DNA of 64,000 nt from the NCBI GenBank assembly GCA_037447655.1, contig JBBHKE010000838.1, forward strand, positions 197,122-261,121, read 5' to 3'. Shown in pieces: positions 1 to 64,000 of the stretch (the stretch's first letter is position 1; each line of letters opens with the position of its first letter). Both the position numbers and the translations under genes were made by a program. The notes under the pieces are model-generated. The model was not told where the DNA came from. It searched no databases and saw only the letters and a program-made list of their open reading frames with translations. This DNA comes from Zygnema cylindricum (Eukaryota; Streptophyta; Zygnematophyceae; Zygnematales; Zygnemataceae).

Positions 1-3000
1 TACATAATTTTGCGGCTCCTGTGACATCACAGGCACCTTTGACTGTATCAGGACAGACTCTCACCACGCATCCTGGTTACCAGCCACTTAACATCTCTTC
101 TTCTCTTCAGTACTCTTCAGTTCCTCTTAATGGATCAGCGGGGAATCTTTATCCACAGAATGTGGACCTTAGAGCCCCGTCACCTCCATTGCATAAAGTG
201 AGCTCATGGGAGGCTCAGACTCGGGACCAAATGCAGCAAGAGCAATCGCGGTTGAGAAATGATCGAATAAGTTTGGCAGAAAAATTGCAAGGTGTGGACT
301 CTCAGGTAGCCCAGTCCATTCAAACAAATATGGAGGCCTATGCAACAGCCATTAACCAGGTAACTGACTTGTTTTTTTGTCCACGTAGGTGGTCTTAGAT
401 TCTTCCACTTAAAAAGTCACAATGATTTTTCAGGTCTTAAATGATAATTTGATCGATGTCAAAATTGGATAAGAGTTTAGTGGTCTGTGACAGCAGGCCA
501 GGCATCTGATCTTCTGCTCGTGGTCCTGACTTAGTTTTACAACGACTATTGTATGTCTTTGCAACAAGGATTTGTCATGCTACTGTGTTACGGAGTTTTG
601 CTGGTAAACCACAGATCTGTAATTTTAAGTCAAAATCATATCAGGCGATGGATTCAATTATCTTAATACAGATGAACAGTCGAAATTCTTTTAGGGAATG
701 TGGACTGATACCTCTTAGAGAGCCTGGTTGTGAAGCTTTGGCTCTGAAACGACTGTCCCACTTTCATTTTTTATTTTTTTTCGTTTGCTCCAAAGAAGCT
801 GAGATTGCGTCTGTAAATTACTACAGGTATTTGACAGTTTGGGCTTGATATCCATCTTGCTACACTGCGCGTTCTAATTAGTCTAGACGGAACAAAAAAT
901 GAGAAGTCGTATCCATAACACCGGGCCAGTCGAATGGAAATTGTTATCTGCTGCATGAGTAGTAAAAACTGGAAATCTGCTTTCACGAAGTTAACGCAAG
1001 TTCAATCCCTGTAACATCTATTTGTGCAATTTGTTGTTGAGACGATTATTGTCTTATGACGCAGTATTATGTCATGTCAACATTCAATTGTGCATGTTTC
1101 ATATCTTTGCACATGTGAGTCAGCCATCACCAAAATAGTTTTATAATTGTACCCTATGAATTTCCAGATAGTTGAGTACCTGTTCAAATTCATGAAGGAA
1201 GAAAGTTGTGGAGTTTAAAAAGTTACTGTTATCAAGTGGCAGCCAAAATAATTTATTTTTAAACTGGGTCGTCCAGTTCATTCGTTTGCTGTGACGGCAT
1301 AGTCTTTACTATGACGTTTCGATGCTTTTTCCATTTTCATTCATTGACTCTTCTTCCTTCCTCCTTCGACTCGATCTTCCCTTCTCTCCCTCCCTCCCTC
1401 TCTCTCTCTCTCGCTCTCTTTGCTTATTTAATCAAACTATTTGTGCACTAGAGACCAGAAGATTTGTCCACGACAAGAATTCTCTCAATAGGGAGTTTTA
1501 ACTTGTTAAAGTTGCTATCAAAACTGGCATAAGATATGTGAGGATCATGCTTCCAAATTTCCAATTATCCATTCAATGCGTTTCAGACATGTTTTAACTT
1601 TCTCGGAGTTTTGGTTCAAAAATTCATGAGTGCAATAAAGAATAGATCTGCATCTATGCTACAAGTCCATTTGTTGGTGGAGGTAAATTTGAGTTGAATG
1701 ACACATTATTGTGTAACCTGTGTTGTTAGATATTGTGTTGGATAATACAAATTGCATTTGACCTGTATTGTATGTTGCTCTGAGGGATGTATCAGATGAG
1801 ACAAGAGAGTATGGAGGTACGGCGGTTGAAGGATGAGATGAAAGCTCAGCAGCGTCAGCTTATGGAAGTGGACAAACTGGTAGCTCATAATGTAATGCTG
1901 CAGCAAAAACAGGTAAGAGGAGTTTATCTTAATTAATAATTGTTTTCAGTTGACTAATTGACCTTTTCCTTTTCTAGATTGGGTTCTCACGACTGATCCC
2001 AACCGTAGGTTGGGATACTCAATATATGTAGGTCAACCCCTTTTTTCCAACGCTTCGAATTGTAGGAGGTTGCTCATGGTGTTTCAAAACAAATCCACTT
2101 TACCAACGACCCTTGATATCCATGTTGCCCAACTCTTTTGCAAGGCGATAATGATAGTTGGAAAACCTGAATCGATAGACTGCAGAAAATGGTCAATATA
2201 TAAAACATGCAAACTGGATTTGTCATCGGAAGTCATCATTATGTTGGGAATCATCATTGTTGTGGTTGCCAAACAACACAGAATGTTTAAACCATGTGCG
2301 TACTTCACTCCTCCATCGTTTTTCTTTTTAGCCGATGCAGTGAAAAATATCATGAGTTCCTAAATGGTTACACGGGATACCGGAGGGGGAATTCTCAAAT
2401 CGCCCATCTTCACTTCTTCCTCATCTAAATTGATGCATTGGAAGGAAGGAGGGAGTCCATAAATGTTTTTTTTTTCTGCATGTGATATTGGATGGTGACG
2501 CAATGGATTGAAGGAAGGATTGTCTAAATGCTTCTTCTTTTTTCTGCATGTGGTGTCGGGGGGGATTTTAAAGGCGGTGATGGAGCAACAAATTCAGGCA
2601 CTTTTGAGCAGTGTGGGCGTGATGAAACCAAAATTTGACGAATGGGTAAAACAGGAGGAAGAGGACGAAAGTGCAGAACGAATGGAAGCAAATGAAGCAA
2701 GAGAGGTTAATGATGCCATTCCCGAAAAAGTGGTTTTGGACGTTGAAAACGTCAAACCGGAGGCTCAAGAGGCAATCATTTATCTTATGGGAGGATTTAA
2801 AGACGATAAATGGCTTGACACAGTAGCTTCTTTCTCTCCTACAACCGGACAGTGGAAACAAGTGGCTTCGATGTCAAAAATACGGTCTTGTGCAGCTGCA
2901 GCTGTTCTTGATTCAAGAATTTTTGTCATGGGAGGGGGAGATGGTTTAACATGGTACAACTCAGGTGAGAAGAACAGGAAATATGGCTTTTCACAAGGTA

Positions 3001-6000
3001 TCAATGTCTTAGTATTGGAAACGAGGCATAAATACCACCTTCATAGATGTTGACAAGGAATTCCCCTTTTGAATCGAGTGCCAGTACTTCATAGCTGCTT
3101 TTTTACCTGGCTTCATTTTTTCTTCTCTCGAATTTCAAGTGGAACATTTTTTTTTCAGCTCAGAAGAATCTTCGACGGAAGGTCCTGTTCTTTCTCCTTG
3201 ACGTTCTTCTATTCAATTGTTTAAGGGATAAAAACCCGTTCTTTATTTATTATTTATGTGTTAAACGGGAGACCATAGAGCACACTTCTATCGAATGGCC
3301 ATAGAAACGTTGATTATGTGTTGTGTGTATGTAGTTAGACTCTTTGTTTCTAGTTTTTTTATCAGAAGAATCGCTTTTGTATTTAAATATGAAATTATGT
3401 TTGAAACCGTTCTTCGTCAATCCTTTTTTGAATTATTTTTATCTTAGAACTAGCAATGTTCCTCAGATATCAGTTTGTCGGTGATTTATTCCAATCTATT
3501 TGTTAAAGTATCCAGCGACATCATGAAACGGCTGCAGAAATTACTCCATCGATCATGAGTAATTGTTAACAGTTTGTGCAAAACTTTTTTGCGCAAAACT
3601 TTATTTTTTTCTTTTGTCCAGTTGAAATGTATGAAAAAGAGCGCGATTCATGGATCCAATGTGCTCCTCTGCAAAAAAGCCGTGGGAGTTTGGCTGGAGC
3701 TGTTTGTCAAGGCAATTTATACGCCTTAGGAGGGGGAGATGGAAGAGAAATGTTCGATGATGTTGAATACTTTGCGCCGGTCGTGAACCAATGGCGATGG
3801 ACGGCTCCCATGCGCAATAAGGTGCATAGTTTACCACCTTAGTCCGGATTTAGTGTGGAATTTAGTGTGTGAATTTTTTGTGCGGATTTAGTGTGGGAAT
3901 TTAGTCTTGGGATGTAGTGTTTGAATCTTAAGTGTGAATGGACAGTTTTCTGCCCGTTCTATTTCTGGTTTAAATACCAAATGTTAAAAGAACAAAAAAA
4001 CAAAAGAACATTGGGAAAAATTAGCACGGTCTAGGCTGATTAGAATGTAATCTCGGCCACTTCTCCCCCCCCCTCTCTCTCTCCTGGCTCTTTCTTTCCC
4101 TGTCGCACCCTCTCTCGCTGTCTCCATTTATCTCCCTCCCCTCTCCTCCTTTCTCTCTCTGTTTATTTCATTAACCTGGTTTGTTGCCTTGTTGTATCCG
4201 CAGCGTTTTTGTATGGCAGCTGCGGAGTTGAATGGCACTCTCTATGCTTTGGGAGGATATGACGGCTCGGCGTACCTCACGTAAGTTGTCTGTCAGGAAC
4301 ATACCACACCATCCTCTACCGTGTATAAATACCGAGAAGAGGCTTTGTCTCAAGGGCACTGCACTTAATAGCAGGACTATGTGTGGAATGAAAAACAAGT
4401 CTTTTGGCTAAGCCATTAACAAGTCAGTAACACGTGAAGGTTTTCTTTAGTATAATGGTACATTGTGTAATTGCAATCATGTTCACATTTTTCTTCGCCT
4501 CTCAAGCCTGTGTTTCTCCATGCAAACTTGTCGGATTTTTGACCAATTGAAAGGCAAATGTCTCACCTTTTGATCGCATAAGGTGAAAAAAAGTAGTTAC
4601 TCTTGTCTGGTGTAAGGTGTTCAGTTAGCCATTTATGAAAGGCTGATGCTACCTTTTTCCTTTGAAAGTTAAGGCGAATTATGGATATTTCTGCCTCAGG
4701 TCAATGGAACGATTTGACCCGAGGGAAGGCATCTGGTCATATACTGCACCTATGAAAAGCAAACGCGGGAGTCTTTCTGTTGCAGTACTTAATGAAAAAA
4801 TGTGAGTATTCTTTTTCGAGGGCCCTGTTAAATTAATCATACGGCTTGTTCTGAACACTTTTAAGGGTATCTCGTGCAGTGTCGCATGGGTGGCTGAAGC
4901 TTATGAATTTTTGTGCTGGTACTTAGGTTATACCTCCAAACTTTCTTTTAGTTTGCTTCATTTTCAATCATATTCCCGATTTGCCTATGTCGATGCTGCT
5001 GCTCGTAATCTTATGCCATTAACATTATTGGTAAAGAAAATCTGTTTTTATTGATACGGTTGCCATTATGAAGTAATTCTTTAATTATTTACTTCTATTA
5101 CTTTTCGTGTAAATAGAATGTCGCTGTGTTTCTGGACAGGTATGCCTTTGGCGGTTTTGATGGAGGTGAATTTTTGGATTCTATGGAGGTATACGATCCT
5201 CGAGCCGATAGATGGGAGATGGTGAGTATGATTTCATATGTGTATTGGAAAAATCTATATGTTCGGGATTTCCGCACACTTCTGTGAGGCAGTTGTAGGA
5301 AACGTAGACAAAAATATTTTGAATTGTACACCTTTGTACACATTGGACGTTTTTTGTGCGTATACTACATTCACTGAACATTGTGTACATTTACTACAGT
5401 CATTGACAGTTTTTTAGGTAACTTTCACGTTTGTAAGTTAGATATGGAATAGATTCCGTAAAACACAAGCTTATTTTCTACAGTTCTCGTTCTTGCTCTT
5501 AGAAGTTAATGAACCTTGTAGGTCATTTTTGGTGGACACTTTTTCCGTGCTAACAAACAATGTTTTCTTTTACGTTTCCATTTTCCTCTTCTCACGCTTT
5601 TCGCTTCCGGACCTTGCTCTTGTTTTTCAATGCCTTCTCAAACCTTTGAAAGGGTGGTTTCGCTAATTTCACTTTTAAACTCCCCAGTCTTTTTGTTTTG
5701 TATTTTTCTCAGTTTCTAGGGCTTTTTCGCGGTTTTCTGAAGTTGTTTGTAGAATCTTGTATATTATTTTTGGGGTTTTCTGAATGCAGGCTCCAAGCAT
5801 GGCTCATAGGAGAGCCTATGGTGGAGCTGCAGTGATAGGAAACAACCTTTATAGTTTGGGAGGGCTCAGCGGTCAGCTACACATAGAACAGGTAACTTCC
5901 CGTAATTCCTTTTTATTTCCTTGCTTTAATGATCAACTTGCTGATCCCACTTCCACTGTCTATTTCAATCTTGTACGAGCCATAGTTTTAAAGGCGGAAA

Positions 6001-6662
6001 GTGAGGTTGTATTTTACCTTTTTTAGTAAATAAGGTACAAAGGCTAAATAGGCGTATAATATGAGCTAACCACGTACAAATGAATTGGCTGAAGTAATCT
6101 TAAAATAAGATGTTAATGATGTCGCATAACGATATATCTTGTTTTCGTTTTTGGTTCCTCGTATGGCGCATATGTTGTGAATTAAGACACACTTTTGGCT
6201 CTTTTTCTTTTATGATACACTCGTTGTTTTAGTTGGTCATATGTTAGCTGGTTCTAATTGTAGAAATTGTATGTTGGCAACGTTTCCTTCTGTCACTTCC
6301 ACTGTATTCCACCTTATTAACTGTTCACATTATTACCTGTTCTAGGTTTCAGCTGAACTGACTTCCCTCTCGCTCTCCCTCTCCCTCTCCCTCTCCCTCC
6401 CGCTCTCCCTCGAACTTGTCTCTATCACCTGCTCTATGATTCGGTTGACTGTTTTATGTTTCACTTGACTTTTTTACGGTTTTATCGTTCAACCCACCTT
6501 ACTTGTTTAGTGGAGTACCGATTCTCTAAAAGTCTTGGATGGAGGTTTGGGTGGGCGGTTTGGCAGATCGAATGTTTTTCCGAGACTCGAGGATGGACCG
6601 AGGTTGACATGGGGCCTGACATGTCCTTTGTCCGGAGCTTCCTTTCGGTCGCGGTACTTTGA
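1..6662 (+). CDS. Coiled-coil / kelch-repeat protein, 5' end outside window (DCD-kelch-like)
   Basis: Partial gene, open at the left edge. Exons with matching phases: <1-359, 1796-1912, 2574-2964, 3622-3821, 4204-4280, 4700-4801, 5140-5221, 5790-5891, 6567-6662 (stop TGA). This gives about 507 visible residues. The first exons encode a polar linker and a Gln/Glu/Arg-rich coiled coil. From exon 3 on there are six kelch repeats, each with a hydrophobic strand, a double glycine (MGG, GGGDG, LGGYDG, FGGFDG, LGGLSG) and a Trp before the next strand; they should close one six-bladed beta-propeller. The last strand (GWTEV...SFLSVAVL) ends the protein, as is usual. Plant proteins with this coiled coil plus C-terminal kelch order commonly carry an N-terminal DCD (development and cell death) domain; that would lie left of the window and is inferred, not seen. 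Kelch propellers bind protein partners. The short last exon rests on the acceptor at 6564-6566, which joins in phase 0. Confidence 0.85.
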
Positions 6663-6669
6663 TTCAGGA

Positions 6670-6701
<32 letters not shown>

Positions 6702-8334
6702 TTGTAAATTAAATTTGTTTTGATTTGATTCGTTCAAAAACATCAAATCATTTATTGTTTACCATTGAATTGCTACATGTTGGTAAGTGAAACATTTTGG
6801 GTAGAACAAAGGTATTACCTTCTAATTACCGTTTTGAAGCTTAGTTTTAGTTTTCAGGAGTGCAAGGTTTATAATTTTCTCTCCCAATTCCAGCTAGTTG
6901 ATAGAATTTTTTATTTAGCATAGTTTAACGCCGCTCGCTCGTATTGACGATTTTGTTTCAAGTTTATTTCCATTTTTTCATCCATGTGCTGTACACAAGT
7001 TCTGCGATAGTGTTAAATGTACTCATTCTATAAGAGTGTGCCCACATGCACCAGCTTGATCATGTGAAAACATTTTCTTTTGCCTGATATCCAGTTGCAG
7101 TTGCAATGCTTTCCACTTCCCTTCATCATATCCTCAACTTCAAGAGCATTCAGGAAGATCATGGCTCATAAAAGTGAAGCTGTATCCTTATCAATTTGCA
7201 TTTCAATAAACATGGACGGAGATATGGTTCTGGACATGGAACAACATTTTGTCAGAATAAATGAAAGCGAAAAAGATAGGTGGAGGTTACCAGATTGAGA
7301 GAAAGGAGAAAGAGCGCGGGCAAAATCACAACGCTATACAACACCTTGTTACCTTTGTAATATCGCATATCGATACGATTGTTATTGAACAAAATTTCAT
7401 CCAACAGAAGGCGATCACAAACAGGGATTCAATAGCTCTTTTAGCGGGCCCCGTTAGCACTGAAGAATACCTTTGAAGAACTACCCTAAAATTATCATCA
7501 GCACTCCTGCCTACCTATCAGATGCTGCCCTAACTTGCACTTCTTTTTGTTTTTCTACAAAAATACTAACTGTGGGTAGATACCTACTAGATATAAGCCA
7601 CATTAGATCTAGGTTTAAAGCTGGTTTGCAAATTATTTGTTACAAATTTGTAGATATATATAGAAATCTAAAAATACTTTGAAGTTTTCAATGAGAACCA
7701 CTATGGAGATGCCATCGGTGAATAAACATAAAAAGATCTACAAAAATCAAACGCAAAAAAATATGTTTCTCTCTCTGTGGTCTTCAGGAACGTATATAAA
7801 ACACACTAAAAATATGTCAAAATTTCACAGTAAAGGGACATTTCTTGTTCATTGCTTGTAGAAAACATATAATAATTGTTATTTTAACAGTAACAGTTTT
7901 CCTTGAATTAAAAAAAGTTGACATGTAGTGAGGATCCTCGGCCCATTTCTATGCTCTCGAGCCTCGCTGCCGGTTTGGAAGGAAAAAGAATCAGTGTGAT
8001 TGCATGAATGATCAGGTCACCAGAAACAAAAAATGGAAAGAAAGGGAGGGGAAGAGCGAAAAAAAGAAAAAGAAAAGAGAGTGAAAGAGAAAGAGAAACA
8101 AGGAAAGAAGGCACTTAAAAACCCTCTCTACCGACCCACCCTCAAAAGCGTACATTCCTGTTGACGATTTCCGCCCCTACCTAAAAACTTATTGCTTCAA
8201 AAACGACAAAAAAATCTTCCACAGTTTCCAAACACCTCTATTCAAAACCCAAGCCAAAAGGGTGCTAACAAAAAATTTAAATTCGTAAAATAAAAAAAAA
8301 AAACTCGAAAAAAAAGAAAAAATAGAACTAGCTT
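6663..8334. other. Convergent intergenic region
   Basis: Lies between the 3' ends of the kelch gene (+) and the nucleotidyltransferase-family gene (-). It should hold both 3' UTRs. A 26-nt genomic A run at about 6676-6701 directly follows the kelch stop. The rest is AT-rich with short unrelated reading frames and no coding signal I can support. Confidence 0.6.
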
Positions 8335-11300
8335 CTAGAATGCCTGCTTATTATCTTCGCTCCCCCTGAATGAGAGGTGGAAAATCTTCTTCCTTCATTT
8401 GATATTGCAGATTAACTCTGTTCCTCCCACCCCGCCGAGACATAGCTCCCTTCAATATGTGCATATAAGCCAAAACTGACCATTAGTCACGTCACATACG
8501 CTAGAAACCTCCACATACAGAGGTGGGGAGGGAGGGAGGGAAAGAGAGGACAAGGACTTCAAAGGACTCAACAGTTCCTAAGAACAGATATAATGTTATA
8601 ACCTTACCACTCCACGGTAATCACCGGAAGACGTGTGTAATAAAATACATTTAAAGTGACACAATGGCTATCAGTCACTTAAAAATGAAAAATAAAAAAA
8701 ACTTACGTGTTACGCAATTATTGGTAAGAAGTTCTACAGTATACCTACAGCGATTTTGCGTTCCTACCCTAAACTTATCAGTAACCAGTAAATCCAAGTA
8801 TCAATAGTAAGTCGTATCGTTTACTTGACAAAGAAGATTTTGCAAAACACCAGACGTCTATTACTAAGAAAATGCAAAAAAACAGTAGTGGTTGATACTA
8901 CATTTCCCTACATGGACTAATAAACGCGTTACAGAAAGGGAACATTAGTTTTCCTTAAACATAATAGGAGTTTTGATTCCCTATCAGATATTCAACTGTC
9001 GACAAGTATGATTTAAATTCGAGCGTCCACCTCGAGTGACTGCCAAAACAGTATTCACTCGACGATATACTTTTAGTGTGGAACCATTCTAGTCAAACGC
9101 AACAGTTTGACATAAAAGAAAAATCAGTAGAAAGAGCTCAACTTATGAAAATTGTTTGTCCAAAGAAAAAAACTGAAACCGTCAGCTTAAAATACTTGGT
9201 TCATATTGTAAATCCTTGCGGCATAAGCCTCACTACAATTCAATTTGGAAAGTGCACCAATTTCTTTTTTCCCTTTGTACATAGAATTGTGAAGGGGAAT
9301 TTGTACCGAGAACCACACCTGCTCAACGATAAGGACCAAATGGGCTAAAGGCGAAACGAAGAAGGACCATAACCAGCTTTCAGTATAGCGTATGGACCAG
9401 GTTTTGATCTTTCAATTATTATTTCAGAAAAGATATGATATATATTTCGGTCGAAATCCAAAACTCAACCTTCGAGCTCACAAAACCTAAAAAAGAGTCA
9501 CAGTTAACTGTTCAAATTGATGTTAACGAGGGCTAGTATTCAGTCTACACAAATTACACACTAGATTCTTTTCTGGACGATTTTTTTTTAAAAAGAGCTG
9601 CTCAAAGTGGAATATGTATCGTTTCTAAAATCTCAAAACTATCAGGAATTATGTGTAACGCGGTTCAAAAAGATAAAGAAAAAAATGACCCAAATTTGTG
9701 GTTCGAAACCAGTTCATTTCGAAACTACAATGACCATCGCTGTAAGAGTAAAGAAATAACGAGTGAATAACAATCTACTAGAAACTGCCTTAAACACAAA
9801 GTTATGAACTAAATGGAAGTAACGGAGGTACCTTGTGTGCTCCTCAACAGGTGGAATGTCTAACGCATCTCCCACTGGCAATACCGGAAGGACGAGAGAT
9901 CCCCCTTCAGTCAGAGAAATAGAAGACCCTCCCTGGACCCCAAACGGTTGTTCTTCCAGTTTAACAACAACATGGGGTTTTTCCTCTTTCCGTCCCACAG
10001 ACCTGTTTTTCCGCATTTCCCGATATCCTTCTTCTCTCTCTCTGCCCCCTTCTTTATTCAAATGGGGTTGGTCCCGGTAGCCCTCTCTGTGTCCCTCCCT
10101 GTGCCCCTCTCTCTGTCTGTCAGACTTCCCCCTCCCCTCCACTTGTCCACCCTCAAGGTCATTCGCTTCTACTGCCAGTTCTCCTCCTCTTGACCTCAAA
10201 TCCGAATTTCCTCCAGGAAGAGCTGGAAATCCCTCATTACTTCCCTCGGATTGTTGGTTTACCAGAGACAAATCCGGACTGACAGTCTGAGAAATCTTAC
10301 TATTGGTCGATAGAGAAGAAGCATTTAAATTCTCATGTGCGGAAATCCTTACACTGGGGAGTGGAGGTATACTGAACCCTGGAGGATGACTTCCAATAAA
10401 ACCCCCACTGGGCTCTGCTCTATTCTGTTGCGGTTTTAACACTTGACTTCTTTTAAAAGTTTCCTGTCTTGAAGAGGCTGAAGAGGATACGTCTCTTGGT
10501 CCCTCACCCTGTCTAGCATCTGTCCCTCGATCAGAGATTTTGTCAGAGGGTTGGTCTGTACCTCCTCTCTCAATAATCCTCTCACTCCCTCTGTTCGCAA
10601 GACCATTTTCGATCCGTCTCTCAACTCCTTTATCATATCCCTTCTCTCCGTGTTCTTTCTCTCCGTATCCCTTCTCTCCATATCCGCCACCACCTTTCGC
10701 CACCCTCTGTTCTCCAATCCAGCTCTCACGGACCCTCTCGCTCCCGCCTTCTCCTTGCCTGTCCTTAGTGTTCTTGTCTCCCATATTCCTTTCGTCTTCC
10801 AAACTCCTCTCTGCACTCCCTTTTTCCAAACTGTGATCTATACCGACTCGGTCAACAGGCCTGTCAGATGCTTTCTCCAGAGTTCCCTTATCTTGCCACC
10901 TGTCAGAACCTCTACTATCTGCTCCTCCTCTTTCTAAACCTCGTTCCATACCCCTTTCTAGGGCTCTTTCTGAACCCCTTTCTGAACCTCTATCTAAACC
11001 TCTCTCTAAACCTCTCTCTAAACCTCTCTCTAAACCTCTTTCTGAACCTCTTTCAAAACTTTTTTCTGAGCCTTTTTCCACCGGTCGACTGATAAAATGA
11101 TTCAATCCTCCATTCATTTGCCCTTGTTGTCTGTCATACCGCATGACTTGACTTCGTCCAGCCGGGGCCCGACGACCGTTTTGCCAGTTTCCCTCTCTTT
11201 CTTGGCGATATCCATGTTGTCCTCCTCCTCTCTGAGGACCCCCTCTGTGAGCTGGCCTTTCATGATTGAACATGGCCTGTTGTTGATGCAAGAGCCCTGG

Positions 11301-14300
11301 ATTCTGTCTCTGTTTAAAAAAAAACAATGCCAGTTTTAGTTGCCCATATATTTCTTTTAGAAAAAACAGAAAAAAAGGCAATTTTGTTGCTTAAGCAGCG
11401 TTTTTTATACTAGCATAAGCATAAACGAACGGTCTGCAGATCCTGTCTTTTCCTCGGGTACAGAAATTTTGACAATACAGCCTGGACTAAGACTGAGGCT
11501 CAGTTAACTGAGACGGTGATGGCATTGTTCCCCAATTCCTTCGTTTCTAAGAGACATTCTTTCCTCTCTCACTATGAAAAAACTGTACATTTCAGATTTT
11601 ATCATCGGGAGGGGGGTTGGGAGAGAGAGAGGAGAGAGGAGAGTATATATTCATGCAGTAATATTTCCCTGGCATATAACTGTGTCGAAATAGAGTAAAA
11701 AAAAAACAAACTTCTAAAAAATGTGCCTGCATGGGTTCCTGCTGGTACATTTGCCACTGACAGAGTCACTGAAACCGACTGGAAAAAAACATTCAAACAA
11801 TTTTTTTCCCTTGTAAAACAGTTAACTAAACCTATCTTCAAATAAACCTAGAAATACAAGCAAAAAAATATTCCTAAGAATACGTACCGAATTGCCTGCA
11901 AACGTCCCCCCTGGTGCATAACCACTGACAGGATCAGTGAACCCAACAGCCATTGGTCCATAATTACTGTTTCCTGGGAAAACTCCTGTACCGCCAGTAT
12001 AGACTGTTCCGGGCCCCGGTCGAGTATTCCAACCCATCTCATCACCATAAATTCCTCTATTTCCAGACTGCAAATTGTTATTTTGGACTGTGGTTGGCGT
12101 TGAATCGTTTGAGTTTCTGATTTGTTGTCCAAGTCCTCCCTCCATTTCCATCATTCGATCCTCTCCCCTCCTTCCTCCTACCCCCCCTCCTCCTCCCCCT
12201 CCTTTCCTCCTCCTCCTCCACCTCCCCCACTTCCCATCCCAATCCATGATCCCAATCCACCTGGTCCTGATCCGCCTCCTCCTGATCCCAATCCTCCTCC
12301 TCCTCCTCCTCCTCCTCCTCCTCCTCCTCCTCTCCCCTCCGCCTCCTCCGCCCCCTCCTCCTGATCCTGATCCTGTTGTCAAACCCAGAGGACTGGGCCC
12401 GAGTGGAGGATTTGACCCACCACTTGTGCCCAAAGAATTTCTACTTTGACTCTCCCTCAATCTGTTAGTAGAGACTGTGGTAGCTGAAGTAGTTGGACCA
12501 TTCAACTTTAGTGTCTGACACTTCCGCCCAAAATCAAGGTTGCTTAAATGAGCTTCAAAGTCACCGTTTAACAAATCTTCCTGAGACAAATCTGATGTAC
12601 TACCTCCACCCCCCGACTCTCCATTCACAGTCATTCCTGACAGGTCTCCTTGGAGGATAAGGCCAGCAGTGCCTCCTCCTCCCACTCCCCCAGGAGTCAT
12701 ACTTGTGTCAATTGATTGGGTCCCATTGAGTCCTAAATTGGAAGAAGAGGACCCGTGAACATCATCAAAACTACCAGCTGAAAATATCTCTCCATTGTTT
12801 TCAAGACTACCAGAACTTCCTGTCCTACTGAGACCTCCTATTAATTCATCTGCATTATAGCCCATAACAAAAGGATACTGAGGGTGAGAAAAGGAGCCTT
12901 GAGAAAAAGAACCTTGAGGCCACTGAATACCCATAACAGGAAATTGTCCGGCCCCCGGAGCATAATTTCCAGGCACTACTCCCACTCCTCCCACACCCCC
13001 CAATTGGAGCCCAGGAATTCCCACATGTCTCTGTAAGTGTCCTCCCACAAACTGGAGACCTAAATCCCCATTTGGCAATCCTCCATGGCGTATGGGAACA
13101 CCATACGCTGGTATACCAGGCATAGAAAAGAGAGGGGTAAGCGGGGTGGGAGGACTTGAAGCATAGGTCGAGGGAACTACATACGATGATGTTGATTGGT
13201 TTTGACTTCCACCAGATAAAACGACGCTAGGTCGAGGTAAAGTATGAGATTGAATATGTGATGTGGGTGAATTTTGTATAGTAGGGGTATTATTACTTGG
13301 GAGTCCCATTGTATCTGAGGGACCAGGAACTGGAATTGCCACTATTCTTGGGAGACCGATACCGTGAGGGGTAATATAGGGTGAGGCGAGAGGTAGTTGT
13401 GGAGCAGTTACAGTACCAGGAGAAGGCATTAACTGAGGGTAAGTAGAATTTCTATCAACCATAACATGTAAAGGAGGAGATGGAGAGGAAGAAGCATCCT
13501 CTTGAGAGATAGTCGTCTCCACCAGTCTTCTTGCCAGGAGGCCTTCCGAAGGACGCCCATGTTTTTTGGTGTCTCCCGGGTTTAAGATATTTACAATGTG
13601 AGATTCGACAGTGTCACTGATATCGACTCCCTCTCTCCCTCCTCTTTGATTCTCTTTTAAATTCTCTTTAAGATTCTCTTTTAAATTCTCTTTCAAAGGA
13701 CCTTTGGTGTTTGTTGAAACTTTTCCCTGATCGCTTCTCGCAGCAAATAACAGTTCTGTATCTTTTGCGACACCCCGTAAATCGTTTCCCATATCTAATT
13801 TTTCTTGAGATAACAATTTACTTCCATTTCGAGTTTCACCCATTGCAAGTTGAGAAACCAAATCACCGTCTGATATAGGACGAAGTGCCTCTAAGCTATT
13901 ATGTTGTACTCCTCCCTTTGTTGCCCCACTTTGCTGTAGCCAACTACCATTTTTTGAAGAGTCAACTACCGTATTTTGCGATACATTTACCCCCATCAAA
14001 AGATGGGCTGCAGTAGGAGAGGGAGCCAGGAGTGGAAACTTGCCTTGAGCAGGCACCTGGACTAGCAAAGAGGGAGGTAACTGACTTGGGATATTAACTT
14101 TTGTACTTGGACCAGTATTGGATCCCCCAGTTGAAGCCCCTCCAGTCGTGCTTTCTGTCACTACACTACCAACATGTGACTGCAGATTTTCTTCGGAAAA
14201 AGAATTCTCAGTGGACTGTCTTCCTTTCTGTAAAACTTGTTGATGCAAAACTTGTTGTGGCTGCATTTGTTGAAGTTTTTCTGAAGGCAGTCGATGCTGA

Positions 14301-17300
14301 TTCTGTTGCTTCCCATGTGCTAATTTTTTATGAGCCTTGCCTACATCTTCGTCTTCCATTTCCATTTCCGTTTTTTTAGAAAACTTTTTACCAGAAAATG
14401 TTGCATTTCCTATGGAAGAGGCCGTACTAGCAGCAGAAGATCTCACAGCATCTGTAGGTTGAGGCAATAGTTTTGTATTAGCCATTTCCAAAAATGGCCC
14501 AGTTCCAACCACTTGTCTGACGCCTTCGTCCTGAGTGTCTGCAATGTTTAAAGCTTGATATCCGGGGATGAGACTGAGAGGTTGAACATCAGGAGGAGAA
14601 GCCCCAGCTGATACCAAAGCACCGTCTTTTCGAGTATTGACTGAAACATGCGGTAAAACCACATGGACGGGAGCAGTTGAAACCGGTGTTGAACCCTGCA
14701 AATAAACAACAAAATTCGAATTTTAACTCATTAAATAAAAACCATGAAGTATAGACACCCGTGCTGGTTCTGACAAAGGTACCCTCTGCAACTTTCATCT
14801 GAAATGGGAACTTGTGAAAAAAAAACACTTGGAAGTCCAAAAACGGGTTTAACAAACCAGCATTTCCTTTGACCAAGAAACTGGTCTGCGGCATTTGAAG
14901 AAGTCACCAGTTTTATGATGCGATTTGCAGAAAAAAGATAATAATACCTACAACTACACCTAGCCTTAGGGCTATGCAAGCCTATACCTATACCTAGGCC
15001 CTTTTCCACCAACCACCTATCCGTTCTATGTTCTCATTGACACAAATTGCCCATCTAGGCTCATAAAAGTGGGTAAAGGAAGTTGTAAATGAAAGAAACC
15101 ACCTTTGATGAAAGAATAGCCTGTCAACAAAACATAATGCTTTCAAGTCCACCATATAATCAAGATGTTTGCTATGCATTCTCAATTGTACCGTCAGGCT
15201 CCCTGTCCTTTTAAAAACGTTAATCAAGGCCTACAGTACAAACGCCCCAGGCTAACTTTCAGTAAACTATTCTCCTAGCAACAATCATTAAAAATTAAGA
15301 CTTTTCCATGACAACAACCCCAATCATCCCGACATAAACCTTCATACCAAAAAGCTCCCATTTCTTCTCACCTGCTTTTTAAATCCTTTTTCACCTGTCG
15401 CCACCAGAATCTCAGAATCTGTTGAGCCATTAGCTGTGAGAGAGATTTCCTCACTAAGACCATTATCATTTACCGTTTCCTTCACCAGCTCAATAGCAGT
15501 TGACTGCAATTCATTTGTTTGCCCGTCAGTCAAATTATCCGGTCTTAAAGAATTCCAATGTGCGTTTCCTCTATGGCTTTCAATCGTTGCTCCTTCACCT
15601 ACCATCTCGCGGAACTGCCGAGAAGAATCCATATTTGTCTCTAGAGGCAAAAAACTCCGAGCCTCTCCAGGACCTCTATGACTCTCATTAGTTACCCATT
15701 TTTCTGACTCTTGCCCTGACCCCCTACCCAGTCGAGCCGAGGCCCAATTTTGATGTGCTATTCCACTTGTAGGAATTCCATTCCACACACCCAACATTCC
15801 TTCAGTTCCCCCCATTTGATCCCCTTTTCTTGCTCCAGAAAACACCCCTCGAATATCAAGAGAATTTCCACCTGGTAATCCACCTTGTAATCCACTTTGC
15901 ATTCCCATTTCCCCACTTGATTCTTCCCAAAAAGCCGCTTGAGCTCTAAGTTGTGCGAGAAAAACAGGGTCATAATTTTGTTGAACGGCCTCCATAAGAA
16001 TCCTTGCTGCAATTTCTGGAGACCATCCTAAGAGACTCGTGGGATTATGCCATCCAATTCCAGGATTTGACATATATGGAATTCCTCCAACTTGTCGATC
16101 AGGAAACATATTACCTCTTCCCCATGATCGGCTCTGGTTATTATTATTATTATCATCATCCTCCCTCCTCTCAAAACCTCGACTATTTCTGGAATTTTGC
16201 TGCGTCGCCATCATTGCTCCTATACCAAGCCTATTAATAGACTGTAAACTGTGAATGCTGTTAATTTGACTGTGAGGAAGTCGACTAGGAATAGGTTCTG
16301 GCGCATCAGGACGCAAGCCTAGCCCATTCCTTTCCCAGGTGTTTTTAAAAAAGGAATCTAACTCCTCTACCAAATTTTCAGCGGGGCCTTCCAATACACC
16401 TGAAAGTTTACGAGCAGCATAAGCAAAGGCACTTCGTATTCGAAAGAAGTTCCCTGCAAACAGTAAGGCCAAATCTGAAGAGTGAGTGTGAAAAGCAACA
16501 CTGAGATATAAAGCAGCTAAGAAAATAGCATGACCCTTGCAGCAGTAGGGCCATCTCTGAAGAATGAGTGTGGAAAAAGACACTGACACATAAAATAGTA
16601 GAAAAAAATAGCATGACCTGCAGCCTTCTCTAGGGTCGAGCCCTCCACTTTGAAGCCTCAAGTTATATAATCCGTAAGCATGTCACGTAAAATGAAAATA
16701 ATGGGTATTAATTAGTGTAGGCCATCATATATGGGTTTCACTGTAACATGACACACTCTAAACACCGAGAAAAAAGCCTCAGGTTGATAAAAATCTTGCA
16801 CAAACGTTGTTCAAGATAAACTCATTATGACTACTTTCTCCTGCAATTGCTTTCCTCTAATACCTCCAGCCTCAAGTTCATGTAAACTAATCAATAAAAA
16901 ATAAAGACAGATCGTGAAAACGTACAAGTAACCATTCCCAATGAAGGAAGATAATAACAAACCTTTGCTCACACTACGCCCAAGGTTGTTAGTGTCAAGT
17001 AATGGATCAATCACATTCATAAATTTGGGAACAAACTGTCGATCTTTTGCATCAGCAAGGCCCCTATTCACAGAATAATTTGCAGTACATTCAGCCAGAA
17101 AATCTTCATGTAGAAGGAGGTCACCACCATCTGCAACTGGAGTCTCCGCTGCAAAGCAAGTGAAATAAAAACTACGTTTCCATAAGTTGAATGCTATTCT
17201 AAACAAAATAATAGAACTCTTACATATACAGATAAAAGATCAGCACATTTTACAGGCTGCTGAAAAAGTTCTTTCCGATTACATTTGAGTGAGAATCACG

Positions 17301-20300
17301 CTATCCGGATAACTTCCACATGATAAATCACCTTTTTCTGGCATTAAATTTAGTCCACTGTATCTTTAGGCTTGACGTAGAAATTTGACATTCATAAATT
17401 TGGACAATTGTGAGATGACAAAGAGCCAAAATATAAATTATATCAACAGCGTCTACCTGACCTTAGTCTACAATAAGTTCTCATCATACAGAGCAGAGTA
17501 ACTTATCTCACAATATGTGATGGCAGAGAAAGGAACCTTCTACATGATAACCAGTCATCACAGCACTGCAAGTATTTAACAGTCCCAGTTTTAACGTAGA
17601 CCAGATCGAGCAATTCTGACACACAAGTAATTTACCCACGAAGCTATGAAGAGGAAAGCGGCGACTAAATGCAGTGGAGACTGAATGTTGAATGCAAGTT
17701 GTGAAGGAACACGAGGCCTAAAACTGGCGTTACTGGCTAAGTAATTATAAAGTTCGTACAAAAAACTGTATGATTTTGAGAAAAAAACACATTTTCCTGT
17801 ACAATTACAGTGATTACTGGTCAGTATTGCCAGTAATAGCACTCATACAATTACCCTAATAGGCGCTGTTTACTCACAATGCTACTCCAATCATTCTGAA
17901 GACAGCCACACCCTCATTTCGTCTTTTGGTGGCAGGCCACAGATTAGGATATTGCTCACTGGACTAAGTTTGGTTAAATTGTTTGGAAGCAATTTGGCTG
18001 AACATGCCATAACCTATCAATGTTGATAGGGATTGCCAAATGACATTATGAACAAATGAAAGGAAGTTTACTCCACACAAATAGTTTGGAATAGAGGCAC
18101 AGGAAAAACCAAAAGAGTTTGACCACCTGCATGTTTTTTGACTGCTGGTCCCATTAAAAACATATTGAACTGGTAACCAGCCAGGTTACAAAAAAAAGTA
18201 TAAAGAGAAAGACTTACCAACTATCTTAGGAAGGGACGCTAATGGGACAGGCCCACGAAGGCTGACGCAATAATTGTCCCAGTCAAAAGAACTGAAAAAA
18301 TCCAAAAACTTGAGAAGGACCTGCATCCCAAATATTTAGAAATGTTAAAAGAAAAATCAGCTGACGGTTCCAATAGCAATCATGCGAACATTTAAGATTA
18401 AGCCCCAAACTGCTAAAGATGCTGACAGCCTCAGACCATGGCCATCAATGTCAAAACAAAGAACTATAGACAAACAGGTGTCCAAAAGCACATCAAAGGG
18501 TAACTGATTTCACTGAGTGCATAAATAGTATACTAATGCAGTCAGACTTCATAAAGTCACGCTATGGATCTTCTTGCCCCATGGAATTTTACATCTAGAA
18601 ACAAAATATAGGCGTCAACTGTCCTGAAACTAAAGCAATTTTCACTGTCATTTTTCTGAGTTGATTAATGACTTGGCTTGCTGTTGTTCGTATACTTATT
18701 ACAACATTTATTACATTAACAACATTTGTTTATTACGACAAGTAATTGCTAATACTTTCGGATGCCTGGGTAATTGGTGATGCGGTTGTCAATCTAAAAT
18801 AGTACAAAATGTTTTGTTTTGATCATCAGATTCGGCTGACTTTCTGATATATAAACAATCGCTGTTTTTGCCAGTTATCCATCAGGGCAAAACACTTCAC
18901 AACAAGAATCGTTACAGCAATCCATTTACTTTAGGCATGGTAAAAGACAACAGTTCCTAAATAGTTCCCAATAAAAATGCTCATAAATTCATCGAGCATG
19001 CTGAAATAATTCTATAATCTTATGATTGATACAGTATACAACACCGATGTTTTTGGACTGGTTTATAACACACGATATTCCCCCGTCAAATTGTGAGGGA
19101 ATACAAAGTATTTTCCATGTAGAGAGTTTTGAAGCTCAGAACCAAACATCAGACGGGTACACGGACTTGTCTCCCTCACCATCCCAACCTCTCTTTCTCA
19201 CTCTCCCTTCCGCATTCCTCTTTCTCCTCTTCCTCCTGCCTTCTATCCCTCTCATTCCGTCTCTCTCTCTTTTTCTTACCTTATTTCTCCACCCTCCCCC
19301 CCCCCCCCGGCCATCCCTACTCTTCCCCCCCAGCACCTCCTCTCCCTCTCCACCATTGTCTCCCTCCCAATCTTGCCACCCTCACCCTGTCCTTACTCCA
19401 ACCTCTCTTTCTCCTCCTTCTCCTCTCCACTCCTACATCTCACTCTTCTTTTCTCGTTCTCCCTAGAGAGACAGAGAGGGGAGCAGGAAAGAGGGGCAGA
19501 GGTGGGAATAGGGGGAGAGTGGGGATACACAGGCGCATAAGAATTCAACTAACATTAACTAGCGTTGTTAACATCATGGGAAGACAAGGACTCACAATAC
19601 TTGATCAAAGGAAAAACGGAACATACCTGCAAAGGACCTTTCAAACTGGTATGAAATAAATGGAAAATATACAAAACCAAAGTCTCCAGCCCATATGTGG
19701 AAATGAGGCCATGGTGTGCACCAAGAATACGGCTCTCATAGTAACACCAAGCCTTGATCAATATAATGCTTCGCTTGAATAAATGGTTACGGCCTATTAG
19801 GCGATCCACCTGCAAGATTAAGAGCTCTACTGAAAAAGGAAATAATATGCAAAAGTCGTAACAATTCAAAAAAATGATCAAACCGATCACTTTTTCAAAC
19901 TGATCACTACATCATAAACTATCTAATTTCAGTGCACAAATCCTGCCAAGCTGAGTTTTTCCAAGTTTTTTACAGTTTTGCACAAACATGCAGTACATAC
20001 CAATGCTACTAGTTACTAATTGATTGTGAAAAGCAGCTTTCCATTCTTAGCCATGGCATAAAACCAAGGAGAAGGAAAAGGAAGATAATAGTGATAAAAG
20101 CATCAAGCTTACCTCCTCAAGAAAACATAAAGTGCAAAGGCCTCCAAGCTGGTTGAAAGACACATCAACAACGATATTCTCCACAAGACATTTGATGATT
20201 TTCACCTGAACATGTAAGCAAGAAAATGGAAATGTAATAAGCATCTACAATGAGTCTTTGACTGTATTAACTTTTGCAACAAGAAGTGACCAAATAAATC

Positions 20301-21911
20301 CCCAAAAAAATGACTAAGAGAATGAGAACATCAAGCCAAAATGTACGAAACATTGTGGCTGAACAAAGAACATACTGAGGGCATTGTAGAGTAGGTAATA
20401 GACAAAAAGTATTGAAAAAGTCCAGAAGTGAAAGCAGGCTTCCTGAATCGTTGGAACCCACCTCAGCTTGAATGTACTGAACCTCTTTCACACGAAACAA
20501 AGCATCTTGTTTTTGCTCTTCTGCTTCCAAAACAGCCTTGACTTCATTAGCCCAAGTATCCTTCACATTTTGCTGTCGAGAAAAAGCTGTAAGGTCAATA
20601 TCACCGTCCGGTAAATAAGTCTTAAGTGGAACGGATCCAAACATAAAAACCTGCCAACAACCGTAAGCATCCCACTAAAAGATAAGCCATAAGAAGTCTG
20701 GTAGAAATTCAGCCATAAGACGTCTAGAAGATATTGATCACAAGAAGTCTAGTTAAAAATCAGTGTTAAAATATGATGATGATATTCCGATTTGCAATCC
20801 CACGGTCACCTCCAAAGTAGCAAATGTATAAAATCCAGAAATAGTTTCAACAGTGCTAATCGCTAAGGTATACTGCTGATCGCTACAAGTGTGAAGGAAT
20901 GATTATTATTAAAGCGAAATTAGTATCAATAATACTAACTTAGGGTAGGGAGACGTGCACGATTTCAGTACTCCCCCAAATAGTGTTACTACCACTGTCT
21001 TCTGATTGTAGACTGGCCAGTTAGTGTTATTAACACTAATAGCGATGGGCTGTGGCAATCAGTATGAGTCCTAATTAAAGCCTACATAAACTAAACATGT
21101 TTTCATCTTCCATAATAATCTCCCTTTGCAAAAATACAAAAGAGGAGATGCAATACATTTTCTTATTCTAATTATCACGCTCTTAAAATCTTTTGGACAC
21201 ATTATAAACAAAATTCTGCCACTTAATATAACAATGATTCTTGAAAAGGTAAAAAAAATCCCTATATTCTCATTCGGTGACAACCGATATGTTAACCTAT
21301 TAAAGGTTGTACAAACCTGGAACATCAAGTTGCCATCTCTCAAAAAACAACTTCTTGCCAAACTTATAAAACAAAGTAATTCTTCTAAAAAACTACCACC
21401 ATGAAGTACTTTGTAAACCTCAAAAAGAATGTAAAAAAGAAGTTTACAATCCTACTTCAACATTTTACGGAGATACCATACTGCACATTGCAAACCAAAA
21501 AAAAAAACATTTCGCCGTTTTTGATTGCTATTTTTACAAATTTAATCTCTGTAGAAATTCACTTGCATGACAGAACTAAAAAACTTTAAGTGAGTTTGGC
21601 AATGCCTGGAAGTAGTAATTTGACACTAAAAAAATGCTAAAACACCTAAAAACCTAAATTATCCTTAAAACATACAAAACATAGACATGCAATCTTTCGA
21701 TATACATTTCACTTACATGACAGTCAATACACGTTCTGATGAGTGTTTGTACATATTTGGAAACAGCAATTCTTCTTTCTTCTGCCTTTTTGGTTGGTTG
21801 AATTCTCTCTATCAGTTCTTGCACTCTCTGCTCAGCTACCTCCCAGGGTGTGCCACGTGTCTTCTTCTCAGACAAAATTGCCGACGGAATATTACTGGTA
21901 GAGTCTCCCAT
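8335..21911 (-). CDS. PAP/OAS1-type nucleotidyltransferase family protein with giant low-complexity C-terminus
   Basis: Ten exons in transcript order: 21911-21717, 20650-20462, 20205-20113, 19809-19627, 18320-18218, 17148-16963, 16453-15372, 14695-11888, 11309-9832, 8365-8335. The phases close to 2115 residues plus stop. Residues 1-320 match the plant At3g61690-like family: the Pol-beta-type signature Gly70-Ser71 followed by Asp82-x-Asp84, a third acidic residue Asp142 in IVVDVSF, then the PAP/OAS1 substrate-binding part (KAWCYYESRILGAHHG and FDWDNYCVSL) and NVIDP...NNLGRSVSKGNFFRIR. All three metal-binding acids are present, so a nucleotidyl-transfer reaction is possible; the RNA or protein substrate of this plant family is not known to me. 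From about residue 340 the protein is disordered: Gly/Ser/Asn/Pro-rich, then Arg/Glu/Gly-rich. It is much longer than the roughly 1300 residues I recall for the Arabidopsis relative. The start is the ATG at 21911; a GTG lies two codons upstream. The exon at 18320-18218 is short but conserved. The last exon (nine residues and a stop) is the weakest call. Confidence 0.82.
10961..11090 (-). repeat. Tetrapeptide ERG(L/S) coding repeat
   Basis: Inside exon 9 of the nucleotidyltransferase-family gene a 12-nt unit is reiterated about ten times. It encodes Glu-Arg-Gly-Leu/Ser with occasional Asp, Ala or Met. Further degenerate E-R-G units flank it. Unit length is a multiple of three, so copy-number change keeps the frame. 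Confidence 0.8.
12170..12365 (-). repeat. CTC/GAG triplet microsatellite within coding exon
   Basis: The + strand shows interrupted runs of CTC/CCT triplets. Read on the coding (-) strand they give Gly-rich stretches around an Arg run of about 13 residues. The main reading frame of exon 8 stays open through it. Confidence 0.75.
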
Positions 21912-22926
21912 GGCCACGTCACCGTAACCAAAACTGTCTACCTATGTCACAAGGGCAGCGATTTGGCTACCAAGTAAAAAGAAAAAAAGGAGAAGCAGAT
22001 AACTGACTTCAATAAAAAAACGGCTCAAATAATTTGCTTACAAATTTCCTAAAAGACCTCTAATGGCTGTTAACCCTAATTTTGGAGAATCATGGTGCAT
22101 CAATGTTGTCCTGCCTGGTACCACCACGTGCCATCATCTACAATGTCAAAAATTAGTGTTTTAAAAATACTGTTTCAGAAGTACTATTTTAGACGTGCTA
22201 TTTTCGAATCCATGTCCGTACAGTTAGGTTAAAAATCATTTTAATTTGAAATTTCAGAAATGCATCCATGGATGAAATAAGTGAGCCAAACTACATTACC
22301 GGGAAAAGAAAACTAAAAAAAAAAAATGTTTTTATTTTTGTACATGTATTTGCAAAGTTACATTTGAAGATGAAATTACAAGTCTTTTAAAGGTCCTCCT
22401 TTTTCAGCAAACATGATTCCTGGACCGTAAAGCTAGACGGAAGTTTTCCGTACAAAAAAATGAAGCGTCGAAGGTATTGAAATCAAGCAAAAAGCAAAAC
22501 CAACAAAGTTAGAGTGGTAAAGCTTCTTTTTTGAGCTTTGGCGTTCCCCTGCCAGGAAGGTCCAGTGATTCTTGCTTAAGATTCTAAGTGGCATAGAGAA
22601 GAAAATGAGAGGAAGGCGTTCGGAGAAAAAATCCGATGCAAAAAGCATAGAAATGGCAAATAGTTCCAGTTTTTGTTGACAGCCATGGATAGATATGAGG
22701 GCAGCTATATTAAATGGAAATCTCGCAAGTGGGAGAGCCACGTTGCACATTTCTGTAAAAGTTACAAAATTTAACTCAAACGAAAACCGGCGTTAACTAT
22801 GGGAGATTCGGAATTTCGGAGTACTCTACCGTACATATTTTGGACAATATAGTACAGTAAAATAATGTACTTGTAGAGCTGTATTGTATTCTTAACTAGA
22901 TTCAGTACAGACGTGCAGTACATTAA

Positions 22927-23927
22927 GGGAACTTTCCCATGCGCTAAAGTAACAGTTATTTTATGTCGTTTTCCTCTATAACTTGGAAAAAAAAAGAGAA
23001 AATCTGCAGCCGTACCAAAAAAAAAAAATACCACCGTACAATTTGCGTTACCTTAAAACTTTATATGTACTGCGGTTTGTCGTTTAGCGCGATGCAGTTT
23101 GTCGTCTAGCGCGTTTCGAGCCACTTTCGCGTCCTTTCATCTCATCTTCAAACTTTATATAAAACCACCTCACGAGGTGATTTTAAATATAGTTCCATGA
23201 GGTGAGCGAATAGGCAGATGTTGTCGCACGTGTCGATTTTTTTTGACAATTTTCGTGCGCGGAGTACCAAAAAAAAAACCCACTGCACGTTTCCAGGTTG
23301 TGCGTGACTTTTTTCCGTACAGTGGCCGTGGAGGGGTCTCGACCAACAGACGCCATTTCGCAAAAGTGAAGTCCGTGAAAGCGCCCTTCTCTCTCTCCCT
23401 CTCCCACTACCACATCTATCTCACACTTCTTGAAACGAAAAACGTCAATAGTGGTATTAAATGAAAGATCTCTTGAAAACAATTTCCTTTTACTATCTTT
23501 GGGCGTATCTTGATGGCAAGTAGAGTGAGAAAAGAAAAAAAATACAATCGGGAAACCATGGCGAAAAGTTTTATAATATGTGACGTCGGCGTTGTCATAT
23601 TTAAGCGTGACGTGCGTGACGTCATAATGTCACAAACCCTAAACATCTGTAATGCCTCCACCTCGACAATGTGGCGTACAGACATTGCGAAGTGATAGAA
23701 ACTGTTCAGCATGCGGGTGGACGTATGAAATTGAAGCCGGGTGGAAGTTTCGCAACATTTTGTGTACCGTTTATTTGTCACATGTTTCGTTACATGTCTA
23801 CGCTTGTCACTTTTTTAAGTAACAAGTTATTTGCGTTTACATTGAAATGCTCTGAAAGCTGTACAGGGATTCTTCGTAAGAACACAAAGTTACAAGATTA
23901 AAGTTTCGGTTACATGGGAAAGTGCCA
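22927..23927. mobile_element. Harbinger-like non-autonomous TIR element, copy 1
   Basis: The left end GGGAACTTTCCCATG and right end CATGGGAAAGTGCC form an imperfect terminal inverted repeat. TAA lies directly outside each end (22924-22926 and 23928-23930), a 3-bp target duplication typical of PIF/Harbinger elements. The interior is shared with 26579-27582 and, inverted, with 28375-28935. No transposase frame is seen. Confidence 0.65.
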
Positions 23928-26191
23928 TAAGCGTGATAAGCCACTCTGATCAAGTGAGTAGGACCATAGTTTAAATTTTAAAATGTGCGAAAACAAGTGG
24001 AAACACTACACCGCGAATCGTTATTAGTGTCAAAGTTTAAATAGTGTTGAAGAAAAATATACCGTCGTCGATGTTAATTAGGATTTTGAAAACAAAAAAA
24101 AGATTTATTTTAATTTCGGCGTTTACGCTAATTTGGGAACAACAAAAATGGAATATTCTCCGTACGATTATATACATTAATATATGTATCCGTACAAAAT
24201 ATTTAAAAATATACACGTCGTCAAATTAAGTATCTGTACCGGTCAGCCTAATTTACGTCGGTTATGTGTCAACGCTATACCGCATACGTAAAGTTTAATT
24301 TCAGTTTTTTTCTGTTTAACATTCACAAAATGGCTATTACACCACGTTGTTTCTTGGTGTAAGCTGGACGTATGTTGGTTGTTCCGTTCGTCCATGTCAT
24401 GTGTATTCTAATAACGTCACTTTTAGGTAGTTTTATCAGAATTAAGTATGTTAATATGTGTCTTAATTGTAATAAGTGTGTTCCCTCGTTTGTCTTTCAA
24501 ACGTCTGACAAGTATTAACGTCAACGTTGTCCTATATTAGAGCAAATATTGACACTAAAATGAACCAAAAAGTACATACTTATCAACCAAATGATCACTC
24601 ACGTAACGTGATTGGTCGCCCAAAATTACACGTGTCCAATTTATATCCACGCAAACATTATGGGATTTTAACGATGCAAAAAAACACGCATGTCTTACCC
24701 GCTGCATTTCCAAAAAAAGCCCGTTCATTTAGTGAGTTGCCATGTTTTACCACGCCTCTTTCATAAAAATCGTCCATTGTCAACCACGTTCATACTCCAA
24801 CGCTCTAAACTAACGCAAATTTTAAAACTTTCCCGCTATCACCGAGTCGTTTTTGTAATCAAAATATTTGTCAAACATAATATTTGATTTAAAATATTGA
24901 ATGTTCAAACTTTGGCGAAGGTTTTCCCTCATTTTTTTCACAAGAGCTTCCTTTCCCTTCCTATATATACTCGCCGTTAACTCCAACAATGGTACTCTTT
25001 TCTCTTCCATTGCCTCTGTTGTTCTACAACCACCGTTGCAGGCGGAGAACCAGCAGTAGTAATGGAAGTAGACATTAAAAGAAAACAGCAGAAACTGTCA
25101 AAACACCTACTCAACAGCCAACTTTGATCCAACACAAAATATGACTCAAAAAGCCAATATGCCTCAAATTTGTCACAGTGATACAAAATACATTAATCTG
25201 ACAATTCCCAAAATTGCAACCAAAATGACCCAGTAAACAATAAGATATGATGTATGGAAGTTTCACAAAAAGTGCCCTTAGAAAATCATATTCCCAAAAC
25301 TGGATGATTCAAAAATTGTCTAAGTCCTAAACTATATCCTCACAGTTAAATACAGTACGGATATGATTCCGCACGAAACAAATGAATCAGACATTTGTTT
25401 CGACGGTTGAGATCAAATACTAAATTCTATACAACGGCGCACATCTTCGTCGAGATCCCAATATGGTCACTTTGGCATGTTGTGACGTGGCATGACCTGG
25501 CGCCACGTGGAGAGGTAGCATTCGGTCGTGGGAATTCCGATGAACGTACGGACGAGTGAAAAGTGGACACGCGCCCGCTTAATGGCCTTGTCGTACAAAG
25601 GTCGTACAAAAAGTACATCGGCAGTAGTACTTTTTTGTACTGTACAGTGTTATGATTGGTTCGTACAGTCATTAGATAGGGGTTGTGAGAGGGAGCTAGG
25701 ACTTAGAAAAATTTGGTAGATGGTCTTCTCTCTCTTTGAGAGTTTGTATATATTGGCATCTTTGCCACCCTATAACTAATCGTATGGTTTAGCGTTTTTC
25801 AAATAATTTTTTTCCTACGGACTCGGGGAGTCAAGGCTGCACAAGGGTGAAGTCAGATTGTCAAATTGTTTACTTATGCAGCAGGGGTTACCATTGAAAG
25901 TGGGTTAGTTAAAAACTATCTAGAGGCTTTCTGAATTTTGTAGTCCAATGGAGGACACATAATTGCACTTGCCTGTGTAGCTAAGGTAGCCATGGCTCCA
26001 CCACTCTCTCTCTCACCTTCAGTGACTACAACAAGTATGAGGGCTAGAGAGAGAAGATGGAGGCATACTGCCTACGCTTTTACTTAATCTATTAAAACCT
26101 AGAAAATACCCCTTAAAATCTATTGATTTCAACAGGTATGCTGAATATGCGCACTATTTCCCTAATTCTATTTTTTTATTGCTTCCTCTAA

Positions 26192-27582
26192 GGGCACTTT
26201 CCCATGTAACCAAAACTTATTATCGTAACTTTGTTTTTTGGCGAAGATTCTCTGTACTACTTTCATAGCATTCTGATGTAACTGAATTAACTTGTTACTT
26301 TAAAAAGTGACGGCTGTAGACGTGGGTGTAATTTGTGGCGATTGTAGACGACTATAAAAATTGCGACAATTGATGATGTTTACAAAATAGCGATGATTCT
26401 ATGCGTCTACATTAGTTACTTGTGACATTGAAGATGTTAAGGTTTGTGACATTTCAACGTCATGCTCAATTATCACAGCCTTGACGTCACAAATTCTAAA
26501 ACTTCTTGCCATGGTTTCTCGATTTTGTTTTGTAGTCGTTTTTCACTCTATTTGCCATCAAAATCTGCCCAAAGATATGGCACTTTCCCATGTGCTAATG
26601 TTGTTATTTTTTTTTGTCATTTTCCTCCACAACTTAATAAAAAAACGTGAAAATCAGTATCTGTTCCAAAAAATTGAAATTACCACCTTACAAGTTACGT
26701 TACCTTAAAACTTTATATGTATTGCAGTTTGTCGGTTAGCGGGATGTAATTTGTCGTCTGGCACGTTTCGTCCCACTTTCACGTTTTTCTAGTTCATCTG
26801 CAAACTTTATATAAAACCACCTCGCGAGGTGATTAAACTTAAGTTCCATGACGTGAGCGAATAGGCAGATATTGTCGCATGTGTCAGAAGTTTTTAGCAA
26901 TTTTTGTGCCCGGAGCACCAACAAAAAAACCCCACTTTACATTTACAGCATGTGCGTGACTTTTTTTCGTTCTCTTTTTTCTGTACAGGGGTCGTGGAGG
27001 GGGTCTCGACTAACGTACGCCATTTCGCAAAAGCAAAGTCTATGAAAGCGCCTCTCTCTCTCTCCCTCTCCCACTACCGCATCTATCTCACAATTATTGC
27101 AATGAAAAACACCAATAAATGTACCAAATTAAAGGTCTCTAAATACAATTTCGTTCGACTATCTTTGGGCGTATTTTGATGGCAAGTAGAGTGAGAAAAT
27201 ACTAAAAAACAAAATCAGGAAACCATGGCATAAAGTTTTATAATTTGTGACGTCGAAGCTGTTATGATTTTAGCGTGACGTCAAAATGTCACAAATCTAA
27301 ACATCTACAATGCCATAAGTAGCCATACGTCTACAACCGTCATCAATTGTCGCGAGCTTTGTATTCGTATACAATCGTCACAAATTACACCCACGTCTAC
27401 ATCTGTCACTTTTTAAAGTATCGATTTCATTTCCTTATATAAAAATGCTATGAAAGTAGTACGGTCATTTTTTAAAGTAACGATTTAATTTCTTTACATA
27501 TGAATGATATGAAAGTATACAAATAATCTTTGCTAAAAACATCATTATAAGACTAAAGTCTTGGTTACATGGGAAAGTGCCC
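26192..27582. mobile_element. Harbinger-like TIR element, copy 2, with an extra inverted arm
   Basis: The ends GGGCACTTTCCCATGTAACC and its near-perfect reverse complement at 27563-27582 bound the element. A second internal start of the same type sits at 26579 and corresponds to the start of copy 1. The segment 26192-26577 is an inverted copy of about 27160-27582, so this locus is a copy-1-type element plus an inverted duplication of its right end. Outer flanks are TAA and ATT, so no clean target duplication. Confidence 0.6.
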
Positions 27583-27674
27583 ATTGTCCTAAGAAATTGT
27601 TTATAAAGATCTTGTCATTTGATACTACTACTAAATCAAAGCGCGATACACAGGCATGGACCGTGTCTTGTTTT

Positions 27675-27800
27675 ATCATGCCATTTTACCATGCCCTTTT
27701 AGCATGCCCGTTTATCATGCCCCTTTATCATGTCCGTTTACCAAGCCCGTTTATCATGCCCATTTAGCATGCCCCTTTATCATGCCCCTTTATCATGCGC
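27675..27800. repeat. About 13-bp tandem repeat (CATGCCCnTTTA unit)
   Basis: Roughly ten degenerate copies of a unit built on CATGCCC followed by a T-rich half, running head to tail. The same short phrase GCATGGACCGTGT flanks both sides of the array. Function unknown. Confidence 0.8.
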
Positions 27801-28374
27801 ATGGACCGTGTTCTGTTTATCAAAACGTCTTAGTACTGTTGTATTATTCAAGTCGTTCATACGAATTTTTGTAGACGCGACCCAAATCAACACAATGATG
27901 GACGATTGACGATTGTCTCCCTGCTAACGTCAACAAACAGGTAACTTTCAAAGTACTCGTTCGGTAATCGTGCTTGACCTTCAAGTCTTGGCTGTTCGTT
28001 CTTGTCAATGAATAAAGATGGAAGTCGCCACATGCACTAAAGAGTCTTAAGCCGTCAATCATTTGTCCGTGACCGTCCGATTATAGGATGATGATAGTTT
28101 AGAAGCTAGCCGTCCTTTTCAATAAACTACGATTTCGTGTCGTAAATTATTTGCTCGATTTTCATATTCATTCATTGACAAGATCATGCAGCCAAGATCT
28201 GACAGTCAAGAACGATGGCCGAGGGAGTAATTTGAAATTTATGTGTTCGCTTACGTTAGCAGATAGACAAAGCTACCCGTTTGTCGACGTAGGCCGAGGG
28301 GTAATGCTACCCGTTTGTTGACGTCGGCCGAGGTACACGCCGTTTACTGGTGTAGACGGACGAAAAGTGGGCCT

Positions 28375-28935
28375 ATTTATAGGTTTTCTTACGGACAATC
28401 AAAGGTCTATAATTTGTGTAAAGATTATTGACGTTTTTCATTGCAAGAATTGTGAGATAGACGCGGTTGTGGGAGAGGGAGAGAGAGAGAGGCGCTTTCA
28501 TGGACTTCACTTTTGTGAAATGTCTTCCGTTGGTCGACCACGACCCCTGTACGGGAAAAAGCGCACGGAAAAAAGTCACGCACAGAAAAAGTCACGCACA
28601 AGCTGTAAACGTGCAGTGGGTTTTTATTTTTGGCACTCCGCGCACAAAAATTGTCAAAAACCTCCGACGCGTGCGATTTTTTTTGTCAATTCGCTCAGAT
28701 CGTGGAACTTAGTTAAAATCACCTCACGAGGTGATTTTATTTGAAGTTTGAATGATGAGTTGTAAGGTCGCTAAAAGTGGGTCGAAACGCGCTAGACGAC
28801 AAACTTCGATACGGTAACGCAAATTGTACTGTGGTAATATCGATTTTTTGTTATGGTTGCGGATTTTCTCGTTGAGGGCTAAGTTTTGGAGGAAAACGAC
28901 AGAAAATAAACCTAACTTTTTCACATGGGAAATAT
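28375..28935. mobile_element. Harbinger-like TIR element, copy 3, inverted and truncated
   Basis: Inverted relative to copies 1 and 2. It shares the palindromic core CACCTCACGAGGTG, the GGGAGAGGGAGAGAG tract and the terminus ACATGGGAAA near 28922. The other terminus is missing, so the copy is truncated. Confidence 0.6.
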
Positions 28936-28980
28936 ATCTAAAACCGTATTCCGAACTTACTTCTCCGGGCTATGCCTGTA

Positions 28981-29195
28981 CACCGTGAATCGCTGGCCCT
29001 ATTAGCGTTAATGTTCTCTTAAAACATTTTTTTTCCGTACACAGATGTCCGATTGTGGACATGACGGTTGCGATTGAAAGGTAAGATTCTCAATTTCCGA
29101 TTGGCGGGCTCAAACTGAAAATCGGACAAGTGTGTACGTAGAAAAGATGATTTACGTGGCGAAGAAAATATCAGCACTAATAGCGGTACACGGTG
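28981..29195. mobile_element. Stowaway/Tc1-mariner-like MITE (TACACCGTG family)
   Basis: Terminal inverted repeats CACCGTGAATCGC at the left and GGTACACGGTG at the right are flanked by TA on both sides. The length of about 215 bp and the interior (a CGGACAAGTGTGTACG-type motif) match copies at 47776-47990 and 30362-30593. Non-coding. Confidence 0.7.
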
Positions 29196-29519
29196 TAGTT
29201 CTGTACTAAAAAAAGGATATTTGTGTCTTTATAAAATACGACATCTCGTTTTCATCGCTCTTTTCCGTAGAAGACCTGAATAATGAGGGATTTTTTAGGG
29301 ATAATATACAAGGATCTTTCCAATTTAGTTTTGAAATATTTTACTGCATTTTTTTACTGCAATTATTCCAGGAATTTTTAAGAAACTAAATAAATTTCGA
29401 ATTCCGATCCCGAAAATCTTTTGGATTTTCAGAAACCTTCCAAAACCTTTTTCGAAATCGTACGGACACCATTGACTCCCTCCTGTCAGAGTCTTGAATC
29501 GTGAATTCTGAACCTAAAT

Positions 29520-29900
29520 GTTGAAACCCTAATTTTTTAAATTACAAGCCCTAAACATTGAACTTGCAACCTTCCTAAACCCTAAAACTTCAAATCTAAC
29601 CCTAAACATCATAACCCAACCCTAAACCTCAAACCTAACCCTAAACTTCCAAACTCTGACTCTAAATCTCAAAAACTTAAACCTAAACCTTCAACTTAAC
29701 CCTAAACTTGAACAGAACCTTATCTTCCAAACCTAACCTCAAACCTTGTACCCAAACCTCGATTTGAACCTTAAACCACACACCCTAACCCTAATTTGTA
29801 GTGATAATTTTAGCCTCTGCTGAACGAAAAGCTTCCGCAGTTTATTCAGCGCCAGCGTTGAAACCCTAACCTAAAAACCTGCAACCCTAATCTGAATTGC
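29520..29900 (+). promoter_or_regulatory. Telobox / degenerate telomere-repeat tract upstream of TFIIE-beta
   Basis: About fifteen to twenty occurrences of ACCCTAA/CCCTAAA-type motifs lie in the 400 bp before the TFIIE-beta start codon, all in one orientation. Plant teloboxes (AAACCCTAA) are known promoter elements of growth and translation genes bound by TRB-type proteins. The density here also fits a short interstitial telomeric tract that has decayed. Confidence 0.6.
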
Positions 29901-29937
29901 ACTCCGAGACCTTAAACTTAGATTCTAAACTTTAGCC

Positions 29938-32900
29938 ATGCTTAGCGAGAAGCGAGCGCAGTTTGTTCAGCGCCAGGCTCAGCTTCAGGCTCGAAATGCC
30001 AGCGATGCGGCTGCACGTGCCAAAGCCGCCGGGCCTCCTTCTTCTTCCCGAGCCGCTGGTCCGGGATTCGTCAAACCGGGTCCCAAACCTCCGCCTACCA
30101 GCAGCACGTCCGGAATGGACCGCAGCAACTGGAGAAACGACAAAGACAAATATGCGCAAATACTGGAAGTGAGGAGGATGCCTGTCGGGGCACAGATGAT
30201 GAAAGTCATTCTGTTGTTGAAGAAGGTGAGGGGGGAGCTTTTTAGTTTCTTGTGTATTATTGTTAGTGTCGGGTTTTTTTTTTTTCAGTGTTCGGGGCAC
30301 AGATACGTCGTCCCGAAGCAGGTGGAGGGAAGCTTTTTGGTCTTTTGTGTGGTTTTTTAGTATACCGTGTATCATTATTAGCGTTGATGTTTTTTTCTTC
30401 GGTGTTTTACACGTGCCCGGGTTTTGTTTGGGGACAGTTAATCCGAAGGTGTGAAACTTACCTTTTTATTGCAACCTTCGGATTAAAAATCCTTTTAATT
30501 GGACAAAAAATCAAAATAATTGGACAAGTGTACACGTAGAAAACCGAGTTTAAAGGCCAAAAAAAACATGAACACTGATAATGATACACAGTGTAGTGGT
30601 GAGGGAATTGCAGCAATTATCGGAAGGCCGGAAACAAATGCAAAGACCTTTTAGCACAAGACAGCCTGAAATAAATTAACTGGTGATAAGAAAGAACTTA
30701 ATGTAAGAAAAAGGTTTAGGGATCAGGTGTAGGCAGACAGAGGTAGGTGGGAATGTTGGAAATTCATAATTCTGGGTACAAATCCTTACGGGTCCATTTC
30801 CCTGATTCAAATCAGATCGAGAGGAGGAGAGGAAGACGGAGGGGGAGGGGAGAAGAGAGAGGGAGAGCATGAATTCACGAGAATGAAAGAGAAAGAGAGT
30901 GGGTGAGTGTGTGTGTGAGAGAGAGAGACTGTATAAGAGAGAGGGGGTCATCGGGTGAGGTGAAGGTAGATGGTGAGGAGGAGGAGAGGGGAGGGGAAGA
31001 GAAAAGTACTATTTCCAGTACTCTGGAGATAGTAAGAGAAGGTAGAGATGGAGAGAGAGAAATTGATAGGGATGGTTGGGGAGACAGGAGCGCAGGGCGT
31101 TAAGTCCGGAGGAGATCGAAACTGAAACTTTTGTGGACATCAGTTTAAACGCAGAATTGCAGAGGAATTTGCGGAGCAACCCCAAAGTGGCTTTTGACGG
31201 AGGGAGATACATTTATAAGGTATTTTTCTAAATTGTTTCTTCTTCAATTAAGGAATGGGGACAGGAAAAGCACAGCAAGCTACACCTATATTTAAAACAA
31301 AAAAAAAAAAAACAGAAAAAAACTCTATTCTCAGGTCTCTGCATACCAGTATGATGTATGACTGTTTCCTGAACAGAGTACTGTCTACAGATACAATGGA
31401 TGTCAAATGATATTGTTTTCTATGATTGTGTAGGAGTTTGTTCAAGGATTCATGGCTATGTTTTTTTGTTTTACTATTGACGTCAATGATGTTGTTTTCA
31501 ATGATTGTATAGAAATTGTCGAGGGATTCAAGGCGATCGTTTAATTTTTTTATAAGTGCAGGCAACCCATTCTTTAGCTGGGAAAGAAGAACTTCTGCAC
31601 TTAATTCGTGCACATAAAGACGGAATTCCTTCAACTGAAGTGGAGGACAGCTATCCCACTGTGTCTAACGATATAGAGGTAGGGCCTACTAGAGACCCCG
31701 TTTCCATTTTCTGAATATTTTGGGATTTTCTAATACTCAAGATCTGTTTCTCTCATCTATGTTCTGTTGTCAATATTGGGTTTAAACTGATGTTCCCAAA
31801 AGCAAGTTTGAATATTTAAGTTTAAACGTTTTCCTAAAGTTGTTTTAAAACATGTATCTGTAAGTGTATCCGACAATTTAGCAAGGTCAGTTTTTTTTTC
31901 TGATTTTTTTTTTGTTCTTTTTATTATTTATCTTCCAAATTTGAGCCGAAATTGTCAGAACTTTGTGCTTTAGCTACTCTCTTAGCCAACAAATACAGTC
32001 TTTGGGAGGTATGCTGGCGGTTAGAGGTTGCATCGGAGAGTTTTTTTTTTTTTTTAAATATATAATCTTCATGTTTTTGGCTGAACAAGTTGGATTTTTA
32101 ATTTTCAGAAATTGCATGTACTTAACGTACTCCGTACGTCCGTACCTGACATTTTGTACTTTAAAAGTATATGTACTTCTGTAGTTTATCGTACTTTTCG
32201 TAGTTGTACAGACTTTTGGGCAGTTTAAACTCGTGCAAAGTTTAAACTTCAGAAATTGAGACACTGTTTCAACTGGAAATTCTTGGAGAGACGAACATTT
32301 GGGAGGAACTCAGAAAATTGTGTCCATTACTCCTCCAATTTTGGGCTGGCTATGAGCTTAGAACTTTTTGGGTGCTAGCAATTAGTATTAGTGATAAAGT
32401 CAAGGACTAATCTCATGTGGATAACGCAAAATTTTATAACTTAGGAGGTATTTGACCGTAAAAACCCTATTCACACCAATATCTTTCTGATGCCAGCTAT
32501 TTGTGGCAATTCAAATAATGTAGAACCAGTTGTTCATGTACCACATTTTTTTCTTTTTGGTTGTTTGCAATAGTTTTGTGATACAACTGATTGGAAACTA
32601 AAAGTTTTTCAACATGCCAAGTCTATCAAATAGCCTTTTTTTTCCAGAATTGAGTTCCGTTGGAAAAACGTGCCTTTGTGTGAGCTGCATCTGATCGTAA
32701 AACATTACACGTGAAAAACGCTTATTTTTAGCATAATCACATCTCTAAACTCTTGCGAAGTTGCTACATTGGACGGTTTAGTGAAAAGTTCTCACCTCTG
32801 TCCAGTGTTTAACCTAGGATCTGAATTTGTTCGATTGTCCTCTCTCTTTTACAAATATGCCTCCGGTTTCAATTTCATAGTCACTTCCCTACCTCTTTCC

Positions 32901-33380
32901 CAAGAAATACCTGTCCGTTTTCAAATGTACAAAACATTCCCTAACAGTCATATGTTAGAAACCAGGGGATTGGATAAAAAGTACACACTAATTCAGGTCC
33001 CCTCGTATCTCCTCCCTCCTCCTGTGCCCTCCCAGGAGCTCCGGACCGCGGGCCAGTTATGGAAGCTCCAAAACAGTGATTCCAAAGTGGACATATTGTA
33101 CCCTAACGATCCGAGGATTCAAATTACGGTCGACGACGACATTAAACAGTTGGTGAAGAGCGTAAAACTGAGCGACTGGCACGACATGGAACGGGAGCTT
33201 AAGAGGGCGGGAATGGTTCCGGCCACTAGTGCGGCTCGGAGAGAGAGTATGTTGGCCGATACAAGGCAACAAAAAGAACAACCGAAGACTAAGAAAAGAC
33301 GAGAGTCGAAAAGGACGAAATATACAAACAGTCATTTACCGGAGCTTCTGCGAGGGATCGAGATGCCGCCGGGGATGTGA
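29938..33380 (+). CDS. Transcription initiation factor IIE subunit beta
   Basis: Complete gene of four phase-0 exons: 29938-30225, 31088-31219, 31562-31678 and 33036-33380; 293 residues, within the usual TFIIE-beta size. An Ala/Pro/Ser-rich N-terminus is followed by the first winged helix (MPVGAQMMKVILLLKK, FDGGRYIYK), a second winged helix (KEELLHLIRAHKDGIPSTEVED) and the diagnostic motif ILYPNDPRIQITVDDDIKQL. The basic C-terminus ends KRTKYTNSHLPELL. TFIIE-beta pairs with TFIIE-alpha to recruit TFIIH to the RNA polymerase II pre-initiation complex and help promoter opening in the nucleus. The start ATG is the first in frame and follows a telobox-rich leader. Intron 1 contains a MITE (30362-30593). 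Exon order and joins match the family without gaps. Confidence 0.93.
30362..30593. mobile_element. TACACCGTG-family MITE in TFIIE-beta intron 1
   Basis: Ends resemble CCGTGTATC at the left and GATACACAGTG at the right, TA-flanked; the interior contains GGACAAGTGTACACG as in the 28981-29195 copy. Somewhat decayed termini. Confidence 0.55.
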
Positions 33381-35673
33381 TTGTTGGAGTGTGAGTTGTT
33401 TAACCGGATGTTTTTTTTTTGTTTTTTGGGTGTTTTGTTTTTAGGGTTTTTTGTTTGTAGGTTCTTTTGTTTTAGTGGGTTTTGTCTTTGTGTTTTTTTT
33501 TTGTTTTTGTGTTTTTTGTTTTCACTTTTTTTTTTTTTTTTTCACGCCTTTTTTAAATGTACAGAATATAGGGTCTTGTTGCGACCAGGGCCAGGTCATG
33601 ATAGTGTAGATTTGACTAGCTTTTATGCAACTGTTTTTTTTTTTTTTTTTTTCTTTTAACATTACAAGAAGTCTTCGGTCCACGGTCCTGTAATTAGTTT
33701 CCCATATTGTTTGTCGGTCGAGAGTGTTGTGTGTTTTTAGTTAACGGAGAAGACTTCTCTTTCTTTTTTTTTTAAGTCTGTGTAAAAAAAAATAGTTGAG
33801 AGCTTATTTACCTTCTGAGTCAACGTTTTTTCAGTGGTTTAGTTTTTGAAACCATCTTACAAACTACTACAAAGATGTACGAAAAACTTTTGCAACAAAA
33901 ATGTGGTATAAATGGTAATGACAAAATCCGTTGTCTTATCCGTTCGCTGATCTTGGCTGGAACTGGTTTGACATTATGATTCCTGCTTTTTTTTTCTAAT
34001 ACATCTGAAAGGATATTCTATTTTGTTTTTTATGGTATAGGGTTTTTTAGACTGATCAGTCTCCTTGTTCCTGGTTATGTTATGTACGTTGTATTTTGTC
34101 TTTTTCTGAACATTTTACGTTGTTTTCTTTTCTGGGAGCGTAGGAGAGCAGATGTTTGTACACCGCCCAACGTTATTAGTGTTAAGGACTTTTTAACTTT
34201 AATGCAAAATTATAATTAATAATAAAAAATTAGTTCAAGGAGATGTGATAGATTGTAGTCCAGGTCCTTAAATAGTGTTGTTAACACTATTTTGTGATTT
34301 TTGGCCAGAAAAAGTCGTGACCGAATTAGTGCTATTAACTCTAATAACAATAGGCGGCGTAGATAGTGACTAAAACCAGTGTTTATTAATACTAATGATA
34401 CAATGTGAGTCGTTGTTGGCTTCAATGGTACTGATTGGTTTGGTGCTTGTCCATTTGCCTCCCAACCAGGAAATTGTGGAAATAACACTAAATGTTGTTT
34501 CTTAACGCCAATTCTTTGACTCGCTTAAAGCCAGTTGTGTCATTTTGAACTGAATCATACCAACATAAACCCAACACTGAATTTGTTTACTCTAATAGCG
34601 ATTTGCAGCGTATTTCATTTGATTGCCATTTCCGTGCGTTTGTTCGTAAGTTTGTCCGTACTTTTTTAATGTACCATCTCCGGCCTCTAATGTGTTGTTA
34701 TACGTACCGTTCCCAAACTTCTTATCGCCCTTCAATTCCACTTGCAATAACAATTTTATTAGATCTCACTCTCAATGACACTTTCAATCCCACTCTCAAT
34801 CCCACTTTCAATCCTACAGCCAATCCCACTTTCAATCCCGCTTTTAATCCCACTTTCGATCCCGCTTTTAATTCCTTCTAAATCCTACTTCCAATTCCAC
34901 TTTGAATCCCAATTTCAATACCACTTCTAATTTACCCCACACTCAGAACATCATTCAATCCCACTGTCAATCCCACACTCATTCCCACTTTTAATCCCAC
35001 TTCCAACCATTTTCAGTCCCTCTTCAAGTCCCACTTTCTATCCCATTTTCAACCCCAATCTCAGTCCCACTTTCAATCCCACTCTTAATTCCAATCTCAA
35101 TTTAACTTTCAATCCCACTTTCAATCAAGTTCGCGTTACTCTGTTCTAGCTTACTGTTATAGTTTTGCGTTGTCTTTATGGAACATTGAATACAAGTAAG
35201 ATAAAATAAAATGATGGGTTTTTGTGGTTGGTGGTATCAATTAATGGACCTTTTATGTGTTGGTTAGTGGTACGTAGTGGAAGCAAAAAACTAAGTTTTT
35301 AAGCATTGTTTTGGTTGTCAAATGATAAGTAAAGAGAAAGCAGTTCGATTTTTAGAACTAAATGGGAGTATTGTTATATAAGCTCCAGTAGTAGTTTAGT
35401 ACAATGAGCTATTAGAGGCGACTTATGGTAGTGGCAACCCTAGAGCTCAAGGGGTGTATTGTTTTATAAAGCTCCAGTAGTTTGGTATTAAGAGCTATGG
35501 GAGTAGACTTTCAAATGTTAAAGACGATTATTTAGAGTTCTTTGGTTCAGTATGAGCTGCAACTAGTGTGGATTACTGATATTTGTGAGCGTGGAGTTTC
35601 ATTTGACGGGTGTATATAGGTCAAGCTATTGCGTATGGGTAAAGTACGACGTTTTGTTTCGGTACGTTGTAAT
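33381..35673. other. Intergenic region 3' of TFIIE-beta
   Basis: T-rich 3' UTR-like sequence at 33381-33660 with several long T runs, then unremarkable AT-rich DNA with a few TATTAGTGTTAA MITE-like fragments (about 34158-34400) and the 12-bp minisatellite. No gene supported. Confidence 0.55.
34738..35125. repeat. 12-bp minisatellite (CACTTTCAATCC)
   Basis: About thirty degenerate head-to-tail copies of a 12-bp unit based on TCAATCCCACTT. In one frame it reads as an Asn-Pro-Thr-Phe repeat, but no start context, splice signals or homology suggest it is translated. Confidence 0.8.
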
Positions 35674-36020
35674 CATAGTTGTTTAAATCGCGCGATTTTC
35701 TCATTTTTTCCGATTTTTACGTTTTATTGGTGACTTTTGAAAAAATCGCAAAAAAACGCGATGTACTTTCTGTCCGGTAAACTGAACATAAATTTTACGG
35801 AAATGTACGGAATTGTACCGAAAATGTACAGACTAGTACGAAAAGAGACGGGAATTGTACGGAAAATGTTCAAACTGCGGTACATATAAAATTCATTTTT
35901 TTTACATGTACGGAATGGTACGGATTCACAATCACTAACGATTTTTCAAATCGACCTCTCCGATTTCTACGTATTATTCGCGCGTTTGAATCGTGAGTAA
36001 AATACGATTTGAACAACTAT
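35674..36020. mobile_element. hAT-like MITE (CATAGTTGTTCAAATCG family), copy 1
   Basis: Left end CATAGTTGTTTAAATCG and right end CGATTTGAACAACTATG form a terminal inverted repeat. Flanks GTTGTAAT and GTTGTAAA are an 8-bp target duplication with one mismatch. The interior is rich in TGTACGG/CCGTACA words. Non-coding. Confidence 0.7.
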
Positions 36021-36061
36021 GGTTGTAAATTACAACCATAGTTGTTCAAATCGTATTTTAC
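35997..36061. repeat. Perfect 32-bp inverted repeat with 1-nt centre
   Basis: Arms at 35997-36028 and 36030-36061 are exact reverse complements around a single A at 36029. The left arm is the right end of the adjacent MITE plus its flank; the right arm is an inverted second copy of that end. Confidence 0.92.
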
Positions 36062-36132
36062 TTGTAATGTATGTTTCTTGCTAATGGTTAAATGTCCATA
36101 CGTGAACCGTTGACCAAGTCCCTTTTACCTAA

Positions 36133-36748
36133 GGGTGCGTCTCCATGTACTTGAAACTTAGAGAACTTACTTTGTTTTTTAGCGCAGATCCGGCGGACCC
36201 GGATTTCGGGTGTCCCTATGTGTACCAAACGAAGTTGTCACTTAAGGGCGTGACAATTGTAGACGTCGACAATGCTGGTGACGGCTGTCGACAATGTACA
36301 ATCTGTGATGACGCACGCTATTTTTGTAACTGCTTGTGACGTCACATGACTTTTCGTGACATTGTAGACGTACCGCCGTCCAGCCTCTGCCGTTTCACGG
36401 TTGAAGAAGATGCAATTTGCCTTTGCGTCTTTTGTCCGCTCGACGTGAAATGGCATCGGATCTTGAGACCCCTGGCGAAATAAAATCCGTACCACGCGCA
36501 AACGGACAAAACCAAACAAATTGTGTACTTTGCTTTGTCGAACCTGAACGCAAACGGACAAAACATAGCGGATCGTGCACTTTTCGTCGTCGCTTGAATT
36601 CTTTTGAAATTTCTTGAACAAATTTTACACTTGCGACTACGTGTCTCTATTTGTTTTTCGAAACGGATGAAACTTACGCGGTACGGCTCTAAGTTTTACA
36701 GGAAAACGACAGAAAAAAACCCTTACTTAAGCACATGGAGACGCACCC
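36133..36748. mobile_element. Harbinger-like MITE (GGGTGCGTCTCCATG)
   Basis: Exact inverted termini GGGTGCGTCTCCATGT and ACATGGAGACGCACCC, with TAA on both sides (36130-36132, 36749-36751). The interior has GTGACGGCTGT and GGAAAACGACAGAAA words shared with the 22927 and 26192 elements, so it is a diverged member of the same group. Carries no transposase. Confidence 0.75.
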
Positions 36749-37007
36749 TAATATGAAGGATTCCGCGTTTCACCTTCCTGTTGGCAGGATCAAAAATCGC
36801 ACTGAAATCGTACGGCCATCACAATCGGCTGGTCCGACGGAACGTGAAAGTACAAACAGAATCGTAGCTCCTTTACGGAAGCCGTCAGATCTTTCAGATC
36901 TACGCTTGCAATCCGCCGGAGAATTTCGGGAATCTTCCGTTGACTCGTGTAATCGAGCTACAAACCCGGCGCTTAAGCGATTCTAACGTCTTTTGCTGAC
37001 AAATCCT

Positions 37008-37543
37008 TGTTAAGATTTCAATGTGTAAATTCAGTTCAGTTTTGTGTTCAGTTTGTGTTTATGCTAAATTAATGATCAGTTGAAGTCGGCAGTTATGTTT
37101 TTTCCCGGAACTTCCTGTTTAGTCTGAGTGTCGGTTAAAGTTCGTGACGTGGTACTATACGGTTGGTGAATTATTTAGTGCGTAGAACCGTGGTACGGTC
37201 ATAGGTCCAGATCACGGTTAGTTTCGGCGCACTAATGTTTTATTAGGCGTTTCAGCGCCTAAGTGTCAAAAATTGGTGAAAGTGGAGTTTGAGTGGAATT
37301 GTGACAGAAGTAGTATAGTTCTGTCTTCTGGTGGTGTTGGAAGAAAGTATTTTAGGAGGAGTATTGTATAGTTTCATATATCAGAAAAGGAAGTGAAGTT
37401 GAAGGAAGAAAGGGGATGTAAAAAGTTCGATTGAATATATTTTCTATTTGGTCGAGTTCCTTTGTTATCTGTGAATTTCTGATGTCTGGAATTTCTGAAT
37501 GCTTCCGCTGAAGATGTATGTTTAAATGATCCTTTTTATAACA
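37008..37543 (+). repeat. 5' LTR
   Basis: 536 bp, TG...CA bounded, preceded by the target duplication ATCCT. By eye it differs from the 3' LTR at one position (CGGAACTTCC versus CGGAACATCC at about 37113). Confidence 0.93.
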
Positions 37544-37545
37544 AG

Positions 37546-37561
37546 TGGTATCAGAGCGGGT
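37546..37561 (+). other. Primer-binding site complementary to initiator tRNA-Met
   Basis: TGGTATCAGAGCGGGT starts two bases after the 5' LTR. TGGTATCAGAGC is the standard plant retrotransposon primer site for the 3' end of initiator methionine tRNA, most typical of Copia-type elements. Confidence 0.9.
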
Positions 37562-37700
37562 AAAAGCTGCTAGTAGTAGAAAAGCTCCCAGTAGTAAAAA
37601 TCACTGTCATCAGTCAGTGTGGCGAGTGTTGCGGCAATGGGAGGAAAGAAGAAGACCTCTCCCTCTCCCTTTCCTCTCCCTCTTCCCTCCCTCTATCAAA

Positions 37701-38621
37701 ATGAACGATTTATTCACACCGGCGTGGTTCCCGACTAAGTCTCCCCTTAGTGCATCGGATGGACTCGACGTTGAGCTCGGAAAAGCCAACAATGAAGACT
37801 TTGAAGAAAGAAATAGTGTGGACAGATCCTTTAAAAAGAAAGCGAAAGACATTGAGCATGACATTAAAAGCGCTGAAAGTCTTTTGTCGCTTTTGGAAGA
37901 ATCTCAGCATAGGACAAAGGCACTTGTTAGAAAGGCAGATTTAGAAACACTTAGAAGGAACATGGAGGGAAAATTTGAAATGTTAAAATTTTTGGCGGGA
38001 AAAACGAAGACGGAGCTTGATTCTCTGAGGGCGGAAAATGAAAAAAACATGAAAATGGATGGATGTGGACAAGGATCAGCTTCTTACAGGATGAGAATGA
38101 ACATCACAAATAATTTGACTCTCAAATTGAAAAAAATTGTTAACAAAGTTTCAGATTTGAGAGAGGCCATGGAGAGAGACAACAGAGAAGTTGTGGAAAG
38201 GACAGTTTTTACCATTACTGGTACGAAACCAGACCGTACAATGGTGGATAACCTGGTAGAAACTGGAAAGAGTGATGAAATTTTCCATCTTGCCGTACAA
38301 AAACAAGGAAAAGGAGCAGCAGAGACAGCTTTGTATGAGATGGAGGAGAGACATGGAGCCGTACAAGAGGTTATGAAAAATATAGTGGAATTACATGACC
38401 TCTTTTTGGAACTGGCCAATCATGTGGAGGCACAGGGAGAACTGTTTGAAACTATCGAACTGCAGGTCAGATCAGCTATAGATGACGTCACTATCGGAGT
38501 CGGGAAACTGAAAGTTGCTCGGGAGATCCAAAAAGATACTCAAAAATGGCAACTTTGGGGTGCCCTTGCAGTTTTTATTATAATACTAATCATTATCTTC
38601 TCCATTCTTTACTTTATGTAG
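37701..38621 (+). CDS. SYP1-type Qa-SNARE syntaxin, intronless, inside LTR element
   Basis: 306 residues, the normal full length for plant plasma-membrane/cytokinesis syntaxins (SYP11/12/13 group). The start ATG at 37701 gives MNDLF, the typical start of this group; an upstream in-frame extension from 37545 would run through the primer site and is rejected. Visible parts are an acidic N-terminus, the helical Habc region from about residue 40, the linker signature VFTITGTKPD, the SNARE helix (about 215-280) with the zero-layer glutamine at about residue 245 in HVEAQGEL, and a C-terminal membrane anchor (284-306, WGALAVFIIILIIIF). Qa-SNAREs pair with Qbc/R-SNAREs to fuse vesicles with the plasma membrane or cell plate. 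No stop or frameshift interrupts it. AATAAA overlaps the region right after the stop. It is preceded by a CT-rich leader as in normal plant 5' UTRs. Intronless structure also occurs in some native SYP1 genes, so it does not alone prove an mRNA origin. Confidence 0.93.
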   Translation: MNDLFTPAWFPTKSPLSASDGLDVELGKANNEDFEERNSVDRSFKKKAKDIEHDIKSAESLLSLLEESQHRTKALVRKADLETLRRNMEGKFEMLKFLAGKTKTELDSLRAENEKNMKMDGCGQGSASYRMRMNITNNLTLKLKKIVNKVSDLREAMERDNREVVERTVFTITGTKPDRTMVDNLVETGKSDEIFHLAVQKQGKGAAETALYEMEERHGAVQEVMKNIVELHDLFLELANHVEAQGELFETIELQVRSAIDDVTIGVGKLKVAREIQKDTQKWQLWGALAVFIIILIIIFSILYFM

Positions 38622-40194
38622 AAATAAAACCATATGTTAAACTTGATATATGTTTATACTAGTATATGTCTACACTAGTATATGTTTCGGCGAAGTGTTA
38701 AGGAATTTTGTACAAATCGACTTTTTATACTTTGGCAGCTAGTGCCAGTTTTTAGTTAAGATGAATAAGTGAGAAAGTTGTGTGATGCCATCCTTATCTA
38801 CCAGTTGCTCTTGTAAGGTTCACATATAGAAAGTCGAGGCAATTCCTTGTTGCCGGAGCATATTCGGGGTATAAGTAAAAACGAAACATTGTTTTCAGTA
38901 AGGATAGTAAGGATTACATTCTGGATGGGAGGATTCAGTATGTTTTTCACAAGCCACATTGTAGACTACATCCCTAAAAGTCCAAGATTTTTTTTTTGCA
39001 GTTCATTTTGAATAACTTTAATTTTTTCCGCATCGAATTTACGTATCGATTTTACTCGAAGTGTTTTGTTTTCCAAATGGATAAAGTATTGGCTTTTCTG
39101 GCTAACTATTTTTGTAAAATGTGTACACGCTTGTTTTGTAAATGTCCTGTTTTATACGAATCCTGTTTTAACCATTTGTTTTCAGTGCTCTGTTCAAAGT
39201 GTATAAATTTGCAGATTAAAAATTAAGTGGTGATGATGCTGCTTGAGTGATCTTGTGTTAGTGCACAGCCCATCATTTTTAGTGACAGTTATTCACTGTC
39301 ATTCGAGTGAGCGCATTTTTGAAGCAAAAACATAATTTGGTGTTAATAACACTTTTTTGTTGAGTGGCCTATAATGAGCCACGTGGCAAACCATAATTTG
39401 GTGTAGTTAATTCCAATAAAATGTCAACGCTGATTATTCACTAACTTTAACTGCATTTGGTGGTGTATTTCTCATGGAATGTCGCTTTAACTTCAAAGCG
39501 CCAAAATAGTATGGATGTGTATCGTCAACAAGAAAGCCAAGTATTGAGCTTTTTGCATCTTTTTGCATCACGTTTGCTCAATTTATTTCATGGCAAAAAC
39601 TTCATAATTTTATCTGCAAACAGAAAAATGATGCTCGTGAAAGATTAAATTTTGACATGCAAATGTTTTTTAAACAATTTTGACGAAACAACATTAACAA
39701 AATGCACATTAGAGTTTCCATAAAAAAAAACAGCAGTAACTGTTGGTAACTTGGCATGTAATTTCTATGTTTTAGTTAAGCCAAAAACTATTTCATCATT
39801 TATGATGATGATAAAGTGGCATTACAATGATCCATGGTGATGATGATTTTGTTGTCCTCTCAAATTCCAAATTACATGAAGTTACCGACAAATTTCTGAA
39901 TGTTGATTTTTTCGGAGGAAAGCTTCAGGTCTTTTATTTTAAGGTGCCAACTGGTATAAACGTATAGAGAAAAGTGCATTTTTACAGACAAATGGTTACA
40001 AAACTCTTATGTAATAGAATATTTAGTAGAAGTTAGAAATATCTATAAGAATTCATAATCAGCCAATGCGCACGTACTTACAGACCTAAAATGTATAAAC
40101 CTAAATTTAGAATCATCTAGAGGAGTCTCCGGTGTTGGTTTTATTCGTGTGCATCGTTTTATCTTTATGTAATGTTGCCTGTGAATCTCGTTTT
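38622..40194 (+). other. Non-coding 3' interior of the LTR element
   Basis: Contains AATAAA right after the syntaxin stop and AT-rich sequence. A stretch at about 39360-39442 has ATAATGAGCCACGTGGCAAA, also present near 48008 and, diverged, near 49535 outside the element. No polypurine tract is evident directly before the 3' LTR. Confidence 0.6.
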
Positions 40195-40730
40195 TGTTAA
40201 GATTTCAATGTGTAAATTCAGTTCAGTTTTGTGTTCAGTTTGTGTTTATGCTAAATTAATGATCAGTTGAAGTCGGCAGTTATGTTTTTTCCCGGAACAT
40301 CCTGTTTAGTCTGAGTGTCGGTTAAAGTTCGTGACGTGGTACTATACGGTTGGTGAATTATTTAGTGCGTAGAACCGTGGTACGGTCATAGGTCCAGATC
40401 ACGGTTAGTTTCGGCGCACTAATGTTTTATTAGGCGTTTCAGCGCCTAAGTGTCAAAAATTGGTGAAAGTGGAGTTTGAGTGGAATTGTGACAGAAGTAG
40501 TATAGTTCTGTCTTCTGGTGGTGTTGGAAGAAAGTATTTTAGGAGGAGTATTGTATAGTTTCATATATCAGAAAAGGAAGTGAAGTTGAAGGAAGAAAGG
40601 GGATGTAAAAAGTTCGATTGAATATATTTTCTATTTGGTCGAGTTCCTTTGTTATCTGTGAATTTCTGATGTCTGGAATTTCTGAATGCTTCCGCTGAAG
40701 ATGTATGTTTAAATGATCCTTTTTATAACA
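40195..40730 (+). repeat. 3' LTR
   Basis: 536 bp, same length and ends as the 5' LTR and nearly identical to it, followed by ATCCT at 40731-40735. Confidence 0.93.
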
Positions 40731-42367
40731 ATCCTTGCCGTCATCCTTGCAGTCAATATTTGCCGTCAATCCTTGCCGTCAATTCGACTTACTAGAAGTT
40801 TCCCTCGGGGAACATATTCCAATATGCTACGCCGTCGAGACGCTAAACGTTAAGTATTCGTACGTAAAAACTAAAAGTTGACCTAGTTTTGTTACGCTTT
40901 TCTTGAAGTTAGGAAACAAGACAGAGAGGAATGCTGAAATATGTTTAAATGGAAATTTCACGGCAGCCTGCGTAATTTAAAGACGTGTGTACGTGGCGCA
41001 AACCGTGTGTCGGTGCGATTTTGTGTACATCTGCCGTTGCATTAGTTGTGTCGGCAGGTTACAGTAATTCATGTACGGACAGTCGGAAGGGTCCAGGAAG
41101 AAATGGACCCGGAAGTACTTGTTACGGTGCATAGGCTCTTGTACGGTTCAGCCTTCTGATTGGATCGTACGCCAGACGATAGATTGGTAAGTGTATAAAG
41201 ATAGGACAGACGTCGATTTGGAAAAACTATATAACTTTTTGGATGACAATTATGCACTCATTTTTCTAGTACTTTGGAAGTGATTATTTATGAATACGTT
41301 TATCGGTTTTCAGTTAAGTTTTGTTTATTTAGTTCTTGCGGTGGAAACTTGTCCTCTTGCCAAGTTTCCTATGATTCTTGAAATTGGTTCATAAGTCTTG
41401 CTTTGCTAAAGTAGGCTCGTGAATGAATGAAGTTTCAAATCTATAATTTTAAGCTTGATTTTTTTTTTACAAAATTTTTGGAATGCGCTATTTTTTTTTT
41501 TTTAGTCTTTGTTGTTGGCAAAGGAAGTTGGTAGCTGTCACGATTTGCAATATATCTGTGTTTATTTGACTTTGTACGGTAAAGAGGGCTTGGAATTAGG
41601 TCGGTCACAGCAAGTAGTTGGAGAGAGGGAGAGGGAGAGGGAGGAGGAGCAGCTTTTGCTTAAGTCATCCGTAGAATGGGTTTTATAAAGAATCAAAGTT
41701 TACAAGGGGGCCTCTCACAACAATTGAGATGTGAAGAATCAACATTTCCAATCGTTTGGGAGAGAGTACTTTTTGATTGTAAGTCTATTTCTCCCTCATT
41801 CATTGATGTAAAAAAAAATGTAGCTTCAATTTTCATATTGATTTTTTTTTAATTGTTTCTAAGAGTTTAAAAAATATAGTATTTTTTTAAAGATCGTATA
41901 GGAACTTTTAAGCATTTGAAGTCTTTTAGAGGACTTTAGGTTTCCATAATGTTTTTTTGCCGTAAGGTTCTTGATGGTTTTATAAGATATTAACATTATT
42001 CGTTTATGTCTACTTCTATTTTGTTGGGGAACTAAGGCTACGAGGGTACAAAATCGAAATTAATAAGACCCTACACTTTGTTGACACGGTAAACTCTACC
42101 CGTATTGACATCCGACAAGAGGCAATGCGACACAAACCACACATAGTATCTTTGTGGCCTTGCCATTAAGAACATCATCAAGACACTGTAAATGACTATT
42201 AGTGCAAATAACACTAATTTGACAATCCTAATTTTTGACCGATGAACCTGAAAATAATTTTGTGATACTATATTTTCCTTTACCTTCATTAAGGTATGAT
42301 TTAATTAGTGTCCACCACACTAGTTCAAGAGGTTCTAAAATAGTGCATTGTACGAAATGTGCCCGAT

Positions 42368-43268
42368 CATAGTTGTTCAAAACGCATTTTGTGCACGATT
42401 CAAACGCGCGAATTATACGTAACGAACGCATTGAACGATTTGAAAAAATTGTTTAAATCGGTAATCAATTTTCATCCGTACTATTCCGTACATGTTAATA
42501 AAATGAATTTTACATATACCGCAGTTTGTAAGTTTTCCGTTAAATGAGCGCTAAAACAATTATATATATTTAAATATGTATCACACTCCATCTGCGTTTC
42601 GGAATTTTCTCATCGACTAGTAGCGGACAGTTGTAAATCGGGATTTTGCGAAATGGCGTAGTGCCAGGTTCAAATCTCGGCCAACGCAATTTTTTTGTCA
42701 GTCCGTCTGATACTCTGATACTATCTGACAGGCAGCCATGGCCGCCTTCTCTCTCTATGTCTTAAACAGCATACGACTGCCTTCTCTCTCTATCTCTCGA
42801 AGAGCATACGACTGCAAAAAAATAAAGTACAGACCATGTACAATTGACATTTTTCACATTCCATGGCGGTTTCGTTTTCAACATTCCATGGCGGCTTCTT
42901 TCAAAAAAAATTGAAGAAGACGTTCATACAGTTTTCAAACTTACCGCGCTCAAATAGTGTGACATTTCAACGTCTCTTTTCGAAAATGTCCGTACATTTT
43001 CGATAAAATTACGTACATGTTCCGTGAATTTTTTGTTCAGTTTACTGGACAGAAAGTACTAATAACTGCGACATATGTTTTCGTCAAATTTCGTACATTT
43101 CTGTAAAAAACCGCACATTTTACGGGAAATACTGTACTTTTCCCATAAATTGTACTTGCAGTTTACCGGACATATAGTACATCGCGTTTTCTGCGATTTT
43201 TTCAACAGTCGCGAATTATACGTAGAAATCGGAGAAATTGAAAAAGTCGTACGATTTGAACAACAGCG
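42368..43268. mobile_element. hAT-like element (CATAGTTGTTCAAATCG family), copy 2
   Basis: Left end CATAGTTGTTCAAAACGC, right end ACGATTTGAACAACAGCG. Flanks TGCCCGAT and TGCCTGAT are an 8-bp target duplication with one mismatch. At 900 bp it is longer than copy 1 and shares the GTACATTTTCG/TGTCCG words. Confidence 0.6.
42664..42688 (+). other. tRNA-like T-arm and acceptor relic
   Basis: CCAGGTTCAAATCTCGG resembles a T-arm (box B-like GGTTCAAATC) followed by CCAACGCA as a 3' acceptor strand. No matching 5' acceptor strand or D-arm is visible upstream, so it is a fragment, perhaps of a tRNA-derived repeat. Confidence 0.3.
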
Positions 43269-45218
43269 TGCCTGATTGTTCGTTAATTGCTCGTTATTTC
43301 CTAAGATAGTACTGAAAAACTGTATGATAACCTCGTCATCTCGAGAGAGTGACTAGCGCGTAGACACGGGGTTTCCGCATAATCCGTACCGGGTCGAAGT
43401 GCGTCTCACCAGCCAATCACTTTTGGGCGTTAATCCGTCCCCTACATATTGTAACTCCTGTGATTCGCTGTAGTGTTTTTATATCGTAACAAAAACTGTT
43501 CTAACATGTAATGCGAACGCTTCGTACAATTGTCTATTTTAACGGAGAGCCGTTCGTTAGCCGACTCATGACACCTTTCCTCCCAAACAAAAAATCGACC
43601 AATAGAGTTCTGTTATTTGATTCATTATTTACACGACAGGTTAACGAAGGGCTTTCCGTACACTAGACATTTGCTGATTTGCCCTTGACCTATGCGTCGC
43701 GACAGCGAAACAGAACACCTTTTGTTCCTAATGGAATCCCGCCATTTGTAGAGAAACACGTCAGCGCATCACTTTGTCGAAAAGACGTCACCGGCGAATC
43801 ACTTTGTCCTGGTCGTTGTCGCTGTTCGCAGAGGGTCGCCGTCCACCGCCACCTGGCGGGCATTTACCGACCTGGATAGATCGGCTGACGTGGCGAGAGA
43901 CCTATATTAAAACCCACGCGCGGGTGCAATTTTATCGTGTCGGTTCAGTTTTCTTCATTTCCTGCCGCCCGCAAATTTTGTCTGAGAGCTCCGGCGCTAA
44001 AACCCTAAGGCATAAAAAAATAAAAAATAAAAACTCGTCGGTGCCAGGTTTCCGTACGGACACAACAAACTCTACAATTCTGTACCGTACCGTACTGTAA
44101 TCATGATGGCGGATTATGCAAGGTTGTGCTGCGCAAGGTTATATATTGGTGCGTTTCGTTTTACGTATTTTTTTTATGTTTTTTTAATGTTTTTTTTTTT
44201 TTGTTTTTACATAAGGTATTTTTCAGGCATGTTTTAGGTTTTTCTGACTCTTTCCAGAAAAAAATAAAAAACGAAAATGAAAATATCAAAATAAACATCG
44301 GCACGTGCGAAAGGAGCTTCGCGTGCGAACGAAAAGCGTCTGCGTACGTTTTCGAGGCTGATTTTTTTTGTCTGCCAAGGTCCTATTACTTCTGCTTTTG
44401 CTTTGTCGTACCTTAAAACGTGCGGACACTTCCGTACAGAATCAGCACGCAGTGCGTAAAGTACGATTATTATATCCGTACGAAATCCGCATAACCTTTA
44501 CGCACTTTTGTCTTTTGAAGACTCCCTTCCTGGAACCAATAAGAATTCCTGTAGAATTTTCTGTTGGCGTAAAATGCGCAAAAGCCGATTTGCCACGCAT
44601 GAATGTTCCTACAAAGTATGAGACATATTTTTTTTGTCGTTTATCGGCTATGCGTTTGCGGGACCAGAATCATCTGAGAAGATCGACGGCTAAGATATCT
44701 TCCAAGGTTTCCAGTTGAAAATGCAACGGAATGATCCGACGGCTACAGATTTCTAAAAAGGTTCTCGCTGAAAAATCTTGCGGCGACAATAGTCAGTCAG
44801 GATCCTTTCCGAGATTCTCGGCGATTTTAAGCGTCAGAGATTTCGTCCTGAACTGTACAATGTACTTTTTCTCATGTTATATATTTTTTCAAAATTTAAG
44901 GAGATTTACTCGCACGAACCAATGAGAAGAGGCGTGGGACGATATCATTAAACAACTACGGCAGATTTAATAGATTCTGTACTTTTATGTACTTTTATAG
45001 TACGAAACAGTACCAAATTTTTGAAGTACATTGAATCGCCACTTGGTCCAAAATCCAAAATCCACCTAGGCAGCATTTCTCCGTCACGGTACAGACCAAT
45101 CTGTACATACACATCTGTACGGACTATGTACAATCTGTACCTTCAAATCACATCTACGCATTGCTAAAAAATCCATACTATATTATAAATCACGAAATAT
45201 ATATTCTTTACTTTCCTG

Positions 45219-45673
45219 CATAGTTCAAAAGTAGGTGACCGTACGCCCATACAATATGCCTATTGTATGCAAAACATACAATATGGCCTTAAGACCCATA
45301 TTGTATTGGCCGCAAAATGAAATAAAATAGTAGCAGGGTTGAATGCACATGGATCGATAGAGAATTAAACGTCATGCCTAAATTTGAAAAAAAAATCGGA
45401 CAAAAAAAACTTTTTCTATGAGTTTTGAGCGAATTTTTATTAAAACCGTTAGATTTGGACAATCTGACGGTCGTTGATGAAAGCAACGATCTAAGAAGAT
45501 CACATGAAAAGCCCATAACACAACTTACGATAGGACTGTCGTCAGATTAGGACGATCGGACGGTCTCTGATAAAAGTAGCGATCTAAAAGATCGCATGGA
45601 AAGCCCGTAACACAACTTACGCTAAAGGCGGCCTATTTAAGGCCTACGAAAAAGCGCCTACTTTTGAACTATG
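45219..45673. mobile_element. hAT-like MITE (CATAGTTCAAAAGTAGG family), copy 1
   Basis: Inverted termini CATAGTTCAAAAGTAGG and CCTACTTTTGAACTATG with an exact 8-bp target duplication CTTTCCTG on both sides. The interior has the nested palindrome ATACAATATG/CATATTGTAT and ACGATCGGACGGTC. Confidence 0.85.
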
Positions 45674-45844
45674 CTTTCCTGCCATTGGCCTAAAAGGACA
45701 AAACCTGCAAGCAAGACTACGTGACATCTACAGTCATGCTTTACCGTTTTTATTCGTACAAATTCGTAGTACAAATGTACTCTGAAACTGTACCTTCTCA
45801 CAGTTACGAACTACATTCATATTCGTGTACGGAATTTAGACAGG

Positions 45845-46018
45845 CGTGTACGGAATAAAACATGAGTGTACGGATTATGTACATGAGTGTACGGATTAGG
45901 AACACTTTATCATGTGACGCGTGACAACTGACGCTTTCCACTATTTACGTACATGAGTGTACGGATTAAGTACATGTGTGTACGGATTAAGAACACTTTA
46001 TCATGTGACGTAACAAAG
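45845..46018 (+). promoter_or_regulatory. Duplicated block upstream of the hydrolase gene
   Basis: Five copies of an (ACATG)nGTGTACGGATTA-type unit, and two copies of a larger block that ends GAACACTTTATCATGTGACG and is followed by TGACGCTTTCCACTA. The block is rich in TGACG/ACGT cores of the kind bound by plant bZIP factors. Lies 200-370 bp before the proposed start codon. Confidence 0.5.
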
Positions 46019-46095
46019 GGCGTAACGTGACAGCTGACGCTTTCCACTACTTTTTCTCCCCTGGACGACAGTATTGCTGTTTCACTTTTTCTTGC

Positions 46096-46138
<43 letters not shown>

Positions 46139-46194
46139 CCTCCCTCCCTCCCTCCCTCCCTCCCTCCCTCCCTCCCTCCCTCCCTCCCTCTCTT
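46096..46194. repeat. (CT)n / (CCCT)n microsatellite in the hydrolase leader
   Basis: A dinucleotide CT run passes into a CCCT tetranucleotide run just before the candidate ATG at 46222, as is common in plant 5' UTRs. Confidence 0.85.
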
Positions 46195-46221
46195 TCCTAC
46201 ACTCTGACTACCTCACATGCC

Positions 46222-46690
46222 ATGGCAGCACTAGTTTCGCCCTCTTCTCTCCTTCTACCCCCTTCCTTCCTACCCAAGCTTCCCTCTCCCTCTCCCTCCT
46301 CTCTCTCTCTCTTCTCTCTCTTCTCTCTCTCTTCCTCTCCCTTCTCTCCTTCTCGAAAGCAGTAAATCCTCTAATTTGTCGTTTTCTGATTGTCATTCCT
46401 TGGGAGCTCGGGCATCAGCAGCAGCCAATGGGGCGCCTTCTTTTCCTCCCTCTCCCTCCTCTCCCTCTCCCTCCTCTCCCCCCTATGAGGCGGTGCCACG
46501 TGGCATCCTGGGGAAGCTGGTGGAAGGCGTAGTGGGACCTGAAAGCTGGACGAATACTCTGACAGGGTAAGGGGGGGGAGGAGGGAGGGGAGGAGGGAGG
46601 GGGAGGAGGGAGGGGGAGGAGGGGGAGGAGGGGTGGGAGGAGTGGGGAGGGAGCTTCAATTTTTCATTCTTTCTTGTCTCTGTGTTTCTC

Positions 46691-46781
<91 letters not shown>

Positions 46782-49700
46782 CCCTCTTTTCTCCCTCTCC
46801 TTCTCCCCATTCCCTGTTTCGTCTTTTTGATTTTCCTGTCGTTTTCACGCTCTCTCCCTCTTTCTTTTTTCTACGTTTGACAGTTCACTTTTTTTTTCTT
46901 TTTCTCTCCCTTTCCTCCCCTTCCCCCTCCCTTTATCCCTAACTCCCCCCCTACTCCCGCTCCCTCTCCCCCTCCCCCCTCTCCCCCCTCCCCCTTCCCT
47001 TCTCCCTCCCCCTCCCCCCTCTCCCCTCTCCCCTCTCCCCCCCTTCCCTTCTCCCTCCCCCTCCCCCTCCCCCTCTCCCCTCTCCCCCCCCTCCCCCTTC
47101 CCTTCTCCCTCCCCCTCCCCCTCTCCCCTCTCCCCTCTCCCCCCCCCTCCCCCTTCCCTTCTCCCTCCCCCTCCCCCTCTCCCCTCTCCCCCCTCCCCCT
47201 CTCCCCTCTCCCCTCTCCCCTCTCCCCTCTCCCCTCTCCCCTCTCCCCTCTCCCCTCTCCCCTCTCCCCTCTCCCCTCTCCCCTCTCCCCTCTCCCCTCT
47301 CCCCTCTCTCTCCCCCCCCCCCCCCCCCCTTCTCCCCTCTCCCTCTTCCCTTCCCTATAATTGTCTATTTCCTTATGTGATTGAATTCCATTGTTAATCT
47401 ATTAAGTCTGTCTGTCCCTTTTTATCTCTTTTTTTTTTTTTTTTTTTTAGAGTTTTGTAACTGAATATATGTATTTTTTTTTTTGTTTTTGTGAAGGATT
47501 TTGTCGGCACTCGATCGTAATGACTATCTGATCATTTTAAATTTTTTCCTTTTAATTCTGTAATAATGTTATATCTTTTTATTATTATTTAAATAAATCT
47601 TTTTATTGCTCTGTAATAATGTCTTTTTTGTTATTTTGTAATGATGGTTTTTTTTATTTTTCTTTAATTATGTCTTTTTAGCTTTTGTCCGGTGCCCATT
47701 ATTATTTTTATCGCTCTAATTTGACTGCATTTTTTTGTTTTTGAACTGACACGATATATTAGTGTAATACCACTACACCGTGTATCGCTATTAGTGTTAA
47801 TATTTTTTTTGCCACCTAAAACATCTTTACTCCGTACACACTTGTCCGGTTTTCAATTTGAGACCGCCAATCGGAAGCGAATCTTACCTTTCAATCGCAA
47901 CCGTCAGATCCACGATCTGACAAGCGTTTACGGAGAAAAAATGTTTTAAGTGGCAAAAAAAACATTTAACACTAATAGCAATTCACGGTGTACTTAGTTA
48001 AGTGTTCCATAATGAGCCACGTGGCAAAACACAATGTAGCGTAGTTGATTATAATATAACAACTCTAATAGTTTTCCAACTTTAATTGTGACGGGCCGTT
48101 ACAGGTAGCCCAAGAAAACCTATGCCTTATTACAATGCCTTATTAGATTTTGTGAATTTTATTACTGTTAAAGCGGATTTAGTAACAACTACGCTAAATG
48201 CTTGTCGATATAATATATGCTGTTGACACTCGATAAATGTGATATACACTTATTGAATGTTATTTATACTTATCTTTGATTCATTGGATTCCTATTTCAG
48301 CTTTGTATATGCTATTTTCTCATTGCTGAAAGCTATTTCAGGACTTTACTTTATCATATTATTTTCCTTAAATTGTTGTTCTTTCAATATTTTCCTTCAA
48401 AATGTTCCTTACAAATTCTTATTCCTTGCATATTTTCCTTCTAATTGTGAGGATATCAGGACCGAGGAGGCCTTATTGGACACATCGACTCTGAAAAATC
48501 CGAAAGAACTCGCCGATCCCAACAGCCGATTCGCCCATTTCCGAGGAGTCGAGATTCACTACAAAATTTCAAAGCCTTTTGTGTCTCTCTCCGAATTCGA
48601 CGAAAAAGTTTTGGGAGGAGAAGGAACGACGATGGTCGGGACTCCGGCGGTTCTTCTCCATGGATTCGGAGCCTCCCTCTTCTCCTTCGAAAAGATTCTT
48701 CGTCCTTTAGCGACGCTTCTCGGAGCTCCGACTTTGGCTTTCGATCGCCCGGCTTTCGGATTGACCAGTAGAATGAAGCCGCCCCGCAATAATGGGAAAT
48801 GGGGTTTTTGTCCTCCGGAATCGAATCCGTATTCGAGCGCTTTTTCGGCCGACGCCACTTTAGGGTTTGAGACTTTTCTGATGCAGCAAATCAGTGGACA
48901 TGCGAAAGGGACGATTCTTGTCGGGTAGGGAGGGAGAGGGAGGGATGAAGGAGAGAGGGAGGGAGGGAGTTGAGGGCTGGAGGGAAAGAAAGAGGGAATA
49001 GGGAAAGAAAGGGGAAAACTGGGAAAGATAGCCACTTTAGGTTCTGAGGCGTTGGGTCTTGATGCAGCAAACCAGTGGACATGTGAAAGGACGATTTCTA
49101 TTTGGCAGTTAGAGAGGGAGGGATAGAGAGGGAGGCGGGGAGGGAAGGTAAGAGGGGAGGGAGGAAAAAGGATAGGGAGGGAGGAAGGGGAGAAAACGAA
49201 GTAGATCTGTCCAAAGAAGTTTAATGTTGGGCCTCTGGGCCTATGTTTGAGATAGTCACTTTTTAAAAGTACAGATAATTGTGGGTCTACTTCTAACTAG
49301 AGTAACATTGTCAAAATAAATTAAATGTGTCTAAATAAACTAAATTATTCTCGATCACTAATTGACTAAGCAATGAAATTTTTGGAGTCTTTTATGTGTA
49401 AGCAAACTACATGTCTCTTACCAAAGTAATTGACTGCATCATCCATCGCTAGAGTTAATAACGTAATTTTGGAGCTGTAGTAATGCTTTTTGTGCTCCAA
49501 ATCATAAATCAATGTTACTAATGGTGTAAGTACACGGTCCACAATAGGCCACGTTGTAAAACATAATTTAGTGTAGTTGATCATAGTAAAATGTTAACGC
49601 GAGTAATTCACCGACTCTACTAAAAATGGGCGGTGTATTGACTAAACAAAGTATATTTTTGGACTATTTTTTGACAAGCACTCACCAGTGTATCTAGCGA

Positions 49701-52700
49701 AACGAAAATTAAAGACGACATGTTTTTGGAGTTTTTCTTTACAGGTTCTCAGCAGCATGTCCAAGCTAACTAAATTCCTACAACTATATATTTCCCATCG
49801 ATGTAATTGACTAATTGACCAAGCCAAGTATGTTTTTGGTATTTTTCCAACATTTTTGGAGCTTCTTCTTTAACATTTCTGGAATTTTTTCTTTACAGGC
49901 ACTCAGCAGGAGCTCCGGTGGCCGTCGAAGCCGCATTAGAAGCCCCTGAGAAAATATCGGCTCTCATATTAATAGCTCCGGCCCTATTCGCCCCTATCCT
50001 TCCCTCCGGAAAAATTGGAAACCTCTCCGAAGAACCTTACTTAACTGAACAGAGAGAGGAGGAGGAGAGGTTTAAAGAAGCCTTAATTAAGTCCAAAAAC
50101 CGGGCGAGAGGCGGAAAAAATCCTGTCAAATTAGCGACGACTCTGATCTCCGCCGGATTGGCTTTAGTTTTCGGAAAAATTGCGTTGACTTTTTTGGAAG
50201 CCATGAATTTGCTTCATGAAGCAGGGAGGAGAGTGGATGAGTTTGTGGAGACGGCAGGGAGAGGAGTACATTTGACTTTAGAGGATTTGGGGGCAGGAGA
50301 GAAAGTGGTTGGAGTGGTGGATAGTGTGGGACACGTGGCATGGTGGGGAGTGAAGTGGGTGGGAGCACATTTGGCGATGGCTTTACTTTGGTTTGGAAGG
50401 AATTTTAAATTTATTTTGGATTCAGTTTGGGAAGAAATTTGCGGATTTTTTCATGTCGTTTTTGCGATGGGTATGCGTTCGAAAATTGGGTTATGGATGG
50501 TATGGATTCGAAAACCTCAAATGAGAAAACCTCAAAAGAAAAAGCAGGGAAACCTTAGAAGAAAAAACAAGCTTTGAAAAGGAGAATCTTAAAAGAAAAA
50601 ACAAACCTTGGAAAGGAAAACCTTGGAAGAAAAAACAAGCCTTCTTAAGAAACTGCACATAGAAATGTCGCATGCATGTTTCTCAAAAGCTTCGAAATGT
50701 CATCTGATGAAATCTCAGGAAAGGAAGATGAGGGTAGAACTGCACATTTGATTGCCAAATGAATATGATCTTTTATTTTTTCTTCCTTGGTATTGTTACG
50801 TTCCCAGGGCCATTTTAATGTCCAATATCTTCAATGCTACTGCTATGATATTCTATTCTTTAAAGCTGTTTTCCATTATAATTTCTAATGCTATTTTCTA
50901 GTCCCTTTTCTTATCCTATTTTCTATTGCAATTTTCCAATGTTATTTCTAAGTGTGCTATGATTTGTATGCTGTTTTTGATGCCATTTCTAATGTGATTT
51001 TTAATGCTACTTCTAATGTCTTATATTGTTCAATGCTGTTTTTGATAAATTTGCTTATTCTTTTTTTTTATTCCAGGTGAGACAAGCCCTCAACAGTGGA
51101 GGAGTGAGAGCCGTAAAATTTGCGTTTCACGATCCGACAGCGTGCACCCAAAGCATACTCGACGGTTATACTAAGGTGTGAAAATAGTCAAACTTTGGTG
51201 ATTAAAATACTCAAACTTCGGTGTGAAAGTAATTAAGCTCTGGGTGTAAATTCAAGCAAACTTCGTTTGTGAAAATAGTCATTTTTTTGGTTAAACAGTA
51301 GTTATTTTTTTGGTTAAACAATAGTTATTTTGGTTTTAAAGTGTAAAAATAGTAGTGTTGTATATCCAGCAGGTTTTGCCGATAATTGAGATTGTACTTT
51401 TTGGGGGTTCTTGATAATCGATATATCGTATCTCGGATAATGGATACCAACATCGCCATATCATCAATGTCTGTACCATTATTTCTGTTCTCTGCAAAAA
51501 AAACTTCGATGTGTTGAGACTAGAAAAAGTTTATCAGTATGGTATGCGGCACTGTACCGCATCATAATGAATTTAAACCATTTGTTCGACTTTATACATG
51601 GATTATTATTTTTCAGATTTCGTACGCAGAAAGTCCAGCCAGTTTTTAGTGTTCGGTGAAGATTTGACGAGATATGTTTTGTCTGTTAAAGGTTTACGTA
51701 CACATTATTTCACCCAGTTATCGGAATGTAGACATGTATTGGCAAACTTGATATGTAGATTAAAGTACCGGTATTGTGATAATTTGACCTTGAATTGTTC
51801 GATAAACAACATCAGAAAATAGTCAAATTGTGGGTCAAAAAAATAGTTAAAACTTGGGTACATTACGGTGTAAAATGAAAATAGGCAAATCTTGGCTATA
51901 CTATGGTGTAAAACTGGCTAAATATTGGGTGTGAAAATAGTTAAATCTTGCCTCTTCTCAGGTGTAAAAAATACTCAAATTTGAACCTATGATTACATAA
52001 TTCATAACATCTCACATGTACCGGTGTCATGTACCCCATAGACGCCGCCACCATATTCACCAAAAAATTTGTAAATTACTCGAATATTCAAACGGAATAG
52101 TTGAGAACTTAACAATTATAGTGTATGTATATATGTATGAAGGTTTGTGTTTGATGAAATTTGGTGTCCCCGTCTTTAGCGTCCAAATTTTGACGCCGGC
52201 AGCTTTCGGGGGTGTCTGATTGAAAAATTTGACGCTCGCGAATTTCGCTTACGAATACTGGAAGTACGGATGAATATTATTGTCCAATATTTTTTGAACT
52301 TGCCGAATATGAATGCTGAATATTTGAAGAATGAATATGCGAGGACTTATGGTCATAGAGAATGGGAGAGGTATAGCCACCGAAGTCTCACACATTACAC
52401 CCAAAAGACGCTCGATGTCTGTACGAATGAGTGAAAATAATCAAATTACTAAGGTGTGAATATGGTCAGGTCTTGGCTGTTGTAAAAATAGACTTATTTC
52501 GGCTACAATGTGGTGTGCAAAATTTTTTGGCGTTACTATGGTGTGAAAATAGTAAAATTTTGCCAACGCTTAACTGTACGTAGTGCTACAATTTTGTTTT
52601 CCTTTTACTAGTGGTTGAAAGTATTATAGAAGATGCTTCTTCTCCGGGAAAACTGAGAATTGGGTTTTTTTTGTCCTTTTCTATCAATAGCCAATGGGAT

Positions 52701-53096
52701 GTCGAGATTGGGATCGAGCGATGGCCGAATTTGTGATCGCAAACGGAAACACAAAAAAAAGTGTTTCAAATCACCTCCATGAATTGAAATGCCCAGGTGA
52801 GAATTAGCCCATAATCCTCCCCTTTCTATGTGTACTATTCCGATAATTTCTATGTTTTTTTTTGTTTTTTTCTTAACGACTTGCGCTGTTTTTATTCTAG
52901 TAGTAATCAAAGACGATGTCCGCATATCTGTCGCTCCTTCTCCCTCTCCCTCCCTCCCTCACTCTCTCTCTCTCTCACCCCTTTTTTATTTCCTGAATTT
53001 GACTTCCAACATAGGGTGTTTTCTTGTTTCAAAAGTACTAGTTTTTGTCGTAACCGAAGACGACGACCCCATATCTGTCCGCCTGTTCATGTCCAC

Positions 53097-53186
<90 letters not shown>

Positions 53187-53534
53187 CCTCCCCTCTTTTT
53201 TTCTTGTTTCTACAATACCAGTTTTAGTGGTGACCGAAGACGATGACTACATATTCCCTCCATCCCTCTCTTACTCCCTTCCCTCTTTTTTTTTGTTTCT
53301 CCTATACCAGTTTTAGTGGTGACTGGAGACGATGACCGCATTGTCCCTGCATGGAACTCTCGCCGCATTTCCTCCGTTATTCCTCGCGCGGAATTTCGAG
53401 TCATCCCCAATTGCGGCCATCTTCCTCATGAAGAAAAACCTGCCGAGTTTCTCGCGGTTTTGCGCGACTTTATTCTCAACAATCTCGTGAATTCGGGTGT
53501 CGGAGCCGATATTCCGGTGATGGCGTCGACTTAA
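46222..53534 (+). CDS. Alpha/beta hydrolase fold protein (plant At1g80280-like)
   Basis: Exons with matching phases: first exon ending 46566, 48460-48924, 49899-50499, 51077-51175, 52691-52796, 53311-53534. The core has the HGFGAS oxyanion loop, [11 protein letters not shown], the nucleophile elbow GHSAG (Gly-His split across the 48924/49899 junction), the acid in [11 protein letters not shown] and the histidine in [11 protein letters not shown], so the Ser-Asp-His triad is intact. A lid insertion of about 150 residues follows ALFAP. Substrate unknown; the plant family is annotated only as hydrolases. The 5' end is unresolved. ATG 46222 opens a Ser/Leu/Pro-rich, transit-peptide-like frame that stops at 46363. 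The conserved frame (YEAVPRG...[11 protein letters not shown], about 46407-46566) is offset by one base, and no GT-AG intron I can find joins the two. Either an upstream exon or an indel in the CT-rich DNA explains this. Confidence 0.82.
46570..46660 (+). repeat. G-rich tract at start of hydrolase intron 1
   Basis: GGGGAGGAGGGA-type purine repeats begin right after the donor site at 46567; the strand then switches to pyrimidine-rich DNA. Confidence 0.75.
46694..46777. repeat. (CT)n microsatellite in hydrolase intron 1
   Basis: About 42 CT dinucleotides, nearly uninterrupted. Confidence 0.9.
46920..47340. repeat. (CCCCTCT)n polypyrimidine satellite in hydrolase intron 1
   Basis: About 420 bp of almost pure pyrimidine with larger internal blocks (CCCTTCCCTTCTCCC) repeated four times, then a regular 7-bp CCCCTCT array at about 47190-47310 and a C run. 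The opposite strand is GGGGAGA repeated. Confidence 0.9.
47776..47990. mobile_element. Stowaway/Tc1-mariner-like MITE in hydrolase intron 1
   Basis: Termini CACCGTGTATCGC and GCAATTCACGGTG, flanked by TA on each side; same family and length as 28981-29195. Confidence 0.75.
52891..53310 (+). repeat. Tandem decoy copies of the last intron/exon junction
   Basis: Three diverged copies of the acceptor plus first 35-45 bp of the final hydrolase exon precede the real one at 53311. They start near 52901, 53034 and 53211, and each reads as a variant of VLVVTEDDD. Each is followed by a CT-rich tract and a new TTTCTT...CCAG-type acceptor. A 40-unit CT run separates copies two and three. Confidence 0.85.
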
Positions 53535-53781
53535 AAAATAGTTCAATAGTCGTGAAATAGGAAACAGTAAGGATGATGGCGGAGGGGTTTTATTTACGGT
53601 TTTCGCGAAAACGATTTTGTCGTGATTAGAGTTTGTTGTTCATTTTAAAACAATATACATGGAAGTTGTTGTTTTAATTTTTTACATGAAAAGTAGAAAA
53701 AGGGATAGTAGTGGTAGTGATAGTAGTTGGATCGGAAGTTGCTTGGAGGTTTCCTACTGTTAAAGGGAGGAAAATGGGGAA

Positions 53782-54235
53782 ATAAAAATGTAGATGTACA
53801 TAAACCGTTGAAATTTTGGATTGTAAAAAAAATAATATTCTTTTGGATATTTAATTTTAGATGATAACGGTTTCGTTTGTACGATGTTTTGTACATTTTT
53901 TGTAGTGGAATGATGAAAAAATATCATTTTGAGTGTTGACAATTCAGCTTTTGATAAAGTTGCAATAATCTAACAAAAATGTGGAGTCAAAAACTCAAAT
54001 TTTTTGGATAATTTTTAAAATTCAAAGAAATGTCAACAAATTTAAAACTCAAAAGATGTCGGTTATCTTACTGCGATACAACAAAATCAATGTCAAACAT
54101 CACATCCTACTCATCCATAAAACCAAAGGGAAAAAAAGGATTTTGAAAAAATTGCTTCGACTTCGATAAACGTCTTCTATTTTATTTTATTTCCTCGCAA
54201 TAACCGGTCGACCTCCTTTTCAGCAGTTGGCAAAA
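53782..54235. repeat. Segmental duplication, copy A
   Basis: Aligns with 55087-55530 in the same orientation with many small differences (shared GTAGATGTACATAAAC, TTTGGATATTTAATTTTAGA, TCTATTTTATTTTATTT). Starts about 250 bp after the hydrolase stop. Confidence 0.8.
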
Positions 54236-54663
54236 GGAAAAGTTTTTCCCAAACATGACAAATAAAAACGAAAAAAAAGCGCAATACAAAAGGGACTTAC
54301 AAAACGTATTCAGAACGTAAATTTTCACCATAATAGCCTTAAAACTCCCCCTTTTTTAATTGCAGTCTCCTTTCACCGTGTCTCAGTAATTACCGTTGCG
54401 CCAGATTGGTGAATGTCTTCCAAATCTCGAAATTATGTAGTCCAGTGTGCTGAGTGCGACTGAATAGGAACCAATTAGGGAGGCTAAAGTTTCGCTACAC
54501 ACAAGTATAAGAGACACAAAGGGGAAAAAACTCGCTCACTTGTCATATTACATTAAAGGAGGAAATGTTGAAAGTACCCACTATTTCATATATATCTTTT
54601 CAAGCAAATTGAATTAAAAAGCGCGATGGTAAACTATCTTGAGTCCAAGGGTACAAAAGGGGT

Positions 54664-54960
54664 GGAGTAGGTTGAGAGTGATAGGGAGGTGGAGGGGGAG
54701 GGGGGGGCGGGAGAGGGAGGGAGGGAGAGTAGGTTGAGAGTGATAGGGAGGTGGAGGGGGAGGGGGGGGGCGGGAGAGTGAGGGGGGAGGGACGGAGTGG
54801 GAGAAGGGGAGGGGGAGTGGGTGAGGGGGAGAGTGAGGGAGAGATGGAGGGGGAGAGGGAGGGGGAGCGGAGAGGGAGAGTAAGGGGAGGGGGGGGGGGG
54901 GAGTGGGAGAGGTTGAGGGCGAGGGAGATGGAGGGGAGAGGAAGAGGGGTGTCCAAAACT
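54664..54960 (+). repeat. G-rich purine tract
   Basis: Nearly 300 bp of GGGGGAGGGGGAG-type sequence with two near-identical 60-bp blocks starting about 54670 and 54730. The short reading frames it opens are compositional artefacts. Confidence 0.85.
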
Positions 54961-55086
54961 GAAAAAGTACAAGCAGGGCAAAAAAAAAAACAAAGAAAAG
55001 CAACGAGAAGACATAAAAATGGCGCGCGAAACAAAAGCAATCAAACTTAAAAAGAAAAAGAGAGGAGAAAGGAGAAACCCTAAAAT

Positions 55087-55530
55087 GTAGATGTACATAA
55101 ACTGTTGAAATTGTGGATTATAAAACAAACAATATTCGTTTGGATATTTAATTTTAGATCGTCAACGATTTTGTTTGTACAACGATGTTTTGTACAATTT
55201 TTTGAAGTGGAATGATGAAAATAATTATTTTGAGTGTTGATAGTTGATAAAAGTTTTCAATAATCTAAGATGAAAGTCGAGTCAAAAACTTGAAAATTGT
55301 TAATTATCTTTGATTCTCGAAAAAATGATGATGAATTTAAAACTCAAAAAGATGTTGATTGCATTTTTAAAGCGATATGAAAAAATCAATGTCAAGCAAC
55401 TTCTCATATTAGTCCATAAAAAATACAAAAAGAGAAAAAAAGAGAGTTTACGAAAGAAGTGTTTTGAGTTCGATAAACAACTTCTATTTTATTTTATTTT
55501 TCGACCTCCTCTTTAACATTCGACAAAACA
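55087..55530. repeat. Segmental duplication, copy B
   Basis: Diverged direct copy of 53782-54235; the G-rich tract lies between the copies. Confidence 0.8.
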
Positions 55531-56160
55531 AAAAGATACTTGAAGTTTTTGGTGAAATTAAAGAAAAAAAAAAGAAAAAAAAATGCAATATAAAGTGACT
55601 TACAAAAAGTAGTTTAAAAGTAGGTCTTTCGAATACGCTTTCCATCCATTTTGCTTGAAAAGTGAAGTTGAGGATTCAAATATTTATAGAAATAATCCTG
55701 CATTTGGAAGAGGAAAATTTGTTAAATTCACTTGCTCCTTTTCTATTAAACCCTTTTAGAATCTCGATATGGAAGGGAATTATGTAGAAATCCGATATGA
55801 CTAAGCTTGGTCGATACGTCGATATGCTAGGAGGAAGCGCGATTTAAAGTTACTAAATTTGAAGTTAAGGTATAGGTAATTAGGTATCTGTAACTTTGTA
55901 ACTTTGGACCAGAGGTCGCAAAAGTCAAAATTTTACATAACCGAAACCGACCGTTATTTTTTTTCAAAATCTGAGTAACCGAAGCCCGACCGGGTTATGT
56001 CACGCTCCAAAATTGTTAACCGTTAACTGACCGGCGTTTACGAAAAAAAAAGTTAGCCGAAACTCGATTTCTCGCGACTAACCGTGCCCGCCCGTAACCA
56101 AAAAAGTACAAAATTATATAATGTACGACGTATGAATAAGCCAATTATTACGATTTGTTC

Positions 56161-56708
56161 CATAGTTCAAAAGTAGGTGAAAGTAGGCCCATACAATATG
56201 CCTATTGTATGCAAAACATACAATATGCCCTGAAGACCCATATTGTATTGGTCGAAAAATGAAAAAAAATAGTTACAGGGTTGAGTTGCACATCGATCGA
56301 TAGAGAATTAAACGTCATGTCTAAATTTTGAAAAAAAATCGGACAAAAAAAACAAATTTCTGTGAGTTTTGAGGTAAAACTTATTTAAACCGTTAGATTC
56401 AGACGATCGGACGGTCTCTGATCAAAGTAGTGATCTACGAAGATCACATGAAAAGCCCATAATACAACCTACGATAGGACTACCTGTCATATTAGCGTCT
56501 GCAAATTTGAACGTCCGCGTGTTTTAGTTCGCTAAAAAATTTCGTCCGTCGGCGTGCGCTGAACTATGATCATACGTCAGATTCGTACGTCCGTACAAGA
56601 GTGTCCACAACGAACACCCATACAGTATGCCTACTCTACGCGAGTTTAGTGCCAAGTTTTGTGCGCCTACCAAAGGCCTACCATAAAAACGCCTACTTTT
56701 GAACTATG
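56161..56708. mobile_element. hAT-like MITE (CATAGTTCAAAAGTAGG family), copy 2
   Basis: Termini CATAGTTCAAAAGTAGG and CCTACTTTTGAACTATG with an exact 8-bp duplication ATTTGTTC at 56153-56160 and 56709-56716. Confidence 0.85.
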
Positions 56709-56750
56709 ATTTGTTCCCTTAGATTTGCGAAATGAATAGTGTTTACTAAC

Positions 56751-57165
56751 GTGTCAGATTTGCGACGCTTTGTCGCGTTCCTTAAGATTTGCGAAATGAA
56801 TAGTGTGCTACACCGTGAATCGTTATTAGCCATATGTACTCTATATCAGCACCCCAAAATTTTGACATAGATACCTTAAATAGAACAAATTACACTATTT
56901 AAGGAAATGGACCATAATCTGCCACGTCTCTTGGCACTAAATTTGAATGAATGACGCTATTTTTTTCTTTACTCTAATAATTTCTATAGTCTAATAACGA
57001 TTCGCGGTGTACCGTGTCATATTTGCGACGCTTTGTCGCGTTCCCTAAGATTGTGAAATGAATAGTGTTACTACCGTGTCAGATTTGCGACGCTTTGTTG
57101 CGTTCCCTAAGATTTGCGAAAAAAATAGTGTTACTACCGTGTCAGATTTGCGACGCTAATCATGA
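56751..57165. repeat. About 61-bp tandem repeat interrupted by a MITE
   Basis: Unit ACCGTGTCAGATTTGCGACG...AATAGTGTTACT occurs about 3.5 times (from 56751, 57012, 57071 and 57134). A TA-target MITE sits between units one and two. Confidence 0.85.
56811..57009. mobile_element. Stowaway/Tc1-mariner-like MITE inserted in a tandem repeat
   Basis: CACCGTGAATCGTTATTAG and CTAATAACGATTCGCGGTG termini. Comparison with neighbouring uninterrupted repeat units shows a single TA at the empty site and TA on both sides when filled. Confidence 0.85.
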
Positions 57166-57422
57166 TGTCACGTACCTCCACGATACTAAAGAGTACAAAG
57201 TACAATAATGCTGGATTGTATGGACTGTACAAAATTTTCATTTTTCTTGGTTTTTTGGTTGACCGACCGTAACCGACCGTTTTTTTTTCTGGTGAATCAA
57301 CCGACCGCAACCGCCCGGCCCTCAAAATTTGGCAACCGAATCCGTTCCGGATCCGGCGCGGGCGGTCGGTTAACGGTCGGTCACGGTTTCGGTTGACCGT
57401 TTGCGACCTCTGCTTTGGACTA

Positions 57423-57497
57423 CACTGTGAATCGCTATTAGTGTTTATGCTTTTTTTTGCCGCTTAAAACATCTTTTTTTAATAGCGATACACGGTG
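57423..57497. mobile_element. Short deletion derivative of the TACACCGTG MITE family
   Basis: 75 bp, CACTGTGAATCGCTATTAG and AATAGCGATACACGGTG termini with TA on both sides; almost only the ends remain. Confidence 0.75.
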
Positions 57498-57594
57498 TAC
57501 TCGAACCTTTCAGGTATCTCACTGGACAATATATGGCGATATTTTTTGATTTCGATAATATGTGGCTGCCAGAATATTGCCGCAGGGAATAGAG

Positions 57595-57863
57595 CAATTC
57601 AAAAGTAGGCGTTTTTATGATAGGCCTTTAGTCGGCGCCTTTATCGTAAGTTGTGTTATGGGCTTTTCATGTGATCTTCTTAGATCGCTAATTTTATTAG
57701 AGACCGTCCGATCGTACGAATCTTGTAGATAATTTTTTTTGGTCCGAATGTTTTAATTGGTCCGAATAGGTCCAAATACAATATGGGTCTTAAGGTCATA
57801 TTGTATGTTTTGCATACAATAGGCATATTATATGGGCCTACTTTCACCTACTTTTGAACTATG
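57595..57863. mobile_element. hAT-like MITE (CATAGTTCAAAAGTAGG family), copy 3
   Basis: Inverted relative to copy 2. Exact 8-bp duplication GAATAGAG at 57587-57594 and 57864-57871. The left terminus lost two bases (CAATTCAAAAGTAGG). Confidence 0.8.
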
Positions 57864-58155
57864 GAATAGAGGAGAAGGAAGTTGAGTTGGCGTACTTTTA
57901 CAAATCAATAACGCGCATGGACATAGTCACATGCTGTTGAGGTAAAACTAAACGTCGACCGTCAAATTTCATTTTCAACGGTGAAGTTTAAGCGTCGACC
58001 GCCAGATTTCATTTTCAACGATGAAGTCTAAATACCGTTTTAACTGGTTTTTCTGTGTCAAAACAGTTTTTTTACAAAAAAAGACCGTAGTCCATATCGT
58101 TTTTTTTTAACAAAACAAATCGATTGAAACCCTGCCGTAAAACTTCACTTCATAG

Positions 58156-58468
58156 AATAGTTCAAAAGTAGGTGAAAGTAGGCCCATACAATATGCCTAT
58201 TGTATGCAAAACATACAATATGACCTTAAGAGTTAAGACCCATGTTGTATTCGGACCTATTAGGACCAATTAAAACATTCGGACCAAAAATTGGACCAAT
58301 TAAAACATTTGGACCAAAAAAATTTGTTTCCACCGTCAGATTCGGGTGATCGGACGGTCGCTGATCAAAGTGGCGATCTAAGAAGATCACATGAAAAGCC
58401 CATAACACAACTTACGATAAAGGCGCCGACCAATGGCCTACCATAAAAACGCCTACTTTTGAACTATG
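58156..58468. mobile_element. hAT-like MITE (CATAGTTCAAAAGTAGG family), copy 4
   Basis: Termini AATAGTTCAAAAGTAGG and CGCCTACTTTTGAACTATG; flanks CTTCATAG and CTTCATGG match at seven of eight bases. Confidence 0.75.
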
Positions 58469-59010
58469 CTTCATGGTTCATACGAGAAAGTGTACGTCTG
58501 TGCGTATCAAGTTTTAATCGTACAAATGAAAGGTACGAACGTTAGCGCTTACGTACGACGGTACGATCGTGTTTTAAATTTTTAGATATAGGACATCTCG
58601 TGTTTTTTGAGCTTACTCCCATTGAAGGAAAAGGGAGGGATTTTATTACACAAGCTGACTTCTTTTGAACAGAAAGGTTGTTCAGAGAGGAAAAATAAAA
58701 CAAACAAAATCCATGAGGAATTTGCAACTGTTGATTTGTCACCCTACTCTCTCTCTCCTTCCCTCTTCTGCTTTCTAACCGTTTTCCTTCTCTCAAAACA
58801 TTTCTCTCTCCCAACGACTCTAGCTAAAGCTAAAACCATTCTCTCTCCTTCTTCATCCTTCTTTCGCCTTATCCTCTCCTCCTCTCCTCCCACTCATCAT
58901 CTCGTCCTGCAGCCACCAAGCCCAGCAGTCTTAGAAACTTTGTTCGATGTCTACAATTGTCGTCACCGTAGTCTTTGCTTGCTAACACATTGTCAACATC
59001 ATCTTTTACA

Positions 59011-59450
59011 ATGATGTCAATCGCATCATACTGCGCATCATTCACAGTATCATCTTCAAAAATGATGTCAATCGCATCATTGTCAACGTCAAAGCTATTT
59101 CATTTAAGATTGTTATCATCTTTATCATCAAATACACGACATTCATCATTGCAGTCTAAACCATTCCAGGCGATGGCATCATTCCTAACATCATCCTCAT
59201 CTTTATTAATATCACAGCCTCCCTCACCATCATCAACATTATCTTTATGTCCATCATTACCTTTCTTATCATCTTCCGCTTTGCCAAAACCATCATCAAC
59301 ATCACTATCACCAATAAAATCATCACTAGAAGCATCATTGTTCTCATCAACATCAAAATTCTCCTCCTCATCATCATCATTGTCGTTCTCAACATCATCA
59401 TTGCCATCATTAGAAGAAGAATCATCACAAGAAGAACAATCTAGCAGTAA
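59011..59450 (+). repeat. ATC-triplet-rich DNA encoding the GUF1 presequence
   Basis: Interrupted ATC/TCA triplets dominate this stretch. In the gene frame they give serine-rich sequence; the first codons include two MMSIAS-type blocks from a local duplication. Confidence 0.75.
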
Positions 59451-62400
59451 GAGCTTCTTCAATACTGTCCATCCTAAGAAGCAAGATCTTCACATGAAAG
59501 AATTTCCTCCCTCCAAGATTCGCAATTATTCCATCATTGCTCATGTTGACCATGGAAAATCAACCCTTGCAGACAGGCTTCTTGAACTCACCGGCACTAT
59601 TCGAAAAGGGATAGGACAACCCCAATACCTTGACAAGCTACAGGTGATGCCAGCATGCCCTCAGCTTTCCTCCCTTCTTCTCTCTCTTGTTCCTGCCCAA
59701 ATCTGGCCTAGATATGGGATTAGGTCAAGAATGAAAGGTCATATGCATGTTTTTCTTTCGCAGACAAGGCTGACTACGTACGCATCTGCTGTTTTTTTAG
59801 GTCAATGTGGTTTTCTTCTATTTTGTTAACAATATGGAGTTTTTTTTTTTTTTGGGTGGAATTGTTAGCATAGTCATTATATTACGTTGACGTATACTCT
59901 ACTAGTTTGTTAAGCCTTTGCTTTAAACTGCCTCACTTAGGCGGAACTTGATTTTTTGGAAATAGTATTTCAGCCTGATGGTTTTTTGAATGAAGCACTT
60001 TTGCTACTTAAAGGGCCAAGTTGTAGAAAATTTTACTAATACTCAGGATTCTGTTTACGTTAATTTTTCTAATGTTTTGTTTATCTTAGGTTATTTCCTT
60101 GGATTTGCTCTTTTTGTGATGCCGGTAAAGATGCAAGAACGTTCTTGAAAATCCTACTTATTTACTCCCTCTCCTCCACCCTTCCTTTCTCGTTAGAATG
60201 TTTTCGAGACTATTGCGTCCGTACTCTCTCCTCCATCCCTCCCTTTTCGTACGACTACTTTTTTGAGGCTGCTGCTTCCTTATTCCCTCTCCTCTAATGC
60301 TACCTTCCCTCTTGAACGTGTCTGAGACAACTCCTTCCATGCTCCCTCTCCTCCTTCCCTCCCTCCCGGCATTTAGTAAAACCCTTTCTCTCCCTTTCCT
60401 ATCTTCAGGTGGAACGTGAACGTGGAATCACAGTTAAAGCACAGACAGCAACTATGCTTTACAACTATGAACCGTCTTTGTCTCCTCCAGACAATGATAG
60501 CGTTGATCCACAACCTGGTCGTTATCTTCTTAATCTTATCGATACACCTGGTCATGTCGATTTTAGTTATGAAGTTTCTCGATCTTTGGCGGCGACGCAA
60601 GGAGTTCTTTTGGTAGTAGATGCATCCCAAGGAATTCAAGCCCAAACTGTTGCAAATTTTTATATGGCATTTGAAGCAAATTTGTCCATTGTTCCTGTAA
60701 TAAACAAAATCGATCAACCGAATGCGGATCCAAAGAGAGTTGCCGCACAACTGCAAAGTATGTTCGACATTGACTCAAATGATTGTTTGTTGACTTCTGC
60801 AAAAACTGGTGAAGGGTTGGAGAAAGTTTTACCAGCAGTGATTGAGAGAATCTCTCCTCCTCCAGGGAAAGTAGATTTGCCCTTAAGAGCTTTACTTTTG
60901 GACAGTCATTATGATGAATATAGAGGAGTTATTTGCCACGTGGCAGTGGTAGATGGAGCAATAAAAAAAGGGGATAAGATTGGTTTAGTAGCCATGGGGC
61001 AATCTTATGAAGTTTTGGAAGTAGGAGTTATGCATCCCGAGTTAACACCGACTGGACTGTTACTGACAGGACAGGTACGTTTTAATGTGATTAACTTGAT
61101 TTGTGATATGTTGTTATGAGAAGACATTCACAATTCCCATGCATCTCTCTCTCCTCTCTCATTCTCTGTCATCTCCCTCTCTTCTCCTCTCTCGCTCTCT
61201 CCCTCTCTCCCTCTCTCCCTCTCTTCCTCTCTCCTTCTCCTTTTCCCTCTTCCTCTCCCTCTCCTTCTGCTGCACCTTAATCCTCTCTCAATCCTATGCA
61301 TTGTAATAATTGAGCACGGGGCTGGTTTCCACACAGATTCCTCTCTCTTTGTTTGATTGAATATTTGGCTTGATTGATGTTTACAGCATTTTGTGTGCAG
61401 TTATTTTTTTTATTATTATTATTACTATTACTATTATTATTCTTATATATGCGTGTTTATGTATTATTGTTATTATATACTTGTATGTGTATATATATTT
61501 AATTGGGTTTAGTTGAAAGAGTCAGCTGTTATCTGGATATAGTGAGCCATAAGAAAACTGTGGGTTCATTTACAAAATATAAATAGGTAGAGGCACGAGC
61601 GGCTAGATTATATGGAAATTGGGTAAATGCATATGTCGATGTATAAACGTGCTGCATAACCTGCAGTTAGTCATTTGTGGTTTTGTTTAATTGGAAGTCT
61701 TTTACTGTTCATACCTTTGACTTTTACTCCAGAGGCAGCTTCTATCAAACTCTTTACTTCGGTTTTAGAGGCTTTAGTATCTATGGTTATGAAGAGAAAC
61801 TTGAAAATTAGTTTTGTGTCCGATTTCCTAGTCCCCCTTTGTTTTACAGCCCAGGCCCAAGCTTTAAAAAGTTAAGCATGTTTTGGATATACTAATAATA
61901 GAGAGAGGATCACACAGAAAAGTTTTGGTTAAATTGCTGTAAGTTGTATGCTTTTTATCGAACAAAAAATGCACATTTCTTCAGTTACTTATGATAGCGT
62001 GTGTAAAAATGCTATGCACAACTCCTATAAGTGTGCATAAATCGTTTTAGTATTTTGACGAGACAATTTGGACTAGTATTTTTGTCAATTTTGCTCATTT
62101 TACTCATTATATTATACTCATATCTTGTCAATTATTGGTTTTGAAGGTAGGCTACATTATAACTGGTATGAGGAGTACACGAGAAGCGCGAGTTGGGGAC
62201 ACTTGGCATCACGTCAAAGTACCAGTAACTCCTCTACCAGGTACATTTTATAGTTTCTCGCTCTACTGGGTACATTTTTTATATAGTTTGTCTCTCTACC
62301 CGGTACATTTTATATAGTTTTTCTGGAAGGATTCTTTTTCCTGTCATTGAATGACTCATTTTCAATAACTGGGCAGTTTTTGACCGCCCAGATGAAAATC

Positions 62401-64000
62401 CTCAGGCTGGAACCTGCCCAATCATCGAAAATGGGTTATTCACTGGCTCCTCAATAGAGCCGAACCGTAGATGAATGCATCCATTCTCCTTCTCCCTTTT
62501 TGTTAACTTTTAATTCTCTCTTCCTCCCGCCCTCCCTCTTTTGCTCGCTTTACATCCTACTCTCACTCCCTATCCTTCTCATCATCCATCACATCAAATT
62601 GAAATGACACCTTTACTGGGAATTTCATTGGATTCGACATACTTTTTTGTTTTTGGCGTAACTTTAGCATATTTTCCCATTCAAAATAAATTCAAAAACC
62701 CTTGGGCTATCCTTATGCTTCTTGAGTTTTTGTCTCTCTTTCTCTGCCGTACTGTCTCTATTTCCTCCCTCTCTGCTTTTTCTTCGTTGTTCTACCTTCT
62801 TCCTCCACCTACTTCCTTCCCCTTTGTTTTTACTCACTCTGGTCCTTTGGGTCTCACACTGCCTCCTCCCTGTCCTTCTGACTTCTCTTTGTCCCTATTC
62901 CGCACTTCCCTTTCCTTTTTGTTGCTTTGTCAACTCGTTTTTTTTGTTCCCTTTTCCGCATTCATTACTTTCCCTCACTCACTCCCTCTTTAGCATATTT
63001 TCTCCCACTCAAAGCATCACCTTTGGTTATTCTTATGCTTGTTGAGTTTTGTCTCTTTTGTCACTGCCGTACTGCCTCTTTTTTCCTTCCTGCTTTTTCT
63101 TCTTGTTTTACCTTCTCTCTCCACCCCCATCCTCCCCCTTTGTTGCTACTCTCGTTGGTCCTTTGGGTATCACACTGCCTCCTCTCTGTTCTCTCTGACT
63201 TCTCTTTTTCCCTGTTCCGCATTCCTTTTGCGTCTCTTCTTCAACTCGTTTTTCTCACGCCCCCTTTCTTCACTCATTACTTTTCTCCTCTTACTCCCTC
63301 TTACCATCCATCTTTCTGACACTTTCTTGTGTCACTTGAGATGTCAAAAACCTTGTTCGCATTGGAGCTTGGTTTACTCCAAAAAGTTTGGAAATTTATT
63401 TTCATATCCAGTTACATAAAAAGGATGCTGTTCTTGTTTTTCTTGTGTTTGGTGATTTTGATGTGGGCTTTTTTCAAATTTTCAGGGTTCCGTCCTGCAA
63501 AGCATATGGTATATGCCGGTTTGTACCCTGCAGATGGATCCGATTATGAAGCCCTAAGCAGTGCTGTGGAAAAACTTACTTGTAATGATGCTAGTGTGGC
63601 TGTTTCGAAGGAGACGAGTGGTGCTCTTGGAGTGGGATATCGGTAAGTGGTATATATTTTCAGATTATGTTTTCTTTACCATCGATGTAAATGTCTCCTA
63701 TTGTTTCCATAGTTAGCTGAGTTAGACTACACTGTGATTCACTATTAGGGTTAATAACAGTAAACTGGTGCCGGCTTTTCTTAGCTGTTAACCATAAAAT
63801 AGTAAAAAATTTACAAGTGATTGTAAATCGCCTCCCCATCAGTACCTAATCTAGAATCATTTATACTAAATACGCATTGATGTTGATGATGATTTTTCTT
63901 ACTCTAACAGCAATTCATGGTGTACTTTTTCCTTTTCCATCAATGTCAATGTCTCCTGTATACAAAAAGTGCTAGTTAGCTAGCTAGAGTGTAGTGTCAG
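59011..64000 (+). CDS. GUF1: Translation factor GUF1 (LepA-type GTPase), 3' end outside window
   Basis: Exons 59011-59643, 60409-61074, 62147-62240, 63486-63642, then an intron running off the right edge; phases join throughout. The Ser-rich N-terminus of about 160 residues looks like an organelle-targeting sequence. The GTPase domain shows G1 AHVDHGKST (about 177-185), switch [12 protein letters not shown]3 DTPGHVDF, G4 NKID and G5 SAK, then the domain II stretch [18 protein letters not shown] and [18 protein letters not shown], and [13 protein letters not shown]. The [15 protein letters not shown] region and QTATM fit the mitochondrial GUF1 branch rather than the plastid LepA branch. LepA/GUF1 acts on the organellar ribosome during translation elongation or initiation, hydrolysing GTP. 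Domain IV and the LepA-specific C-terminus are beyond the window. The ATG at 59011 (or 59014) is the first in frame. Confidence 0.92.
63730..63922. mobile_element. TACACCGTG-family MITE in a GUF1 intron
   Basis: Termini CACTGTGATTCACTATTAG and CAATTCATGGTG, TA-flanked, about 193 bp; lies in the intron after 63642. Confidence 0.65.

Follow-up and report, generated by a model that had tools for sequence, protein, structure and literature searches.

The 64,000-nucleotide stretch of Zygnema cylindricum DNA analysed here (the window) contains a 3.7-kb element that is bounded by two direct repeats of 536 bp each, a left (5') LTR at 37008-37543 and a right (3') LTR at 40195-40730, both on the plus strand. 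These LTRs have the terminal structure TG...CA and are identical at 535 of 536 positions, with the single mismatch being a T/A difference at offset 104. A search of the window with the 5' LTR at an E-value threshold of 1e-3 gave no match besides the 3' LTR. At the outer edges of the pair there is a target-site duplication, ATCCT, with a left copy at 37003-37007 and a right copy at 40731-40735. The right copy is located within a 13-bp minisatellite (40729-40783, unit CAATCCTTGCCGT) that constitutes the right flank of the element and, because ATCCT occurs three times in 40731-40800, this 5-bp match is weaker evidence than it would usually be. Two bases after the end of the 5' LTR is a primer-binding site, TGGTATCAGAGC (37546-37557, plus strand), which we take to match the plant initiator-Met tRNA. 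It is the sole match with at most one mismatch on either strand of the window, with 0.25 expected, and as 23 of 100 shuffled controls had at least one match, its position counts more than its presence. The location of this site inside the left LTR, together with the absence of any other match with at most one mismatch on either strand, rules out the reverse orientation of the element. The preliminary description of this locus as an LTR-element insertion, based on the paired repeats, the duplication and the primer site, is thus upheld, with the duplication carrying less weight.

A polypurine tract was not recognised at the 3' LTR: the last 69 internal bases contain no run of at least 7 purines, and the nearest such run, AGAGGAG, occurs at 40119. 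Atypical polypurine tracts exist, and the lack of a recognised one next to the 3' LTR leaves second-strand priming of the element unexplained. Downstream of the primer-binding site, the remaining leader (37558-37655, plus strand) extends to a CT-rich tract (37656-37694, plus strand) directly before the coding region that resembles simple repeats elsewhere in the window and could be a remnant of a host 5' UTR. The leader includes an ATG at 37637, possibly a former gag start, that opens an upstream reading frame of 33 codons (37637-37738, plus strand) with G at both -3 and +4. Analysis of the leader RNA fold (z 0.24) led nowhere, as did a bacterial promoter scan, a method that is unsuited to a plant LTR. 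The first 25 LTR bases had no match among viral contigs, and neither RNA families (at the gathering threshold) nor tRNAs were detected in the window.

The only long sense frame of the element is a complete, single-exon syntaxin (Qa-SNARE) frame of 306 codons at 37701-38621 on the plus strand, that is in sense relative to the element, as had been described. For comparison, when the internal region was simulated as 1000 Markov copies, the longest plus-strand ATG frame had 188 codons. The encoded protein matches the Pfam Syntaxin family (PF00804, the N-terminal Habc domain) at 86.5 bits against a cut-off of 26.7, and a PDB sequence search matches it to syntaxin-1A (E 4.3e-13), with residues 207-299 aligning to syntaxin-1A chain 2m8r_A (E 1.2e-10). 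A single-sequence AlphaFold model (mean pLDDT 68.7) has as its best fold match 3c98_B, from a Munc18a-syntaxin-1 structure (E 6.4e-4). The N-terminus reads MNDLF, the zero-layer Gln is residue 245, the other 15 SNARE layers are non-polar and all 16 fit, and the C-terminus, read directly from the sequence, is hydrophobic and forms a putative membrane anchor. The earlier statement that every functional mark is kept thus holds for MNDLF and Gln245 but is too strong overall, since the Pfam SNARE domain (PF05739) scores 14.3 bits, under its cut-off of 26.8. The only candidate for a second syntaxin in the window is a chance-level match (E 4.9), and no syntaxin relative was confirmed in collections of genome contigs and viral contigs.

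Between the syntaxin and the 3' LTR lie 1573 bp (38622-40194, plus strand) without a long sense frame or a recognised retroelement domain. This part contains an AATAAA at 38623, a possible GT...AG pair at 38898-39001 and a run of nine A residues at 39722, a possible trace of a poly(A) tail, which is its sole A run of at least 7 and is equal in length to an A run in the flank at 41810. It also contains a stretch (39356-39453, plus strand) that is 74% alike to 47994-48088 and partly 76% alike to 49548-49619 and that probably derives as a fragment from a dispersed host repeat. The repeat fragment and the GT...AG pair fit genomic DNA as well as they fit a spliced transcript. The reported absence of gag-pol agrees with a scan of 11 of the 34 listed frames (the syntaxin and ten others) in which no retroelement domain was found, with the ten other frames giving weak matches below the cut-off.

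The divergence between the LTRs indicates that the insertion is recent. A rate of 7e-9 substitutions per site per year gives an age of ~0.13 Myr. At 1.3e-8 per site per year, the rate used in a study of pepper genomes (PMC5664825), the age is ~0.07 Myr. Since insertion, ~0.86 substitutions are expected in the syntaxin frame (upper limit ~4.8), and 4.7% of substitutions in this frame would create a stop codon. The insertion is so young that the intact frame is uninformative on function, and we therefore reject the view that intactness reflects selection since insertion.

Selection prior to this insertion can be addressed by comparison with other syntaxins. The comparison set consisted of two Arabidopsis syntaxins (SYP132 and SYP121) and syntaxin-1A. 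The cargo, putatively of the SYP1 type, is 34% and 32% identical to the two Arabidopsis proteins, versus 52% between those two, and 28% identical to syntaxin-1A. Its Pfam Syntaxin and SNARE scores (86.5 and 14.3) are under those of SYP132 (176.5 and 65.4), and its phmmer scores are likewise lower. Land-plant SYP12/SYP13 plasma-membrane syntaxins have in common with the cargo an MNDL(L/F) start, Habc, a Gln zero layer and a hydrophobic C-terminus, whereas the cargo is only about one-third identical to them, falls below the Pfam SNARE cut-off and sits in a transposon. The cargo keeps 29 of 42 sites common to both plant proteins and syntaxin-1A but 26 of 63 plant-only sites (Fisher p 0.006, relatedness ignored). 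In a neutral, substitution-only simulation that started from the cargo frame, 0 of 300 runs remained open at 52% identity. Since the frame is open and the SNARE layers are kept despite only about one-third identity to the Arabidopsis syntaxins, the cargo was probably under coding selection before the present jump, and it is likelier that this selection acted on a host gene than inside an element family. At sites where one of the four aligned proteins departs from a residue shared by the rest, the odd one out is the cargo 13 times, SYP132 5 times and SYP121 7 times, a count of lone differences that would be skewed by a split of the cargo lineage predating the divergence of the two plant paralogs. 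Special acceleration of the cargo was also considered and is unsupported, as raw identity to syntaxin-1A is 57 of 205 for all three proteins.

At third codon positions the cargo frame has A.33, C.15, G.24 and T.27, and two of ten hand-picked host segments have a similar composition, namely a Kelch segment (.35.14.23.29) and a 9.7-kb minus-strand frame (.36.13.25.27). Other host segments differ more, for example those at 32 kb (.23.21.36.19) and 48 kb (.19.26.25.29). From family membership and this composition we infer that the cargo frame is host-derived. We consider the locus likely to be a non-autonomous LTR retrotransposon whose gag-pol position is occupied by a complete host-derived syntaxin, with 1.57 kb of other DNA behind it. 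The syntaxin may have entered when reverse transcriptase switched templates between a host transcript and element RNA. An autonomous relative sharing the LTRs and primer site would then have provided, in trans, the enzymes that copied the chimera and inserted it. Prior to this insertion, selection on coding would have accompanied the divergence of the protein, which was most likely encoded by a host gene at that stage, and the copy seen here would be a passenger. The gain of LTR-driven expression proposed in the preliminary description is doubtful because the frame opened by the ATG at 37637 runs, in a different frame, across the syntaxin start, such that translation from the LTR would be hampered by upstream ATGs.

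A special case of this explanation, to which we give an even chance, is a fresh capture: the host would have a near-identical syntaxin, and the element's copy, made no more than one or two jumps ago, would never have been selected there and would decay. Both the age of ~0.07 or 0.13 Myr with its ~0.86 expected substitutions in the frame and the third-position similarity to two of the ten host segments are in accord with such a capture. An unlikely alternative is that the syntaxin has been kept coding through many rounds of transposition in an element family because it helps the host or the element, in the latter case, for example, by placing element particles or RNA at membranes. This would account for a cargo that has low Pfam scores and 34% and 32% identity to the plant syntaxins and yet retains an open frame with all 16 layers, as well as for its excess of lone differences (13 versus 5 and 7), and the present copy has indeed jumped recently. 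However, these observations are also accounted for by a diverged host gene, the identity to syntaxin-1A is equal to that of the plant proteins, the lone-difference count is subject to the branching bias noted above, and the upstream ATGs oppose efficient translation from the LTR. More doubtful still is the fuller proposal that the syntaxin has long been carried by this LTR family and kept coding through repeated jumps, that a SNARE family has thereby spread and diversified by retrotransposition, and that the protein may serve element particles at membranes. Finally, it is very improbable that a native syntaxin lies between two separate LTR insertions or that the arrangement is an assembly artefact, for although the bare observation is one syntaxin between two repeats with a target duplication in a minisatellite, the shared orientation, 99.8% identity, primer site and outer duplication indicate one insertion, unlike two solo LTRs, and rule out two independent LTRs flanking a native gene.

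Host genes within plant LTR elements are already known. In three pepper genomes, 105, 123 and 86 annotated NLR genes were located inside LTR elements (Kim et al. 2017, PMC5664825), and ~72% of these genes lie in elements that lack the potential to encode gag or pol. The authors of that study suggest that duplication by LTR elements might account for ~4-10% of the total gene complement of plant species. As in the element described here, those genes are annotated between LTRs, mostly without gag or pol and with machinery presumed to act in trans. They have lost introns relative to their parents. The cargo here is a syntaxin instead of an NLR, is single-exon and is known from one copy. The claim of novelty for a gene carried as sole cargo is therefore not supported, with the caveat that the available portions of that study do not state the completeness of the NLR genes. 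A review states that full-length genes can be among the transduced segments (PMC13317346). Bs1 of maize is likewise an LTR element with transduced host gene sequence, but is described there as containing segments of three genes and no full-length ORF, versus one complete gene here (PMC13317346). An annotation-based survey reported 672 LTR-captured genes in rice and 1,343 in sorghum, some expressed and under purifying selection, with one sorghum pair at 12.7 and 10.5 kb compared to 3.7 kb here (Jiang and Ramachandran 2013, PMC3726574). TRIM elements similarly lack their own coding capacity and have acquired exons without introns, but the cargo reported there is fragmentary (PMC4717578) while that described here is complete. 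Among the matches listed in a search of open-licence literature (titles and abstract openings), none concerned a SNARE or syntaxin as LTR-element cargo. Since genes in gag-pol-free plant LTR elements were already known from pepper (PMC5664825), the syntaxin adds a new cargo to an established kind of element.

In this locus a complete membrane-trafficking gene lies inside a very young LTR element in which gag-pol was not recognised, a clean case whose ends, primer site and cargo can all be read within 3.7 kb. Should it be a lone fresh capture, it would represent one further case of a documented process. If sister copies exist, then selection on a captured host gene within a retrotransposon would be directly measurable.

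The two ends of the element are 536-bp direct repeats (37008-37543 and 40195-40730) that are identical at 535 of 536 positions, have TG...CA ends and are flanked on their outer sides by ATCCT (37003-37007 and 40731-40735). Two bases inside the left LTR lies TGGTATCAGAGC (37546-37557), which we take to be the plant initiator-Met tRNA primer site common to many LTR elements. This is the sole match with at most one mismatch within the 64-kb window, and since 0.25 such matches are expected by chance, its value as evidence resides more in its position than in its presence. The combination of LTR pair, TG...CA termini, ATCCT flanks and primer site indicates a single LTR-element insertion, as the preliminary description had proposed. 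The target duplication is weak if taken alone, as the right flank is a minisatellite of 13-bp units that contain ATCCT. A gap in the anatomy is that no polypurine tract was recognized before the 3' LTR, where the nearest purine run of at least 7 is AGAGGAG at 40119, 69 bases away. At E 1e-3, the window shows no other match to the 5' LTR.

The element has just one long sense frame, of 306 codons (37701-38621). Among 1000 copies of the interior, the DNA between the LTRs, generated by a second-order Markov model, the longest plus-strand ATG frame reached 188 codons. This cargo frame scores 86.5 bits with Pfam Syntaxin (cut-off 26.7), and PDB sequence searches matched it to syntaxin-1A (E 4.3e-13) and its residues 207-299 to 2m8r_A (E 1.2e-10). 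Alignment on the layer positions of syntaxin-1A places the zero-layer Gln at residue 245 and gives the 15 other SNARE layers as V,V,I,L,F,L,V / F,I,V,A,V,G,L,A. Of 779 fold matches to a single-sequence AlphaFold model (mean pLDDT 68.7), the top one, and the only one with an E value of 0.001 or less, is syntaxin-1 from its complex with Munc18a (3c98_B, E 6.4e-4). Together with the ends of the protein, these domain, PDB, layer and fold features indicate that the cargo is a complete, yet diverged, syntaxin. The proposed complete 306-residue sense-strand syntaxin is therefore upheld by the frame, Pfam Syntaxin, PDB and fold matches. The further claim that every functional mark is kept holds for the N-terminal MNDLF and Gln245, and the frame ends in a hydrophobic stretch as a putative membrane anchor, but Pfam SNARE, at 14.3 bits, falls below its cut-off of 26.8.

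Divergence was gauged against the Arabidopsis syntaxins SYP132 and SYP121. The cargo is 34% identical to SYP132 and 32% to SYP121, versus 52% between these two, which score 176.5/65.4 and 173.8/70.3 bits, respectively, with Pfam Syntaxin/SNARE; against syntaxin-1A chain 7xsj_B, SYP132 scores 77.2 bits versus 52.8 for the cargo. A four-way alignment contains 13 lone changes in the cargo, 5 in SYP132 and 7 in SYP121, an excess that is no proof of special acceleration because raw identity to syntaxin-1A is 57/205 for all three. In a substitution-only simulation of neutral decay, 0 of 300 runs of the cargo frame were still open at 52% identity. Additionally, the cargo keeps 29 of 42 sites common to both plants and syntaxin-1A versus 26 of 63 plant-only sites (p 0.006, a value that ignores relatedness). 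Both results suggest coding selection, which probably acted through most of the gene's history, be it on a resident host gene or on a copy travelling with the element.

The single LTR difference would give an insertion age of ~0.07 Myr at a borrowed rate of 1.3e-8 per site per year, as applied in PMC5664825, or ~0.13 Myr at an alternative borrowed rate of 7e-9. Since insertion the frame should have gained ~0.86 substitutions, ~4.8 at most, and a substitution would create a stop in 4.7% of cases. With so few expected, the intact frame is uninformative on function.

Pfam scanning took in 11 of the 34 frames of at least 38 codons that overlap the interior: besides the syntaxin, ten frames that lie within the 3' part (38622-40194) or at its end. 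No retroelement domain was found in these ten, which gave weak sub-cut-off matches only. Segment 39356-39453, 74% like 47994-48088 and partly like 49548-49619, probably derives from a dispersed repeat. Three features are not decisive: an AATAAA starting 1 base beyond the syntaxin stop codon (38623), nine consecutive A at 39722 and, in the non-coding part, a candidate GT...AG pair (38898-39001, GTAAGG...T10GCAG, 104 bp end to end). The pair is possibly an unspliced intron, which if real would favour capture from unspliced RNA or DNA.

Among ten host frames scanned, two exceed Pfam cut-offs, one matching Kelch and the other an EF-Tu-type GTPase; two alpha/beta-hydrolase-like frames and one nucleotidyltransferase-like frame fall below them, and five have no Pfam match. 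The GTPase presumably resembles plant mitochondrial GUF1, which agrees with the plant host assumed earlier. Among ten host segments chosen by eye, third-position composition of the cargo is near that of two, the Kelch frame and the minus-strand frame at 9.7 kb, with the other eight widely scattered; this fits a host origin without proving it.

A MITE-like element, presumably PIF/Harbinger-like, occupies 36133-36748, at a distance of ~260 bp from the left edge of the LTR element. Its inverted ends read GGGTGCGTCTCCATG and are each bordered externally by TAA, and its right part (36688-36738) resembles 28879-28928, 22937-22987 and 26588-26636. Inverted blocks at 35678-36021 and 42368-43264 (77-85% alike) flank the LTR element and are possibly a larger fold-back element with other elements inserted within. 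A perfect inverted repeat occupies 36000-36058 (arms of at least 29 bp, 1-base spacer, the scanned region starting at 36000). Direct and inverted copies form a cluster at 22928-28932 (76-84% alike) and a family at 45219-45676 and 56158-58471 (84-97% alike), and 34763-35126 is a minisatellite of ~30 degenerate 12-bp units, ATCCCACTCTCA.

The preliminary description suggested that a full-length SNARE gene as sole cargo would be new, but gene cargo in LTR elements lacking gag-pol has precedents. The portion of PMC5664825 available reports 105, 123 and 86 annotated NLR genes inside LTR elements of three pepper genomes, the share of complete genes not being given in that text; ~72% of such NLRs sat in elements without gag or pol, and purifying selection acted on CNL-G2 members, with no significant difference from normal NLRs. 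The available part of a review (PMC13317346) covers Bs1, whose transduced segments are without full-length ORFs, as well as Rider, and adds that transduction can extend to full-length genes. No report of a SNARE as LTR-element cargo was found among the papers listed in searches of open-licence literature.

In the likeliest model, the element is non-autonomous: its RNA would begin in the 5' LTR and be primed at 37546, with copying and integration by proteins of a putative partner. Template switching with a host transcript probably brought in the syntaxin, and the CT-rich tract ahead of the syntaxin start (37656-37694) may be host 5' UTR. The ATG at 37637 may be an old gag start; its context is strong by the usual rules, and it opens a 33-codon frame that overlaps the syntaxin start in a different frame. 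TATA-like sites lie at 37377, 37436 and 37537, and counted from 37436 six ATGs precede that of the syntaxin. Consequently, protein output driven by the LTR would be poor, and the likeliest status of the cargo is that of a passenger.
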